Of a DNA stretch of 50,407 bases, positions 1-50,407 are shown piece after piece (positions within the stretch are counted from its first letter, which is position 1; every line of letters begins with the position of its first letter). The stretch comes from Rhodocyclaceae bacterium. GTDB taxonomy: Bacteria; Pseudomonadota; Gammaproteobacteria; Burkholderiales; Rhodocyclaceae. The translations under genes were made by a program, and so were the position numbers. The notes beneath the pieces are model-generated. The model saw only the letters and a program-made list of their open reading frames with translations. It searched no databases and had not been told where the DNA came from. The stretch is taken from the NCBI GenBank assembly GCA_026415155.1, contig JAOAHQ010000027.1:1-50407 (forward strand). Direction: 5' to 3'.

Positions 1-205
1 TTGTCCATTGGAACGCGAGCGGCGCTCGCCGGCGAGGGCGAGGAGATGCGCGCCCGGGCGACGAGTCCATAGCGGTGCCTCTGGACGAGGAGCACGGGCG
101 CGCGGATGCCGCCCGCAGCCCGAGCGCCGCCGCGTAGGGCAGTGCGAATGTCGTTGAGCTTCCTCATGGATGGCCTGCCCGGTCTAATGGACAATCTGGG
201 TTCAA
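1..205 (+). mobile_element. MITE-like repeat, copy 1 (cut by window edge)
   Basis: Starts inside the terminal repeat (TTGTCCATTGGAACGCGAGC) and ends with AATGGACAATCTGGGTTCAA at 186-205. The same element lies inverted at 33841-34056, where both 20-bp terminal inverted repeats are complete. The interior is only moderately conserved, but stems are kept: GTCCA/TGGAC here is matched by GCCCA/TGGGC in the other copy, and an outer stem GCGCGCCCG/CGGGCGCGC here corresponds to GGCCGCGC/GCGTGGCC there. There is no coding capacity. I infer a non-autonomous transposable element or a structured repeat. Bases 206-310 hold only the short repeat at 271-293; I see no gene in 1-310. Confidence 0.75.
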
Positions 206-270
206 CAGCCCATTGAATCGAGAAAGAAATCACACGCTTGCCCCAACACGAGGTCTCGCTGCCCTGCCCC

Positions 271-293
271 AAAGTCGGCGCTGGCGGGACGGC
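271..293 (-). repeat. 24-bp dispersed repeat, copy a
   Basis: Minus-strand copy of the short repeat with core CCGCCAGCGCCGACTTT. It lies just upstream of the cytochrome c peroxidase start. Other copies are at 6547, 10785, 16030, 20411, 32543, 38277 and 46181, with a degenerate one at 28957. Confidence 0.8.
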
Positions 294-310
294 CTGCCTT
301 GCCCTCGCGC

Positions 311-1336
311 ATGAAACTTCTGCGTAAGACTCCGCTTTTCGTTGCCGGCGTCGTGCTCATCGCCACCCTGTTGCTTGGCCTCATCGCTCCCCCTTTGCAG
401 CCCGTCGTACCGGCACAGCCTGTGGCAAGTGAATCAGGGTCGGCCGCCTCAGGCGACATCGTCACGCCGCTGCCTGAACCGCCGGCCTTGCCTGCAGCGA
501 AGGTCGCCCTCGGCGAACGCCTCTTCAAAGAGCCGCGTCTGTCGCGCGACAATAGCCTCGCCTGCGCGAGCTGCCACCGCCTCGAGGCAGGTGGCGTCGA
601 TCACCGCCCCGTCTCGATCGGCGTCGGCGGAGCCGTCGGGAACATCAATGCGCCGACGGTCTTCAATAGTGCGCTCCAGTTCGCACAGTTCTGGGATGGC
701 CGCGCCGCGACGCTCGAAGAGCAGGCGGCCGGACCGGTGCATAACCCCGTCGAGATGGCTTCGAACTGGGAGCAGGTGATCGCCAAGCTGTCGGCGGATG
801 AGGGCTATCGCCAGGCGTTTGCCGCCCTTTACCCCGATGGCATCACGGCCGCCAACATCGTCGATGCGATCGCCACCTTCGAGCGCACGCTAATTACCCC
901 GAACGCGCGCTTCGACCGCTTCCTGCGCGGCGAGCAAGAGGCGCTGACCGCCCTCGAACTCAAGGGCTGGCAGCGCTTTCGCGAACTGGGCTGCGCCAGC
1001 TGTCACCAGGGCAGGCTCTTGGGCGGCAACATGTTCCAGAAATTCGGCGTGCTGCGCGACTATTTCAGCGGCCGGCCGATCACGGCGGCCGATCTCGGCC
1101 GCTACAACGTAACGCGCCGCGAAGAAGACCGCCACGTCTTCAAGGTGCCGAGCCTGCGCAACGTGGCGCTCACCGCGCCCTATTTCCACGATGCTTCCGC
1201 CGCCGATCTTCCCCAGGCCGTCGCCGTCATGGGCCGTCACCAGCTCGGCCGCGATCTTTCTCACGAAGACATCGAGGCGATCGTCGCCTTCTTGCATACC
1301 TTGACCGGCGAATGGCGCGGCAAACCACTGCAATGA
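311..1336 (+). CDS. di-heme cytochrome c peroxidase (MauG/CcpA family)
   Basis: 341 aa from the ATG at 311. An in-frame TTG at 299 is possible, but the ATG gives a basic start plus a hydrophobic segment (residues 8-25), a typical signal peptide or membrane anchor. Two heme c sites are visible, CASCH at about 85-89 and CASCH at about 228-232, with the family motif KVPSLRNVALTAPYFHD near 278. Bacterial di-heme peroxidases reduce H2O2 in the periplasm with electrons from c-type cytochromes; MauG-like members do other oxidations, so the substrate is uncertain. The stop overlaps the start of the next gene (ATGA at 1333-1336), implying translational coupling. No clear ribosome binding site precedes the start. 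Confidence 0.9.
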   Translation: MKLLRKTPLFVAGVVLIATLLLGLIAPPLQPVVPAQPVASESGSAASGDIVTPLPEPPALPAAKVALGERLFKEPRLSRDNSLACASCHRLEAGGVDHRPVSIGVGGAVGNINAPTVFNSALQFAQFWDGRAATLEEQAAGPVHNPVEMASNWEQVIAKLSADEGYRQAFAALYPDGITAANIVDAIATFERTLITPNARFDRFLRGEQEALTALELKGWQRFRELGCASCHQGRLLGGNMFQKFGVLRDYFSGRPITAADLGRYNVTRREEDRHVFKVPSLRNVALTAPYFHDASAADLPQAVAVMGRHQLGRDLSHEDIEAIVAFLHTLTGEWRGKPLQ

Positions 1337-3918
1337 ACGAGCTCAGCACCGCGGCAGGCCGTCCCGCCTGGCTGGGAAGCGCGCTCGGCCTTGGCGTGCT
1401 CGCGGCCGTGCTCACCTGGCTGTTTCTGCGCGCCGATGCCGTCTCGCCGCATACCCATTACCAGTATCTCGCCCGCTTGCGCGCGTTGCAGCAGGCCGAT
1501 GTCGAACTCAATGCCGCCGTGCTGGCCCAGCGCACCGGCCTATCGCACAACTATGATCCGCTCGTGCGGCAAGTCGAGGCCACTCGGGAGGGCAGCCACG
1601 CCATTGCCGAGCTGCCGGCCTTTCTCTTCGAAGATGCCCGCACGGCGCTCACCGAAAAAATCCGCGCGCTCATCGAACTCCACCAGCAAAAAGCCCGGCT
1701 CGTCGATCACTTTCAGCGCTCACACGCAGTGTTACGCAATTCGCGCGACTATTTTCCTGATGCCGCCGAGCATTTCCTGCGCGAAGTCGCCGCCGGTAGA
1801 CCCTACGCGGCCGAAGCCGGCCGCTTCGTGCGCGCCCTGCTCGCCTTCGGCCACAGCGGCGACGCCGACGCCTTGCCCCGCCTCAAGCAGCAGGTCGCAG
1901 CGCTCGCCGCACTCAAGCTGCCCACACGTGAGCGCGCCGCGTTGGACCATCTGCTCGTTCACGCGAACGTCATCATGACGCGCCAAACCGAAGCGGATGA
2001 GCTCGCGCGGCGCATTTTGCAGCTGCCGACGGCAAAGCTCCAGGAAGAAATCAGCCGGCTCTATGGCGATGCCCACGAACAGGCCCAGCGGCGCGCCGGC
2101 CATTACCGTATCCTGCTCTATGTCGTGGCGCTTCTTTTGGCCGCCTATCTCGTCTGGGCCTATCTGCGCATTGAGCAGGATCAGCGCGAACTTGCCCGCG
2201 CCCATCGCACGCTCATCGAACGCTTCGAAGCGCAGCGTGCCGCCGAGGAGCGCCTGCGCCTCTTTGCGACGGTATTCTCGAATGCGAGCGAAGGCATGAC
2301 CATCACCGATGCGGCCACACGCATCGTCGCAGTCAATCCGGCCTTCACGGCCATCACGGGCTACTCGGAGAGCGAGGCGATCGGCCAGACACCGGCGCTG
2401 CTCAATTCCGGCCGCCACGAGCCCGCCTTCTATCGGCAGATGTGGCAGTCCATCGAGACGACGGGCAAATGGCGCGGCGAGATCTGGAACCGCCGCAAGG
2501 ACGGCGTGATCTATCCCGAATGGCTGTCGATCACCGCCGTGCATGACGAGAGCGGGCGCATCACCCACTACATCGGCATCTTCAGCGACATCACCGAGCG
2601 CAAGGAGGCCGAGCAGCGCATCCTGTATCTCGCCCACCACGACGCTTTGACGGGCCTGCCTAACCGCCTGCTGCTCGATGACCGCATCGAGCAGGCGCTG
2701 CTCAAGGCGAAGCGCAGCAATCAGCTCACCGGCCTTTTGTTCATCGATCTCGACCGCTTCAAGAACATCAACGAAACGCTCGGCCACGAAATCGGCGATG
2801 AGCTGCTCGTGCAGGCCGCCAAGCGGCTGGCGGCCACGCTGCGTGAAACCGATACCCTGGCGCGCCATGGCGGCGATGCCTTCGTCGTCGTGCTGCCCGA
2901 CCTCGCCCAGCCGCAGGATGCGACCCAAGTGGCGCGCAAGCTGCTCGCCGCGCTGGGGCAACCCTATCGGCTCGCCGGCCACGATCTCACGGTGACCGGC
3001 AGCATTGGCATCGCGCTCTTTCCAGAAGACGGCGACAGCGCCTCGGAGCTCCTCCGCAATGCCGAGACGGCGATGTATCACGCCAAGGAAGAGGGCCGCA
3101 ACACCTTGCGCTTTTACGCCGCCGACATGAACTTTGCCTCGCTTGGCGAGCTCCTGCTCGAAACACATCTGCGCAATGCGCTCGACCGCGGCGAACTCTT
3201 GATGTTCTATCAGCCCAAAGTCGATGCGCGCACGGGCGAGCTCGTCGGCGCCGAAGCGCTGATGCGCTGGCAGCATCCCGAACACGGCATGATCCCGCCG
3301 GGCCGCTTCATTCCGCTTGCCGAGGAATGCGGCCTCATCGCGCCAATGGGCGAGTGGGCGCTCAAGGCGGTCTGCCGCCAACTGCGCGCCTGGCTCGATG
3401 CCGGTCTCGAGCCGGTGCCCATCGCCGTCAATGTTTCGGCGCAGCAGTTCGCCCAGCACGACGTCGCGCAGGTGGTGGCGCAAGCGCTCGCGGAAAGCCG
3501 TATTCCGCCCGAACTGCTCGAGCTCGAGATGACCGAATCGCTGCTCATGAAAAACGCCGAACACACCGCCGCCGTGCTCGGCGCCTTGAAGGGCATGAAG
3601 ATCCGTATGGCGATCGACGACTTCGGCACTGGCTATTCATCGCTGTCTTACCTGAAGCACTTCCCGGTGCAGGTGATCAAGATCGACCGCATGTTCGTGC
3701 AGGACATCGACGCCGAGGGCGAAAAGGTCAAGCTCGCCGCAGCGATCATCGCGCTGGCGCATGGCATGGATTTGCACGTCGTTGCCGAAGGGGTGGAAAC
3801 CGAAGCGCAGCGCGACTACCTCGCCCGCTCTGGCTGCGATCAGTTTCAGGGCTATCTCTTCGACCGGCCGCTGCCGGCCGAAGCCTTTGCCGAGCGTTTG
3901 AAGAAACGCCGTTCGTGA
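1333..3918 (+). CDS. membrane PAS-GGDEF-EAL protein with degenerate GGDAF site
   Basis: 861 aa from the ATG overlapping the peroxidase stop; an upstream in-frame ATG at 1312 is less likely. There is a TM helix at about 14-33, a periplasmic sensor region, a second TM at about 258-280, PAS at about 309-425, GGDEF at about 433-590 and EAL at about 604-856. The cyclase signature reads HGGDAF near residue 512, so the glutamate of GGDEF is alanine, which predicts weak or no diguanylate cyclase activity. The EAL domain keeps EALMRW, the DDFGTGYSSL loop, KIDR and AEGVETEAQ, as expected of an active c-di-GMP phosphodiesterase. I infer a membrane-anchored phosphodiesterase, perhaps GTP-modulated. Coupling to the peroxidase suggests an oxidative or redox signal, but this is unproven. 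Confidence 0.9.
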   Translation: MNELSTAAGRPAWLGSALGLGVLAAVLTWLFLRADAVSPHTHYQYLARLRALQQADVELNAAVLAQRTGLSHNYDPLVRQVEATREGSHAIAELPAFLFEDARTALTEKIRALIELHQQKARLVDHFQRSHAVLRNSRDYFPDAAEHFLREVAAGRPYAAEAGRFVRALLAFGHSGDADALPRLKQQVAALAALKLPTRERAALDHLLVHANVIMTRQTEADELARRILQLPTAKLQEEISRLYGDAHEQAQRRAGHYRILLYVVALLLAAYLVWAYLRIEQDQRELARAHRTLIERFEAQRAAEERLRLFATVFSNASEGMTITDAATRIVAVNPAFTAITGYSESEAIGQTPALLNSGRHEPAFYRQMWQSIETTGKWRGEIWNRRKDGVIYPEWLSITAVHDESGRITHYIGIFSDITERKEAEQRILYLAHHDALTGLPNRLLLDDRIEQALLKAKRSNQLTGLLFIDLDRFKNINETLGHEIGDELLVQAAKRLAATLRETDTLARHGGDAFVVVLPDLAQPQDATQVARKLLAALGQPYRLAGHDLTVTGSIGIALFPEDGDSASELLRNAETAMYHAKEEGRNTLRFYAADMNFASLGELLLETHLRNALDRGELLMFYQPKVDARTGELVGAEALMRWQHPEHGMIPPGRFIPLAEECGLIAPMGEWALKAVCRQLRAWLDAGLEPVPIAVNVSAQQFAQHDVAQVVAQALAESRIPPELLELEMTESLLMKNAEHTAAVLGALKGMKIRMAIDDFGTGYSSLSYLKHFPVQVIKIDRMFVQDIDAEGEKVKLAAAIIALAHGMDLHVVAEGVETEAQRDYLARSGCDQFQGYLFDRPLPAEAFAERLKKRRS

Positions 3919-4029
3919 CCAGCGCGCCGCAGTTCGCAAAGGCATATCGCTGCCATTTCAGCCGGCTTGCCTACGCCGGACTTCACACTGCGAATGAGTC
4001 CCCGTAGCGAATGAGGCCCGAATCTGGTG

Positions 4030-4701
4030 TCAACGGCCGCGGCCGCCCTGACTGCCTTGGCTCGCTTTTCGCTCGATGGCGAAGACGGCAGCCTCGACGC
4101 GCGAAGTCAGATTGAGCTTGGCGAGGATGTGGCGCACGTGCAGCTTGACGGTGTCGTAACTGATGTCGAGCGCACGCGCGATCGCCTTGTTGGAGAGCCC
4201 CTGGGCGAGGTAATCGAGGATCTCGCGCTCGCGCGCGGTGAGCTGCTCTAGCGCATCGCTCTTGGTCGGCTGCCCGCCGCTTTGCAGGAGATTGACGAGC
4301 TTCAGGGTCATCGCCGGCGCGACGACCGTTTCTCCGCGCACGGCGCGCTGCACGGCATCGACGACGTCGTCCGGCTCCATGTCCTTCAAGAGATAGCCCT
4401 GCGCGCCGGAGCTCATCGCATTGGCAAGATCGTCTTCGGCATCGCTGACGGTGAGCACGAGCACCGGCCCGCGAAACCCGCTGGCGCGGATCTCGCGGAT
4501 GAGCGCGAGTCCGCCATGCGGCGGCATGTTGAGATCCGTGATGACCACATCGGGTGCTGCGCTCTGCAAGAGCCGCATCGCCTCATCCCCGTTGCCGGCG
4601 ATACCGGCGACGCTGATCTCGCCGCGCCGTTCGAGCAGCTCGGCAAGCCCCTTGCGGAACAAGGTATGGTCGTCGACGAGCAGCACGCGGATCGGATTCA
4701 T
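4030..4701 (-). CDS. NarL/LuxR-type response regulator
   Basis: 223 aa. The N-terminal receiver begins RVLLVDDHTLFRKGL, with the phospho-acceptor Asp in VVITDLNMPP (about residue 55) and a Lys in LLKDMEP. The C-terminal LuxR helix-turn-helix is LTAREREILDYLAQGLSNK followed by YDTVKLHVRHIL. It overlaps the upstream kinase gene by 4 bp (ATGA), so it is the cognate regulator. NarL-type regulators dimerise and bind promoter DNA when phosphorylated. No target promoter can be named, and no nitrate respiration genes are in the window, so I do not call it narL. Confidence 0.93.
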   Translation of the reverse strand: MNPIRVLLVDDHTLFRKGLAELLERRGEISVAGIAGNGDEAMRLLQSAAPDVVITDLNMPPHGGLALIREIRASGFRGPVLVLTVSDAEDDLANAMSSGAQGYLLKDMEPDDVVDAVQRAVRGETVVAPAMTLKLVNLLQSGGQPTKSDALEQLTAREREILDYLAQGLSNKAIARALDISYDTVKLHVRHILAKLNLTSRVEAAVFAIERKASQGSQGGRGR

Positions 4702-5942
4702 GCCGCGCTCCGTTGCGTCGAGGGCGCGACGGCCGGGAAGGTGAGCCGCACGCGAAAGCCGCCGGCCGGCAGATTCGCTACTTCGACGCGCCCGCCGATG
4801 AGCCGCGCACGCTCGCGCATGATCGATAAACCGAAATGGTCGCGCAAATGCGGGTGTTCTTCGAAGCCGCCGGTGCGGTTGGCGATCGCGAAGAAGCCCT
4901 GGCCGCCGCGGCCATTGTCATCGACCGTGATGACGTAGTGATCGCCGGCGCCTTCGAGCGTCAAGATCGCTTGCGTCGCCCCGGAATGGCGGCCGACGTT
5001 GGCAAGCGCCTCCTGGACGATGAAGAATACCTGCGCCTCTTGATCGACGGTCAGGCGCAGATCGGCCACCCGGTTACGGTATTCGAGCGCGATGCCGGTG
5101 CGATCGTGAAAGGTTTGCGCCAGGCGCGCCAGCGCAGCGGCAAGCCCCATCGGATCCATGCGGTTCCTGAATTGCGAGAGCAGCTCGCGCAACTGGCTAT
5201 AGGCCTCGTCGAGCGCCTGACCGACGTCATTGGCATATTTGAGCGCCGCCTCGTTAGTACCTTCGCCTTCGCGTAAGGCGTCCTGCAAGAGCGCCATGCG
5301 CATCTTCATGTAGGCGAGCGTCTGGGCGAGCGAATCATGCACCTCGGCGGCCATCATCTGGCGCTCGTTCATCAGCGTAATGCGCAGGTTCTCGCGCTTG
5401 AGCCGCGCGTTTTCGAGCGCCATGCCCAAGTGCTCGCTGATCGAGCGGAACAAGAGCGCCACTTCCTCGGGCAGCTCGAAGCGTTCGGGCAAGAAGAGGT
5501 TATAGGTGCCTTGCAGGTGGCCGCCATGTTGCAAGGGCACGACGACCATCGCCTGGATGTCGCGCTCGAAATAGGAGTGATGGGTACGCAAGGCGCAATC
5601 GGCGAGATCGATCTCGTAGCGCGAGTGATTGTCGGCGATCGCGCTGCCGCACTGGCCGCAGTCGATCGGCACGAGCCGCTCGCGCTCGACGACCTCGGGC
5701 GGCAGGCCGCGCGCGGCAACGAGGCGCAGATGCTTGCCATCGGCAGTGACGACGCGTACCGCCCCCGCCTTCGCGTGGGTTAAGCGAATCATCGTGCCGA
5801 GGAAACGGCCGAGCAGCTCCTCAACGTCGTCTTCGTCGGCCAGGCTCGCCGAAACGGCCGAAAAGATATCGAGGGCGAGCAGGTGATTTGCATCGCCATC
5901 GACGACGGGCTCGCTCGGGCGCGGCGTCACGGGAATGTCCAT
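4698..5942 (-). CDS. cytoplasmic GAF sensor histidine kinase (NarX-like HisKA_3)
   Basis: 414 aa with no transmembrane segment. A GAF domain spans about 25-195, followed by a HisKA_3 dimerisation domain with the phospho-histidine in AAEVHDSLAQTLAYMKMRM (about 201), then an HATPase_c domain with N-box ALANVGRHSGA and G-box DDNGRGGQGF. The GAF domain carries a cysteine cluster, IDCGQCGSAI followed by a third Cys in DLADCALRTHH, which could bind a metal, heme or Fe-S centre or act as thiols; this is inference. It is translationally coupled to the regulator at 4030-4701. A soluble GAF kinase of this type usually reads a cytoplasmic redox, gas or small-molecule cue. Confidence 0.92.
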   Translation of the reverse strand: MDIPVTPRPSEPVVDGDANHLLALDIFSAVSASLADEDDVEELLGRFLGTMIRLTHAKAGAVRVVTADGKHLRLVAARGLPPEVVERERLVPIDCGQCGSAIADNHSRYEIDLADCALRTHHSYFERDIQAMVVVPLQHGGHLQGTYNLFLPERFELPEEVALLFRSISEHLGMALENARLKRENLRITLMNERQMMAAEVHDSLAQTLAYMKMRMALLQDALREGEGTNEAALKYANDVGQALDEAYSQLRELLSQFRNRMDPMGLAAALARLAQTFHDRTGIALEYRNRVADLRLTVDQEAQVFFIVQEALANVGRHSGATQAILTLEGAGDHYVITVDDNGRGGQGFFAIANRTGGFEEHPHLRDHFGLSIMRERARLIGGRVEVANLPAGGFRVRLTFPAVAPSTQRSAA

Positions 5943-5961
5943 GACGCAATTTTACCCACGG

Positions 5962-6525
5962 CTAGAGCGGCAACGGCCACTCGCCCGAGAGGGTCTTTTC
6001 CGCCCACAGCAAGGCAGCCAGGGTCTTGCCGTCGGTGATTTCGCCATCCCGCACCGCGAGCAGCGCATCGGACAAAGAAAGCTCGACGACTTCGAGGATC
6101 TCGTCGTGATCTCGGCTTTCACCGACATAGCTCAAGCCCTGCGCCCAGAAAATCTCGATCCGCTCATCGGCATAGCCAATCGCCGGATGCATCGTGCCGA
6201 GGTGGCGCCAAAGTTTTGCCTTGTAGCCCGTCTCTTCGCGCAGCTCGCGCCGCGCCGTATCGAGGATGTGCTCCCCCGCATCGATCTTGCCAGCCGGCAG
6301 CTCGAGCATGACGCGCTGCACGGGGTAACGGAACTGGCGTTCGAAGAGCAGCTTGCCATTGTCGAGCACGCCGATGACGACCACCGCCCCGGGATGGCGG
6401 ATGATCTCACGGGTAGATTCTTTGCCGTCAGGCAGGCGCACCCGGTCGGCATAGACCTTGAGCAGGCGACCATCGAAGACCTGCCGGCTCTCGAGCGTCT
6501 CCTCGTAAAAATCCATCTCGTCCAT
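5962..6525 (-). CDS. NUDIX hydrolase, ADP-ribose pyrophosphatase type
   Basis: 187 aa from the ATG at 6525 (MDEMDFYEETLESRQVF); the frame is open upstream, but that stretch includes the short repeat at 6547-6570 and is not family-like. The Nudix box is complete: GKIDAGEHILDTARREL then REETGY, fitting GX5EX7REUXEEXGU. Flanking motifs (VIGVLDNGKLLFERQFRYPV, MLELPAGK) match the NudF/ADP-ribose diphosphatase group, which hydrolyses ADP-ribose to AMP and ribose 5-phosphate in the cytoplasm. It is the last gene of the minus-strand run coming from the thiolase. Confidence 0.88.
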   Translation of the reverse strand: MDEMDFYEETLESRQVFDGRLLKVYADRVRLPDGKESTREIIRHPGAVVVIGVLDNGKLLFERQFRYPVQRVMLELPAGKIDAGEHILDTARRELREETGYKAKLWRHLGTMHPAIGYADERIEIFWAQGLSYVGESRDHDEILEVVELSLSDALLAVRDGEITDGKTLAALLWAEKTLSGEWPLPL

Positions 6526-6546
6526 GGATGCGGACTTTACCAGAGC

Positions 6547-6570
6547 GAACTCGGCGCTGGCGGGACGGCC
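6547..6570 (-). repeat. 24-bp dispersed repeat, copy b
   Basis: Minus-strand copy with the core CCGCCAGCGCCGA and a degenerate end (GTTC for CTTTC). It lies between the thiolase stop and the NUDIX start, in a frame that stays open through it. Confidence 0.75.
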
Positions 6571-6629
6571 CGCCCAGCGAAAAGGGCTGCTGCCGAGTCG
6601 CCCCGGCAGCCCCCCTCTAGGCAAAAAAC

Positions 6630-7814
6630 TTACATGCGTTCCCAAATCGTCGTGATGCCCTGGCCGCCGCCGATGCACATCGTCGCCATGCCATAGCGGC
6701 CGTTGATCCGCTGCAGCTCGTGCAGCAGCTTGGTGACGATGACCGCACCGGTCGCGCCGACCGGGTGGCCCAAAGCGATCGCGCCGCCATTCGGATTGGT
6801 CTTGGCCGGATCGAGGCCCAGCCCCTTCATGACGGTGAGCGATTGCACGGCAAAGGCCTCGTTCGATTCGATGACGTCCATCTGCTCGAGTGTAAGGCCG
6901 GCCTTTTGCAAGGCGAGTTTCGAAGAGGGGATCGGCCCCTCGCCCATGACGTCGTTGGGCACGCCGGCGATCGCATAGGAAACGAGCCGCGCGATCGGCT
7001 TATGGCCTGCGGCAGCCGCCTTGGCGGCATCGGCGAGCACGAGGAAGGCCGCCGCATCGTTGATGCCAGAAGCATTGCCGGCGGTGACCGTGCCATCCTT
7101 CTTGAAGGCGGGCTTCATCTTGGCGAGCGTCTCGAGCGTCGTGCCGGGGCGCGGATGCTCGTCGGTATCGAACACCACTTCGCCCTTCTTGGTCTTGAGC
7201 GTGATCGGCACGATCTGGCTCTTGAAGCGTCCCTCGGCGATCGCTCTGGCCGCGCGCGCCTGCGATTCGACGGCATAGGCATCCTGTTCTTCGCGCGTGA
7301 TGCCATGCTTGGCGGCGAGATTCTCGGCCGTCATGCCCATGTGGCCGACGCCGAAGGGATCGGTGAGCACGGCGACCATCGCATCGATGGCCTGGGTATC
7401 GCCCATGCGCGCGCCCGAGCGCAGCGCCGGCAAGAGGTAGGCGCCGCGCGACATGACCTCGACGCCGCCGCCGATCGCGTAGTCGGCATCGCCGAGCAGG
7501 ATCGCCTGCGCCGAGCTGACGATGGCCTGCTGCGCCGAGCCGCAGAGGCGATTCACCGCAAAGGCGACCGAATCCATGCTCATGCCGGCTTGAATCGTCG
7601 CCACGCGCGCGACGTAGGGGTAACGCACTTCGGTCGGGATGCAGTTGCCGACGGTGGCGAAGGTCACTTGCTTGGGATCGACGCCGGCCCGCTCGATCGC
7701 GGCCTTGATGACGAGCCCGCCGAGCTCGGCGGGCTCGAGCGAAGACAAGGATCCGCCAAAGGCCCCCACGGCGGAGCGCACGGCGCTCAATACGACGACT
7801 TCTTTCTGCGACAT
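6630..7814 (-). CDS. acetyl-CoA C-acyltransferase (thiolase, BktB-like)
   Basis: 394 aa from the ATG at 7814, chosen because AGGAG lies about 7 nt upstream; a GTG three codons earlier overlaps that site. Thiolase signatures are the nucleophilic Cys in VNRLCGSAQQA (about residue 90), the SNEAFAVQS loop, the His in GHPVGATGA and the second active-site Cys in MCIGGGQG near the C terminus. It condenses or cleaves acyl-CoA/acetyl-CoA in beta-oxidation or polyhydroxyalkanoate precursor synthesis. It resembles beta-ketothiolase BktB/PhaA-type enzymes, but no phaB or phaC is adjacent, so the direction is unassigned. Confidence 0.93.
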   Translation of the reverse strand: MSQKEVVVLSAVRSAVGAFGGSLSSLEPAELGGLVIKAAIERAGVDPKQVTFATVGNCIPTEVRYPYVARVATIQAGMSMDSVAFAVNRLCGSAQQAIVSSAQAILLGDADYAIGGGVEVMSRGAYLLPALRSGARMGDTQAIDAMVAVLTDPFGVGHMGMTAENLAAKHGITREEQDAYAVESQARAARAIAEGRFKSQIVPITLKTKKGEVVFDTDEHPRPGTTLETLAKMKPAFKKDGTVTAGNASGINDAAAFLVLADAAKAAAAGHKPIARLVSYAIAGVPNDVMGEGPIPSSKLALQKAGLTLEQMDVIESNEAFAVQSLTVMKGLGLDPAKTNPNGGAIALGHPVGATGAVIVTKLLHELQRINGRYGMATMCIGGGQGITTIWERM

Positions 7815-7854
7815 TTTTTCCACTCCTGTTTTTGAGATTGAACGACCACAAACA

Positions 7855-8781
7855 TCACGACCCGACCCAACTGGCCACCGTCAGGAGGGCCAACAACATC
7901 AGACACAACACCAGCGCACGCCAGACGAGGCCGACCGCGCTTTGCAGATGCTCGACGGCCACTTCCTCGCCCAGGCCGAGTTCCGGGCGCGCCTCGATCT
8001 CCGTCGCGCCTGGCAGCGGCTGACCCAGCCGAACCCCCAAGGCGCCAGCGCCGCTCGAGAGCAAGATACCGGCGCTGGTGTCCGTCCATTGCGCGGCCTG
8101 AGTGCGCCAGCAAAAGACTGCATCCTCGAAGTCGCCGACGATGGCAAAGGTGATGGCCGTCAGCCGCGCCGGCAGCCAGTCGACGAGCGAGAACGCCTCG
8201 CGGGAAAACTCGCCGAAACGCGCCCGTTCGGTCGGTACCTCGCCCGCTTCCGTCCAGCGTTCGGCAAGACAAGCCGAGAGGCGATAAAGCAGTGCACCGG
8301 CAGGACCTGCGACCATGAACCAGAACAATGGCGCAAAGACGTGACGATGCGATGACAAAATGCCGGTTTCGATCGTAAGCCGTGCGATCTCGGCGGAACT
8401 CAAGCGTTCGACGCCTTCGCCGCGCCATTCGCCCAACAGACGGCGCGCCTGTTCGATCTCGCCCGCGCGCAGGGCGAGGTGGATGTCGGTGAAGAAATGG
8501 CTGAACTGGCGAAAACCGACGGTGAGATAGAGCACGCCGATGTCGAGCGCGAAGCCGGCGAGGGGATGCAGGAGATCGGTGCCGATTTGCAGCAAGAGCA
8601 TGCAGCCGGCTGGCAGACCCGCGCCAACCGCCCAAGCCACGGCGCCATGACGGCGTTCCCCTGCATTGAATTTCTCCTCGAGCCAATCGGCATACGCGAA
8701 GAGCAGCGCCTGGAGACGCGTGGCGGGCAGGGCCTTGACCTGCTCGAGGACGAGGACGCAAAGGATGCTGAAAAAGGTCAT
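7855..8781 (-). CDS. CobD/CbiB family membrane protein
   Basis: 308 aa. Hydrophobic segments lie near the N terminus, around 50-95 (AWAVGAGLPAGCMLLLQI and onward), around 165-190 and at the C terminus (ALVLCLMLLALLTVASWV). Features shared with CobD/CbiB include GFALDIGVLYLTVGFRQF and FSREAFSLVDWLPARLTA. CbiB makes adenosylcobinamide phosphate from cobyric acid in cobalamin synthesis. This version is common in betaproteobacteria without surrounding cob genes, sits between NudL and thiolase genes here, and may not be a true cobinamide synthase. Annotation is at family level only. Confidence 0.75.
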   Translation of the reverse strand: MTFFSILCVLVLEQVKALPATRLQALLFAYADWLEEKFNAGERRHGAVAWAVGAGLPAGCMLLLQIGTDLLHPLAGFALDIGVLYLTVGFRQFSHFFTDIHLALRAGEIEQARRLLGEWRGEGVERLSSAEIARLTIETGILSSHRHVFAPLFWFMVAGPAGALLYRLSACLAERWTEAGEVPTERARFGEFSREAFSLVDWLPARLTAITFAIVGDFEDAVFCWRTQAAQWTDTSAGILLSSGAGALGVRLGQPLPGATEIEARPELGLGEEVAVEHLQSAVGLVWRALVLCLMLLALLTVASWVGS

Positions 8782-8814
8782 GGAAAGAAGGTCGCGTCGG
8801 TCGCCGCGAAGATA

Positions 8815-9423
8815 TCACACTCCCTCGCTGGCCACTTCTGCCAAGAGATGCTGGCGCAGGCTGACGAGGATGCCCGCCGTCGCCCCCCAGATGAAGTAGT
8901 CGCGCCAAGGCACGGTCCAGTAGGCCTGCCGCCGGCCGCGCACTTCGATCCATTCCCGGCGATAGTTCGCGGCGTCGAGCAGGAAGTCGAGCGGCACCTC
9001 GAAGGCCTCGGCGACCTCGAAATCGTCGAGTTTGAGATTCAAGGGAGGCGTGACGAGGCCGACGATGGGCGTGACGCGAAAGCCGGTGCCAGTGAAGTAA
9101 TCGGGCAGCACCATGAGCACCTCGACCTGTTCTGGGCGCAACCCCACTTCTTCCTGGCTTTCGCGCAACGCCGTCTCGATCGGCGTGGCATCGTCCGCCT
9201 CACAGCGGCCGCCGGGAAAGCTGATCTGCCCGGCATGGTCGCGCAAGTGGGCGGTGCGGCGCGTCAGCAGCACGGTGAGGCCAGTTTCGCGCGCGACGAT
9301 CGGCAAGAGCACCGCGGCGGGGATGCCCTCGACCGCCGTCACGGCCAACGGCTCGCCAGAGGCCTCGCGCGGAGGCAAGGCACAGCGCTCGCGCAGCCAG
9401 GCGGCGGACGGAGAGCTGGCCAT
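8815..9423 (-). CDS. NUDIX CoA pyrophosphatase (NudL-like)
   Basis: 202 aa. It carries the UPF0035/NudL motif LLTRRTAHLRDHAGQISFPG running into a Nudix box with ALRESQEEVGL. NudL-type enzymes hydrolyse coenzyme A to 3',5'-ADP and 4'-phosphopantetheine. Its start codon overlaps the stop of the upstream aspartic protease gene (TGATG), and it lies 33 bp ahead of the CobD-like gene, so the genes are probably one transcript. Confidence 0.9.
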   Translation of the reverse strand: MASSPSAAWLRERCALPPREASGEPLAVTAVEGIPAAVLLPIVARETGLTVLLTRRTAHLRDHAGQISFPGGRCEADDATPIETALRESQEEVGLRPEQVEVLMVLPDYFTGTGFRVTPIVGLVTPPLNLKLDDFEVAEAFEVPLDFLLDAANYRREWIEVRGRRQAYWTVPWRDYFIWGATAGILVSLRQHLLAEVASEGV

Positions 9424-10085
9424 CAGTAACGCTGCGTGAGCACCATCGTCTGGCCGTCGCGGCGGATCTCCATGCGGTTCAAGAAACTCATGCCGAGGAG
9501 CACCACCGGCATGTCCTGTTCATGCACGGTGGCATCGACGTCGGAAAGACTGATGCCGTTGAGTTTCACATTGCCGAGCTTGACGCGCCAGACGCGCGCC
9601 GGGCCATTGGCCGTCATCACCATCGCCGGCGTCCCTTTCGAGGTGTCGATGTTGGCGCGCCGCGCATCGGCAGCCCCGAGCGCGATGAAGGTGGCACCGG
9701 TATCGACGATGAAGCGCATCGGCGCCCCATTGATGCTGCCGTGCGCCATGAAATGCCCTTGCGCGTCGGCCTGCAGCGTGACGGAAGGTTTTTCGCTCGC
9801 CGGCGCCGAGACGATGCTCTGGCCGATGGCGATGCGGCGGCGCTGGCCATTGGTCTCGAATACCGCCGCGCCCGGCTCGATGGCGATGAGCTTGACGCCT
9901 TCGGGCGAGGTCGCACCGACGGCGAGCATCTGGCGCCGGCCGCCATCGATGACCACCATCGCCTTGTTGCCCATGAGGCCGACGAGCGCGATGTCCGCCG
10001 CCAGCGCCAGGCTGGCCCAGCCGCCAAGACAGGCCGCGCTAAAATGACACAGCGTTTTCAGCCTCAGCGCCCTTAAGCCGATCAT
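9423..10085 (-). CDS. retropepsin-like aspartic protease, secreted or periplasmic
   Basis: About 220 aa. Two in-frame ATGs (10094 and 10085) are possible; I chose 10085 because it leaves a compact signal peptide ending near WASLALA/ADIALVG. The catalytic motif is FIVDTGATFIALG, with a later GMSFLNRMEIRRDGQ typical of clan AA single-domain (TIGR02281-like) proteases, which act as dimers. The N-terminal third is a beta-rich segment often seen in this family. Substrates are unknown. It is divergent from the amidotransferase gene and the two start codons physically overlap at 10083-10086. Confidence 0.82.
   Translation of the reverse strand: MIGLRALRLKTLCHFSAACLGGWASLALAADIALVGLMGNKAMVVIDGGRRQMLAVGATSPEGVKLIAIEPGAAVFETNGQRRRIAIGQSIVSAPASEKPSVTLQADAQGHFMAHGSINGAPMRFIVDTGATFIALGAADARRANIDTSKGTPAMVMTANGPARVWRVKLGNVKLNGISLSDVDATVHEQDMPVVLLGMSFLNRMEIRRDGQTMVLTQRY
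10040..10045 (+). promoter_or_regulatory. possible -10 box for the amidotransferase gene
   Basis: TAAAAT lies 38 bp ahead of the ATG at 10084, inside the signal-peptide coding region of the divergent protease gene. No convincing -35 box was found, so this is weak. Confidence 0.25.
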
Positions 10086-10782
10086 GAAGCCCATCGCTAT
10101 CTTTCGTCACAGTCCGGGAGAAGGTCCCGGCTATTTTGCCACTTTCCTCGAACACCACGGCCTTCCCGCGCAGCTCATCTGCCTCGATGCAGGCGAGCCG
10201 GTGCCCCAGGGGTGCGAGGCATTCGCCGGCCTCTGTTTCATGGGCGGGCCGATGAGCGTCAATGACGATCTGCCCTGGATTCCGCCCGTTCTCGCCCTGA
10301 TCCACGAGGCCGTCGCAGCCGGCATCCCGGTCATCGGCCATTGCCTCGGTGGGCAACTGATGGCGAAGGCACTCGGTGGCGTGGTGACGAAGAATCCGGT
10401 CAAGGAAATCGGCTGGGGACGCGTCGAGACGACCGACCCGGCTGCCGCGGAATGGCTTGGCGATCTCGCCGGATTCGAGGCCTTCCACTGGCATGGCGAG
10501 ACCTTCTCGATCCCGGCGGGCGCCACGCGCATCCTCAAAAGCGCCCATTGCGCAAACCAGGCCTTCGTCATGGGCCCGCATTTGGGCCTGCAATGCCATG
10601 TCGAGATGACCGAGGCGATGATCCGCCTTTGGTGCCGCCAATGGGCCGAGGAATGCGCCGCCCCCTCGCCTTCGGTGCAAACCCCTGAGCAGATGATGGA
10701 GCGCGTCGAGGAGCGCCTCGCCGCGATGCGCCTCGCCGCTGACCGGCTCTATACACGCTGGATCGCCGGCCTGCGGGGCTGA
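10084..10782 (+). CDS. class I glutamine amidotransferase (GATase1)
   Basis: 232 aa. The nucleophile elbow is VIGHCLGGQLMAKALGG (Cys about residue 81) and the His-Glu part of the triad is in LQCHVEMTEAM. Other family marks are GLCFMGGPMSVND and FHWHGETFSIPAGA. Stand-alone proteins of this type resemble the GMP synthase amidotransferase domain and include glutamine amidotransferases and gamma-glutamyl hydrolases; the actual acceptor is unknown. It appears monocistronic and is followed after 2 nt by the short repeat. Confidence 0.88.
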   Translation: MKPIAIFRHSPGEGPGYFATFLEHHGLPAQLICLDAGEPVPQGCEAFAGLCFMGGPMSVNDDLPWIPPVLALIHEAVAAGIPVIGHCLGGQLMAKALGGVVTKNPVKEIGWGRVETTDPAAAEWLGDLAGFEAFHWHGETFSIPAGATRILKSAHCANQAFVMGPHLGLQCHVEMTEAMIRLWCRQWAEECAAPSPSVQTPEQMMERVEERLAAMRLAADRLYTRWIAGLRG

Positions 10783-10784
10783 AG

Positions 10785-10808
10785 GCCGTCCCGCCAGCGC
10801 CGACTTTC
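10785..10808 (+). repeat. 24-bp dispersed repeat, copy c
   Basis: Perfect copy of the consensus (core CCGCCAGCGCCGACTTTC), starting 2 nt after the amidotransferase stop in the same orientation. It is followed within 7 nt by the larger structured repeat at 10815. Confidence 0.85.
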
Positions 10809-10814
10809 GTGCTC

Positions 10815-10959
10815 AAAGCTTGTGAAAATTTCGTCGCGAGCGGCTCGAGGGCAAGGCGCACGGCGCGCAGGAACCGAGACATAACAACTCGTTAGGCGAG
10901 GTTCCGAGCACCGCGCAACGCTGCCATCGGGCCGCGCAGCAGAAATTTTCACAAGCTTT
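10815..10959. repeat. 145-bp structured repeat, copy 1 (downstream of yajQ)
   Basis: It has perfect 18-bp inverted ends, AAAGCTTGTGAAAATTTC at 10815-10832 and its exact reverse complement at 10942-10959. The body (from GTCGCGAGCGG to GCCGCGCAGCAG, including CCGAGACATAACA and GTTAGGCGAGG) is shared with 11461-11611. Internal stems include GGAACC/GGTTCC. The right arm reaches the first base of the yajQ stop codon. There is no coding potential. It could fold on either strand and may act as a transcript 3' end. Confidence 0.8.
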
Positions 10960-11453
10960 CAGTCGCGGAAATTGCCGAAGGCAAGGGGATAATCGGTGAC
11001 CGTCTTCTTGACGAGCGCGATGGCGGCTTGCAGATCATCGCGCTTGGCGCCAAAGACGCGCACCGCATCGCCCTGGATCGTCGCCTGCAGCTTCATCTTG
11101 CTCTCCTTGATCAGCTTGACGATCTTCTTGGCGAGCTCCTGGTCGATGCCGCTCTTGATCTGCAACGTCTGCTTGACCTTGTTGCCGGAGACGCTCTCGA
11201 TCTTGCCGGCTTCGAGCCGCTTGGTGCTCTCGCGCTCCTTCTTCTCCATCTCGGGAAACAGGATGTCCTTGATCTGGCCGAGCTGGAATTCCGAATCGCC
11301 CCACAGCGTGATGGTCTTGGCCTTCTCATCGAGCTCGGCGCGCGCCGAGGTGCCTTTGAAGTCGTAGCGGTTGCCGATCTGGCGGCCGGCGACATCGACG
11401 GCGTTTTTGAGCGCCACCCAGTTCGCTTCGGACGTAATGTCGAACGAGGGCAT
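10959..11453 (-). CDS. yajQ: YajQ family nucleotide-binding protein
   Basis: 164 aa, full length for the family. It starts MPSFDITSEANWVALKNAVD, and YDFKGTSARAELDEKAKT, IKSGIDQELAKKIVKLIKES and VRVFGAKRDDLQAAIALVKK match YajQ throughout. YajQ homologues bind c-di-GMP in Xanthomonas and act with a LysR regulator; in other bacteria they bind nucleotides or RNA. With at least three GGDEF-EAL proteins nearby, a c-di-GMP effector role is plausible here but inferred. The gene is flanked on both sides by copies of the same structured repeat. Confidence 0.95.
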   Translation of the reverse strand: MPSFDITSEANWVALKNAVDVAGRQIGNRYDFKGTSARAELDEKAKTITLWGDSEFQLGQIKDILFPEMEKKERESTKRLEAGKIESVSGNKVKQTLQIKSGIDQELAKKIVKLIKESKMKLQATIQGDAVRVFGAKRDDLQAAIALVKKTVTDYPLAFGNFRD

Positions 11454-11460
11454 GGCGCTT

Positions 11461-11611
11461 TAGGGAAACGCTGAAGAAATCGTCGCGAGCGGTCGGAGGG
11501 CAAGGCGCACGGAGCGCAGCGACCGAGACATAACAAGGAGTTAGGCGAGGGAGCGAGCACCGCGCAACGCAGCCATCCGACCGCGCAGCAGAATTATTCA
11601 GTGTTTCCTTA
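11461..11611. repeat. 151-bp structured repeat, copy 2 (downstream of ppnP)
   Basis: Same body as 10815-10959, but different ends: TAGGGAAACGCTGAAGAAAT at the left and, on the reverse complement of the right, TAAGGAAACACTGAATAATT. The arms are about 80% complementary to each other and unrelated to the arms of copy 1. The inner stem GCGGTCGG/CCGACCGC is perfect here. The right arm overlaps the ppnP stop codon. The yajQ start lies 8 bp beyond the left edge, so the element separates ppnP from yajQ. Confidence 0.8.
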
Positions 11612-11920
11612 GCCGAAATGGCAGACGTAATGGTAAGGCTCACCCGTCACCTCGATGTCGAAGGACGAGTTGCCCGGCACGCGGAAGGATTCGCCGACAC
11701 CGCAGGATTTCCAGTCCTCGCCCGGCAGACGATAGCGGCAGGCGCCGGCGACCGTCTCCATGATTTCCGGCGCACCGGTGGTGAAGGTCAGCGTCGCGGG
11801 CAGGATCACGCCGACGCTCTTCTTCGTGCCATCCGGGAAAATCACGGTGTGGCTCACGCACTTGCCGTCGAAATAGACATTGGCCTTCTTGAGCACGGAG
11901 ACGTTGTCGAATTGCGACAT
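11609..11920 (-). CDS. ppnP: pyrimidine/purine nucleoside phosphorylase PpnP
   Basis: 103 aa from the ATG at 11920 ([20 protein letters not shown]); the frame is open far upstream, but the family begins here. It is a small single-domain cupin, with [20 protein letters not shown] and [16 protein letters not shown] typical of the DUF1255/YaiE group. The E. coli enzyme phosphorolyses several nucleosides to the base and ribose 1-phosphate. It is the last gene of the arginine run, 2 bp after the DUF2788 gene. Confidence 0.93.
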
Positions 11921-11922
11921 GG

Positions 11923-12132
11923 TCAGATTCCCCACAGTTTCTCGATGATGTGCTTGGCGACGAAGCCGAGCATGCCGAAGGCGAGCACGAAGAACAGCAC
12001 GAAGGTGCCCAGCTTGCCCGCCTTCGAGCGGTAGGCGAGTTCGCCGATGATGAAGAGCATGTAGAGCATGAAGGCCGACAGGCCAAAGGTCATGCCGAAA
12101 CGGGCGACCTCCTCTTCCGTGAAGCCGAACAT
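11923..12132 (-). CDS. DUF2788 small membrane protein
   Basis: 69 aa with two predicted transmembrane helices (about 13-32, [20 protein letters not shown], and about 41-60, [20 protein letters not shown]) joined by a short basic loop. It matches the DUF2788 family of gammaproteobacterial and betaproteobacterial small membrane proteins of unknown function. It starts directly after the argG stop (TAAATG), indicating translational coupling. Confidence 0.85.
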
Positions 12133-13383
<1,251 letters not shown>

Positions 13384-13386
13384 GAC

Positions 13387-14310
13387 TTATTCCTTGATTC
13401 TGCCCAACACGAGATATTCCAGTAATGCCTTTTGCGTATGCAGCCGGTTCTCCGCCTCATCCCACACCACGCTCTGTGGCCCGTCGATGACCTCGGCGGT
13501 GACCTCCTCGCCGCGATGGGCCGGCAGACAGTGCATGAAGAGCGCATCGGGCTTGGCCACGCGCATCATCTCGGCATCGACCTGCCAGTCCTTGAATGCC
13601 TTCAAGCGCTCCTCGTTTTCGGCTTCGAAGCCCATCGAGGTCCACACGTCGGTGGTGACGAGATCCGCGCCGCGCGCCGCCTCCATCGGATCGGCGAACT
13701 GCTCGAAGTGGTCGGTGCCATAGAGGCCCGCGCGTTCGGGCTCGACTTCATACCCGGGCGGCGTGGAGACATGCACGTTGAAGTCGAGCAGTTCTGCGGC
13801 CTGCAGCCAGGTATTGCACATGTTGTTCGAATCACCGATCCAGGCCACGGTTTTCCCCTGGATCGGACCGCGCTGCTCGATGTAGGTGAAGATGTCGGCC
13901 ATGATCTGGCAAGGGTGGTATTCGTTGGTGAGGCCATTGATCACCGGCACGCGCGAATGGGCGGCGAAGCGCTCGATGATCGACTGCTCATAGGTGCGGA
14001 TCATGACGATGTCCGACATGCGCGAAATGACCTGGGCGGCATCCTCGACCGGCTCGCCGCGGCCAAGCTGCGAGTCGCGCGTGTTGAGATAGATCGCGCT
14101 GCCGCCTAACTGGTGCATGCCCGCTTCGAACGAGAGGCGCGTCCTCGTGCTCGCCTTCTCGAAGATCATCACCAGCGTGCGGTCTTCGAGCGGCCAGTAC
14201 TTCTGGTAGGACTTGAAGCGGGCCTTGATGATGCGCGTGCGCTCGAAGAGGTAATCGAACTCCTCGCGCGTAAAGTCCTTGAATTGCAGAAAATGCTTGA
14301 CGGAGCCCAT
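13387..14310 (-). CDS. argF: ornithine carbamoyltransferase
   Basis: 307 aa. The carbamoyl phosphate motif STRTRLSFEAGMHQLGG, the region MIRTYEQSIIERFAAHSRVP and the catalytic Cys motif FMHCLPAHRGEE are all present. It makes citrulline from ornithine and carbamoyl phosphate in the cytoplasm, feeding ArgG encoded immediately downstream. It is preceded by argD with an 18-bp gap. Confidence 0.97.
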   Translation of the reverse strand: MGSVKHFLQFKDFTREEFDYLFERTRIIKARFKSYQKYWPLEDRTLVMIFEKASTRTRLSFEAGMHQLGGSAIYLNTRDSQLGRGEPVEDAAQVISRMSDIVMIRTYEQSIIERFAAHSRVPVINGLTNEYHPCQIMADIFTYIEQRGPIQGKTVAWIGDSNNMCNTWLQAAELLDFNVHVSTPPGYEVEPERAGLYGTDHFEQFADPMEAARGADLVTTDVWTSMGFEAENEERLKAFKDWQVDAEMMRVAKPDALFMHCLPAHRGEEVTAEVIDGPQSVVWDEAENRLHTQKALLEYLVLGRIKE

Positions 14311-14328
14311 CGTCGCTGTCCCTGCCTT

Positions 14329-15501
14329 TTATGCCGTGAGGAATTGCCGGATCACGGCGACGAGCTTATCGACGAGCTCATCGGCTTCGAGATCGCTCAT
14401 CACGAGGGGGGGCAGGAGGCGCACCACCTTCTCGGCCGTGACGTTGATGAGGATGCCCTCCGCAAGCCCCGCCGCGACGAGCGCCGCACAGGGCCGGTCG
14501 AGCTCGATGCCGATCATGAGCCCCAGGCCGCGGACCTCGACGACGCCGGCTACGCCCGCGAGCCCTTCGCTGAGCCGGGTACGGATGCGCTCACCCAGCA
14601 GGACAGCGCGCGCCATCAAGCCCTCAGCTTCGATGACCTCGAGCGTCGTCAAGGCCGCAACCATCGCGAGCGGATTGCCGCCGAAGGTCGAACCGTGGTT
14701 GCCCGGCTTCATGAGGCCGGCCGCCGGGCCTGCCGCGAGGCAGGCGCCTACAGGCACGCCGGAGCCCAAGCCCTTGGCGAGCGTCATCACGTCGGGCTTG
14801 ATGCCCGCGTGCTGGTGGGCGAACCACTTGCCGGTGCGGCCGATGCCGCATTGCACCTCATCGACCATGAAGAGCCAGCCCCGCTCATCGCAGATGCGGC
14901 GCAGCCCGCGCATGAATTCCTCATGGACGGCATGAATGCCGCCTTCGCCCTGCACGGGTTCGAACAGCACGGCGACGACGTTGTGGTTGTTCGCCGCGAC
15001 CTGTCCGATGGCGGCGAGATCGTCGAACGGCACGCGCACGAAACCGGGCACGAGCGGCTCGAAGCCGGCCTGCACCTTGCGGTTGCCGGTCGCCGAGAGG
15101 GTGGCCAGCGTGCGGCCGTGGAAGGCATGTTCCATGACGATGATCGCCGGCTGGTCGATGCCCTTGCCGTGGCCATACAGGCGCGCGAGCTTGATCGCCG
15201 CCTCGTTCGCCTCGCAGCCGGAATTGCAAAAGAAGACCTCGTCCATGCCGGAGAGCGCCGTGAGCCGGTCGGCAAGCCGTTCCTGCTCGGTGACGCGATA
15301 GACGTTCGAGACGTGAATGAGGCGGCCGATCTGCTCGGTCAGCGCCGCAACGAGGCGCGGATGGGCGTGCCCAAGGGTATTGACGGCGATGCCGGCCAGG
15401 CCATCGAGATAGCGCTTGCCTGCAGCATCGAACAATTGACAGCCCACGCCGTGCGTGAAAGCGACGGCCTGCCGGGCATAGGTATTCATCAGGTGCGACA
15501 T
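14329..15501 (-). CDS. argD: acetylornithine aminotransferase
   Basis: 390 aa from the ATG at 15501 (MSHLMNTYARQAVAF); the frame opens further upstream, but that part covers the leader hairpin and promoter. It is a PLP-dependent class III aminotransferase: FFCNSGCEANEAAIKLAR, FHGRTLATLSATG, the Asp in FMVDEVQCGIGRTGKWFAHQ and the PLP Lys in MTLAKGLGSGVP. It converts N-acetylglutamate semialdehyde to N-acetylornithine, and may also serve as succinyldiaminopimelate aminotransferase in lysine synthesis. First gene of the arg unit. Confidence 0.95.
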   Translation of the reverse strand: MSHLMNTYARQAVAFTHGVGCQLFDAAGKRYLDGLAGIAVNTLGHAHPRLVAALTEQIGRLIHVSNVYRVTEQERLADRLTALSGMDEVFFCNSGCEANEAAIKLARLYGHGKGIDQPAIIVMEHAFHGRTLATLSATGNRKVQAGFEPLVPGFVRVPFDDLAAIGQVAANNHNVVAVLFEPVQGEGGIHAVHEEFMRGLRRICDERGWLFMVDEVQCGIGRTGKWFAHQHAGIKPDVMTLAKGLGSGVPVGACLAAGPAAGLMKPGNHGSTFGGNPLAMVAALTTLEVIEAEGLMARAVLLGERIRTRLSEGLAGVAGVVEVRGLGLMIGIELDRPCAALVAAGLAEGILINVTAEKVVRLLPPLVMSDLEADELVDKLVAVIRQFLTA

Positions 15502-15514
15502 GCTTGGCTTCCCC

Positions 15515-15550
15515 AAAAGAAGACGGCGGCCGCGTGACCTTGGCCGCCGT
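15515..15550 (-). promoter_or_regulatory. leader hairpin upstream of argD, possible attenuator
   Basis: On the minus strand a perfect 9-bp inverted repeat, ACGGCGGCC and GGCCGCCGT (10-nt loop), is followed directly by CTTCTTTT. It lies in the short leader between the predicted promoter (15566-15594) and the argD start. This is terminator-like but with an interrupted U-tract. Regulation of the arg unit through it is inference. Confidence 0.45.
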
Positions 15551-15565
15551 GCTTGCGGGAGGCCG

Positions 15566-15594
15566 ATCATAAGCGAAAACCCCCCGCCTGTATA
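15566..15594 (-). promoter_or_regulatory. sigma70-type promoter of the argD-argF-argG unit
   Basis: On the minus strand, -35 TATACA (15594-15589), a 17-bp spacer and -10 TATGAT (15571-15566) are at ideal spacing. The predicted transcript starts near 15559, giving a leader of about 58 nt that contains the 15523-15550 hairpin. Confidence 0.6.
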
Positions 15595-15657
15595 CGGTCT
15601 CCGCACTGGATGAGCCCTAAACGTCGGCCATGAACCGAGGCTTAATTCGGCTTTTGC

Positions 15658-15663
15658 TATAAT
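15658..15663 (+). promoter_or_regulatory. extended -10 promoter of the DUF3579 gene
   Basis: TATAAT preceded by TGC (extended -10, TTTTGCTATAAT) lies 30 bp ahead of the ATG at 15694. The -35 region is poor, as is usual for extended -10 promoters. Confidence 0.55.
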
Positions 15664-15693
15664 TCACAAAACTAATCACACCAGCCCCGCCCC

Positions 15694-15993
15694 ATGCCCG
15701 CCTTCGTCGCCGAAAATTTCGTCATCCTCGGGGTCACGCTGGCGGGGCGCCGCTTCCGGCCGAGCGATTGGGCCGAGCGGCTGTGCGGCATCATGTCGGC
15801 CTTCGGCGCCGAACGGCGCATGACCTATTCCCCTTATGTGCAGCCCGGCAATCTCGATGGCGAGAAATGCGTCTTCGTCGATGGTCGCATTTATGACGTC
15901 GAGCCGATGGCCTATACCTTCCTCGTCAATTTCGCGCGCGACAACGAGCTGAAAGTCGTGCCCTGGCCCGAGACGAAGACACAAACGCGATGA
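15694..15993 (+). CDS. DUF3579 domain protein
   Basis: 99 aa. Its motifs RRFRPSDWAERLCGIMSAFG, YVQPGNLDGEKCVFVDGRI and AYTFLVNFARDNELKVVPWP match the DUF3579 family, small soluble proteins of betaproteobacteria with no known function. It lies alone between the arg unit (divergent) and rpsT (convergent), with its own extended -10 promoter. Confidence 0.85.
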   Translation: MPAFVAENFVILGVTLAGRRFRPSDWAERLCGIMSAFGAERRMTYSPYVQPGNLDGEKCVFVDGRIYDVEPMAYTFLVNFARDNELKVVPWPETKTQTR

Positions 15994-16017
15994 GGCATCG
16001 CCCGCGGGGACGATGCC
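15994..16017. other. stem-loop after the DUF3579 gene
   Basis: GGCATCG and CGATGCC (7 bp) flank a 10-nt GC-rich loop immediately downstream of the DUF3579 stop. The + strand continues TAAAAATT with no U-run, so it is not a canonical terminator. It may protect the transcript 3' end. Confidence 0.3.
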
Positions 16018-16029
16018 TAAAAATTGACT

Positions 16030-16053
16030 GAAAGTCGGCGCTGGTAGGACGGC
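16030..16053 (-). repeat. 24-bp dispersed repeat, copy d
   Basis: Minus-strand copy (one change, TACCAGCGCCGACTTTC) beginning 1 nt after the rpsT stop in the same orientation as that gene. Confidence 0.8.
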
Positions 16054-16054
16054 G

Positions 16055-16315
16055 TCAGAGCGCCTTGATCGCGGCCGACAGGCGGCTCTTGTAACGCGCG
16101 GCGGCGTTCTTGTGGATGATCTTCTTGTCGGCGATCGAGTCGATGACGCGCTGCGACTCTCTGAAGACGGCCTGGGCGGCCGCCTTGTCGCCCGTCGCGA
16201 TAGCCTTGCGTACTTTCTTGATCGCGGTGCGCAGCCGGGAACGCAGGCTCATGTTATGGGCGCGGCGCGCAAGCGCTTGGCGGGCGCGCTTTTTGGCTTG
16301 GGCAGTATTGGCCAT
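16055..16315 (-). CDS. rpsT: 30S ribosomal protein S20
   Basis: 86 aa, the usual size. It is basic and helical: [20 protein letters not shown] at the start, then [15 protein letters not shown] and a C-terminal [19 protein letters not shown]. It binds 16S rRNA early in 30S assembly. It is monocistronic with a strong promoter upstream (16360-16388) and divergent from murJ, a common arrangement in betaproteobacteria. Confidence 0.97.
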
Positions 16316-16359
16316 GGTGTGTTCGGTGATTCTGACGCGTTGGTCGAAGAAAGCGCACG

Positions 16360-16388
16360 ATTATAGGGTGAGTTGATGGCCATTGCAA
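16360..16388 (-). promoter_or_regulatory. sigma70 promoter of rpsT
   Basis: On the minus strand, -35 TTGCAA (16388-16383), a 17-bp spacer and a perfect -10 TATAAT (16365-16360). The predicted start near 16353 gives a leader of about 38 nt. Confidence 0.7.
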
Positions 16389-16436
16389 GGCGCTTTTCGC
16401 GCCACAACGAAAGCCGCGAGCGGCTACCATCGCGGC

Positions 16437-17972
16437 ATGAATCTGCTCAAGACGCTCGCCACGGTCAGCAGCCTGACCTTGCTGTCCCGCATCCTCGGCT
16501 TCGTGCGCGACTTCGTCATCGCGCGCGCCTTCGGCGCGGGGCTGGCCACCGACGCCTTCTTCGTCGCCTTTCGCCTGCCCAATCTGCTCAGACGCCTGTT
16601 TGCCGAAGGCGCCTTCTCGCAGGCCTTCGTGCCCTTGCTGGCCGAATACCGCAACCGTCGCAGCGCCGAAGAAACCCGCGCCCTCGTCGATCGCGTCGCC
16701 ACCGCCCTTTGCCTTGCCGTGTTGCTCGTCACGCTCCTGGGCGTCATCGGCGCGCCGCTGCTGATTTTCATCTCCGCGCCGGGATTTGCCGCCGAGCCGG
16801 AAAAATTCGCGCTCACCGTGACGCTCACGCGCATCGTCTTTCCCTATATCCTCTTCATGGCGCTCGTCGCCCTGGCGGCCGGCATCCTCAACACCTGGAG
16901 CCGCTTCGCCCTGCCCGCCGCAACGCCGGTGCTGCTCAACCTCTCCTTCATCGGCATGGCGCTCTTTGCCGCACCTTATTTTGATCCGCCGGTGCTCGCG
17001 CTCGCCTGGGCGGTATTCCTTGGCGGCCTCCTGCAACTCGCAATCCAGCTGCCCGCGCTCAAGAAGATCGGCATGCTGCCGCGCTTCGACTTCGCGCCAC
17101 AAGACCCGGGCGTGCGCCGTGTCTTGAAACTGATGGCGCCGGCCGTGCTCGGCGTCTCAGTTGCGCAGGTCTCACTCCTCATCAACACGATCTTCGCTTC
17201 CTTCCTCGTCTCAGGCAGTGTCTCCTGGCTCTATTACGCCGACCGGCTCATGGAATTCCCGGCTGGGCTGTTGGGCGCAGCGCTCGGCACGATCCTCTTG
17301 CCGAGTCTCTCCAAGGCTCATGCGAGCGAACGCCCGGAGGAATTCTCGGCCCTGCTCGACTGGGGATTGCGTCTCACCTTTCTACTCACGCTGCCGGCGG
17401 CGCTCGCGCTGGCGATCCTAGCCGTGCCGCTTTTGGCCACACTCTTTCAACATGGCGCTTTTACGGCAGAGGACGTCTTGCAAACCCGCCAGGCGCTCGT
17501 CGCCTACAGCATCGGCCTCATCGGCCTCATCCTCGTCAAGGTGCTCGCCCCAGGCTTTTATGCCCAGCAGAACATCAAGACGCCGGTCAAGATCGCGCTC
17601 GTCACGCTTGCGGCCACACAATTGATGAATCTCGCCTTCATCGTGCCCTTGAAACATGCCGGACTCGCGCTTTCAATCGGCCTTGCGTCTTGCCTCAATG
17701 CATTTTTGCTCTGGCGGGGCTTACGCCGGCGCGGCAGCTACGCGCCGCAGCCGGGCTGGTTTGCTTTCACCTGGAAACTCGCGCTCGCCCTCACCGTCCT
17801 TGCGCTCACGCTCTGGTTTGGCATAGGCCGCGAGGAAGCGTGGCTCACCGCCTCTTCCAGCACGCGTATCCTGCACCTGGCCGCGCTCGTCTTGACTGGC
17901 ATCATCGTTTATTTCGCCACCCTCTGGCTGCTGGGCTTTCGACCGGGCGACTTTCGCCGTCAAGCGGTGTAA
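16437..17972 (+). CDS. murJ: lipid II flippase MurJ (MviN)
   Basis: 511 aa from the ATG at 16437 ([20 protein letters not shown]); an earlier in-frame ATG at 16383 overlaps the rpsT promoter and is unlikely. About 14 hydrophobic segments are seen. Family marks are [40 protein letters not shown] and a lateral loop [20 protein letters not shown]. MurJ moves lipid-linked peptidoglycan precursor across the inner membrane and is normally essential. Confidence 0.96.
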
Positions 17973-17983
17973 TGTTTTCTCGC

Positions 17984-17989
17984 TAGAAT
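17984..17989 (+). promoter_or_regulatory. possible -10 box very close to the following start codon
   Basis: TAGAAT lies only 6 bp ahead of the ATG at 17996, so a transcript from it would be nearly leaderless. No good -35 box was seen. Confidence 0.25.
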
Positions 17990-17995
17990 CAGTGA

Positions 17996-20410
17996 ATGGC
18001 GCTTCCAGAAATTCCTGTCGAGCAGCTGCGGCAATTCTTCGAAAAGAATTCGTCTGTCATGCTGCTCATCGAGCCGGAAAGCGGCCGCATCGTCGCCTTC
18101 AACGAGGCGGCGCGCCGCTACTACGGCTATCCGGCCGAGCGGCTCGCCGGCATGAACATCGCCGCGATCAACACTCTACCGCCCGAGGAAATCGCCCGTG
18201 AGCGCGCCCGCGCGCTGGCCGAAGAGCGCAATCACTTCCACTTCCGTCACCGTCTCGCCAATGGCGAAATACGCGCTGTCGAGGTCTATTCGACGCCGAT
18301 CGTCAGCGAGGAAGGGACACTGTTGCTGTCCATCATCCATGACGAAACTGAACGCATCGAGGCGACGCGGCGCCTTAAGCTCTTTGCCGACGTCTTCACG
18401 CATGCGAGCGAAGGCGTCATGATCACCGACACTGCCGGTCGCATCCTCGAGGTCAACGATGCTTTCGTGCGCATCACGGGTTACGCGCGCGAGGAGGTGA
18501 TCGGCCAGACGCCCTCTCTCCTCAAATCGGGGCGCCAGCCGCCCTCGTTCTATGCCCAGCTCTGGAAGAGCCTCGCCGAGCGCGGCGCCTGGGCCGGTGA
18601 GATCTGGAACCGCCGCAAGAGCGGCGAGGTCTATGCCGAATGGCTCGACATCTCGGCGGTGCGCGACGAAGAAGGGCGCATCGACCGCTATGTGGCGATC
18701 TTTTCAGATATCACGGCACAGAAAGAGCACCAACGCCAGCTTGAGCATCTCGCTCACTACGACGCGCTCACGGGGCTGCCCAACCGCAGCCTGCTCATCG
18801 ACCGGCTGCGCCAGGCGATGGCCCAGGCAGCGCGCCGACGCCGGCTGCTCGCCGTCGCCTTCGTCGATCTCGACGGCTTCAAGGACATCAACGACCTCTA
18901 TGGCCACGATGCCGGCGACCAGCTTCTAATCCAAATTGCCGAACGCATGCGGCTGGCGATCCGCGAGGGCGATACGCTGGCGCGCTTAGGTGGCGACGAA
19001 TTCGTCGTGCTGCTGCACGATCTCGCCAAGGCCGACGATTGCGCGCCCTCCTTGTCGCGCCTCCTTGCCGCGGCTGCGCAGCCGGTTGATTGGCAAAATC
19101 AACCGCTCGCGGTAACGGCGAGCATCGGCGTCGCCTTCTATCCGCAAAAGGAAGAGCTCGACGCCGAGCAGCTTTTACGCCAGGCCGACCAGGCGATGTA
19201 CGTCGCCAAGCAAGCGGGCAAGAACCGCTTCCATCTCTTCGACCCCGGCCACGATTTCGAGGTCAGAAGCCGCCATTCCCTCGTCGAGGACTTCCGCCGC
19301 GGCTTACATGCCGGCGAGCTGGTGCTTTACTACCAGCCGAAGGTGGATTTGAGCAACGGCCGCGTCGTCGGCGCCGAAGCCCTCTTGCGCTGGAATCATC
19401 CGCAGCAGGGTCAGCTTTCCCCCGGCCAGTTCCTGCCGGCGATCGAGAGCGATCCGCTCGCCATCGACCTCGACGAATGGGTGATCGAGACCGTGCTTGC
19501 CCAGATCGAAGCGTGGAACGCGCGAGGGATCGATCTTTCGGTAAGCGTCAATGTCAATGTCGGCGCCACCTATCTGTTGCAGCGCGACTTCATGGAGCGC
19601 TTGAAACGGCTCTTGCTCGCCCACGACCATGTGTGGAGGAAGCGCGTTACGCTCGAGATCCTCGAAACCAGTGCGCTCGCCGATCTTTCCCACGTCGCCG
19701 CCACGGTGCGCGAAGCGCGCGAGCTTGGCATCGACTTCGCACTCGACGATTTCGGCGTCGGCTATTCCTCGCTTTCCTATCTCAAACACTTGCCGGTCGC
19801 GGAACTCAAGATCGACCGAAGCTTCATTTGCGACATGGCGCATGATCCCGACGACATGCGCATCGTCGAAGCGGTGGTGGGGCTCGCGACCGCCTTCGGC
19901 CGCCGCGTCGTCGCCGAGGGGGTCGAGACGGCCGAACAGATGCGCCTCGTCGCCCAGTTGGGCTGCGCCTATGCGCAAGGCTTTCATCTCGCCCGCCCCA
20001 TGCCGGCCGGGGAGTTCGAAGCCTGGCTCACCCACTACCGTCCTGATCCGCGCTTGCTAGGGTTACGTCCAGTAGCGCGCGGCGATCTGCCGCTCGTCTT
20101 CGCGCGCGCCGAACATCGCCGCTGGCACAAGCAGGCGCTCGCCGCGCTTGCCAACCGCGAGCTCACGCCGCCGCCCGATGCCAACCAATGCGCCTTCGGG
20201 CAGTGGATGAGCAGCGAGGGCCATCTGCGCCACGGCGACAAGCCGATCTGGACCGAAATCGTCGCCGCCCATGAAGCGCTGCACGCGCTCGCCAAACGCT
20301 TGATGAGCGGTCAGGCTGCTGCCGGCGAGACCATCGAGACGCTCATGACCGCAAGCGATGCACTCGCCGCCCGCATTGATACGCTGATCGACTATGTCGT
20401 GCTTGGCTAA
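17996..20410 (+). CDS. PAS-PAS-GGDEF-EAL protein with C-terminal CZB zinc-binding domain
   Basis: 804 aa, soluble. PAS 1 spans about 15-115, PAS 2 about 125-245, and GGDEF about 255-415 with an intact RLGGDEFVVLL. EAL spans about 430-670 with EALLRW, the DDFGVGYSSLSYL loop, ELKIDRSFI and AEGVETAEQM. Both catalytic signatures look functional. The C-terminal 100 residues resemble a CZB chemoreceptor zinc-binding domain: HRRWHKQALAAL, QCAFGQWMSSEGHLRHGD and AAHEALHALAKRL supply the 3His-1Cys ligands. In E. coli DgcZ an N-terminal CZB domain inhibits cyclase activity when zinc binds; here the domain is at the opposite end of a bifunctional protein. Zinc or oxidant control is inference. Confidence 0.92.
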   Translation: MALPEIPVEQLRQFFEKNSSVMLLIEPESGRIVAFNEAARRYYGYPAERLAGMNIAAINTLPPEEIARERARALAEERNHFHFRHRLANGEIRAVEVYSTPIVSEEGTLLLSIIHDETERIEATRRLKLFADVFTHASEGVMITDTAGRILEVNDAFVRITGYAREEVIGQTPSLLKSGRQPPSFYAQLWKSLAERGAWAGEIWNRRKSGEVYAEWLDISAVRDEEGRIDRYVAIFSDITAQKEHQRQLEHLAHYDALTGLPNRSLLIDRLRQAMAQAARRRRLLAVAFVDLDGFKDINDLYGHDAGDQLLIQIAERMRLAIREGDTLARLGGDEFVVLLHDLAKADDCAPSLSRLLAAAAQPVDWQNQPLAVTASIGVAFYPQKEELDAEQLLRQADQAMYVAKQAGKNRFHLFDPGHDFEVRSRHSLVEDFRRGLHAGELVLYYQPKVDLSNGRVVGAEALLRWNHPQQGQLSPGQFLPAIESDPLAIDLDEWVIETVLAQIEAWNARGIDLSVSVNVNVGATYLLQRDFMERLKRLLLAHDHVWRKRVTLEILETSALADLSHVAATVREARELGIDFALDDFGVGYSSLSYLKHLPVAELKIDRSFICDMAHDPDDMRIVEAVVGLATAFGRRVVAEGVETAEQMRLVAQLGCAYAQGFHLARPMPAGEFEAWLTHYRPDPRLLGLRPVARGDLPLVFARAEHRRWHKQALAALANRELTPPPDANQCAFGQWMSSEGHLRHGDKPIWTEIVAAHEALHALAKRLMSGQAAAGETIETLMTASDALAARIDTLIDYVVLG

Positions 20411-20434
20411 GCCGTCCTGCCAGCCCCGACTTTC
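20411..20434 (+). repeat. 24-bp dispersed repeat, copy e
   Basis: Begins immediately after the stop of the PAS-GGDEF-EAL-CZB gene, in the same orientation, with two changes from the consensus (TGCCAGCCCCGACTTTC). Confidence 0.8.
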
Positions 20435-20442
20435 GCAGACCT

Positions 20443-20479
20443 GAAAAGGCAACGGGCGGCCGAACGGCCGCCCGTTGCC
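20443..20479 (-). terminator. rho-independent terminator of hppA
   Basis: A perfect 14-bp GC-rich hairpin (arms 20448-20461 and 20466-20479, GGCAACGGGCGGCC and complement) with a 4-nt loop, followed on the minus strand by TTTTC. It lies 16 bp beyond the hppA stop. On the plus strand the same hairpin has only TCTC after it, so it favours hppA. Confidence 0.8.
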
Positions 20480-20495
20480 TCTCAAGCGCGGCGCT

Positions 20496-22586
20496 TTATG
20501 CGACAAGCGGCACGATGAGCAGCGCAACGATGTTGATGATCTTGATCAAGGGGTTCACCGCCGGGCCGGCCGTGTCCTTGTAGGGATCGCCCACCGTGTC
20601 GCCGGTCACGGCCGCTTTGTGCGCATCCGAGCCCTTGCCGCCGTAATTGCCTTCTTCGATGAATTTCTTCGCGTTGTCCCAAGCGCCGCCGCCGGTGGTC
20701 ATCGAGATGGCGACGAAGAGCCCCGTGACGATCGTGCCCATCAGCACGCCGCCCAAGGCGCGCACGCCGGCGCCCGGCCCCATGAGGACGTTGAGCGCCA
20801 CCGCGGTGACGATCGGGATCAGCACTGGCAAGAGCGAAGGAATCATCATCTCCTTAATCGCCGCACGGGTCAGCATGTCGACGCAGGTGCCATACTCGGG
20901 TTTCGCCGTGCCTTCCATGATGCCCTTGATCTCGCGGAACTGGCGGCGCACCTCGACGACGATCGCGCCGGCGGCACGGCCGACCGCTTCCATCGCCATC
21001 GCGCCAAAGAGATACGGCACCATGCCGCCGACAAAGAGGCCGATGATGACGGCCGGATCGGAAAGATCAAAGCGGAACACCGTGCCGGCCTTGACGGCTT
21101 CGAGGCCATGCGTGAAGTCGGCGAACAGGACGAGCGCCGCCAAGCCCGCCGAGCCGATCGCATAGCCCTTGGTGACCGCCTTGGTCGTATTGCCGACGGC
21201 ATCGAGCGGGTCGGTGATGTTGCGCACGGAATCGGGCAGTTCGGCCATCTCGGCGATGCCGCCGGCGTTGTCGGTGATCGGGCCGTAGGCATCGAGCGCG
21301 ACGATGATGCCGGCCATCGAGAGCATCGAGGTCGCAGCGATCGCGATGCCATAGAGGCCGCCGAGCGTATAGGCCGACCAGATCGAGGCGCAGACGGCAA
21401 GCACCGGCCAGGCGGTCGCCTTCATCGACACGCCCAAGCCCGCGATGACGTTGGTGCCGTGCCCGGTCGTCGAGGCCTGGGCGATGTGGCGCACCGGGCT
21501 GTATTCGGTCGCCGTGTAATACTCGGTGATGTAGACCATGAGCCCCGTGAGCGCGAGGCCGATCACCGCGGCGCCATAGAGGCGCATCTGCGAGCCGCCC
21601 GAGACGCCGAGCACCGCATCGAGCAGGTGATCATCGACGATCCAGGTCGTGATCGGATAGAAGCAGACGAGCGCCAAGAGGCCTGCGACGATGAGGCCCT
21701 TGTAGAGCGCGTTCATGATCTTGCCGCCGGGAGTGGCCTTGACCGCCATCGCGCCGATGATCGAGGCGATGATCGAGAAGCCGCCCAGGGCGAGCGGATA
21801 GACGACGGCAGTTTCCGCCGCCGCGCCGCTTGCCTTGAAGAGCAAGGCGCCCAAAAGCATCGTCGCGACGATCGTGACGGCATAGGTCTCGAAGAGGTCG
21901 GCGGCCATGCCGGCGCAGTCGCCGACGTTGTCGCCGACGTTATCGGCGATCACGGCCGGGTTCCTCGGATCATCCTCGGGAATGCCGGCTTCCACCTTGC
22001 CGACGAGATCAGCGCCGACGTCCGCGCCCTTCGTGAAGATACCGCCGCCCAGACGCGCGAAGATCGAAATGAGGGATGAGCCAAAACCCAGGCCGACCAA
22101 GGGATGCAGGATGTGATCGAGGCTCTGATCGCCGGCCATCGCCTTCAACACCGCGTAATAGCCGGCAACCCCCAACAGGCCCAAACCCACGACAAGCATG
22201 CCGGTGATCGCGCCGCCGCGGAAAGCGACGTTGAGCGCCTCATTGAGGCCCTTGCTCGCCGCTTCGGCCGTGCGCACGTTGGCACGCACCGAGACGTTCA
22301 TGCCGATGAAGCCGGCCGCGCCTGAGAGCACCGCGCCGAGCACGAAGCCGATGGCGGTCGACACACCGAGGAAGACGGCGATCAGGATGGCAAGCACGAT
22401 GCCGACCATCGCAATCGTCGTGTATTGGCGCCTCAGATACGCTTGTGCGCCTTCTTGCACGGCCGCCGAAATTGCGCGCATGCGATCGTTGCCGGTCGGC
22501 TGCGACAGAATCCACTGCGAGGAAATCCAGCCAAAGGCAATCGCGCCGATTGCACAGACCAAGGCGAAGATCAGACCTGACGACAT
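20496..22586 (-). CDS. hppA: membrane proton-pumping pyrophosphatase
   Basis: 696 aa with about 16 hydrophobic segments. The catalytic loops are [38 protein letters not shown] and [19 protein letters not shown], which bind Mg-PPi. The motif [17 protein letters not shown] has Lys where K+-dependent enzymes have Ala, so by the known rule this is the K+-independent H+-translocating type. It couples PPi hydrolysis to proton export, or runs in reverse. It follows pfp on the same strand, as in methanotrophs where the two genes are co-transcribed; here a terminator-like hairpin lies between them. Confidence 0.97.
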
Positions 22587-22632
22587 TGCAACCCCCTTTT
22601 CGTTTGACTCAAATCAATTTGCAACGGACTCC

Positions 22633-22668
22633 AAAAACCCGAAGGGCGCGCCTTGCGGCACGCCCTTC
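22633..22668 (-). terminator. terminator or attenuator between pfp and hppA
   Basis: On the minus strand GAAGGGCGUGCC-GCAA-GGCGCGCCCUUC forms a 12-bp stem (one G-U pair) with a GNRA-type GCAA loop, followed by GGGTTTTTGG. It begins 5 bp after the pfp stop and precedes the hppA start by about 50 bp. It probably ends much of the pfp transcript and lowers read-through into hppA. Confidence 0.75.
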
Positions 22669-22672
22669 TCTC

Positions 22673-23938
22673 TTACAACTTGAACTCGGGGAGCTTCTTC
22701 GGCACCGCGACGTTCTTGAGCGTCGTATAGACCGGTAAGCCATCCTTGTAGGCCGGGTAGTCCTCGCCCTTGATGAGCGGCTCGAGATACTCGCGGCACT
22801 TGGCGGTGATGCCGAAGCCATCCGGGCTGATGAAGTTCTTCGGCATCTTCTTCTCGACGTTGGCAACCTTGGCCAAGGGCGCCATGCCGACCTTCCACTT
22901 GTAAGGCTTGCTCGAGACGCGCTCGATGGTCGGCATCACGGCATTGTGCCCCTTCAAGGCGAACTCGACGGCCGCCTTGCCCATCGCATAGGCCTGCTCG
23001 ACATCGGTCTTCGAGGCGATGTGGCGCGCGGCGCGCTGCAGATAGTCGGCCACGCCCCAGTGGAACTTGAGGCCCAGGCCCTCCTTGATCATGTTGGCGA
23101 CCACGGGCGCCGCACCGCCAAGCTGCGCATGGCCGAACGCATCGCGCGTGCCCTGCTCGGCGAGGAACTTGCCATCCGGCCAGTGGCAGCCTTCCGAAAC
23201 GACCACCGTGCAGTAGCCGAACTTCTTGACCATCGCATCGACCTTGGCGAGGAATTTGTCCTTGTCGAACACCACCTCGGGAAAGAGCACGACGATCGGC
23301 AGCTCCTCATCCTTCGTCGAGGCCATCGCGCCGGCGGCGGCGATCCAGCCGGCATGCCGTCCCATCACTTCCAGCACGAATACCTTGGTGGAGGTCGCGC
23401 ACATCGAGCGCACGTCGAAAGTCGCCTCGAGCGTCGAGACGGCGATGTATTTGGCCACCGAGCCGAAGCCCGGGCAGTTGTCGGTGATCGGCAGGTCGTT
23501 GTCGACCGTCTTCGGCACATGGATCGCCTGCACCGGGTAGCCCATTTTTTCGGACAGCTGCGAGACCTTGTAGCAGGTATCGGCCGAGTCGCCGCCGCCG
23601 TTGTAGAAGAAGTAGCCGATGTTATGCGCCTTGAAGACTTCGATGAGGCGCTCGTACTCGCGCTGGTTGGCCTCCAGGCTCTTGAGCTTGTAGCGGCAGG
23701 AACCGAAGGCGCCGGCGGGCGTCGTGCGTAAGCCGGCGATGGCCTTGGCCGATTCCTTGCTGGTGTCGATCATATCCTCGGTCAGCGCGCCGATGATGCC
23801 ATTCCTGCCCGCATAGACCTTGCCGATCTTGTCCTTGTGCTTGCGCGCCGTCTCGATCACCCCGCAGGCCGAGGCATTGATGACGGCGGTCACGCCGCCG
23901 GACTGCGCGTAGAAGGCATTCATTTTTTTCGTGGCCAT
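22673..23938 (-). CDS. pfp: PPi-dependent 6-phosphofructokinase
   Basis: 421 aa from the ATG at 23938 (MATKKMNAFYAQSGG); the frame is open upstream through adk but not family-like there. Two residues mark PPi rather than ATP use: Asp in YNGGGDSADT (ATP enzymes have GGDGS) and Lys in VPKTVDNDLPITDN (ATP enzymes have PGTIDND). MGRHAGWIAAAGA binds fructose 6-phosphate. It interconverts fructose 6-phosphate and fructose 1,6-bisphosphate reversibly with PPi. Related enzymes of autotrophs and methylotrophs also phosphorylate sedoheptulose 7-phosphate or ribulose 5-phosphate, which would suit a Calvin-cycle organism, but that is inference. Confidence 0.93.
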   Translation of the reverse strand: MATKKMNAFYAQSGGVTAVINASACGVIETARKHKDKIGKVYAGRNGIIGALTEDMIDTSKESAKAIAGLRTTPAGAFGSCRYKLKSLEANQREYERLIEVFKAHNIGYFFYNGGGDSADTCYKVSQLSEKMGYPVQAIHVPKTVDNDLPITDNCPGFGSVAKYIAVSTLEATFDVRSMCATSTKVFVLEVMGRHAGWIAAAGAMASTKDEELPIVVLFPEVVFDKDKFLAKVDAMVKKFGYCTVVVSEGCHWPDGKFLAEQGTRDAFGHAQLGGAAPVVANMIKEGLGLKFHWGVADYLQRAARHIASKTDVEQAYAMGKAAVEFALKGHNAVMPTIERVSSKPYKWKVGMAPLAKVANVEKKMPKNFISPDGFGITAKCREYLEPLIKGEDYPAYKDGLPVYTTLKNVAVPKKLPEFKL

Positions 23939-23952
23939 GCTTCTCTCCCCTC

Positions 23953-25481
<1,529 letters not shown>

Positions 25482-25487
25482 CGGGCC

Positions 25488-25664
25488 TTACTCTTCTTCC
25501 GGGGCGAGCGTACGCGCCTCGTCTTCGAGCATCACCGGAATGTCATCGCGGATGGGATAGGCGAGACGGCAGGCATGACAGATGAGCTCAGCGGCGGCTT
25601 TCCGGTAGTCGAGCGGGCCCTTGCAGAGCGGACAGACGAGGATTTCCAATAGACGCGCATCCAT
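25488..25664 (-). CDS. Trm112/UPF0434-like zinc-ribbon protein
   Basis: 58 aa: [20 protein letters not shown], a second Cys pair in [12 protein letters not shown], and an acidic tail. The two CxxC pairs should bind one zinc. This is the YcaR/Trm112 group, found between lpxK and kdsB in many proteobacteria; its eukaryotic relative Trm112 is an activator of RNA and protein methyltransferases, but the bacterial role is unclear. Its first 77 bp overlap the end of lpxK in another frame. Confidence 0.9.
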
Positions 25665-26634
25665 CGATGTTCTCCAGGAGAGCCAAAACGTGGTGGGCCA
25701 GATCGGGCTCGACGACCGCCTCGACGGGCAACACCCAGATGGGCAGCTGGGTGAGGCCCGCGCATTTTAACGCGTCCTTTTCCGTCATCAGGATCGCGTC
25801 GCCGCGAAAATCGAGATCGGCCGCGCGATAGACGTGATGGTCGGGAAAGGGGTGCGCCTCGAAAGCCAGTCCCAGCGCGGCCAGATGATCGAAGAAGCGT
25901 TGCGGCTCGCCAATGCCGGCGACGGCATGGAGCCGCAGCCCGACGAGCGCCGCGGCCGGCGCTTGAATCTCTGGCGCATCGAGGCGATAGAAGGTTTCGC
26001 CCGCAAGATGCATGCGAAAGGTCGGCACGCCGGCCATCGGTGCCGTCTTGGCATCATGCAGCACGAGGGCATCGACGCTCGATAGGCGCGCGGGCGGCTC
26101 GCGCAGGGGGCCGGCCGGCAACGGCCAGCCATTCATGAAGCCGCGCCGGTCGATGAGGGCGATCTCGACATCGCGGGCGAGCCGATAGTGCTGCAGGCCA
26201 TCGTCGCAGAGGATCAGGTCGCAGTCGGGATGGGCGGCGAGAAGCGCTCGCGCCGCCTCTGCGCGATCGCGCCCGACGAAGACAGGACAGCCGCTGCGCC
26301 GCGCGAGCAAAAGCGGCTCATCGCCGACTTCCATCGCCGTCTTGCCAGCGCCGACTTCGCGCACTGCGTCATCCAGCCGGCCATAGCCGCGGCTGACGAT
26401 GCCGGGACGGCGGCCGAGCGCAGTGAGCCGCTCGGCCAGCCACAGCACGAGCGGCGTCTTGCCGGTGCCGCCGACGACGAGGTTGCCGATGACGATGACC
26501 GGCACCGGCAGTCGGTCGCTTATCAGCCAGCCGCGCCGGTAGGCACCGCGCCGCAAGGCGGCAAGCGCGAAAAAAAGCCCGCCTGCGGGCAGGAGCAACC
26601 AGTTGAGGACGCCGCGCGCGCGCCACAAGCGCAT
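25588..26634 (-). CDS. lpxK: tetraacyldisaccharide 4'-kinase
   Basis: 348 aa from the ATG at 26634, 7 bp after the exbD stop. The Walker A is [18 protein letters not shown], and [46 protein letters not shown] and [12 protein letters not shown] are typical. It phosphorylates the lipid A disaccharide at the inner membrane. The last ~26 residues (after [17 protein letters not shown]) are encoded within the trm112-like gene in another frame and may be non-homologous. Confidence 0.95.
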
Positions 26635-26641
26635 CAGGCGG

Positions 26642-27058
26642 TCATTGCGGCTTTTGCTGGGTGGCAAAGGAGATATGGGAGAGGCCGGCGTTTCTGGCCG
26701 CCTGCATGACGTCGATGACGTTCTGGTGGGCCGCCTTGGCGTCGGCGTTGATGATGACGACGGGCTCCTGCACGCCCTCGGCAGCGCGCTTGAGCGCCGC
26801 GGCGATGCCTTCGACGCCGCCGTTGATCGGCGTCTTGTTGACAAGCACGCTGCCGCCGGCGGTGACGACGACGTCGATCTCATTGGGCTTGTCGGCCTGC
26901 GCCTGCGCCTCAGCGGTCGGCAGGTTGATTTCCAGGCCGGCGAACTTCGAATAGGTCGTCGTGATCATGAGGAAGATCAGGATCACCAAGAGCACGTCGA
27001 TCATCGGGATCAGATTGATCTCCGGCTCTTCCCGGCTGCGGCCGCGCTGGAAATTCAC
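26642..27058 (-). CDS. exbD: ExbD/TolR biopolymer transport protein
   Basis: 138 aa. A single N-terminal TM helix follows a short cytoplasmic segment; the motif EINLIPMIDVLLVILIFLMI carries the conserved functional Asp. The remainder is periplasmic (about 50-138). With ExbB it forms the proton-driven motor that energises TonB or lipid-related transport. It overlaps exbB by 4 bp (ATGA). Its place before lpxK is standard in betaproteobacteria. Confidence 0.94.
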   Translation of the reverse strand: MNFQRGRSREEPEINLIPMIDVLLVILIFLMITTTYSKFAGLEINLPTAEAQAQADKPNEIDVVVTAGGSVLVNKTPINGGVEGIAAALKRAAEGVQEPVVIINADAKAAHQNVIDVMQAARNAGLSHISFATQQKPQ

Positions 27059-27660
27059 TGGCGCTCTCCGTGGATCTGCTCGACGAGCTTCAAGGCCTGC
27101 TGCTCCATCTCGATGACGCAGCTATCGACGAAGGCGCGGAAATGCCGGTAGGCGATCATCGCCGGAATCGCGATGATGAGGCCGAAACCCGTGTTGTAGA
27201 GCGCCACCGAGATGCCGTGCGCGAGCTGCTGCGGGTTGTTGCCGGTGGCGGTGGCCGAACCGAAGATCTCGATCATGCCGACGATGGTGCCGAAGAGCCC
27301 CAAGAGCGGGCTGATCGAGGCGATGGTGCCCAAGGTGGTGAGAAAGCGCTCGAGCTCATGCGCCACGGCGCGGCCGGCTTCCTCGATCGCCTCCTTCATG
27401 ACTTCCCGCGAGCTCTTATCGTTCTTGAGTCCTGCCGCGAAGACCTTGCCGAGCGGCGAGTGGGCTTCGAGGCGGGCAAGCAGATCCTCCGTGACGCCCT
27501 GCTTTTTGTATTCGGCCAACGCGCTTTGCAAGAGCCCCGGCGGCACGATCTTCGCGCGCCGCAATGCCGTGGCGCGCTCGATGATGAGGGCCACGGCGAT
27601 GACCGAGGCCAGAAGCAGAAACCAAATGGGCCAGCCGGCGGCCTGGATGATGGCAAACAC
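27055..27660 (-). CDS. exbB: ExbB/TolQ/MotA proton channel protein
   Basis: 201 aa starting at GTG 27660; AAAGGAG lies 5 nt upstream, which decides the start. There are three TM helices: about 8-27 (GWPIWFLLLASVIAVALI), about 105-128 (TTLGTIASISPLLGLFGTIV) and about 150-172 (LYNTGFGLIIAIPAMIAY). The SISPLLGLFGTVxGM-type signature is present. It assembles as a pentamer around an ExbD dimer. First gene of the exbB-exbD-lpxK-trm112-kdsB-adk-pfp-hppA run. Confidence 0.94.
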   Translation of the reverse strand: MFAIIQAAGWPIWFLLLASVIAVALIIERATALRRAKIVPPGLLQSALAEYKKQGVTEDLLARLEAHSPLGKVFAAGLKNDKSSREVMKEAIEEAGRAVAHELERFLTTLGTIASISPLLGLFGTIVGMIEIFGSATATGNNPQQLAHGISVALYNTGFGLIIAIPAMIAYRHFRAFVDSCVIEMEQQALKLVEQIHGERQ

Positions 27661-27804
27661 GGACACTCCTTTGCGATCGTTATGCCAAGGCGCGCACTTT
27701 ACTACGAAGCCGGCGCAAGCCGCGAGGTCAATAAAGGCGAATTGGCCGCCTTTCCCGCCTCTTGTCCCGGCTTGGCAGGCTGCGTGCAAAACGCACGGTA
27801 TCAC

Positions 27805-27810
27805 TACAAT
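27805..27810 (+). promoter_or_regulatory. possible -10 box of the J-domain gene
   Basis: TACAAT lies 8 bp ahead of the ATG at 27819; a transcript would be almost leaderless. No -35 box of quality was found. Confidence 0.25.
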
Positions 27811-27818
27811 CTCGGCGC

Positions 27819-29219
27819 ATGGACTTCGCCCCGCACATCACGCTCGCCGTCGCCGATTGGCTGCGCCAACTCGATGCGCCCGGCGCGCCGGCCGTGTGCG
27901 AGATCGCGCCGCCCGAATCGCCGGGCGTGCTCATTGCTGCTCTCGCCGCGCTCGCGGCCGAAGCGCTCGCGCGCGAGCGCACGCTTCTCATCGTCAGCGC
28001 CGACGATGGCCTCTTGCCCGAGCTTTCGAACGCGCTCGATCTGCGGCTGCGCCCCTTGTGCCTCGTGTTGCCCGGCGCCGAATACGCCGGCCGCATCGCG
28101 CTGCGCGCGACCTTGTCGCTCCTCAAAAGCCGCCTGGCGCGCGATGGCGAAGACAGCAGCGGCCCGGCCTGGGCCTCCCAGCGCGAACGCTTGGCGCATG
28201 AAGAGGCCCTCTGGCGCGCTTCTCTTGCCTGGAGCGCGCGCGGACTGGACCGCGAAGCGCCGCCGGCTGGCATCGGCCGGCTCTTTCCGGTCATCATCGG
28301 CCCTTGGAGCGTCGCGGAACGCCTCGCCGCCCCGGCCGACTGGGTCATTCTGATCCAGACGGAACGGCTGCCCGAACGGTTGCGCGCCCCTTGGCCTGGC
28401 GCCGCCCGCACGCTCTTCATCGGCCCGACGGCCTGGCGCGGCGCAAGCCAGCTCGCGCCCAACTGGGAGGCCTTGCGCGAAGCAGCCGAGCTCGAGGTGC
28501 TCGGCCAGGAGCTCGCCGAAATGGAGCTTGAACTTGCCACGGCGCAAGGGGAGCTCGCCGCCTTCGGGGCGCGCTACCAAAAGCTCGTCGCCTGGCGCAT
28601 CGCCGAGCTCGACCGCCTCGAGGCCGAGCTCGCGAAACTGCGCGCCGAACGCGCCCCAGAGGATGCTGCACTCGCCGCGGCCGCCGAGGCGGCGCATGCG
28701 CGCGCCGAGGCTTCGCGCCGCGAGCGCGAGGCCTATGAGCGGCGGGAAGAAGCGGCCTCGGCGCGCTTTGCGCCGAGCGTCGATCTCAAGAAGCGTTTCC
28801 GGCAACTGGCGCAGAAGATCCATCCCGACCGCGCCAAAGACGAACGAGAACGCGCCTGGCGCACACAGCTGATGACGGAAGCCAACCGCGCCTATCGCGA
28901 GGGCGATGCGGCGGCGCTCGAAGAGGTCTTCGCACTCTGGCGCGAAGGACAAGGGGCCGTCCCGTCAGCGCCGAGCGCCGGCCCGCGGCTCACCGATAGC
29001 GCGCTGGCGCGGCAGGCGGCGCGGATGCGCGCGCGCATCGCCGCGATCGCCGCCGAACTCGACCGGCTCTATGGCTCGAAGCTCTACGAACTCTTCGCTG
29101 CCGCTCGCGTCGCCGCGCGGCAGGGGCGCGATCTGCTCGCCGAGATGGCCGCCCGGCTCGATGGCGAGATCATGGCGGCCCAGGCCGAGCTTGAGCGCCT
29201 CGCCGCCGCGCAAAGCTAG
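27819..29219 (+). CDS. coiled-coil protein with internal J domain, function unknown
   Basis: 466 aa from the ATG at 27819. Residues 1-220 form an alpha/beta region without a motif I recognise (it contains RTLLIVSADDGLLPEL and GRLFPVIIGPWSVAERL). A long Ala/Glu/Arg-rich coiled coil follows (about 225-310), then a J-domain-like segment, LKKRFRQLAQKIHPDRAKDE, with the HPD tripeptide at about 335, and a second helical region to the C terminus. Such a protein could recruit DnaK to a cytoplasmic target. The linker after the J domain (GQGAVPSAPSAGPR) is encoded by a degenerate copy of the 24-bp repeat. Its stop overlaps that of the convergent hydrolase gene. Confidence 0.8.
   Translation: MDFAPHITLAVADWLRQLDAPGAPAVCEIAPPESPGVLIAALAALAAEALARERTLLIVSADDGLLPELSNALDLRLRPLCLVLPGAEYAGRIALRATLSLLKSRLARDGEDSSGPAWASQRERLAHEEALWRASLAWSARGLDREAPPAGIGRLFPVIIGPWSVAERLAAPADWVILIQTERLPERLRAPWPGAARTLFIGPTAWRGASQLAPNWEALREAAELEVLGQELAEMELELATAQGELAAFGARYQKLVAWRIAELDRLEAELAKLRAERAPEDAALAAAAEAAHARAEASRREREAYERREEAASARFAPSVDLKKRFRQLAQKIHPDRAKDERERAWRTQLMTEANRAYREGDAAALEEVFALWREGQGAVPSAPSAGPRLTDSALARQAARMRARIAAIAAELDRLYGSKLYELFAAARVAARQGRDLLAEMAARLDGEIMAAQAELERLAAAQS
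28957..28975 (+). repeat. degenerate copy of the 24-bp repeat inside a CDS
   Basis: GCCGTCCCGTCAGCGCCGA matches the first 19 positions of the repeat with one change, and lies in a Pro/Ala/Ser linker after the J domain. Chance similarity in GC-rich DNA is possible. Confidence 0.45.
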
Positions 29220-30097
29220 AGCGTGATCTCGAGCCCTTCCTGGGCAAGCAGGATCTCGCAGCCGAAATCTGGGTGGCGCGCCAGGGCCTCATTGAAGACC
29301 CGCTCGAGATCGTCGTCGCTCCTCGTCGGTTCGTGATGGGTGCAAATGAGCCTTTTCGCGCCGACGCGCTTGGCAAGCTCGATCGCGCTATCGAAGGTGC
29401 CGTGCCCCCAGCCGCGCTTGTGCGGATATTCTTCGCTCGTGTAGGCGGAATCGACGATCAGCAAATCCACCGCGCCGATGGCGGCATCGAGCTCGGCCTG
29501 GCGCTGCTCGATCGCCGCCTGGTATTCGTCATAACCTTCTTCGCCAGGCGAATAGATGTTGTAGTGCGGCTCGTGATCGCCGGTGAAGAAAAGCGACTTG
29601 CCATTGCATTCGATGCGGTAGCCAAGGTCGGGCACCGGATGATTCATGAGCACCGGCGTCACCGCCGCCTCGCCCACCGTCACCGGCACGCCGACGGAGA
29701 GCGTTTCATACTCGATGCGCGCCTTGAGCTCGGCCTCGCGAATCGGGAAATAGCTAAACTGCAACTGTACCTGCATGACATGCTCGATGCCCCGCTGGGC
29801 AATGAGATCGAAGGCGCCATAGAGGCGGATCGTGTTGCCGGGGATGAAAATCGGGATGAAGAAGGGCAGGCCCTGGATGTGATCCCAGTGCGTATGGGTG
29901 ATGAAGATGTGGGCCGTGACTGGCAGGTGCGCAAGCAAGGATTGCGCAAGCGGGAAGATGCCGGTGCCGGCATCGAGGACGATCAGCGCGTCGTCATCCC
30001 CCCTCACTTCGATGCAGGTCGTGTTGCCGCCATAGCGCACGGTGCGCGGCCCCGGCACGGCAATCGAGCCGCGCACGCCCCACAGTCTCACTTTCAT
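29216..30097 (-). CDS. MBL-fold metallo-hydrolase
   Basis: 293 aa. The metal site is THTHWDHIQGLPFF (HxHxDH), with later ligands in MNHPVPDLGYRIE, GDHEPHYN and ICTHHEPTRSDDD. The overall pattern (KVRLWGVRGSIAVPGP at the start) fits the class II cAMP phosphodiesterase/RNase Z-like branch, which cleaves phosphodiesters. The true substrate (cyclic nucleotide, RNA or other) cannot be told from sequence. It lies 3 bp after the HDOD gene, so the two are likely co-transcribed. Confidence 0.88.
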   Translation of the reverse strand: MKVRLWGVRGSIAVPGPRTVRYGGNTTCIEVRGDDDALIVLDAGTGIFPLAQSLLAHLPVTAHIFITHTHWDHIQGLPFFIPIFIPGNTIRLYGAFDLIAQRGIEHVMQVQLQFSYFPIREAELKARIEYETLSVGVPVTVGEAAVTPVLMNHPVPDLGYRIECNGKSLFFTGDHEPHYNIYSPGEEGYDEYQAAIEQRQAELDAAIGAVDLLIVDSAYTSEEYPHKRGWGHGTFDSAIELAKRVGAKRLICTHHEPTRSDDDLERVFNEALARHPDFGCEILLAQEGLEITL

Positions 30098-30100
30098 GCT

Positions 30101-30973
30101 TCACCTCTCGGTACCGATTTGCGCGAAGGATTGCGCATCGGCGAGGATTTTCTCGAGATCGCCCACCTTGGCGATCACGGACTCGATCTCACCGCCGAAG
30201 CGCGCCGGCATCTGAGAAAGCTCTTCTTCGCGCCAGGGATTGCCAGCATCGCCAAAGGCTTGCCGGCGGCAGATCATGTCGGCCATGCGCAGGCAGTCCA
30301 TCATCGCCGAGGGCGCCGCCGCCGGATTGTGATGATCGCGGATGCATTCGACGAGCGGCTCGGCGAACTGCCACTTCTTGGCGAGCAGCGCGCCGACGTA
30401 AGCATGATCGGCGCCAATGGTTTCCTGCTCGGCGATGTGGAGGGGTTTATCGAAGTCGACGGCGATCGCGAGCGACTTCATGAATTCGATGGATAGGAAC
30501 TGGGTGAATACGACCTTGCCGAAGTCGTGCAACAGACCGGCGATGTAGCAGTCCATCGGATCGGCCTCACCGCGTGCAAACTTTTCACAAAGGAGGCGCG
30601 CCACGAAGGCCACCGTCAGCGAATGCAGAAGATACTTCTGGATGTCGAAGCCCGTCGTCGAAAAGCGTGGCAGGATGCCGACGGCGGCGAAAGAAAGCGC
30701 GAGGTTCTTGATCGTGTTGATGCCGAGATAGACGACCGACTGGGCCACCGAGGTGATCTTGTTCGGCAGGCCGTAGTAGGCCGAGTTGATGACGCGCAGG
30801 ATCTTCACCGTCATCACCGGATCCTTCTCGATGACGCCGACGAGATCCTTGGGCAGGCAATCGACGTTGCGCGTCATCTCGAGAATGGCTTGCACGCTCT
30901 TCGGAAAGGCCGGCATGCGCTCGACCGCCGTGGTCAGCTTGCGTTCGAGTTCCGGAGTCAGCTGAGAAGACAT
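30101..30973 (-). CDS. HDOD domain signalling protein
   Basis: 290 aa, a single HDOD domain over about 15-220 (MPAFPKSVQAILEMTRNVDC, VINSAYYGLPNKITSVAQSV, YIAGLLHDFGKVVF). HDOD proteins are HD-like but generally lack hydrolase activity; they act as signalling or scaffold proteins, often with c-di-GMP pathways. It is co-oriented with the hydrolase downstream and 57 bp after the TauD-like gene. Confidence 0.9.
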   Translation of the reverse strand: MSSQLTPELERKLTTAVERMPAFPKSVQAILEMTRNVDCLPKDLVGVIEKDPVMTVKILRVINSAYYGLPNKITSVAQSVVYLGINTIKNLALSFAAVGILPRFSTTGFDIQKYLLHSLTVAFVARLLCEKFARGEADPMDCYIAGLLHDFGKVVFTQFLSIEFMKSLAIAVDFDKPLHIAEQETIGADHAYVGALLAKKWQFAEPLVECIRDHHNPAAAPSAMMDCLRMADMICRRQAFGDAGNPWREEELSQMPARFGGEIESVIAKVGDLEKILADAQSFAQIGTER

Positions 30974-31030
30974 GGCCGGCGGGCAGGTAAGGGCGTGCGC
31001 CCGATTATAGCGAGCGGCCGCCGCGCGCCC

Positions 31031-31915
31031 TCAGGCAGATGCCACGCGCTCGTAATAGCGCGCGCGGTAGAGCAAGCGGCGCTTTGCTGGCGTTTCGGTA
31101 AAGCCGCTGCGATCGTGCAGCACGTTGTTGCAGACGAGCCCCATGCCGGGTTCCAGCCGCCCTTTGAGCGTCCAGGGGGTGGGCTTGGCCAGCAGGCGTT
31201 CGAGCGCGGCGCGCGCAGCGGCGGTCGCCGCATCCTCCTTCCAGGCAATGCTCACGGTGCGCGCGGTGTAACGCATGTGCAGCGTGCCATCCGGGTTGAT
31301 GGAAAACACCGGCCCGGCTTGCGCTGGGCGCGCCACGCCTGCTTCGTCCAGGCGCGGCGGAATGGTCATCGCATCGGCGGCAGACAGCGCGCGGATGTAA
31401 TCGGGATTCTCATCGCGCAACAGCACATAGGCAATCTCGTGATCGAGCAGCTGGTTCTCGCCGCCTGCCGCCGCGCTTTGCACGCAGTGGAGCAAGAGGC
31501 TGCGAATCGTGCGTTCGGGCGCGTTGTAGTAACCGTCGGTGTGCCAGCGGATCGGCTTGTCGGTATAAGGGATGAAATCGCGCCGCTCGCCGCGCGCTTC
31601 GGCACCGATGACGGAGAGCGGCGAGATGCCGTCTTGATCTGTGAGCCAGTGGCCATCGAGCGTCTTCAAGCCAAGCTGCTCGCCTAAGCGGCGGGGAATC
31701 TCCTTGTCCGGATCGCTGCCGGTCTTGCCGACGGAGATCGCCATGTTGCAGCGGGCGACCAGGCCGATGAGCGAGTTTCGCTCGGCGGGTTTGAGCTCGC
31801 GCGGATCGTCGAGCATGACCATGATGTCCTCGCAGCGGCGCGGCGCGGTATCGAGCTTTTCCTCGCGCCAGCGCGCATAGGCGGCGGGATCGGCGAGATC
31901 GAAGGGGCCGGGCAT
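31031..31915 (-). CDS. TauD/TfdA-like Fe(II)/2-oxoglutarate dioxygenase
   Basis: 294 aa from the ATG at 31915. The 2-His-1-Asp iron site reads RWHTDGYYNAPERTIRSLLL (HxD, about residue 127) with the distal His in NNVLHDRSGF (about 270), and the 2-oxoglutarate Arg is probably in RRLLYRARYYE. TauD-type enzymes hydroxylate taurine or other sulfonates and release sulfite, while other members act on very different substrates. It sits 10 bp after an unknown 202-aa gene and in the same run as the DsrC paralogue and Cas6-like gene, so a sulfur-linked substrate is tempting but unproven. Confidence 0.82.
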   Translation of the reverse strand: MPGPFDLADPAAYARWREEKLDTAPRRCEDIMVMLDDPRELKPAERNSLIGLVARCNMAISVGKTGSDPDKEIPRRLGEQLGLKTLDGHWLTDQDGISPLSVIGAEARGERRDFIPYTDKPIRWHTDGYYNAPERTIRSLLLHCVQSAAAGGENQLLDHEIAYVLLRDENPDYIRALSAADAMTIPPRLDEAGVARPAQAGPVFSINPDGTLHMRYTARTVSIAWKEDAATAAARAALERLLAKPTPWTLKGRLEPGMGLVCNNVLHDRSGFTETPAKRRLLYRARYYERVASA

Positions 31916-31925
31916 GGGCTTTTCC

Positions 31926-32534
31926 TCAGTCGATCGAACCGCGCACATCCTGGCGGCGCTCGCTTTTCGCCTGTTCGGGATGGAAAAGCCCGGCGAGCGT
32001 CTTTTCGAGCATCTTGAGGGATTCGGGCGCTTCGATCTCCATCGCCTGATCGATGACCCACAGCTTGTCCTTCTCGGGCAGCACCTCGGCGAGACAAGCG
32101 GCAAAGTAACGCTTGAAACCGAAATCCGGGCCCTTCTCGTCATAGCCGAATTCGGCATAGTCCGCCGCGCGGCGGTTGAAGAGATCGATGAAATGCCGCT
32201 GCGACTCGCCAGGCACGGCTTCGCCGAGCAGCATGATGTTGTTCTCCTCGACGAAGCGCGCCAGATGCTTGGCAAGCGCTGTCGTGAATTCGACGCGCGC
32301 CGCCTCATCGAGCTCGCGATAGGCGACGCGGTCGGCGCAGACGGCCAGAAAGGCGAGATACTCGCAGACGAAATCGAAATAGGGCCGGCCCGGATCGATG
32401 TCGTAGTCGGCCTTGCGCATGCGCTTGATCGACTCGAGCACGAGCTTCCAGGCGAGCACGGCCACCACCGAGGCGAGCGTGGCCGGTGAGCGCTGGCCCT
32501 GGGTGTGGAAACGGGTCTTAAGACGAATCGCCAT
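31926..32534 (-). CDS. conserved-looking 202-aa protein, function unknown
   Basis: 202 aa from the ATG at 32534 (MAIRLKTRFHTQGQRSP). I do not recognise the family. It is predicted soluble and mostly helical, with a hydrophobic stretch ASVVAVLAWKLVLESIKRM near 20-40 and YFDFVCEYLAFLAVCADRV near 55-75, and an acidic/basic C terminus (EQAKSERRQDVRGSID). It lies between the DsrC paralogue and the dioxygenase. The gap ahead of it (32535-32593) contains the 24-bp repeat. Confidence 0.75.
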   Translation of the reverse strand: MAIRLKTRFHTQGQRSPATLASVVAVLAWKLVLESIKRMRKADYDIDPGRPYFDFVCEYLAFLAVCADRVAYRELDEAARVEFTTALAKHLARFVEENNIMLLGEAVPGESQRHFIDLFNRRAADYAEFGYDEKGPDFGFKRYFAACLAEVLPEKDKLWVIDQAMEIEAPESLKMLEKTLAGLFHPEQAKSERRQDVRGSID

Positions 32535-32542
32535 GGCGTTTA

Positions 32543-32566
32543 GCCGTCCCGCCAGCGCCGACTTTC
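32543..32566 (+). repeat. 24-bp dispersed repeat, copy f
   Basis: Perfect copy on the plus strand, in the gap between the DsrC paralogue and the 202-aa gene, therefore antisense to both. Confidence 0.85.
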
Positions 32567-32593
32567 GCCGGCACAGGCAGGACACCGCGGGCT

Positions 32594-32932
32594 TTAGTAG
32601 CCGCCCTTGCCGTAGGGCTGCGGCAAGCCGGCGATGCGGCAGCCCTGCTTGGCCGCGCCGCCATCGGGGAACAGTTCGAACATGAGCTTGTTGTCGGCCT
32701 CGGGCATGATCCCTTCCTCCTGCAAGCCCTTGATCAGGTTGCGCAGATTGGGCGTATGACCATCCTCCTGGTATTTCTGGCGCAGGTAGTTGATGATTTT
32801 CCAGTGCTGCTCGGTGAGCGTGATGCCCTCTTTTTCGGCGAAGGCATGCACGGCCGCCTCGCTGAAATCCGGCTCCAGCAGATAGCCGTATTCATCGGTT
32901 TCTTTTTCTTCGCCATTGATGACGATGCTCAT
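32594..32932 (-). CDS. DsrC/TusE-family protein lacking the terminal cysteine
   Basis: 112 aa from the ATG at 32932, behind a strong AAGGAGG 5 nt away. The fold is clearly DsrC-like (GEEKETDEYGYLLEPDFSEA, LTEQHWKIINYLRQKYQEDG, KLMFELFPDGGAAKQGCRIA). The C-terminal arm keeps only the upstream cysteine (CysB position, QGCRIAGLPQP); the penultimate cysteine found in canonical DsrC (PTGCV at 38242) is replaced by Lys in PYGKGGY. True DsrC uses both Cys to form a trisulfide, and TusE keeps the terminal one, so this CysB-only arm cannot do normal DsrC chemistry. It may be regulatory. Confidence 0.93.
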   Translation of the reverse strand: MSIVINGEEKETDEYGYLLEPDFSEAAVHAFAEKEGITLTEQHWKIINYLRQKYQEDGHTPNLRNLIKGLQEEGIMPEADNKLMFELFPDGGAAKQGCRIAGLPQPYGKGGY

Positions 32933-32963
32933 GGGATCCTCCTTGTTTTGATGATGGTTCGAG

Positions 32964-33578
32964 TCAATCGAGTAGGGTGCCTGACTTATGCGGCACGAAC
33001 ACGCCGCAGCCGCGCTTGCGTTCTTGCCCCAGTCCGCGGCGCTGGATGAGGAGATTCGCCTCTTCATCGAGATCGAGCAGCATGAGGCTGAAACCCGACA
33101 GAAGCCCCGCGGCCGTGCGCATCTGCTGCGCCTTGCCGCACAGCAGGCGTGGCGAAAGGCCGAGGGAGGCGAGTTCAGCCCGGCAGGCTTCATGGAAGGC
33201 GGCCTCGTCGAGCGGTGCCCTGCCGGCGCTGCCATAGCAGACGAATTTGGCATAGAGCACCGGCACCGCCTTGAGCGGGCGCACCGTCGCTTCGCCCACC
33301 AAAAGCTGCGCCTCACCGACCTGTAGGACGGTACCCGTCAAGGCCCGCGCCGCTTCGACGCATTCGACCGGCAGCCGCAACGCGAGGCGCGCGCGGTGGG
33401 AGAGATACCAGCAGCCGTCTCCTGGACTCAAGCCGGAGAGCGGATGCACCGCCGCCTCGGCTTCGGCTTCGAGCCACGGCAACACGCCAGCGATCGCCTG
33501 CCAGAGCGCATCGGCATGATCCTGCGGCACGCGCTCGCCAGAGAGCGCGAAATGCACATCGACGAATTCAGGGCTCAT
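32964..33578 (-). CDS. Cas6/Cmx6-like RAMP protein without a CRISPR locus
   Basis: 204 aa from the ATG at 33578, overlapping the preceding gene by 11 bp. It resembles the Cas6 of the I-MYXAN subtype (Cmx6): FVDVHFALSGERVPQDHADA at the start, a mid-protein block SHRARLALRLPVECVEAARA, and the glycine-rich RAMP loop GLGQERKRGCGVFVPHKSG at the C terminus. A candidate catalytic His lies in PQDHADALW (about 24). Cas6 cleaves CRISPR precursor RNA, but no repeat array or other cas gene is present here, and its neighbours are sulfur-related. I infer an RNA-binding or RNA-cleaving protein repurposed to this locus. Confidence 0.75.
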   Translation of the reverse strand: MSPEFVDVHFALSGERVPQDHADALWQAIAGVLPWLEAEAEAAVHPLSGLSPGDGCWYLSHRARLALRLPVECVEAARALTGTVLQVGEAQLLVGEATVRPLKAVPVLYAKFVCYGSAGRAPLDEAAFHEACRAELASLGLSPRLLCGKAQQMRTAAGLLSGFSLMLLDLDEEANLLIQRRGLGQERKRGCGVFVPHKSGTLLD

Positions 33579-33822
33579 CGCAGCAGTGCCCTGCCTCATC
33601 ATTGGCGGCATCGAGCTGACGGCGCGCCCAGGTGCCCATCGTCTCGGCCCAACGTGCAGCCGTCACGGGATCGATGTCGAAGATCGTGAAGCGGCGGTGT
33701 TCGCGGATCCTGAGCCGCAGCATCGGCATGCCGCCGGCGGCGAACACCACCTCTTGCAATTCGATCTCCTGGTTGCCCAAAGGCACCCGAAACTTGTCCA
33801 GACTGGTAATTTTGTCGTCCAC
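33568..33822 (-). CDS. 84-aa conserved-looking protein, first gene of the accessory block
   Basis: 84 aa starting at GTG 33822. Family not recognised. Sequence MDDKITSLDKFRVPLGNQEI, then a beta-rich core (RLRIREHRRFTIFDIDPVTA) and a helical tail ending CCDEP with a Cys pair. It is the promoter-proximal gene of the minus-strand block (84-aa, Cas6-like, DsrC-like, 202-aa, TauD-like). Its start is only 18 bp from the repeat element at 33841, so any promoter must lie within or beyond that element. Confidence 0.75.
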   Translation of the reverse strand: MDDKITSLDKFRVPLGNQEIELQEVVFAAGGMPMLRLRIREHRRFTIFDIDPVTAARWAETMGTWARRQLDAANDEAGHCCDEP

Positions 33823-33840
33823 CCGTGCGCCTGCCTTGCC

Positions 33841-34056
33841 TTGAACCCAGATTGTCCATTAGACCGGGCTTGCGAGCGAAGATGAGGCAAAACCGCCTTG
33901 ACAGCGCCCTACGCGGCGGCTTGCGGGCTGCGGACGGGCGCTGCCTGGCCACGCTCCTCGCCCATAGGCCCCGCTATGGGCTCGTCGCGCGGCCCGCCAT
34001 CGCCTCGCCCTCGCCTGCGCAATCCGCTCGCGTTCCAATGGACAATCTGGGTTGAA
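33841..34056 (-). mobile_element. MITE-like repeat, copy 2 (complete)
   Basis: 216 bp bounded by 20-bp imperfect inverted repeats, TTGAACCCAGATTGTCCATT and, on the other strand, TTCAACCCAGATTGTCCATT (19/20). It is inverted relative to copy 1 at the window start. Internally it keeps the stem GCCCATAG/CTATGGGC and an outer GGCCGCGC/GCGTGGCC. It contains no ORF of note, and no target-site duplication is obvious. It sits exactly between the divergent dsr operon and the accessory block. Confidence 0.8.
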
Positions 34057-34293
34057 AGTCATTTGCAAATGGTGTCAGACTATCGCATCGCAAGCCCCTT
34101 AACGACCATCACCGGTTCGGGCAAGAGCCGCATACTCCTTTCGGGTAGGTTCGACTAACCCCACAAAAGGGGCTGATCTACCTGCCGGGGGTATGGCGTG
34201 CCGAATCGAGCTCGCCAGATAATTACGCGAGATTCGGGATTGGACGCGCGAGGCGCGGACGGTTCCCCCAACAGCCACGTAGAGGAGACATCA
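34057..34293 (+). promoter_or_regulatory. dsrA upstream region
   Basis: 237 bp between the repeat element and dsrA, with no gene. It contains CCCC-ACAAAA-GGGG at 34159-34172, and a 7-bp inverted repeat CCGAATC/GATTCGG at 34201-34207 and 34231-34237 flanking a -10-like GATAAT (34218-34223), a candidate operator-promoter. No matching -35 box is clear, which suits an activated promoter. A strong AGAGGAGA site precedes the dsrA start. Identification of the promoter is inference. Confidence 0.4.
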
Positions 34294-35592
34294 ATGGCCA
34301 AACAGCTTCACCCGACCCCCATGCTCGACCAACTCGAGACCGGTCCCTGGCCGAGCTTCGTGACGGGTCTCAAGCGCCTTGCCAAGGACAAGGATTACGT
34401 CGTCGATCTGCTCGGCCACCTCGAGCACTCCTACGAGACCCGCAAGGGCTATTGGAAGGGGGGCACGGTTGGCGTGTTCGGTTATGGCGGCGGCGTCATT
34501 CCGCGCTTTACCGAGATCAAGGACGAAAACGGCGAGCCGGTCTTCAAGGATGCCGCCGAATTCCACACGCTGCGCATCATGCCGCCTCCTGGCATGCACT
34601 ACGATACCGACACGCTGCGCAAGTTCTGCGACATCTGGGAAAAGTATGGCTCCGGCCTCATCGCCTTCCACGGCCAGTCTGGCGACATCATGTTCCAGGG
34701 CTGCACGACCGAGAACGTGCAAAAAGCCTGGGATGAGATCAACGAAATGGGCTTCGACATGGGCGGTGCGGGCCCGGCTGTGCGTACCGCGATGTCCTGC
34801 GTCGGCGCCGCGCGCTGCGAGCAGTCCTGCTATGACGAGGCGCTCGCCCACCACAAGATCATCAACCAGTTCCTCGACGACATCCACCGTCCGGCCCTGC
34901 CCTACAAGTTCAAGTTCAAGTTCTCGGGCTGCGGCAACGACTGCATGAACTCGATCCAGCGCGCCGACATGGCCGTCATCGGCACCTGGCGCGACAACAT
35001 GAGCACCGACGAAGAGCTCGCCAAGAAGTGGTTTGCCAAGCACGGCATCAACGAGCTCATCAACGACGTCATCAACATGTGCCCGACGCGCGCGATCCAG
35101 CTCAAGGACACCAAGGATGTGCGCAAAGACGCGCATATCTCGTCGGTCGCCATCAATGACAGCCAGTCGCTCGAGATCGACAACAAGGATTGCGTGCGCT
35201 GCATGCACTGCATCAACGTCATGACCGGCGCGCTGGCCCCAGGCCAGGACAAGGGCGCGACGATCCTCGTCGGCGGCCACAGCCACCTCAAGATCGGCGC
35301 CACGATGGGCACCGTGATCATCCCCTTCATGTCGCTCAAGAAGGAAGAGGATTACGATCAGCTCGTCGATCTCGCGCAGCGCATCGTCGATTTCTTCGCC
35401 GAAAACGCCCTCGAGCACGAGCGCATCGGCGAGACGATCGAGCGCATCGGCCTTGTCAACTTCCTCGAAGGCATCGAAGTCGACATCGACCCCAACATGG
35501 TCAACAACCCGCGCATGAACCCCTACGTGCGCACCGACGGTTGGGACGAGGAAGTCGCCAAGATCAACGCCAAGAAAAAAGCGGCGGCCTAA
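34294..35592 (+). CDS. dsrA: reverse dissimilatory sulfite reductase, alpha subunit
   Basis: 432 aa from the ATG at 34294 (AGAGGAGA upstream). The siroheme-[4Fe-4S] ligands are in AMSCVGAARCEQSCYDEA and FSGCGNDCMNSI, and a C-terminal ferredoxin site is CPTRAIQL with KDCVRCMHCINVM. With DsrB it forms the cytoplasmic alpha2beta2 enzyme that oxidises the sulfur carried by DsrC to sulfite. The presence of dsrEFH and dsrL in the same operon marks the oxidative (reverse) type. First gene of the plus-strand dsr operon. Confidence 0.98.
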   Translation: MAKQLHPTPMLDQLETGPWPSFVTGLKRLAKDKDYVVDLLGHLEHSYETRKGYWKGGTVGVFGYGGGVIPRFTEIKDENGEPVFKDAAEFHTLRIMPPPGMHYDTDTLRKFCDIWEKYGSGLIAFHGQSGDIMFQGCTTENVQKAWDEINEMGFDMGGAGPAVRTAMSCVGAARCEQSCYDEALAHHKIINQFLDDIHRPALPYKFKFKFSGCGNDCMNSIQRADMAVIGTWRDNMSTDEELAKKWFAKHGINELINDVINMCPTRAIQLKDTKDVRKDAHISSVAINDSQSLEIDNKDCVRCMHCINVMTGALAPGQDKGATILVGGHSHLKIGATMGTVIIPFMSLKKEEDYDQLVDLAQRIVDFFAENALEHERIGETIERIGLVNFLEGIEVDIDPNMVNNPRMNPYVRTDGWDEEVAKINAKKKAAA

Positions 35593-35615
35593 AGGCGCTT
35601 TGCCGCTTAACCGAG

Positions 35616-35637
35616 CCGGATTTCATCAGGAATCCGG
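35616..35637 (+). other. stem-loop in the dsrA-dsrB gap
   Basis: CCGGATT-TCATCAGG-AATCCGG (7-bp stem, 8-nt loop) followed by TTTCGG, in the 112-bp gap between dsrA and dsrB. The tail is too short for a strong terminator. It may be an RNA-processing or stability element that sets the dsrA/dsrB ratio. The rest of the gap shows only the dsrB ribosome binding site. Confidence 0.5.
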
Positions 35638-35704
35638 TTTCGGCCAGCGTGATACCCCTATTCGAAGAACGGTAATAGACGACTAAATTTCTCGGAGACA
35701 ATCC

Positions 35705-36778
35705 ATGGCTCAACCACAGATGCGCAAGCCGGTCGAGTACTTCCTCGACAACAAGAAGTTCCTCCACCCCAAGCTCGCCGCCAACTACGGCAACTGGAAA
35801 TATCACGATCGTCCGCGCCCCGGCGTGCTGCATCACGTCTCGAAGACCGGCGACGAAGTATGGACCGTGCGCGCCGGCACGCAGCGCCAGATGGACGTCT
35901 ATACGATCCGCAAACTGTGCGACATTGCCGACCAGTTCGCCGAGGGGCGTGTCCGTTTCACGATTCGCTCCAACATCGAATTCATCGTTTCCGATGAAAA
36001 GAAAGTGGCCCCGCTGATCGAAGAGCTCGAAAAGAACGGCTTCCCGGTCGGCGGCACGGGCAATTCCGTCTCGATGGTCGCCCACACGCAAGGCTGGCTG
36101 CACTGCGACATCCCGGGCACCGACGCTTCGGGCGTGGTCAAGGCGATGATGGACGAGCTCTATGAAGAGTTCAAGAACGAAGAGATGCCCAACCGCGTGC
36201 GCCTGTCCACCTCCTGCTGCGAGATCAACTGCGGCGGCCAGGCCGACATCGCCGTCGTGATCCAGCACACCAAGCCGCCGAAGATCAACCACGACCTCGT
36301 CGCCAACGTCTGCGAACGGCCGGCCGTCGTGGCGCGCTGCCCCGTCGCCGCGATCCGTCCCGCTCTCGTCAATGGCAAGCCGACGCTCGAAGTCGATGAG
36401 AAGAAGTGCGTCTGCTGCGGCGCCTGCTATCCCCCCTGCCCGCCGATGCAGATCAACGACCCCGAGCATTCCAAGCTCGCCATCTGGGTGGGCGGCAAGA
36501 ACTCCAACGCGCGCTCTAAGCCGACCTTCCACAAGATGGTCGCCGCCGGGCTGCCCAACAACCCGCCGCGCTGGCCGGAAGTCAATGCCGTCGTCAAGAA
36601 GATCCTCATGACCTACAAGCAGGATGCCCGTCCCTGGGAGCGCATGGCCGACTGGATCGACCGCATCGGCTGGCCGCGCTTCTTCGAAAAGACGGGGCTG
36701 CCCTTCACGAAGTACATGATCGACGACTGGCGCGGCAGCCGTTACAACCTCAACGCCTCGGCCCACATCCGCTTCTGA
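35705..36778 (+). CDS. dsrB: reverse dissimilatory sulfite reductase, beta subunit
   Basis: 357 aa. The Fe-S/siroheme ligands are STSCCEINCGGQADIA and the motif around NVCERPAVVARCPV; the ferredoxin cluster is KKCVCCGACYPPCPPMQI. GGTGNSVSMVAHTQGW contacts siroheme. It completes the DsrAB catalytic site, with the DsrC C-terminal arm inserting between the subunits. CTCGGAGACAATCC precedes the start. Confidence 0.98.
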   Translation: MAQPQMRKPVEYFLDNKKFLHPKLAANYGNWKYHDRPRPGVLHHVSKTGDEVWTVRAGTQRQMDVYTIRKLCDIADQFAEGRVRFTIRSNIEFIVSDEKKVAPLIEELEKNGFPVGGTGNSVSMVAHTQGWLHCDIPGTDASGVVKAMMDELYEEFKNEEMPNRVRLSTSCCEINCGGQADIAVVIQHTKPPKINHDLVANVCERPAVVARCPVAAIRPALVNGKPTLEVDEKKCVCCGACYPPCPPMQINDPEHSKLAIWVGGKNSNARSKPTFHKMVAAGLPNNPPRWPEVNAVVKKILMTYKQDARPWERMADWIDRIGWPRFFEKTGLPFTKYMIDDWRGSRYNLNASAHIRF

Positions 36779-36792
36779 AGGACCTCGCCGAC

Positions 36793-37185
36793 ATGAAATT
36801 TGCCATTCTGGTCAACGAAGGCCCCTCCACGCACAAGGCCTCCGACACCGCCTACCAGTTCGCCAAGGCGGCGCTCGCCAAGGGGCATGAGATCTTCCGC
36901 GTGTTCTTCTATCACGACGGTGTCAACAACGCCACGCGGCTCACCACGCCGCCGCAGGACGACCGTCACATCGTCAATCGCTGGTCGAAGCTCGCCGAAG
37001 AGCACAAGCTCGACATGGTCGTCTGCGTGGCCGCCGCGCAGCGCCGCGGCATCGTCGATGAAGGCGAGATGAAGCGAAACGGCAAGGACGCCACCAACCT
37101 GGCGCCGGGCTTTCGCATCTCCGGCTTGGGTCAGCTGATCGAAGCCGGCATCCAGGCCGACCGTCTGGTCGTGTTCGGCGACTGA
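36793..37185 (+). CDS. dsrE: sulfurtransferase subunit DsrE
   Basis: 130 aa, DsrE fold (MKFAILVNEGPSTHKASDTA). The active-site Cys is in DMVVCVAAAQRRGI (about residue 78), the residue that carries sulfane sulfur and donates to DsrC. Forms the DsrE2F2H2 hexamer with the two following gene products, in the cytoplasm. TusD of the tRNA thiolation pathway is the homologue. Confidence 0.97.
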   Translation: MKFAILVNEGPSTHKASDTAYQFAKAALAKGHEIFRVFFYHDGVNNATRLTTPPQDDRHIVNRWSKLAEEHKLDMVVCVAAAQRRGIVDEGEMKRNGKDATNLAPGFRISGLGQLIEAGIQADRLVVFGD

Positions 37186-37200
37186 TCGGGAGACGAAGCG

Positions 37201-37563
37201 ATGAGCGTCAAGAAATTCATGTTCGTCAACCGCAAGGCGCCCTACGGCACGATCTACGCCTGGGAAGCGCTCGAAGTCGTGCTGATCGCCGCCGCCTTCG
37301 AGCAGGATGTCTCGCTGTGCTTCCTCGACGATGGCGTTTTCCAGCTCAAGAAGGGGCATAACACCAAAGCCATCGAGACCAAGGCGTTCGAGAAGACCTG
37401 GGGCGCGCTCGAAGACTACGACATCACCAAGCTCTACGTCGATGCCGAATCGCTCGCCGAGCGCGGCCTCACGGCCGATGATCTCGCCGTGCCCGTCGAA
37501 GTGCTCTCCCGCGCCGAAATCGGCAAGCTGATGGAAGAGCAGGACGTCCTGCTGTCGTTCTGA
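37201..37563 (+). CDS. dsrF: sulfurtransferase subunit DsrF
   Basis: 120 aa (MSVKKFMFVNRKAPYGTIYA), TusC-like fold. The FLDDGVFQLKKGHN region is conserved. It has a structural role in the DsrEFH hexamer and no catalytic Cys is expected. It starts 15 bp after dsrE, with GGGAGACGAAGCG as the ribosome site. Confidence 0.96.
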   Translation: MSVKKFMFVNRKAPYGTIYAWEALEVVLIAAAFEQDVSLCFLDDGVFQLKKGHNTKAIETKAFEKTWGALEDYDITKLYVDAESLAERGLTADDLAVPVEVLSRAEIGKLMEEQDVLLSF

Positions 37564-37575
37564 GGAGCGCAAATC

Positions 37576-37869
37576 ATGCTGCACATCATCAACAAGTCCC
37601 CCTATGAGCGCCCGGCGCTCGACTCGGCGCTCAAGACCGGCGAGGGCGCGATCCTCCTCATCGAAGACGGCGTCTATGCCGCCGTCAAGGGCGGCGCGGC
37701 CGAGGCGAAGATCAAGGCCGCCCAGGGCAAGTTCAAGGTTTATGCCCTGCAGGCCGATCTCGAAGCGCGCGGCATGATCGACCGTGTTACCGAGGGCGTC
37801 ACCGTCGTCGATTATGGCGGCTTCGTCGATCTCGTCGCCGAGTACAAAACCAACCAATCCTGGCTCTGA
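37576..37869 (+). CDS. dsrH: sulfurtransferase subunit DsrH (cysteine-free)
   Basis: 97 aa, TusB-like: MLHIINKSPYERPALDSALK, GAILLIEDGVYAAVKGGA, VVDYGGFVDLVAEY. It contains no cysteine at all; the position that I recall as Cys20 in purple sulfur bacteria is Ala in LDSALKTG. Since DsrE is the sulfur carrier that matters for transfer to DsrC, the subunit is probably functional as a scaffold. Confidence 0.94.
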   Translation: MLHIINKSPYERPALDSALKTGEGAILLIEDGVYAAVKGGAAEAKIKAAQGKFKVYALQADLEARGMIDRVTEGVTVVDYGGFVDLVAEYKTNQSWL

Positions 37870-37909
37870 TTCCCGCGAGCTAACCTGCCATTCTTTAGGA
37901 GACACACAC

Positions 37910-38242
37910 ATGGCTATCGAAGTTAACGGCAAGACCTACGAAACCGACGAAGAGGGCTACCTGATCAACCTCTCCGACTGGAACGAGGAAGTCGCGAACT
38001 ACCTCGCCCAGCAAGAAGGCATCACGATGACCGAGCAGCACTGGGAGGTCATCAATTTCCTGCGCGACTACTACAACGAGTTTCAGATCGCCCCGGCCGT
38101 GCGCGTGCTGACCAAGGCGATCGGCAAGAAGCTCGGCCCCGAGAAGGGCAACAGCCAGTATCTCTACGAGCTGTTCCCCTACGGCCCGGCCAAGCAGGCT
38201 TGCAAGATCGCCGGCCTGCCGAAGCCGACCGGCTGCGTCTGA
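37910..38242 (+). CDS. dsrC: sulfur carrier DsrC
   Basis: 110 aa from the ATG at 37910 (TTTAGGAGACACACAC upstream). Canonical C-terminal arm KQACKIAGLPKPTGCV with both cysteines (CysB and the penultimate CysA). It accepts sulfur from DsrEFH, presents it to DsrAB and leaves as the trisulfide that DsrMKJOP or DsrL acts on. A CysB-only paralogue is encoded at 32594-32932. Confidence 0.98.
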   Translation: MAIEVNGKTYETDEEGYLINLSDWNEEVANYLAQQEGITMTEQHWEVINFLRDYYNEFQIAPAVRVLTKAIGKKLGPEKGNSQYLYELFPYGPAKQACKIAGLPKPTGCV

Positions 38243-38253
38243 TTCCAGCGCCT

Positions 38254-38293
38254 GGCGCGGCAGGACAGGCGCTGATGCCGTCCTGCCAGCGCC
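38254..38293 (+). other. hairpin between dsrC and dsrM
   Basis: GGCGCGGCAGGAC (38254-38266) pairs with GTCCTGCCAGCGCC (38280-38293), one bulge, 13-nt loop, 11 bp after the dsrC stop. The right arm is the start of a 24-bp repeat copy (38277-38300). No U-run follows, so it is not a classical terminator. It may stabilise the abundant dsrC message. Confidence 0.6.
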
Positions 38294-38300
38294 GAGATTC
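38277..38300 (+). repeat. 24-bp dispersed repeat, copy g
   Basis: Copy with changes near the 3' end (TCCTGCCAGCGCCGAGATTC). It forms the right arm of the dsrC-dsrM hairpin, with a partial inverted partner upstream. Confidence 0.75.
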
Positions 38301-38406
38301 AAGATAAACGACAGGAAGTCCCGATCGAGGCTTCCGCGAGGAGGATTGCGCTCTTGATTCGCGTAACGCCACCATCGAGAAGCGAACTTTCCAGGGTCCC
38401 GCGTCC

Positions 38407-39129
38407 ATGACCACTTTTTTCGCGCTCCTGTTTTACCTGGCCTGTGCCGTGTTCGTCATCGGCCTCGGTTACAAGCTCTACGATTTCGCCCGCACGCCGG
38501 CGCCGCTGTCGATTCCGACCACGCCGGCGCCAACCACGACCTCCGGCGTGGTCTTCCGCATGGCCCGCGAGGTGGTGCTGTTCGAAAGCCTCTTCAAAGG
38601 CAATCTGTGGATCTGGCTGTTCGGCTGGCTCTTTCACATGGGCCTCTTTCTCGTCTTGGTGCGCCATCTGCGCTACTTCATCGCCGAGGTGCCCGCCTGG
38701 CTCGTCTTCCTGCAACCCTTTGGTAAATACGCAGGTTTCATGATGGTGGCGGGCCTGGCGGGACTGTGGGTGCGCCGGCTCTTCGTCGAGCGCATCCGCT
38801 ACATCTCGACGCTCTCCGATCACCTGTGGCTTGCCCTGCTCCTCACGATCGGCCTCACGGGGCTTGGCATGACCTTCCTGATGCACGTCGATGTCGTCGC
38901 CGTCAAGGCCTTCTTCCTCGGCCTGATGCACTTCGAGATGAATCCCCTGCCGGCGCATCCGGGACTCTTCATCCATCTCTTGCTCGTCGCGCTCCTGATG
39001 ATCCTCTTTCCGTTCAGCAAGCTCTTGCATGCCCCGGGCGTCTTCTTCAGCCCGACCCGCAACATGGCCGACAACCCGCGCGAGAAGCGTCACCTCGCGC
39101 CGTGGGCCGCCCAGCTCGAGAAGAACTGA
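38407..39129 (+). CDS. dsrM: DsrM, cytochrome b membrane subunit
   Basis: 240 aa with five or so hydrophobic helices (LFYLACAVFVIGLGYKLYDF, WIWLFGWLFHMGLFLVLV, GLFIHLLLVALLMILFPF among them) and conserved His residues in FGWLFHMG and HLRY, as in NarI-like di-heme b proteins. Part of the DsrMKJOP complex linking quinones, periplasmic cytochrome and DsrC. The 164-bp gap before it holds the dsrC hairpin and nothing else I can identify. Confidence 0.95.
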   Translation: MTTFFALLFYLACAVFVIGLGYKLYDFARTPAPLSIPTTPAPTTTSGVVFRMAREVVLFESLFKGNLWIWLFGWLFHMGLFLVLVRHLRYFIAEVPAWLVFLQPFGKYAGFMMVAGLAGLWVRRLFVERIRYISTLSDHLWLALLLTIGLTGLGMTFLMHVDVVAVKAFFLGLMHFEMNPLPAHPGLFIHLLLVALLMILFPFSKLLHAPGVFFSPTRNMADNPREKRHLAPWAAQLEKN

Positions 39130-39135
39130 TCCATC

Positions 39136-40677
39136 ATGGCTGCTCCCGAATTCGAGATTCCGAAATTCCGCGAGTTCCCTACCGTGCCGCCCATTCGGGA
39201 AGGCGCGATGGCACACTCCAAGCCCTATGTCGCGAGCGACAAGATCCAGGAGGCCTTGGGTTTCCAGGGCAAGCTGGATGAAGACTGGCAGGTCACCCAC
39301 GACAAGGTGATCGCCAAGTTCGGCGAACTCTTGGGCAAGTACCGCTCGCTCAAGGTATTCATGGATAGCTGCGTTCATTGCGGCTCCTGCACCGACAAGT
39401 GCCACTACTTCATCGGCACGAATGATCCGAAGAACATGCCGGTGGCGCGCCAGGAGCTCATGCGCAGCGTCTATCGCCGCTATTTCACGCTGCCGGGCAA
39501 GCTCTTTCCCAAGCTGGTCGGCGCGCGCGATCTGACCAAGGACGTGCTCGACGAGTGGTTCAGCTACTTCTGGCAGTGCTCGGAATGCCGCCGCTGCTCG
39601 GTGTTCTGCCCCTATGGCATCGATACCGCCGAAGTAACGATGGCGGCGCGCCACATCCTCGACACCGTCGGCTACGGGCAGAAATACTCGAACGAAATCC
39701 TCGGCAAGGTCAATAAGATCGGCAACAACCTGGGGCTCCCTGGGCCGGCGCTCGAAGACACCTTGGCCGGCCTCGAAGAGGACGTCAAGGAAGATACGGG
39801 TGTTGCCGTGCGCTACCCGCTCGATGAGCAAGGCGCCGAGGTGCTGCTCGTCACGCCCTCGGCCGACTTCTTCGCCGAGCCGCACATCGAATCGCTGATC
39901 GGCTACGGCAAGGTCTTCCACGCCGCCGGCATTTCCTGGACGCTTTCTTCTTACGCTTCAGAGGCCGGCAACTTCGGCCTCTTCAACGGCAGCTACGAGA
40001 TGATGCGCAAAGTCGCGCTGCGCATCCGCCAGGCGGCCCTCGAGCTCGGCGTCAAGCGCATCGTCGTCGGCGAGTGCGGCCATGCCTGGCGCGTCGCCTA
40101 CGCGTTCTGGAACACGCTGACGGGCCTGGGCGCCGGCGGCCACGATCCTTTCTCGATCGAGCTGCAAAAACAGCTCGACCCGAAATACAAGCAGCCTTCG
40201 CACATCTGCGAATTCACCTGGGACCTGATTCAGCAGGGGCGTCTTAAGTTCGACAAGGAAGCCAACGATCACCGCATCATCACCTTCCACGACTCCTGCA
40301 ACGTCGCGCGCGCCTCGCGCATGGGCGATCGGCCCGGCGGCCAGTTCGACATCCCGCGCGCCATCATCAAGGCGGTCGCCAACAAGTTCGTCGACATGGA
40401 CGAGGCGACGATCCGCGAAGCGACCTTCTGCTGCGGCGGCGGCGGCGGCGTGCTGACCGATGAGCTCCTCGAGATGCGCGTCAAGGGCGCCTTCCCGCGC
40501 ATGGAGGCCTTAAAGCACGTGGTCGACAAGCATGGCGTCAATTTCATGGCGACGATCTGCGCGATCTGCAAGGCGCAATTCACGAAGGTTCTGCCCTACT
40601 ACGGGTTCAACATGCGGCTGGTGGGCGGCGTCCACCAGTTGGTCAGCACTGCGATTCGCTTAGGCGGCGAGCAGTAA
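39136..40677 (+). CDS. dsrK: DsrK, HdrD-like iron-sulfur subunit
   Basis: 513 aa. Two 4Fe-4S ferredoxin sites (SCVHCGSCTDKCHYF at about 75-90 and CSECRRCSVFCPYGID at about 150) precede CCG domains; ATFCCGGGGGVLTDEL and ATICAICKAQF are the catalytic-cluster ligands of the heterodisulfide-reductase type. It acts on the DsrC trisulfide/disulfide on the cytoplasmic face. The start lies 6 bp after dsrM. Confidence 0.97.
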   Translation: MAAPEFEIPKFREFPTVPPIREGAMAHSKPYVASDKIQEALGFQGKLDEDWQVTHDKVIAKFGELLGKYRSLKVFMDSCVHCGSCTDKCHYFIGTNDPKNMPVARQELMRSVYRRYFTLPGKLFPKLVGARDLTKDVLDEWFSYFWQCSECRRCSVFCPYGIDTAEVTMAARHILDTVGYGQKYSNEILGKVNKIGNNLGLPGPALEDTLAGLEEDVKEDTGVAVRYPLDEQGAEVLLVTPSADFFAEPHIESLIGYGKVFHAAGISWTLSSYASEAGNFGLFNGSYEMMRKVALRIRQAALELGVKRIVVGECGHAWRVAYAFWNTLTGLGAGGHDPFSIELQKQLDPKYKQPSHICEFTWDLIQQGRLKFDKEANDHRIITFHDSCNVARASRMGDRPGGQFDIPRAIIKAVANKFVDMDEATIREATFCCGGGGGVLTDELLEMRVKGAFPRMEALKHVVDKHGVNFMATICAICKAQFTKVLPYYGFNMRLVGGVHQLVSTAIRLGGEQ

Positions 40678-40707
40678 TCCCCCGACACTCAGACAACGGA
40701 GACGATG

Positions 40708-42672
40708 ATGTCAGCGACGACCGAAACCCAAACCGAAAAGTTGACCTTCCGCAGGTTCAAGGATGGCGAGACGCCGAAGTACAAGCGCCTGCAAGACAAG
40801 ATCTTCCAGTCGAGCTGGTCATACAAGTGCCCGACCTACGTCCAGTCGACCCCGCCCTGCCAAGGCTCCTGCCCCTCGGGTGAGGACATCCGCGGCTATC
40901 TCAACATCGTGCGCGGCATCGAAAAGCCGCCGGTCGGGCCCGATGGCAAGCCGACGATGAGCTGGCAGGAATATGCCTGGCGGCGGCTCACCGAAGCGAA
41001 CCCCTTGCCCGCCGTCATGGGCCGCGTTTGCCCGGCGCCCTGTGAAACCGGCTGCAACCGCAATCAGGTCGAGGATCACGTCGGCATCAACTCCGTCGAA
41101 CACTACCTCGGCGAGTGGGCGATCAAGAACAATCTGCAGTTCAAGAAGCCCGAGAAGCAGACCGGCAAGAAGGTCGCCGTGATCGGCGGCGGCCCGGCTG
41201 GCCTCTCCGCCGCCTATCAGCTTGCCTTGAAGGGTCATTCGGTGACCATCTTCGACGAACACGACAAGCTGGGCGGCATGATGCGCTATGGCATTCCCGG
41301 CTACCGCACGCCGCGCGAGGTGCTCGATGCCGAGATCCAGCGCATCTTGAACCTCGGCATCGAGACGCGCCTCAATTGCAAGGTCGGCGTCGACATCACG
41401 CTCGAGCAGATCCGCAAGGAATTCGACGCCGTCTTCTTGGGCCTGGGCGCCCAGGGCGGCCGGGCGCTGCCGGCCGAAGGCGCCGAGAACACGCCGAACG
41501 TCGTCACCGCCACGGCCTTCCTGAAGGCCTTCAACGACGGCCGCTTAAAGACCGTCGGCAAGCGTGTCGTCGTCGTCGGCGGGGGGGATACCTCGATGGA
41601 CGTCGCGACCGTCGCCCGCCGCCTGGGTCACATCGAAAACGCCAAGCCGACCGACTGGGAAGGCGCGATCGCCGGCCAGCTCGCCCAGGACGTCGCCGAC
41701 ATCTCGGCGCGCAAGGGCGCCGAAGTCGTGCTGACCTCGGTGTTCATGACCGCGAGCAAACACGAGCTCGAGCATGCGCAGGCCGAAGGCATCGAGATCA
41801 TGCAAGGCTGGATGCCGGTCAAGGTCATCAAGGGCGAGGATGGCCGCGCCATCGCGCTGCGCGTCAGGCAGTGTGAAGCCAAGATGGTCGGGGGTAAGCT
41901 CGACATCAAGCCGATCGAAGGCACCGAAAAGGATCTGCCCGCCGATCTGATCGTCTCGGCGATTGGTCAAACCGTCGACCTCACCGGTCTCGAAGAATTC
42001 GACAACGGCAAGGGCGGCGTGACGGCCGACAAGAATTACCAGGTGCAAGGCAAGCCGGGCGTCTTCGCCGGCGGCGACGTACTGCGTCCGCACCTCTTGA
42101 CCACCGCGATCGGCCACGGCGCCATCGCCGCCGACACGATCGACCAGTATCTCTCCGGCATCGAGGTTGGCCGCCGGCCGAAGATCGACGTGCATTACTT
42201 CGATCTGATGCGCAAGTACCTCGAGAAGGGCATCAAGTTCAACGAGATCCACGAAGCGATCCGCGGTTCGTCCGAATCGAAGGACGTCATCCACAACTTC
42301 GAGAACCGCTCCGACCGCTATGTGATCCCGCACGACGAGCTCTTCCTCGGCCACTTCCAATACACGCCGCGCAACAAGCGCAAGATCATTCATCTCACCA
42401 AGGAAACCGCGCTCGGCAACTTCGAGGAGCGTCTCGAGCCGCTCACCGAACAGCAGGTGGTGGCCGAAGCGAAGCGCTGCATGAGCTGCGGCCTCTGTTT
42501 CGAGTGCGACAACTGCGTCGTCTACTGCCCGCAGACCGCCGTCTATCGCGTCAAGAAGAGCGAGGCGACCACCGGCCGTTACGTGGCGACCGATTACGAC
42601 AAGTGTATCGGCTGCCACATCTGCCACGACGTCTGCCCGACTGGCTACATCCAGATGGGCCTGGGAGAGTAA
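40708..42672 (+). CDS. dsrL: DsrL, iron-sulfur flavoprotein oxidoreductase
   Basis: About 654 aa; tandem ATGs at 40705/40708 and I prefer the second (GGAG 6 nt upstream). The N-terminal Fe-S part is PPCQGSCPSGEDI and CPAPCETGCNRNQV. The FAD site is IGGGPAGLSAAYQLALKGHS, the NAD(P)H site VVVVGGGDTSMDVATVARRL, with two C-terminal 4Fe-4S sites (CMSCGLCFECDNCVVYCPQ, CIGCHICHDVCPTGY). It resembles the glutamate synthase small subunit. DsrL couples NAD(P)+ to DsrAB and is diagnostic for oxidative dsr operons. Confidence 0.97.
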   Translation: MSATTETQTEKLTFRRFKDGETPKYKRLQDKIFQSSWSYKCPTYVQSTPPCQGSCPSGEDIRGYLNIVRGIEKPPVGPDGKPTMSWQEYAWRRLTEANPLPAVMGRVCPAPCETGCNRNQVEDHVGINSVEHYLGEWAIKNNLQFKKPEKQTGKKVAVIGGGPAGLSAAYQLALKGHSVTIFDEHDKLGGMMRYGIPGYRTPREVLDAEIQRILNLGIETRLNCKVGVDITLEQIRKEFDAVFLGLGAQGGRALPAEGAENTPNVVTATAFLKAFNDGRLKTVGKRVVVVGGGDTSMDVATVARRLGHIENAKPTDWEGAIAGQLAQDVADISARKGAEVVLTSVFMTASKHELEHAQAEGIEIMQGWMPVKVIKGEDGRAIALRVRQCEAKMVGGKLDIKPIEGTEKDLPADLIVSAIGQTVDLTGLEEFDNGKGGVTADKNYQVQGKPGVFAGGDVLRPHLLTTAIGHGAIAADTIDQYLSGIEVGRRPKIDVHYFDLMRKYLEKGIKFNEIHEAIRGSSESKDVIHNFENRSDRYVIPHDELFLGHFQYTPRNKRKIIHLTKETALGNFEERLEPLTEQQVVAEAKRCMSCGLCFECDNCVVYCPQTAVYRVKKSEATTGRYVATDYDKCIGCHICHDVCPTGYIQMGLGE

Positions 42673-43044
42673 ATGAAAGCCGCCGCGCTCGCGCTGCTTC
42701 TGGCGCTTGCTTCGGCCGCCGCCTTGGCCGGCGCGCCGAAGCCGGCGCTCAAGATCGAGAACCCCGGCCAGTGCATCGCGCCCACCGAGGAGATGCGCAA
42801 GAACCACATGGAGATGCTCAAGCACCAGCGCGACCGCACTCTGCGCCAGGGCATCCGTGGCGAAAAGGCCAGTCTCAATGGCTGCATCGAGTGCCACGCC
42901 AGCAAGGCCACCGGCTCGGTGCTCGGCAAAGGCGGCTTCTGCCAGGAATGCCACGCCTACGCGGCGGTCAAGCTCGACTGCTGGGACTGCCATCAACCCA
43001 AGGCAGGCTTCAAACATGCCGGGGCCGTGGGAGTGAAACCATGA
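42673..43044 (+). CDS. dsrJ: DsrJ, periplasmic triheme cytochrome c
   Basis: 123 aa beginning directly after the dsrL stop (TAAATG). Signal peptide to about residue 20 (ALALLLALASAAALA). Three heme c sites: GCIECHASK, CQECHAY, CWDCHQPK. NPGQCIAP contributes the unusual Cys thought to ligate one heme. It is the periplasmic electron carrier of DsrMKJOP. Confidence 0.96.
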   Translation: MKAAALALLLALASAAALAGAPKPALKIENPGQCIAPTEEMRKNHMEMLKHQRDRTLRQGIRGEKASLNGCIECHASKATGSVLGKGGFCQECHAYAAVKLDCWDCHQPKAGFKHAGAVGVKP

Positions 43045-43799
43045 CCGAACCGCAAGACAAGTCTCGTCGCAAATTCGTTGCCGGCGCCGCCGTGGCAGGC
43101 GCGGGGCTTGGCGTCGCTGCGCTCGCGCCGGGCCTGCACCTGATCGAAGTCGCCGGCGCCGCGCCCCAAGCTCCCCGGGCGGCGGGCGAGCCCGCCCCGT
43201 CGACCGTGCGCTGGGGCATGCTCATCGACACGACGAAGTGCGCCACGGGTTGCGACAAATGCGTGACGGCCTGCCACACCGAAAACGGCATCAACGAGAC
43301 CGTCCAGGATGTGCGCCAGGGTTCGCAGTGGATCCGCAAGATCGACCTCAAGGATCCGAAGAACGGCCGCACGCATTCGCTGCCGATGATGTGCCAGCAC
43401 TGCGAGAAGCCGCCCTGTGTTGATGTCTGCCCCACCGGCGCCTCGATGAAGCGCGCCGACGGCATCGTGCTCGTCGACCGCCACATCTGCATCGGCTGCC
43501 GCTACTGCATGATGGCCTGCCCCTACAAGGCGCGCTCCTTCGTGCATCAGCCGCTCACGGCGCAAAACCCCGAGGTGCCGCGCGGCTTGGGCTGCGTCGA
43601 ATCCTGCACCTTCTGCGTGCATCGCGTCGACAAGGGCCTGCAGCCGGCCTGCGTCGAGGCCTGTCCCGAGAGGGCGATGCTGTTTGGCGATCTCAACGAT
43701 CCCACGAGCGAGATCGCCAAGCGTCTTGCCCAGGAACCCGCCACCCAGGTGCGTGCCGACCTGAAACTCAACGTCGGCGTCCGTTACAAGGGAATCTGA
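43041..43799 (+). CDS. dsrO: DsrO, periplasmic iron-sulfur protein (Tat substrate)
   Basis: 252 aa from the ATG overlapping the dsrJ stop (ATGA). Twin-arginine signal KSRRKFVAGAAVAGAGLG. Four 4Fe-4S sites of the HybA/NrfC type: CATGCDKCVTACH, CQHCEKPPCVDVCPTG, HICIGCRYCMMACPYK and CTFCVHR with CVEACP. It passes electrons between DsrJ and DsrP on the periplasmic side. Confidence 0.96.
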   Translation: MTEPQDKSRRKFVAGAAVAGAGLGVAALAPGLHLIEVAGAAPQAPRAAGEPAPSTVRWGMLIDTTKCATGCDKCVTACHTENGINETVQDVRQGSQWIRKIDLKDPKNGRTHSLPMMCQHCEKPPCVDVCPTGASMKRADGIVLVDRHICIGCRYCMMACPYKARSFVHQPLTAQNPEVPRGLGCVESCTFCVHRVDKGLQPACVEACPERAMLFGDLNDPTSEIAKRLAQEPATQVRADLKLNVGVRYKGI

Positions 43800-43803
43800 G
43801 CTC

Positions 43804-45009
43804 ATGCGACTCGAAAAGAACAGCCGCTCCGAAGAACTGCTCTTTTATGCCCTCGTCGGCGTGGGTGCCCTCGTCACCGCCGTGGGGCTGGCCGCAGCGC
43901 TTTACATGGAGCATGCCGGCCACGTCGTCACCGGCATGAACAACCAGGTCGTCTGGGGCATGCCGCACGTCTTCGCGATCTTTCTGATCGTCGCCGCCTC
44001 GGGCGTGCTCAACGTCGCCTCGATCGGCTCGGTGTTCGGCAAGGCCGTCTATAAGCCGCGCGCGCCGCTCTCGGGCCTCTTGGCGCTCGTCATGCTCGCC
44101 GCTGGCCTCATGGTCATCATGCTGGACCTCGGCCGCGCCGACCGCCTCGTCGTCGCGATGACGCATTTCAACCCGACCTCGGTGTTCGGCTGGAACGTCA
44201 TCCTCTATCCAGGCTTCTTCGCCATCGTCGGCCTTTACCTTTGGACGCTGATGGATCGCAAGATGAACCCCTACTACAAGCCCGCGGGGCTCGCCGCCTT
44301 CGTCTGGCGGCTGATCCTCACCACCGGCACGGGCTCGATCTTCGGCTTCCTCGTCGCGCGCCAGGCCTATCAATCGGCCGTCATCGCGCCGATGTTCATC
44401 ATCATGTCCTTCGCCTGGGGCCTGGCCGTCTTCATGATCGTGCAAAAGTCGATGTATGCCTGGAATGGCATGACGCTCCATCCGGCGGTGCGCAGCCGCA
44501 TGAAGAACCTGCTCGGCACCTTCGTCGCCGCGGTGTTCTACTTCGTGCTCGTCTATCACCTGACCAACATCTACTACGCGAAGGAGACGGCCTTCGAGCG
44601 CTTCATCCTGCTCGAAGGCGGCATCTTCCCGTCGCTGTTCTGGGGCGGCTGGCTCTTCCTCGGCACCATCGTGCCGCTCCTTCTGATCTACGTCCCCGAC
44701 CTGAACCAGCTGCGCGGCTCGGTGTTCGCCGCCGCGGTGCTGGTCGTCGTCGGCGCCTTCTGCCTGCTCTACGTCTTCATCATCGGCGGTCAGGTCTATC
44801 CGCTCGACATCTTCCCCGGCATGGAGGTGACGAGCAGCTTCATGGACGGCCAGATCGACCACTACCGCCCGAGCTGGCCGGAAATCCTGCTCGGCCTGGG
44901 CGGCATCGGGCTGGCCTTCACCGCCACGGCGATCGGCGTGCGCGTCTTGAAGTTCCTGCCCGAAGACGATCTTGCCAAGCTCGAATCGGCCGGGCACATG
45001 CTCGACTGA
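43804..45009 (+). CDS. dsrP: DsrP, NrfD-type membrane subunit
   Basis: 401 aa with about ten transmembrane helices (such as LSGLLALVMLAAGLMVIMLD and APMFIIMSFAWGLAVFMIV). NrfD/PsrC family, quinone-interacting partner of DsrO. Starts 4 bp after dsrO. Confidence 0.96.
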   Translation: MRLEKNSRSEELLFYALVGVGALVTAVGLAAALYMEHAGHVVTGMNNQVVWGMPHVFAIFLIVAASGVLNVASIGSVFGKAVYKPRAPLSGLLALVMLAAGLMVIMLDLGRADRLVVAMTHFNPTSVFGWNVILYPGFFAIVGLYLWTLMDRKMNPYYKPAGLAAFVWRLILTTGTGSIFGFLVARQAYQSAVIAPMFIIMSFAWGLAVFMIVQKSMYAWNGMTLHPAVRSRMKNLLGTFVAAVFYFVLVYHLTNIYYAKETAFERFILLEGGIFPSLFWGGWLFLGTIVPLLLIYVPDLNQLRGSVFAAAVLVVVGAFCLLYVFIIGGQVYPLDIFPGMEVTSSFMDGQIDHYRPSWPEILLGLGGIGLAFTATAIGVRVLKFLPEDDLAKLESAGHMLD

Positions 45010-45048
45010 GTTTTCTCGCGCGGCGGAAGGCGCTCCGGCTCCTGCCCC

Positions 45049-46455
45049 ATGCATCGCTTCCTGATTTCCGCCGCGCACAAGTCCTCGGGCAAGACGACGA
45101 TCAGCATCGGGCTGGCCGCCGCCTTGCGTGCGCGCGGCCTCGTCGTGCAGCCCTTCAAGAAGGGCCCCGACTACATCGACCCCTTGTGGCTCTCCCGCGC
45201 CGCCGGGCGCGGCTGCCGCAACCTCGACTTCTTCCTCTCACCGCACGAGGAAATCCGCGCCCAGTTCGCGCAGGGCCATGATGCCGACGTCTGCCTCGTC
45301 GAGGGCAACAAGGGCCTCTACGACGGCCTCTCGCTCGATGGCGCGAACAGCAATGCGGCGCTCGCGCGTCTGCTCGGCCTGCCCGTCATCCTCGTCATCG
45401 ACGCGCGCGGCATGACGCGGGGCATCGCCCCCTTGATCCTCGGCTACCAAGCCTTCGAGCCCGACATCAAGATCGCCGGCGTGATCTTGAACCGCTTGGG
45501 CGGCCGCCGTCACGAGGCGAAGCTGCGCGCGGTGATCGAGCACTACACCGACGTGGCCGTGCTCGGCGCGGTACAGGAAGATGAACGGCTCGCCCTCGTC
45601 GAGCGGCATCTGGGCCTGATGCCCGCCAATGAGACCCAGGAAGCCGATCGGCTCATCCAGGGCATAGCCGAGCGCATCGCCGCCCAGGTCGATCTCGCCC
45701 GCCTGCTCGCAATCACCGCCACCGATGTTGTCCTGCCTGCCCCGCCGCCGCGGCCCCGCTCGAGCGAGCGCCCGATACGGCTGGCCATCGCGCAAGATGC
45801 CGCCTTCGGCTTTTACTACACCGACGATCTCGAAGCGCTCGAGGCCGCCGGCGCTCAACTCATCCCGTTCGACACGCTGAAAGAGCCTCGCCTGCCCGAC
45901 TGCGAAGCGCTCTTCATCGGCGGCGGCTTTCCCGAATCCTTCCTCGACGAGCTCGCAGCGAACGAGTCCTTGCGCGCCGACCTGCGCGCGAAGATCGAGG
46001 CGGGCCTGCCGACCTATGCCGAGTGCGGCGGCCTCATGTATCTCGCGCGCTCGATCGAATGGCACGGCAAGACGCGGCCGATGGTCGGCGCCATCGACGG
46101 CACGATCCACATGCACGACAAACCCGTCGGGCGCGGCTACGTGATCCTCCGCCCCACCGCCGACCACCCGTGGCGAGATGGCCGTCCCGCCAGCGCCGAC
46201 TTTCCGGCCATCCACGCCCACGAGTTCCACTACTCGGAAATCCGCGGCTTGCCCGCCGACACGCGCTTTGCCTACCAGGTCGAGCGCGGCCATGGCATCG
46301 ACGGCAAGCGCGACGGCATCGTCTGCCACCATCTGCTCGCGTCTTATACTCACTTACGCGCCACGGCAGGCTGCGATTGGCCGGCGCGCTTTCTCGCCTT
46401 CGCCCGCGCCTGCCAGACGCGCCACACTTCGGAGATCGCGCCATGTTCCATCTGA
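45049..46455 (+). CDS. dsrN: DsrN, cobyrinate a,c-diamide synthase-like (siroheme amidation)
   Basis: 468 aa. N-terminal ATPase part with the P-loop SAAHKSSGKTTISIGLAAAL; C-terminal type 1 amidotransferase with the nucleophile in AECGGLMYLARSIEW (about residue 325). CobB/CbiA family; in dsr operons it amidates the siroheme of DsrAB. Near its end, between the blocks DHPWR and HAHEFHYSE, it carries GRPASADFP encoded by a perfect copy of the 24-bp repeat (46181-46204). Confidence 0.94.
   Translation: MHRFLISAAHKSSGKTTISIGLAAALRARGLVVQPFKKGPDYIDPLWLSRAAGRGCRNLDFFLSPHEEIRAQFAQGHDADVCLVEGNKGLYDGLSLDGANSNAALARLLGLPVILVIDARGMTRGIAPLILGYQAFEPDIKIAGVILNRLGGRRHEAKLRAVIEHYTDVAVLGAVQEDERLALVERHLGLMPANETQEADRLIQGIAERIAAQVDLARLLAITATDVVLPAPPPRPRSSERPIRLAIAQDAAFGFYYTDDLEALEAAGAQLIPFDTLKEPRLPDCEALFIGGGFPESFLDELAANESLRADLRAKIEAGLPTYAECGGLMYLARSIEWHGKTRPMVGAIDGTIHMHDKPVGRGYVILRPTADHPWRDGRPASADFPAIHAHEFHYSEIRGLPADTRFAYQVERGHGIDGKRDGIVCHHLLASYTHLRATAGCDWPARFLAFARACQTRHTSEIAPCSI
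46181..46204 (+). repeat. 24-bp dispersed repeat, copy h, in frame inside dsrN
   Basis: Identical to the intergenic copies at 10785 and 32543 (core CCGCCAGCGCCGACTTTC) and an exact multiple of three, translating as GRPASADF. It lies between two conserved blocks of the amidotransferase domain. Confidence 0.85.
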
Positions 46456-46799
46456 CTCCTGCTGCCGCCGAACAGATCCTGCGCGCCGCGAGCCAAGGCG
46501 GCACGCCGCCCTCCTTGCGCGTGGCCGCCAAGCTCGAGGACGGCGAGATCGTCTATGGCATGGGCTTCGATGACGAGCGCGAACACGACCTCGTCATCGA
46601 AAGCGGCGGCGTCAAGCTCCTCATCGCCCCGCGCAGCCAGGAACTGCTCAAGGGGGCCACGCTCGATTTCGTCGAACTCAAGCCCGGCGAATTCCAGTTC
46701 ATCTTCCTGAACCCGAACGATCCGGCAGCCTGCGCTAGTCGCCAGGGCAATAGCGGCGGCTGCAGCGCCTGCGGCAACAAAAGCCCTGGTTGTACTTGA
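46443..46799 (+). CDS. dsrR: DsrR, IscA-like accessory protein
   Basis: 118 aa, overlapping dsrN by 13 bp. A-type scaffold fold (MFHLTPAAAEQILRAASQGG, VKLLIAPRSQELLKGATLDF) without the usual internal Cys and CGCG motif. Unlike a minimal DsrR it ends in a Cys-rich tail, NSGGCSACGNKSPGCT. In Allochromatium DsrR affects dsr expression post-transcriptionally and is not an Fe-S scaffold; the role of the tail here is unknown. Confidence 0.88.
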   Translation: MFHLTPAAAEQILRAASQGGTPPSLRVAAKLEDGEIVYGMGFDDEREHDLVIESGGVKLLIAPRSQELLKGATLDFVELKPGEFQFIFLNPNDPAACASRQGNSGGCSACGNKSPGCT

Positions 46800-46808
46800 A
46801 GATGAAAG

Positions 46809-47603
46809 ATGAGCCTCACGCTGCCTGCTACCCTGCCGACGCGCGGTGATGCGCAGCCCGGCACCGTCTATCTCGTCGGCGCCGGCCCCGGCGATCCCGA
46901 GCTCTTGACGCTGCGCGCGCTGCGCATCATCAGCGAGGCCGACGTGCTCGTCTATGACCCCCTCGTCTCGCAAGCCATCCTCGATCTCGTCAATCCAGCC
47001 GCCGAGCGCATCTATGCCGGCAAGCAGCGCGGCAACCATGCCGTGCCGCAAGAGGATCTCAACCTCATGCTCGTGCGCCTGGCCAAAACGAACCGCCGCA
47101 TCGTGCGCTTGAAAGGCGGCGACCCCTATACTTTCGGCCGCGGCGGCGAGGAGGTCGAGACGCTCAAGGAAAACGGCGTGCCCTTCGAGGTCGTGCCGGG
47201 CATCACGGCCGCCACGGGAGTCGCCGCCTACGCCGGCATTCCGCTCACGCACCGCAACTACGCCCAGGCCTGCGTGTTCGTCACCGGCCACCTCAAGGAT
47301 GGCAGCATGAACCTCGACTGGCCCGGCCTGGCGCGCCGCCGCCAGACCGTCATCATCTACATGGGGCTGTCGGGGCTCGCCTATCTTTGCGAGCAATTGA
47401 TCCACCATGGCCTGCCGCCCGACTGGCCGGCCGCCATCGTCCAGCATGGCACCCAGCCGAGCCAGCGCACCGTGACCGGCACGCTCGCCACCTTACCGAC
47501 GCTGGCGCAGGCGGCCGGCCTCAAGGCGCCGACGCTGATCATCGTCGGCGAGGTCGTGCGGCTCCACGACAAGCTCGCCTGGTTCGACGAAGCGCAAGGC
47601 TGA
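46809..47603 (+). CDS. cobA: uroporphyrinogen-III C-methyltransferase
   Basis: 264 aa, SUMT family: [64 protein letters not shown]. It methylates uroporphyrinogen III twice to precorrin-2 with S-adenosylmethionine, the first step to siroheme for DsrAB (or cobalamin). No fused CysG dehydrogenase/ferrochelatase domain. Last gene of the dsr unit, convergent with the next gene at an 18-bp gap. Confidence 0.95.
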
Positions 47604-47621
47604 AGGAAGGCGCAAAGGGCC

Positions 47622-50198
47622 TCAAGCCCCCTGCCCGCCGTGTTGGGCGCGGCGCAGTTCATAGCGGCGGAAGGCATCGCGCACGATGTTGATGAGCTCG
47701 GCATCGTCCCAGGGCTTGGAGATGAAGCGGAACAATTCGCCGCGATTGACCGCGCTCGTGACGGCTTCGAGATCGGTGTAGCCGGAAAGCATGATGCGCA
47801 GCGTATCGGGATACATGTCACGCACGCGGCCGAGGAATTCCGCGCCGCTCATGCCGGGCATGCGCGCGTCCGAAATCACCACGCCCACCTCGTGCGCAGC
47901 CAAGAGTTCGAGCCCCTCGGCGCCGCTCGTCGCGGTGAGGATGTGATAGCCCTCGCGACGCAACAAACGCCGCAGCGCCGAGAGGATCGACGGCTCGTCA
48001 TCGACGATCAGGAGGCTGCGCGAGGGTAAGTCACCGTTCGCCGGCAACGGCAGTTTGCGTCCCGAGGCGAGCAAGGCGGCGAACTCGTCGGCCGGCAGCG
48101 GGCGGCTGAAGAAATAGCCTTGCATCTCGTCGCAACCGTGCGCGATCAGGTAATGCAGCTGGGCTTCGGTCTCGACGCCTTCGGCGATCACCGCGAGGCC
48201 CAGGCTGTGCGCAAGCGAAATGATGGCCAGCGCGATCGCGGCGCTGTTCGGGTCCTGCGTCAGATCGGCGACGAAGGATTGGTCGATCTTGAGGCGGTCG
48301 ATCGAGAAACGCTTCAAGTAGGACAGCGAGGAAAAGCCGGTGCCGAAGTCGTCGATCGAGAGCGTGATGTGCAGCCCCTTGAGTTGGCCGGTGGCCTCGA
48401 TGAAGGCCTCGGCATCGGCCATCACCATGCTCTCGGTGAGCTCGAGCTCGAGATAGTGGGCATCCAGGCCCGATTCGCGCAGCACCGCGGCGGCGAGCTC
48501 GACGAGGTCCTGGGCGGCGACCTGGCGCGCCGAGAGATTGACGGCGACGCTGATCAAGGGCAGGCCCGCTTCCTGCCAGGCTTTGTTCTGGCGGCAGGCT
48601 TCGCCAAGCACCCAGGCGCCCAAGGGCACGATGAGACCGGATTCCTCGGCGATCGGGATGAATTCGCCCGGCGGGATGAGTCCCTTTTCGGGGTGCTGCC
48701 AGCGCACCAGCGCTTCGGCGCCGATGATCGCGCCGGTCTTGAGCGAAAGCTGCGGCTGATAGTGCAAGACGAACTCGCCGCGCTCGAGGGCGCGCCGCAG
48801 GCCGTTTTCCATGTCGAGCCGTTCGAGCGCGCGCGCGTTCATCTCGGCGGTGTAAAAGCGCCAGGCATTGCCGCCGGCGGCCTTGACCTTGGCAAGCGCT
48901 GCCCCGGCATTGCGTAGCAGCATCTCGCCCTCTTCGCCGTCGCGCGGGAAAAAGGCCACGCCAATGCTGGCGGTGAGGAAGAACTCGCGCGTCTCGCTGC
49001 GGAAGGGCTCAGCGAGCGCATCGAGCAGCGGCTGCGCGATGCGGCCAACGGCCTCGGGATTATCGACCTCGGCCACCAGCACGAATTCGTCGCCCTCGAC
49101 GCGCGCCAGCGTCGCACCAGCGGGCAGGTAAAGCTTCAAGCGCCGCGCCATCTCGACGAGCACGGCATCGCCCGCCGCGCGGCCGAGGCTGTCGTTGATG
49201 CTCTTGAAGCGGTCGATGTTGAACAGCAAGACGGCGAGCGGATGGCCATTGCGCCGGGCGCGCGCGATGGCCTGGGCGAGGCGGTCGGTGAGCAGGTTGC
49301 GGTTCGGCAGCCCCGTGATGCTGTCGAAGTTGGACTTGCGCTCGATTTCGGCGAGGTAACGCTTCTTCTCGCCGATGTCGCGGAACGTCACCACCGAGCC
49401 GAACAGGGTCTCACCCTCGATGAGCGGCTGGCAATTGAGCTCCACCTCGAGCGGCGTGCCATCCTTGCGCCAAAACACTTCCTCGACATCATGCATGCCG
49501 CGCTTGCCGGTGAGGCATTGCGTGAGCGGACAATCGGCCTCGGCATAGGGGCGGCCATCGATGCGCCGCTGGTGAAAGGTTTCGTGGGCCTTGCGGCCGA
49601 TGAGTTCCTCGCGTGCATAGCCCAGCATGGCGGCGGCGGCCGGGTTGATGAAGCTGATGTAGCCCGCCGGATCGGTGCCATAGATGCCCTCGCCGGCGCA
49701 CATGAGGATCAGCTCGCGCTGGTGGTTGCGGCGCATGATCTCGGCTTTGAGGAAGGCGTTCTCATCGGCGAGCCGGTCGCGTGCGCGCTTCAATTCGAGA
49801 TGGGTGCGCACGCGCGCGAGCACCACCGCCGGCCGGATCGGCTTGGTGATGTAATCCACTGCACCGAGATCGAAGCCGCGCTGCTCGTCCTCGCTCGCCG
49901 AAAGCGCCGTGATGAAGATCACCGGAATGTCGGCGGTGGCGGGATTGGCCTTGAGCCGCTCGAGCACCTGATAGCCGTCGAGATCCGGCATCATGACGTC
50001 GAGCAGGATCAGATCGGGCTTGGGCGCCCCCGCGGCCACCGTGAGCGCGCGCTGGCCGCCATTGGCGACGCGCACGGCGTAATAAGGCTGCAACAGCTCG
50101 CACAGCACGGCGAGGTTTTCCGGCGTGTCATCGACGACGAGGATCGTCGCATTCACCGTGCGCTCGGACGATCCGCTCATTTCGCTTGCCTTGCCCAT
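47622..50198 (-). CDS. REC-PAS-GGDEF-EAL-REC signalling protein
   Basis: 858 aa. N-terminal receiver ([20 protein letters not shown], Asp in [17 protein letters not shown]), short coiled coil, PAS about 165-290, GGDEF about 300-450 with the signature VEGDEFVLV (first Gly is Glu), EAL about 465-710 with [25 protein letters not shown] and [10 protein letters not shown], and a second receiver at about 720-858 ([18 protein letters not shown], Asp in [13 protein letters not shown]) of the HupR/RpfG-associated type. Two phosphorylation inputs would set c-di-GMP turnover. EAL looks active; cyclase activity is uncertain because of the EGDEF change. Confidence 0.92.
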
Positions 50199-50236
50199 CG
50201 TTCTTTCCCGTTCCTGCCGTGCCCGGCCCTCCCCGC

Positions 50237-50242
50237 TACAAT
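50237..50242 (+). promoter_or_regulatory. possible -10 box of the HD-GYP-type gene
   Basis: TACAAT, 22 bp ahead of the ATG at 50265. The -35 region is weak. Confidence 0.35.
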
Positions 50243-50264
50243 AGGGCGCGTCGCCAGGGCAACG

Positions 50265-50407
50265 ATGATTCCGGCCTCTATGCTACCCGCAATGGCGCGC
50301 AAAGACAGCGAAGCGCAGTTCATCGACGTCAGCGAGTTGAGGATAGGCCATTATGTCTATCTCGATCTCGGCTGGATGAAGCACCCCTTCGCGCTCAACA
50401 GCTTCAA
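50265..50407 (+). CDS. N-terminus of a DUF3391/HD-GYP phosphodiesterase (cut by window end)
   Basis: At least 47 codons are open to the window edge. Three in-frame ATGs (50265, 50280, 50292); the first gives the longest form. [20 protein letters not shown] and PFALNSF are the start of the DUF3391 domain that precedes HD-GYP c-di-GMP phosphodiesterases. The catalytic HD-GYP part is beyond the window, so activity cannot be judged. Confidence 0.7.

Follow-up and report, generated by a model that had tools for sequence, protein, structure and literature searches.

A Cas6-family protein beside sulfur-relay proteins in an accessory operon of the reverse Dsr pathway, perhaps tuning it through RNA

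Described relatives and layout of the locus

Sulfur oxidation through the reverse Dsr pathway is widespread, and the control of its sulfur flow is poorly known. In the dsrQ system of sulfur oxidisers a TauD-family gene lies upstream of, and divergent from, the dsr genes (passages on dsrQ in PMC7596348). According to the same passages, this tauD-like gene was named dsrQ by Lenk et al. (2012), a tusA-like gene replaces tauD in some dsr clusters, and a release of sulfite from sulfonates by DsrQ is a matter of speculation; they mention no Cas6 homologue, DUF6967, DsrC2 or P202. In 2018 dsrQ was listed as of unknown function (excerpt of PMC6018796). An excerpt of PMC3397948 describes the CysA position of DsrC as strictly conserved, and for the symbiont of Solemya velum an excerpt of PMC4287430 notes Cys-free DsrC homologues encoded outside the dsr operon.

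The locus described here lies in a window of 50,407 nucleotides, i.e. the whole stretch of DNA analysed, from a Rhodocyclaceae bacterium (GCA_026415155.1, contig JAOAHQ010000027.1, 1 to 50,407, forward strand). Among the open reading frames of the window, a five-gene run on the minus strand leads from 33822 to 31031 and points away from dsrA, in the order DUF6967, Cas6L (Cas6-family), DsrC2 (DsrC paralogue), P202 and DsrQ. The features are as follows.

29216-30097, minus strand: MBL-fold hydrolase (PF12706), co-directional neighbour past dsrQ, in 21 of 49 analysed loci
30101-30973, minus strand: HDOD-domain protein (PF08668), co-directional neighbour past dsrQ, in 23 of 49 analysed loci
31031-31915, minus strand: dsrQ, TauD/TfdA-type Fe(II)/2-oxoglutarate dioxygenase, 294 aa (PF02668, 66.6 bits, cut-off 27)
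31926-32534, minus strand: P202, 202 aa, all-helical in the predicted model, no family
32594-32932, minus strand: DsrC2, Lys at the CysA position, end GKGGY (PF04358, 108.1 bits, cut-off 24.9)
32964-33578, minus strand: Cas6L, Cas6/Cmx6-family protein, 204 aa (PF09559, TIGR02807, PADLOC)
33568-33822, minus strand: DUF6967 protein, 84 aa, GTG start (PF22295, 107.4 bits, cut-off 27)
33823-34293: divergent DUF6967-dsrA region (alignment of 18 genus-level intergenic regions)
33843-34053: MITE-like repeat with terminal inverted repeats of 17-18 bp (from the sequence)
34294-35592, plus strand: dsrA, dissimilatory-type sulfite reductase alpha (TIGR02064, 517.5 bits, cut-off 392.85)
35705-43044, plus strand: dsrB, dsrE, dsrF, dsrC (37910-38242), dsrM, dsrK, dsrL-like, dsrJ (NCBIfam)

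A first-pass annotation of this DNA had described five co-directional genes facing away from dsrA, and all five were found; the 11-bp overlap between the DUF6967 and Cas6L genes is borne out by the coordinates, and the 10 bp noted between the P202 and dioxygenase genes are a gap. In the plus-strand operon dsrA, dsrB, TusD/DsrE, TusC/DsrF, DsrC and DsrK exceed the NCBIfam cut-offs; DsrM, DsrJ and DsrP fall below them, the M and J models being named for sulfate reduction. For 40705-42672, with an NAD(P)-binding match, we presume the name DsrL. Judged from its sequence, this neighbouring operon is of the oxidative rDsr type, which is marked by dsrAB with dsrEFH and dsrL, by its dsrAB, dsrEF and presumed dsrL, with dsrH and dsrO lying outside the scan.

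Conservation beside dsrA

Conservation was followed in a main sample of 150 related genomes, a phylum sample of 398 and a third sample of 80 named loci. Among the 150 relatives 49 carry dsrA (45 scoring above the cut-off and 4 as fragments), and within these 49 DUF6967 is present in 48, P202 in 48 and Cas6L in 44; none of the three was found in the 101 relatives without dsrA. In the phylum sample Cas6 (5/398) and DUF6967 (10/398) occur exclusively among the 53 dsrA carriers, and all matches of the Cas6 family model, 44 of 150 and 5 of 398, co-occur with dsrA. The gene order of the block is kept across the 48 genomes with DUF6967 and P202, and dsrA lies upstream in 76 of the 80 named loci, the contigs of the other four ending first. 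The arrangement is not due to chance, as further families in the window's taxonomic order have the genes in this sequence too. Selection is purifying in the pairs measured (dN/dS < 0.4).

Individual genes may be missing: Cas6L from 4 of the 48 genomes carrying DUF6967 and P202, and at least 2 of the 48 loci have no DsrC2. Among the 80 named loci DUF6967 was not detected in five, and no DsrC paralogue stands beside Cas6L in five. Outside the window's taxonomic order, five genomes have DUF6967 with DsrQ and without Cas6L. As DUF6967 is missing from 43 of the 53 phylum-sample genomes with dsrA, Dsr as such can do without the operon.

The first-pass view of a conserved unit tied to rDsr thus holds in the sets searched, both in gene order and in the restriction to dsrA carriers; within the window's taxonomic order the genes were not scattered, neither in the analysed loci nor in the 80 named ones. 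The block, divergent from dsrA, is best read as an accessory operon dedicated to the oxidative (reverse) form of Dsr. A literature search returned no description of this accessory operon.

Cas6L, DUF6967 and candidate RNA targets

The Cas6-like identity proposed for the 204-aa protein was confirmed by scores over the cut-offs of both PF09559 (174.3 vs 26.7 bits) and TIGR02807 cas6_cmx6 (139.8 vs 98.85). PADLOC Cas6 models match it as well (best E 8e-52), and all 44 Cas6L-positive genomes of the 150 exceed the PF09559 cut-off. The single solved relative found is the type I-B Cas6 8fcj (E 1e-12). With Cas6/Cmx6 of type I-B (I-MYXAN; 8fcj, Synechocystis 6714 plasmid system) Cas6L has in common the family, the length, the glycine-rich loop and R68; G182, G184, G190 and G192 of this loop and R68 are invariant in 44/44 Cas6L proteins and 7/7 cyanobacterial plasmid relatives. 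Unlike these proteins, the dsr-linked group is marked by W35, E125 and H197-K198, and Cas6L overlaps DUF6967 or shares a frame with it, one open frame of 295-297 aa containing both in three genomes. An alignment combining fusion and single proteins was set aside, its Cas6 rows being wrongly placed. In a tree of the 44 Cas6L and the seven plasmid Cas6 proteins, rooted on the seven, the 44 form one group; the tree says little, because the outside sample is small and the group carries no support value.

His45 of Cas6L is what we take to be the catalytic place for RNA cleavage. Position 45 holds His in 31 of 44 proteins, Leu in 11, Gln in 1 and Arg in 1. With His missing in these 13 of 44 and in 7/7 plasmid relatives, and 8fcj aligning His there, the residue was dropped as proof of either presence or loss of nuclease activity.

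Cas6L might be an orphan CRISPR component that lies beside dsr and still serves the CRISPR systems of its genome in trans. Two cas1 genes on other contigs of the window's genome would fit, and annotation tools would label Cas6L as Cas6. However, its place beside dsrA is fixed across families, and cas1 shows no association with it (23/44 genomes with Cas6L vs 46/106 others), one complete one-contig genome having Cas6L and no cas1. Exact array-like repeats were found in 0/130 loci by a script that recovered repeats in 2/7 control loci with short flanks. Unlike in type I-B systems, no array and no cas3, cas5, cas7 or cas8 was seen among the mapped neighbours of Cas6L, which are DUF6967, DsrC2, P202 and DsrQ and recur in relatives; cas3 stands beside cas6 in six of the seven plasmid relatives. 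We therefore give this explanation hardly any credence. A CRISPR remnant was rejected on the same fixed place, lack of exact repeats and lack of cas1 association. The regular company of CRISPR arrays, which the first-pass annotation had set against its own idea, was not observed; dsrA was present in every case.

PUR-repeat and Whirly domains bind single-stranded nucleic acids. The AlphaFold model of DUF6967 (b-b-b-b-a, pLDDT 91) may have its predicted b4-a fold in common with them, without detectable sequence similarity. In Foldseek, 18 of the 20 best chains are Pur-alpha repeats, from 7 entries, with probabilities of 0.92-1.00 and TM by query of 0.46-0.58, but E of 0.21-0.97. At E up to 10, 50 DUF6967 members hit 10 Pfam families, none of them PUR, and no Pur-alpha chain is among 9 sequence-comparison matches. 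The model thus gives a weak hint of a PUR-repeat-like fold in DUF6967. P202 matches no family significantly in Pfam, NCBIfam or PADLOC, and its model (pLDDT 86) gave no PDB fold match at E <= 0.001; no sequence relative was found.

No RNA target of Cas6L was found in the DUF6967-dsrA region or in a hairpin just after dsrC. The divergent region has blocks of conserved sequence as well as imperfect palindromes (GACTATCGCATCGCAAG; CTACYCC-N-GGGTAG; TACCTGCCGGAGGTA); these blocks look like DNA sites, and they also occur in three genomes without Cas6L. The MITE-like repeat, which sits between DUF6967 and the blocks in the window's genome, has 46 matches in that genome, itself included, and is present in 0/17 relatives aligned. 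A conserved RNA structure in this region was rejected as the target, the consensus fold being weak (-9.4 kcal/mol, 519 columns, 18 regions). The hairpin after dsrC covaries, with a kept double change in 6/9 pairs among 15 hand-picked genus sequences. It was rejected as a specific target of Cas6L, being a dispersed repeat (161 + 155 matches with at most one mismatch in this genome vs 6 + 2 for the control) that is also present where the genome lacks Cas6L. For the stretch after dsrC, genomes with Cas6L (median folding z-score -1.87, n=41) resemble those lacking it (-1.54, n=8), and an Rfam scan of the window at gathering scores gave no hit.

Sulfur-relay proteins, DsrQ and the proposed mechanism

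DsrC2 is placed in the DsrC/TusE/DsvC superfamily (TIGR03342, 89.7 vs cut-off 53.5 bits), below the TusE equivalog cut-off (69.7 vs 191). DsrC homologues at 100 places fall into three tail classes, TGC[VI] (49), K[GA]GY (46) and KGEH (5). The K[GA]GY class, including the window's DsrC2, has Lys at CysA by definition, and thus neither the CysA-CysB pair of DsrC nor the CysA of TusE; its CysB position is Cys in 26/46 copies and Ala, Val or Pro in 20/46. The earlier description as a CysB-only paralogue therefore fits the window copy and fails for the group. A mechanism built on CysB-only chemistry is unsupported because of those 20 copies, and such chemistry was rejected as the key feature. The constant feature of the group is the Cys-free K[GA]GY tail. 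DsrC2 has the superfamily and the KQ and GLPxPxG of the C-terminal arm in common with DsrC/TusE and the known Cys-free homologues, and differs from them in the Lys at CysA, the inconstant CysB, the GGY end, its own GHTPNxRN segment and the fixed place in the operon.

Mean retention of near-invariant DsrC columns in the class is 0.66 for the arm vs 0.46 for the core, i.e. about two thirds of the arm positions. Arm positions kept with Lys in place of CysA make DsrC2 a likely docking mimic, which would read or occupy the DsrC partner site (on DsrAB, DsrK or DsrEFH) and would not carry sulfur. The same features would suit a role in DsrAB maturation or quality control, where DsrC2 plugs the DsrC channel during sirohaem or subunit assembly, DUF6967, P202 and Cas6L are RNA-free scaffolds, and DsrQ modifies cofactor or protein. 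Two of the five genomes outside the taxonomic order, read in detail, have DUF6967 flanked by DsrQ on one side and a sirohaem synthase of the CysG type on the other, and the loss of His45 in 13/44 Cas6L proteins points the same way. However, the invariant glycine-rich loop and R68 of Cas6L are unexpected if RNA binding is gone, and CysG was neither sought nor noted in the operon within the window's taxonomic order. We consider this role unlikely.

In relatives the operon may also contain sulfur-relay proteins, as alternatives: among 46 loci with a readable DsrC2-P202 gap, 19 have a tandem, two-domain TusA (two CPxP motifs, both Cys motifs kept in 19/19) and 7 others a rhodanese, and the named loci have TusA in 49/80 and rhodanese in 14/80, never both. 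The link to sulfur relay suspected in the first-pass annotation is supported in part because of these additions, and the window's own locus has neither. A second sulfur-transfer branch to RNA (e.g. tRNA thiolation) could be built from such parts, with Cas6L picking the RNA, TusA or rhodanese giving the sulfur, and DsrC2, as a superfamily member, replacing TusE. The intact Cys motifs would fit; the Lys at the supposedly strictly conserved CysA position (excerpt of PMC3397948) and the lack of both relay proteins in the window locus do not, and the five window proteins match no RNA-thiolase family. Such a branch seems quite improbable.

The annotation of a TauD-like dioxygenase proved correct (PF02668), and by its type and position the gene is dsrQ, named before but uncharacterised in the excerpts cited above. 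DsrQ was found in 42/49 analysed loci. Of 48 homologues, 43 match all three ligand patterns, drawn from what we take to be the Fe(II)-ligand and 2-oxoglutarate Arg motifs of the family; four are near variants and one is without the C-terminal part. DsrQ might be the working part, freeing sulfite from sulfonates with the other genes in support or regulation, as its TauD family, the kept iron-ligand patterns and the speculation reported in the dsrQ passages of PMC7596348 would allow. On the other hand, TmpA (E 4e-8), which hydroxylates 2-trimethylaminoethylphosphonate, was the single solved relative found, 6/48 genomes keeping DUF6967 and P202 showed no DsrQ at the locus itself, and the other four window proteins match no sulfonate-uptake family. 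We regard a sulfonate role as very improbable.

Based on this dataset, we hypothesize an rDsr accessory operon, DUF6967 - Cas6L - [tandem TusA or rhodanese in many relatives] - DsrC2 - P202 - DsrQ, where a protein of the Cas6 family, once part of CRISPR, came to stand with sulfur-relay proteins and perhaps tunes rDsr via RNA; we give this reading a probability of roughly one in three. Cas6L would be a hairpin-RNA-binding Cas6 protein derived from a type I-B-like CRISPR system, and would form an RNA-binding pair with DUF6967. The TusA or rhodanese component may report or supply sulfane sulfur, and DsrQ would contribute a step that depends on oxygen and 2-oxoglutarate; together the components could use RNA to match the expression or activity of rDsr to the sulfur supply. 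That Cas6L and the PUR-like DUF6967, with their genes overlapping or fused, form the RNA-binding core of a ribonucleoprotein, coupling the sulfane-sulfur relay of tandem TusA or rhodanese and a CysA-lacking DsrC mimic to the expression of sulfur oxidation, is a doubtful part of this proposal.

The operon supplies testable genomic partners for dsrQ, named in 2012 (passages in PMC7596348). A Cas6-family protein paired with sulfur relay would mean that a CRISPR protein serves outside immunity, and the operon might add an RNA layer to energy metabolism. If the ribonucleoprotein core is real, lithotrophic energy metabolism would have an RNA-sulfur control circuit.

A five-gene unit found with dsrA

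Five closely packed genes on the minus strand run from 33822 to 31031 in the window and point away from dsrA, which belongs to a plus-strand dsr operon:

33822-31031, minus strand: in this order DUF6967, Cas6-family protein, DsrC paralogue, P202 and TauD-type dioxygenase
34294-35592, plus strand: dsrA of the dsr operon

DUF6967 is a protein of 84 amino acids. The Cas6-family protein (Cas6L) exceeds the cut-offs of both PF09559 and TIGR02807, and P202 is a 202-residue protein without a family; the DsrC paralogue and the dioxygenase are termed DsrC2 and DsrQ here. The lengths that the first-pass annotation gave for the overlap of DUF6967 with Cas6L (11 bp) and the gap between P202 and DsrQ (10 bp) are exact by the ORF coordinates. 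In the dsr operon, dsrA, dsrB, dsrE, dsrF, dsrC and dsrK score over their own cut-offs, and dsrM, dsrJ and dsrP fall short of the cut-offs of their models, which are named for sulfate reduction. One protein of this operon we take to be DsrL, and the operon itself is presumably oxidative (rDsr).

Co-occurrence was assessed in 150 related genomes, that of the window among them. DsrA scored above the cut-off in 45 genomes and was fragmented in 4 more (G014, G019, G088, G104), giving 49. DUF6967 was found in 48 genomes, Cas6 in 44 and P202 in 48, all of them within these 49 and none among the remaining 101; since the P202 profile was built from these very loci, finding P202 there is partly built in, and the informative part is its absence from the 101. 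The sole dsrA genome lacking DUF6967 and P202 (G014) holds only dsrA fragments in an assembly of 560 contigs. In an even sample of the phylum (398 genomes), Cas6 occurred in 5 genomes and DUF6967 in 10, all inside the 53 carriers of dsrA, the other 43 of which had neither.

The surroundings were mapped in 48 genomes using profiles built up from the proteins of the window, yielding 49 loci because one genome (G012) is divided between two (L069 and L078). The arrangement dsrA / DUF6967 - Cas6L - DsrC paralogue - P202 - DsrQ recurs across these genomes. Cas6L is missing from 4 of the 48 (L039, L041, L057, L071), both at the locus and elsewhere in the genome; at two loci (L056, L072) no DsrC paralogue was detected inside the block, and DsrQ was not detected at six loci, searching the locus itself (L035, L042, L044, L065, L071, L072).

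When GTDB r220 (84,980 species, one genome each) was scanned with the Cas6L alignment, 426 stretches matched, 413 of which encode a relative. The single pattern used has at its end the PH motif, a mark of the dsr-linked group, and thus favours dsr-linked members, so that the scan cannot show the family to be rare in CRISPR loci. We analysed the best 80 of the 413, which overlap in part with the 150 relatives and include members of Rhodocyclaceae, Sulfuritalea, Sulfurisoma, Sulfuricella, Sterolibacterium, Gallionellaceae, Hydrogenophilales, Hydrogenophaga and Thiobacillus. One of the carriers, Sulfurisoma sediminicola BSN1 (L121), is in culture. At 76 of these best 80 loci Cas6L has DsrA upstream of it, and at the remaining four (L126, L130, L146, L156) the contig breaks off within 1.7 kb. 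Within the same 80, DUF6967 went undetected in five (L130, L135, L146, L158, L172), and no DsrC paralogue next to Cas6L was detected in five (L122, L124, L128, L135, L169).

For all five proteins dN/dS is below 0.4 (11 chosen close pairs). Their pairwise distances correlate after the DsrA distance is removed (partial r 0.40-0.67, 36 loci), as expected under joint inheritance. The first-pass annotation had described an accessory block of five genes beside the dsr operon; this observation is confirmed and extended. The block is a real unit, found only in dsrA-bearing genomes in the sets searched.

Sulfurtransferase genes and the DsrC paralogue

The gaps between Cas6L and DsrC2 (43 loci) and between DsrC2 and P202 (46 loci) were inspected for inserted genes. 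Tandem TusA occurs in 19 loci, with two CPxP motifs in each of the 19, and a rhodanese in 7 different loci; Pfam confirmed representatives (two TusA, one rhodanese). Among the best 80 of the 413 GTDB loci, 49 have tandem TusA, 14 a rhodanese, 17 neither and none both. This mutually exclusive swap of one sulfurtransferase for another is the strongest argument that the operon has a role in sulfur relay; the window's own locus has neither TusA nor rhodanese, which counts against such a role.

The loci contain 100 DsrC homologues in three tail classes: TGC[VI] (49, normal DsrC), K[GA]GY (46, including the window gene) and KGEH (5). The K[GA]GY class carries a lysine at the place of CysA, one of the two C-terminal cysteines of DsrC, and at CysB has Cys (26 members), Ala (10), Val (9) or Pro (1). 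For near-invariant DsrC positions, mean retention is 0.66 in the arm versus 0.46 in the core, with the split set by us at residue 87, and the class has a GHTPNxRN segment of its own. The lysine at CysA, the variable CysB and an arm kept above the core would argue for docking rather than redox chemistry. DsrC homologues without Cys are already known, as stated in an earlier paper (PMC4287430). The KGEH type, likewise Cys-free, lies in the same operon at L036, L040, L052, L062 and L071.

DUF6967 and DsrQ

DUF6967 is predicted to fold as a four-stranded sheet with a long helix (pLDDT 91). Among the 20 best solved chains matching this model, 18 are Pur-alpha repeats from seven entries (probability 0.92-1.00, E 0.21-0.97), and sequence comparisons gave no support for kinship with PUR. 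Single-stranded nucleic acids are the ligands of PUR repeats. DUF6967 and Cas6L lie within one open frame of 295-297 amino acids, a putative fusion, in three genomes (L053, L055, L060).

Outside the order of the window's genome, DUF6967 occurs without Cas6L in five genomes. A DsrQ homologue adjoins it in all five fetched loci, and dsrA lies at most 2 kb away in four and on another contig in the fifth. The link between DsrQ and DUF6967 is therefore wider than Cas6L. Two of these loci, read in detail, show the order dsrA / DsrQ - small ORF - DUF6967 - CysG-type sirohaem synthase; the small ORF (MAKLS..., L090 8201-8449 and L092 8203-8424) matched no Pfam family over the cut-off.

The window dioxygenase retains the iron-ligand patterns and fits the gene named dsrQ, a name said to go back to Lenk et al. 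in 2012. DsrQ and DsrU are listed with function unknown in a later paper (PMC6018796), and DsrU may be one of the genes of this operon. Searches of the open-access literature turned up no paper on DUF6967 and no description of the operon, though one may exist elsewhere; so far as could be seen, the operon is undescribed beyond dsrQ.

Cas6L, RNA and the possible function of the operon

In the loci examined Cas6L does not sit in a CRISPR setting. Exact 20-base repeats at a spacing of 48-90 bases were absent from 130 loci (window, L031-L078, L095-L175), using a script that recovered repeats in two of seven control loci, whose flanks are short. Cas1 is present in 69 of the 150 genomes, namely 23 of 44 with Cas6L versus 46 of 106 without. 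Seven plasmid relatives, all cyanobacterial, were found, and six adjoin cas3 in type I-MYXAN loci. In the seventh, on a Gloeobacter morelensis plasmid (L180 5974-8172), the Cas6/Cmx6 gene is followed by one hypothetical gene and then a gene of the PAPS-reductase family; this stretch has no annotated cas3.

R68 and four glycines in the glycine-rich loop are shared by 44/44 dsr-linked proteins and 7/7 plasmid relatives; marks of the dsr group are W35 (42/44), E125 (43/44) and H197 (43/44). The sole solved relative found is the type I-B Cas6 8fcj (E 1e-12), which we take to belong to a CAST. Residue 45, presumably the usual site of the catalytic His of Cas6, is His in 31/44 and Leu, Gln or Arg in 13/44; His is lacking there in 7/7 plasmid relatives, and 8fcj aligns a His at the same place. 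A type I-B operon of Synechocystis 6714 was rebuilt as a Cascade with Cas6b, according to a published account (PMC11096372).

No RNA target for Cas6L was found in the fold of the divergent region between DUF6967 and dsrA, whose consensus is weak, or in the hairpin 3' of dsrC. The latter covaries, yet was rejected as a specific target, because it belongs to a dispersed repeat and also occurs without Cas6L. Median folding z-scores after dsrC are about equal, at -1.87 in the presence of Cas6L (n=41) and -1.54 in its absence (n=8). Two repeat features of the window were recorded:

38243-38310: REP-like hairpin with 3' flank CAGCGCCGA[GC]TTT; motif also at 271, 6547, 10795, 16031, 32553 and 46191
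33843-34053: MITE-like element (terminal inverted repeats of 17-18 bp) that separates DUF6967 from the conserved promoter blocks

The REP-like motif has 161 + 155 matches in the genome at one mismatch or fewer, versus 6 + 2 for the control; one copy lies 3' of dsrC and another between DsrC2 and P202. The MITE-like element is missing at this spot in 17 aligned relatives. A second copy lies at 1-186 of the window, and the genome holds 46 matches, itself counted. Across 18 genus-level genomes, the divergent region (33823-34293) contains conserved blocks and imperfect palindromes, which are possible operator sites for some regulator of dsr.

The function of the operon as a whole we infer from these data. 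We favour, at a probability of roughly one third (0.35), the possibility that these genes would provide an RNA-linked control of the reverse Dsr pathway; the main rival reading is that the operon would serve the maturation of DsrAB.
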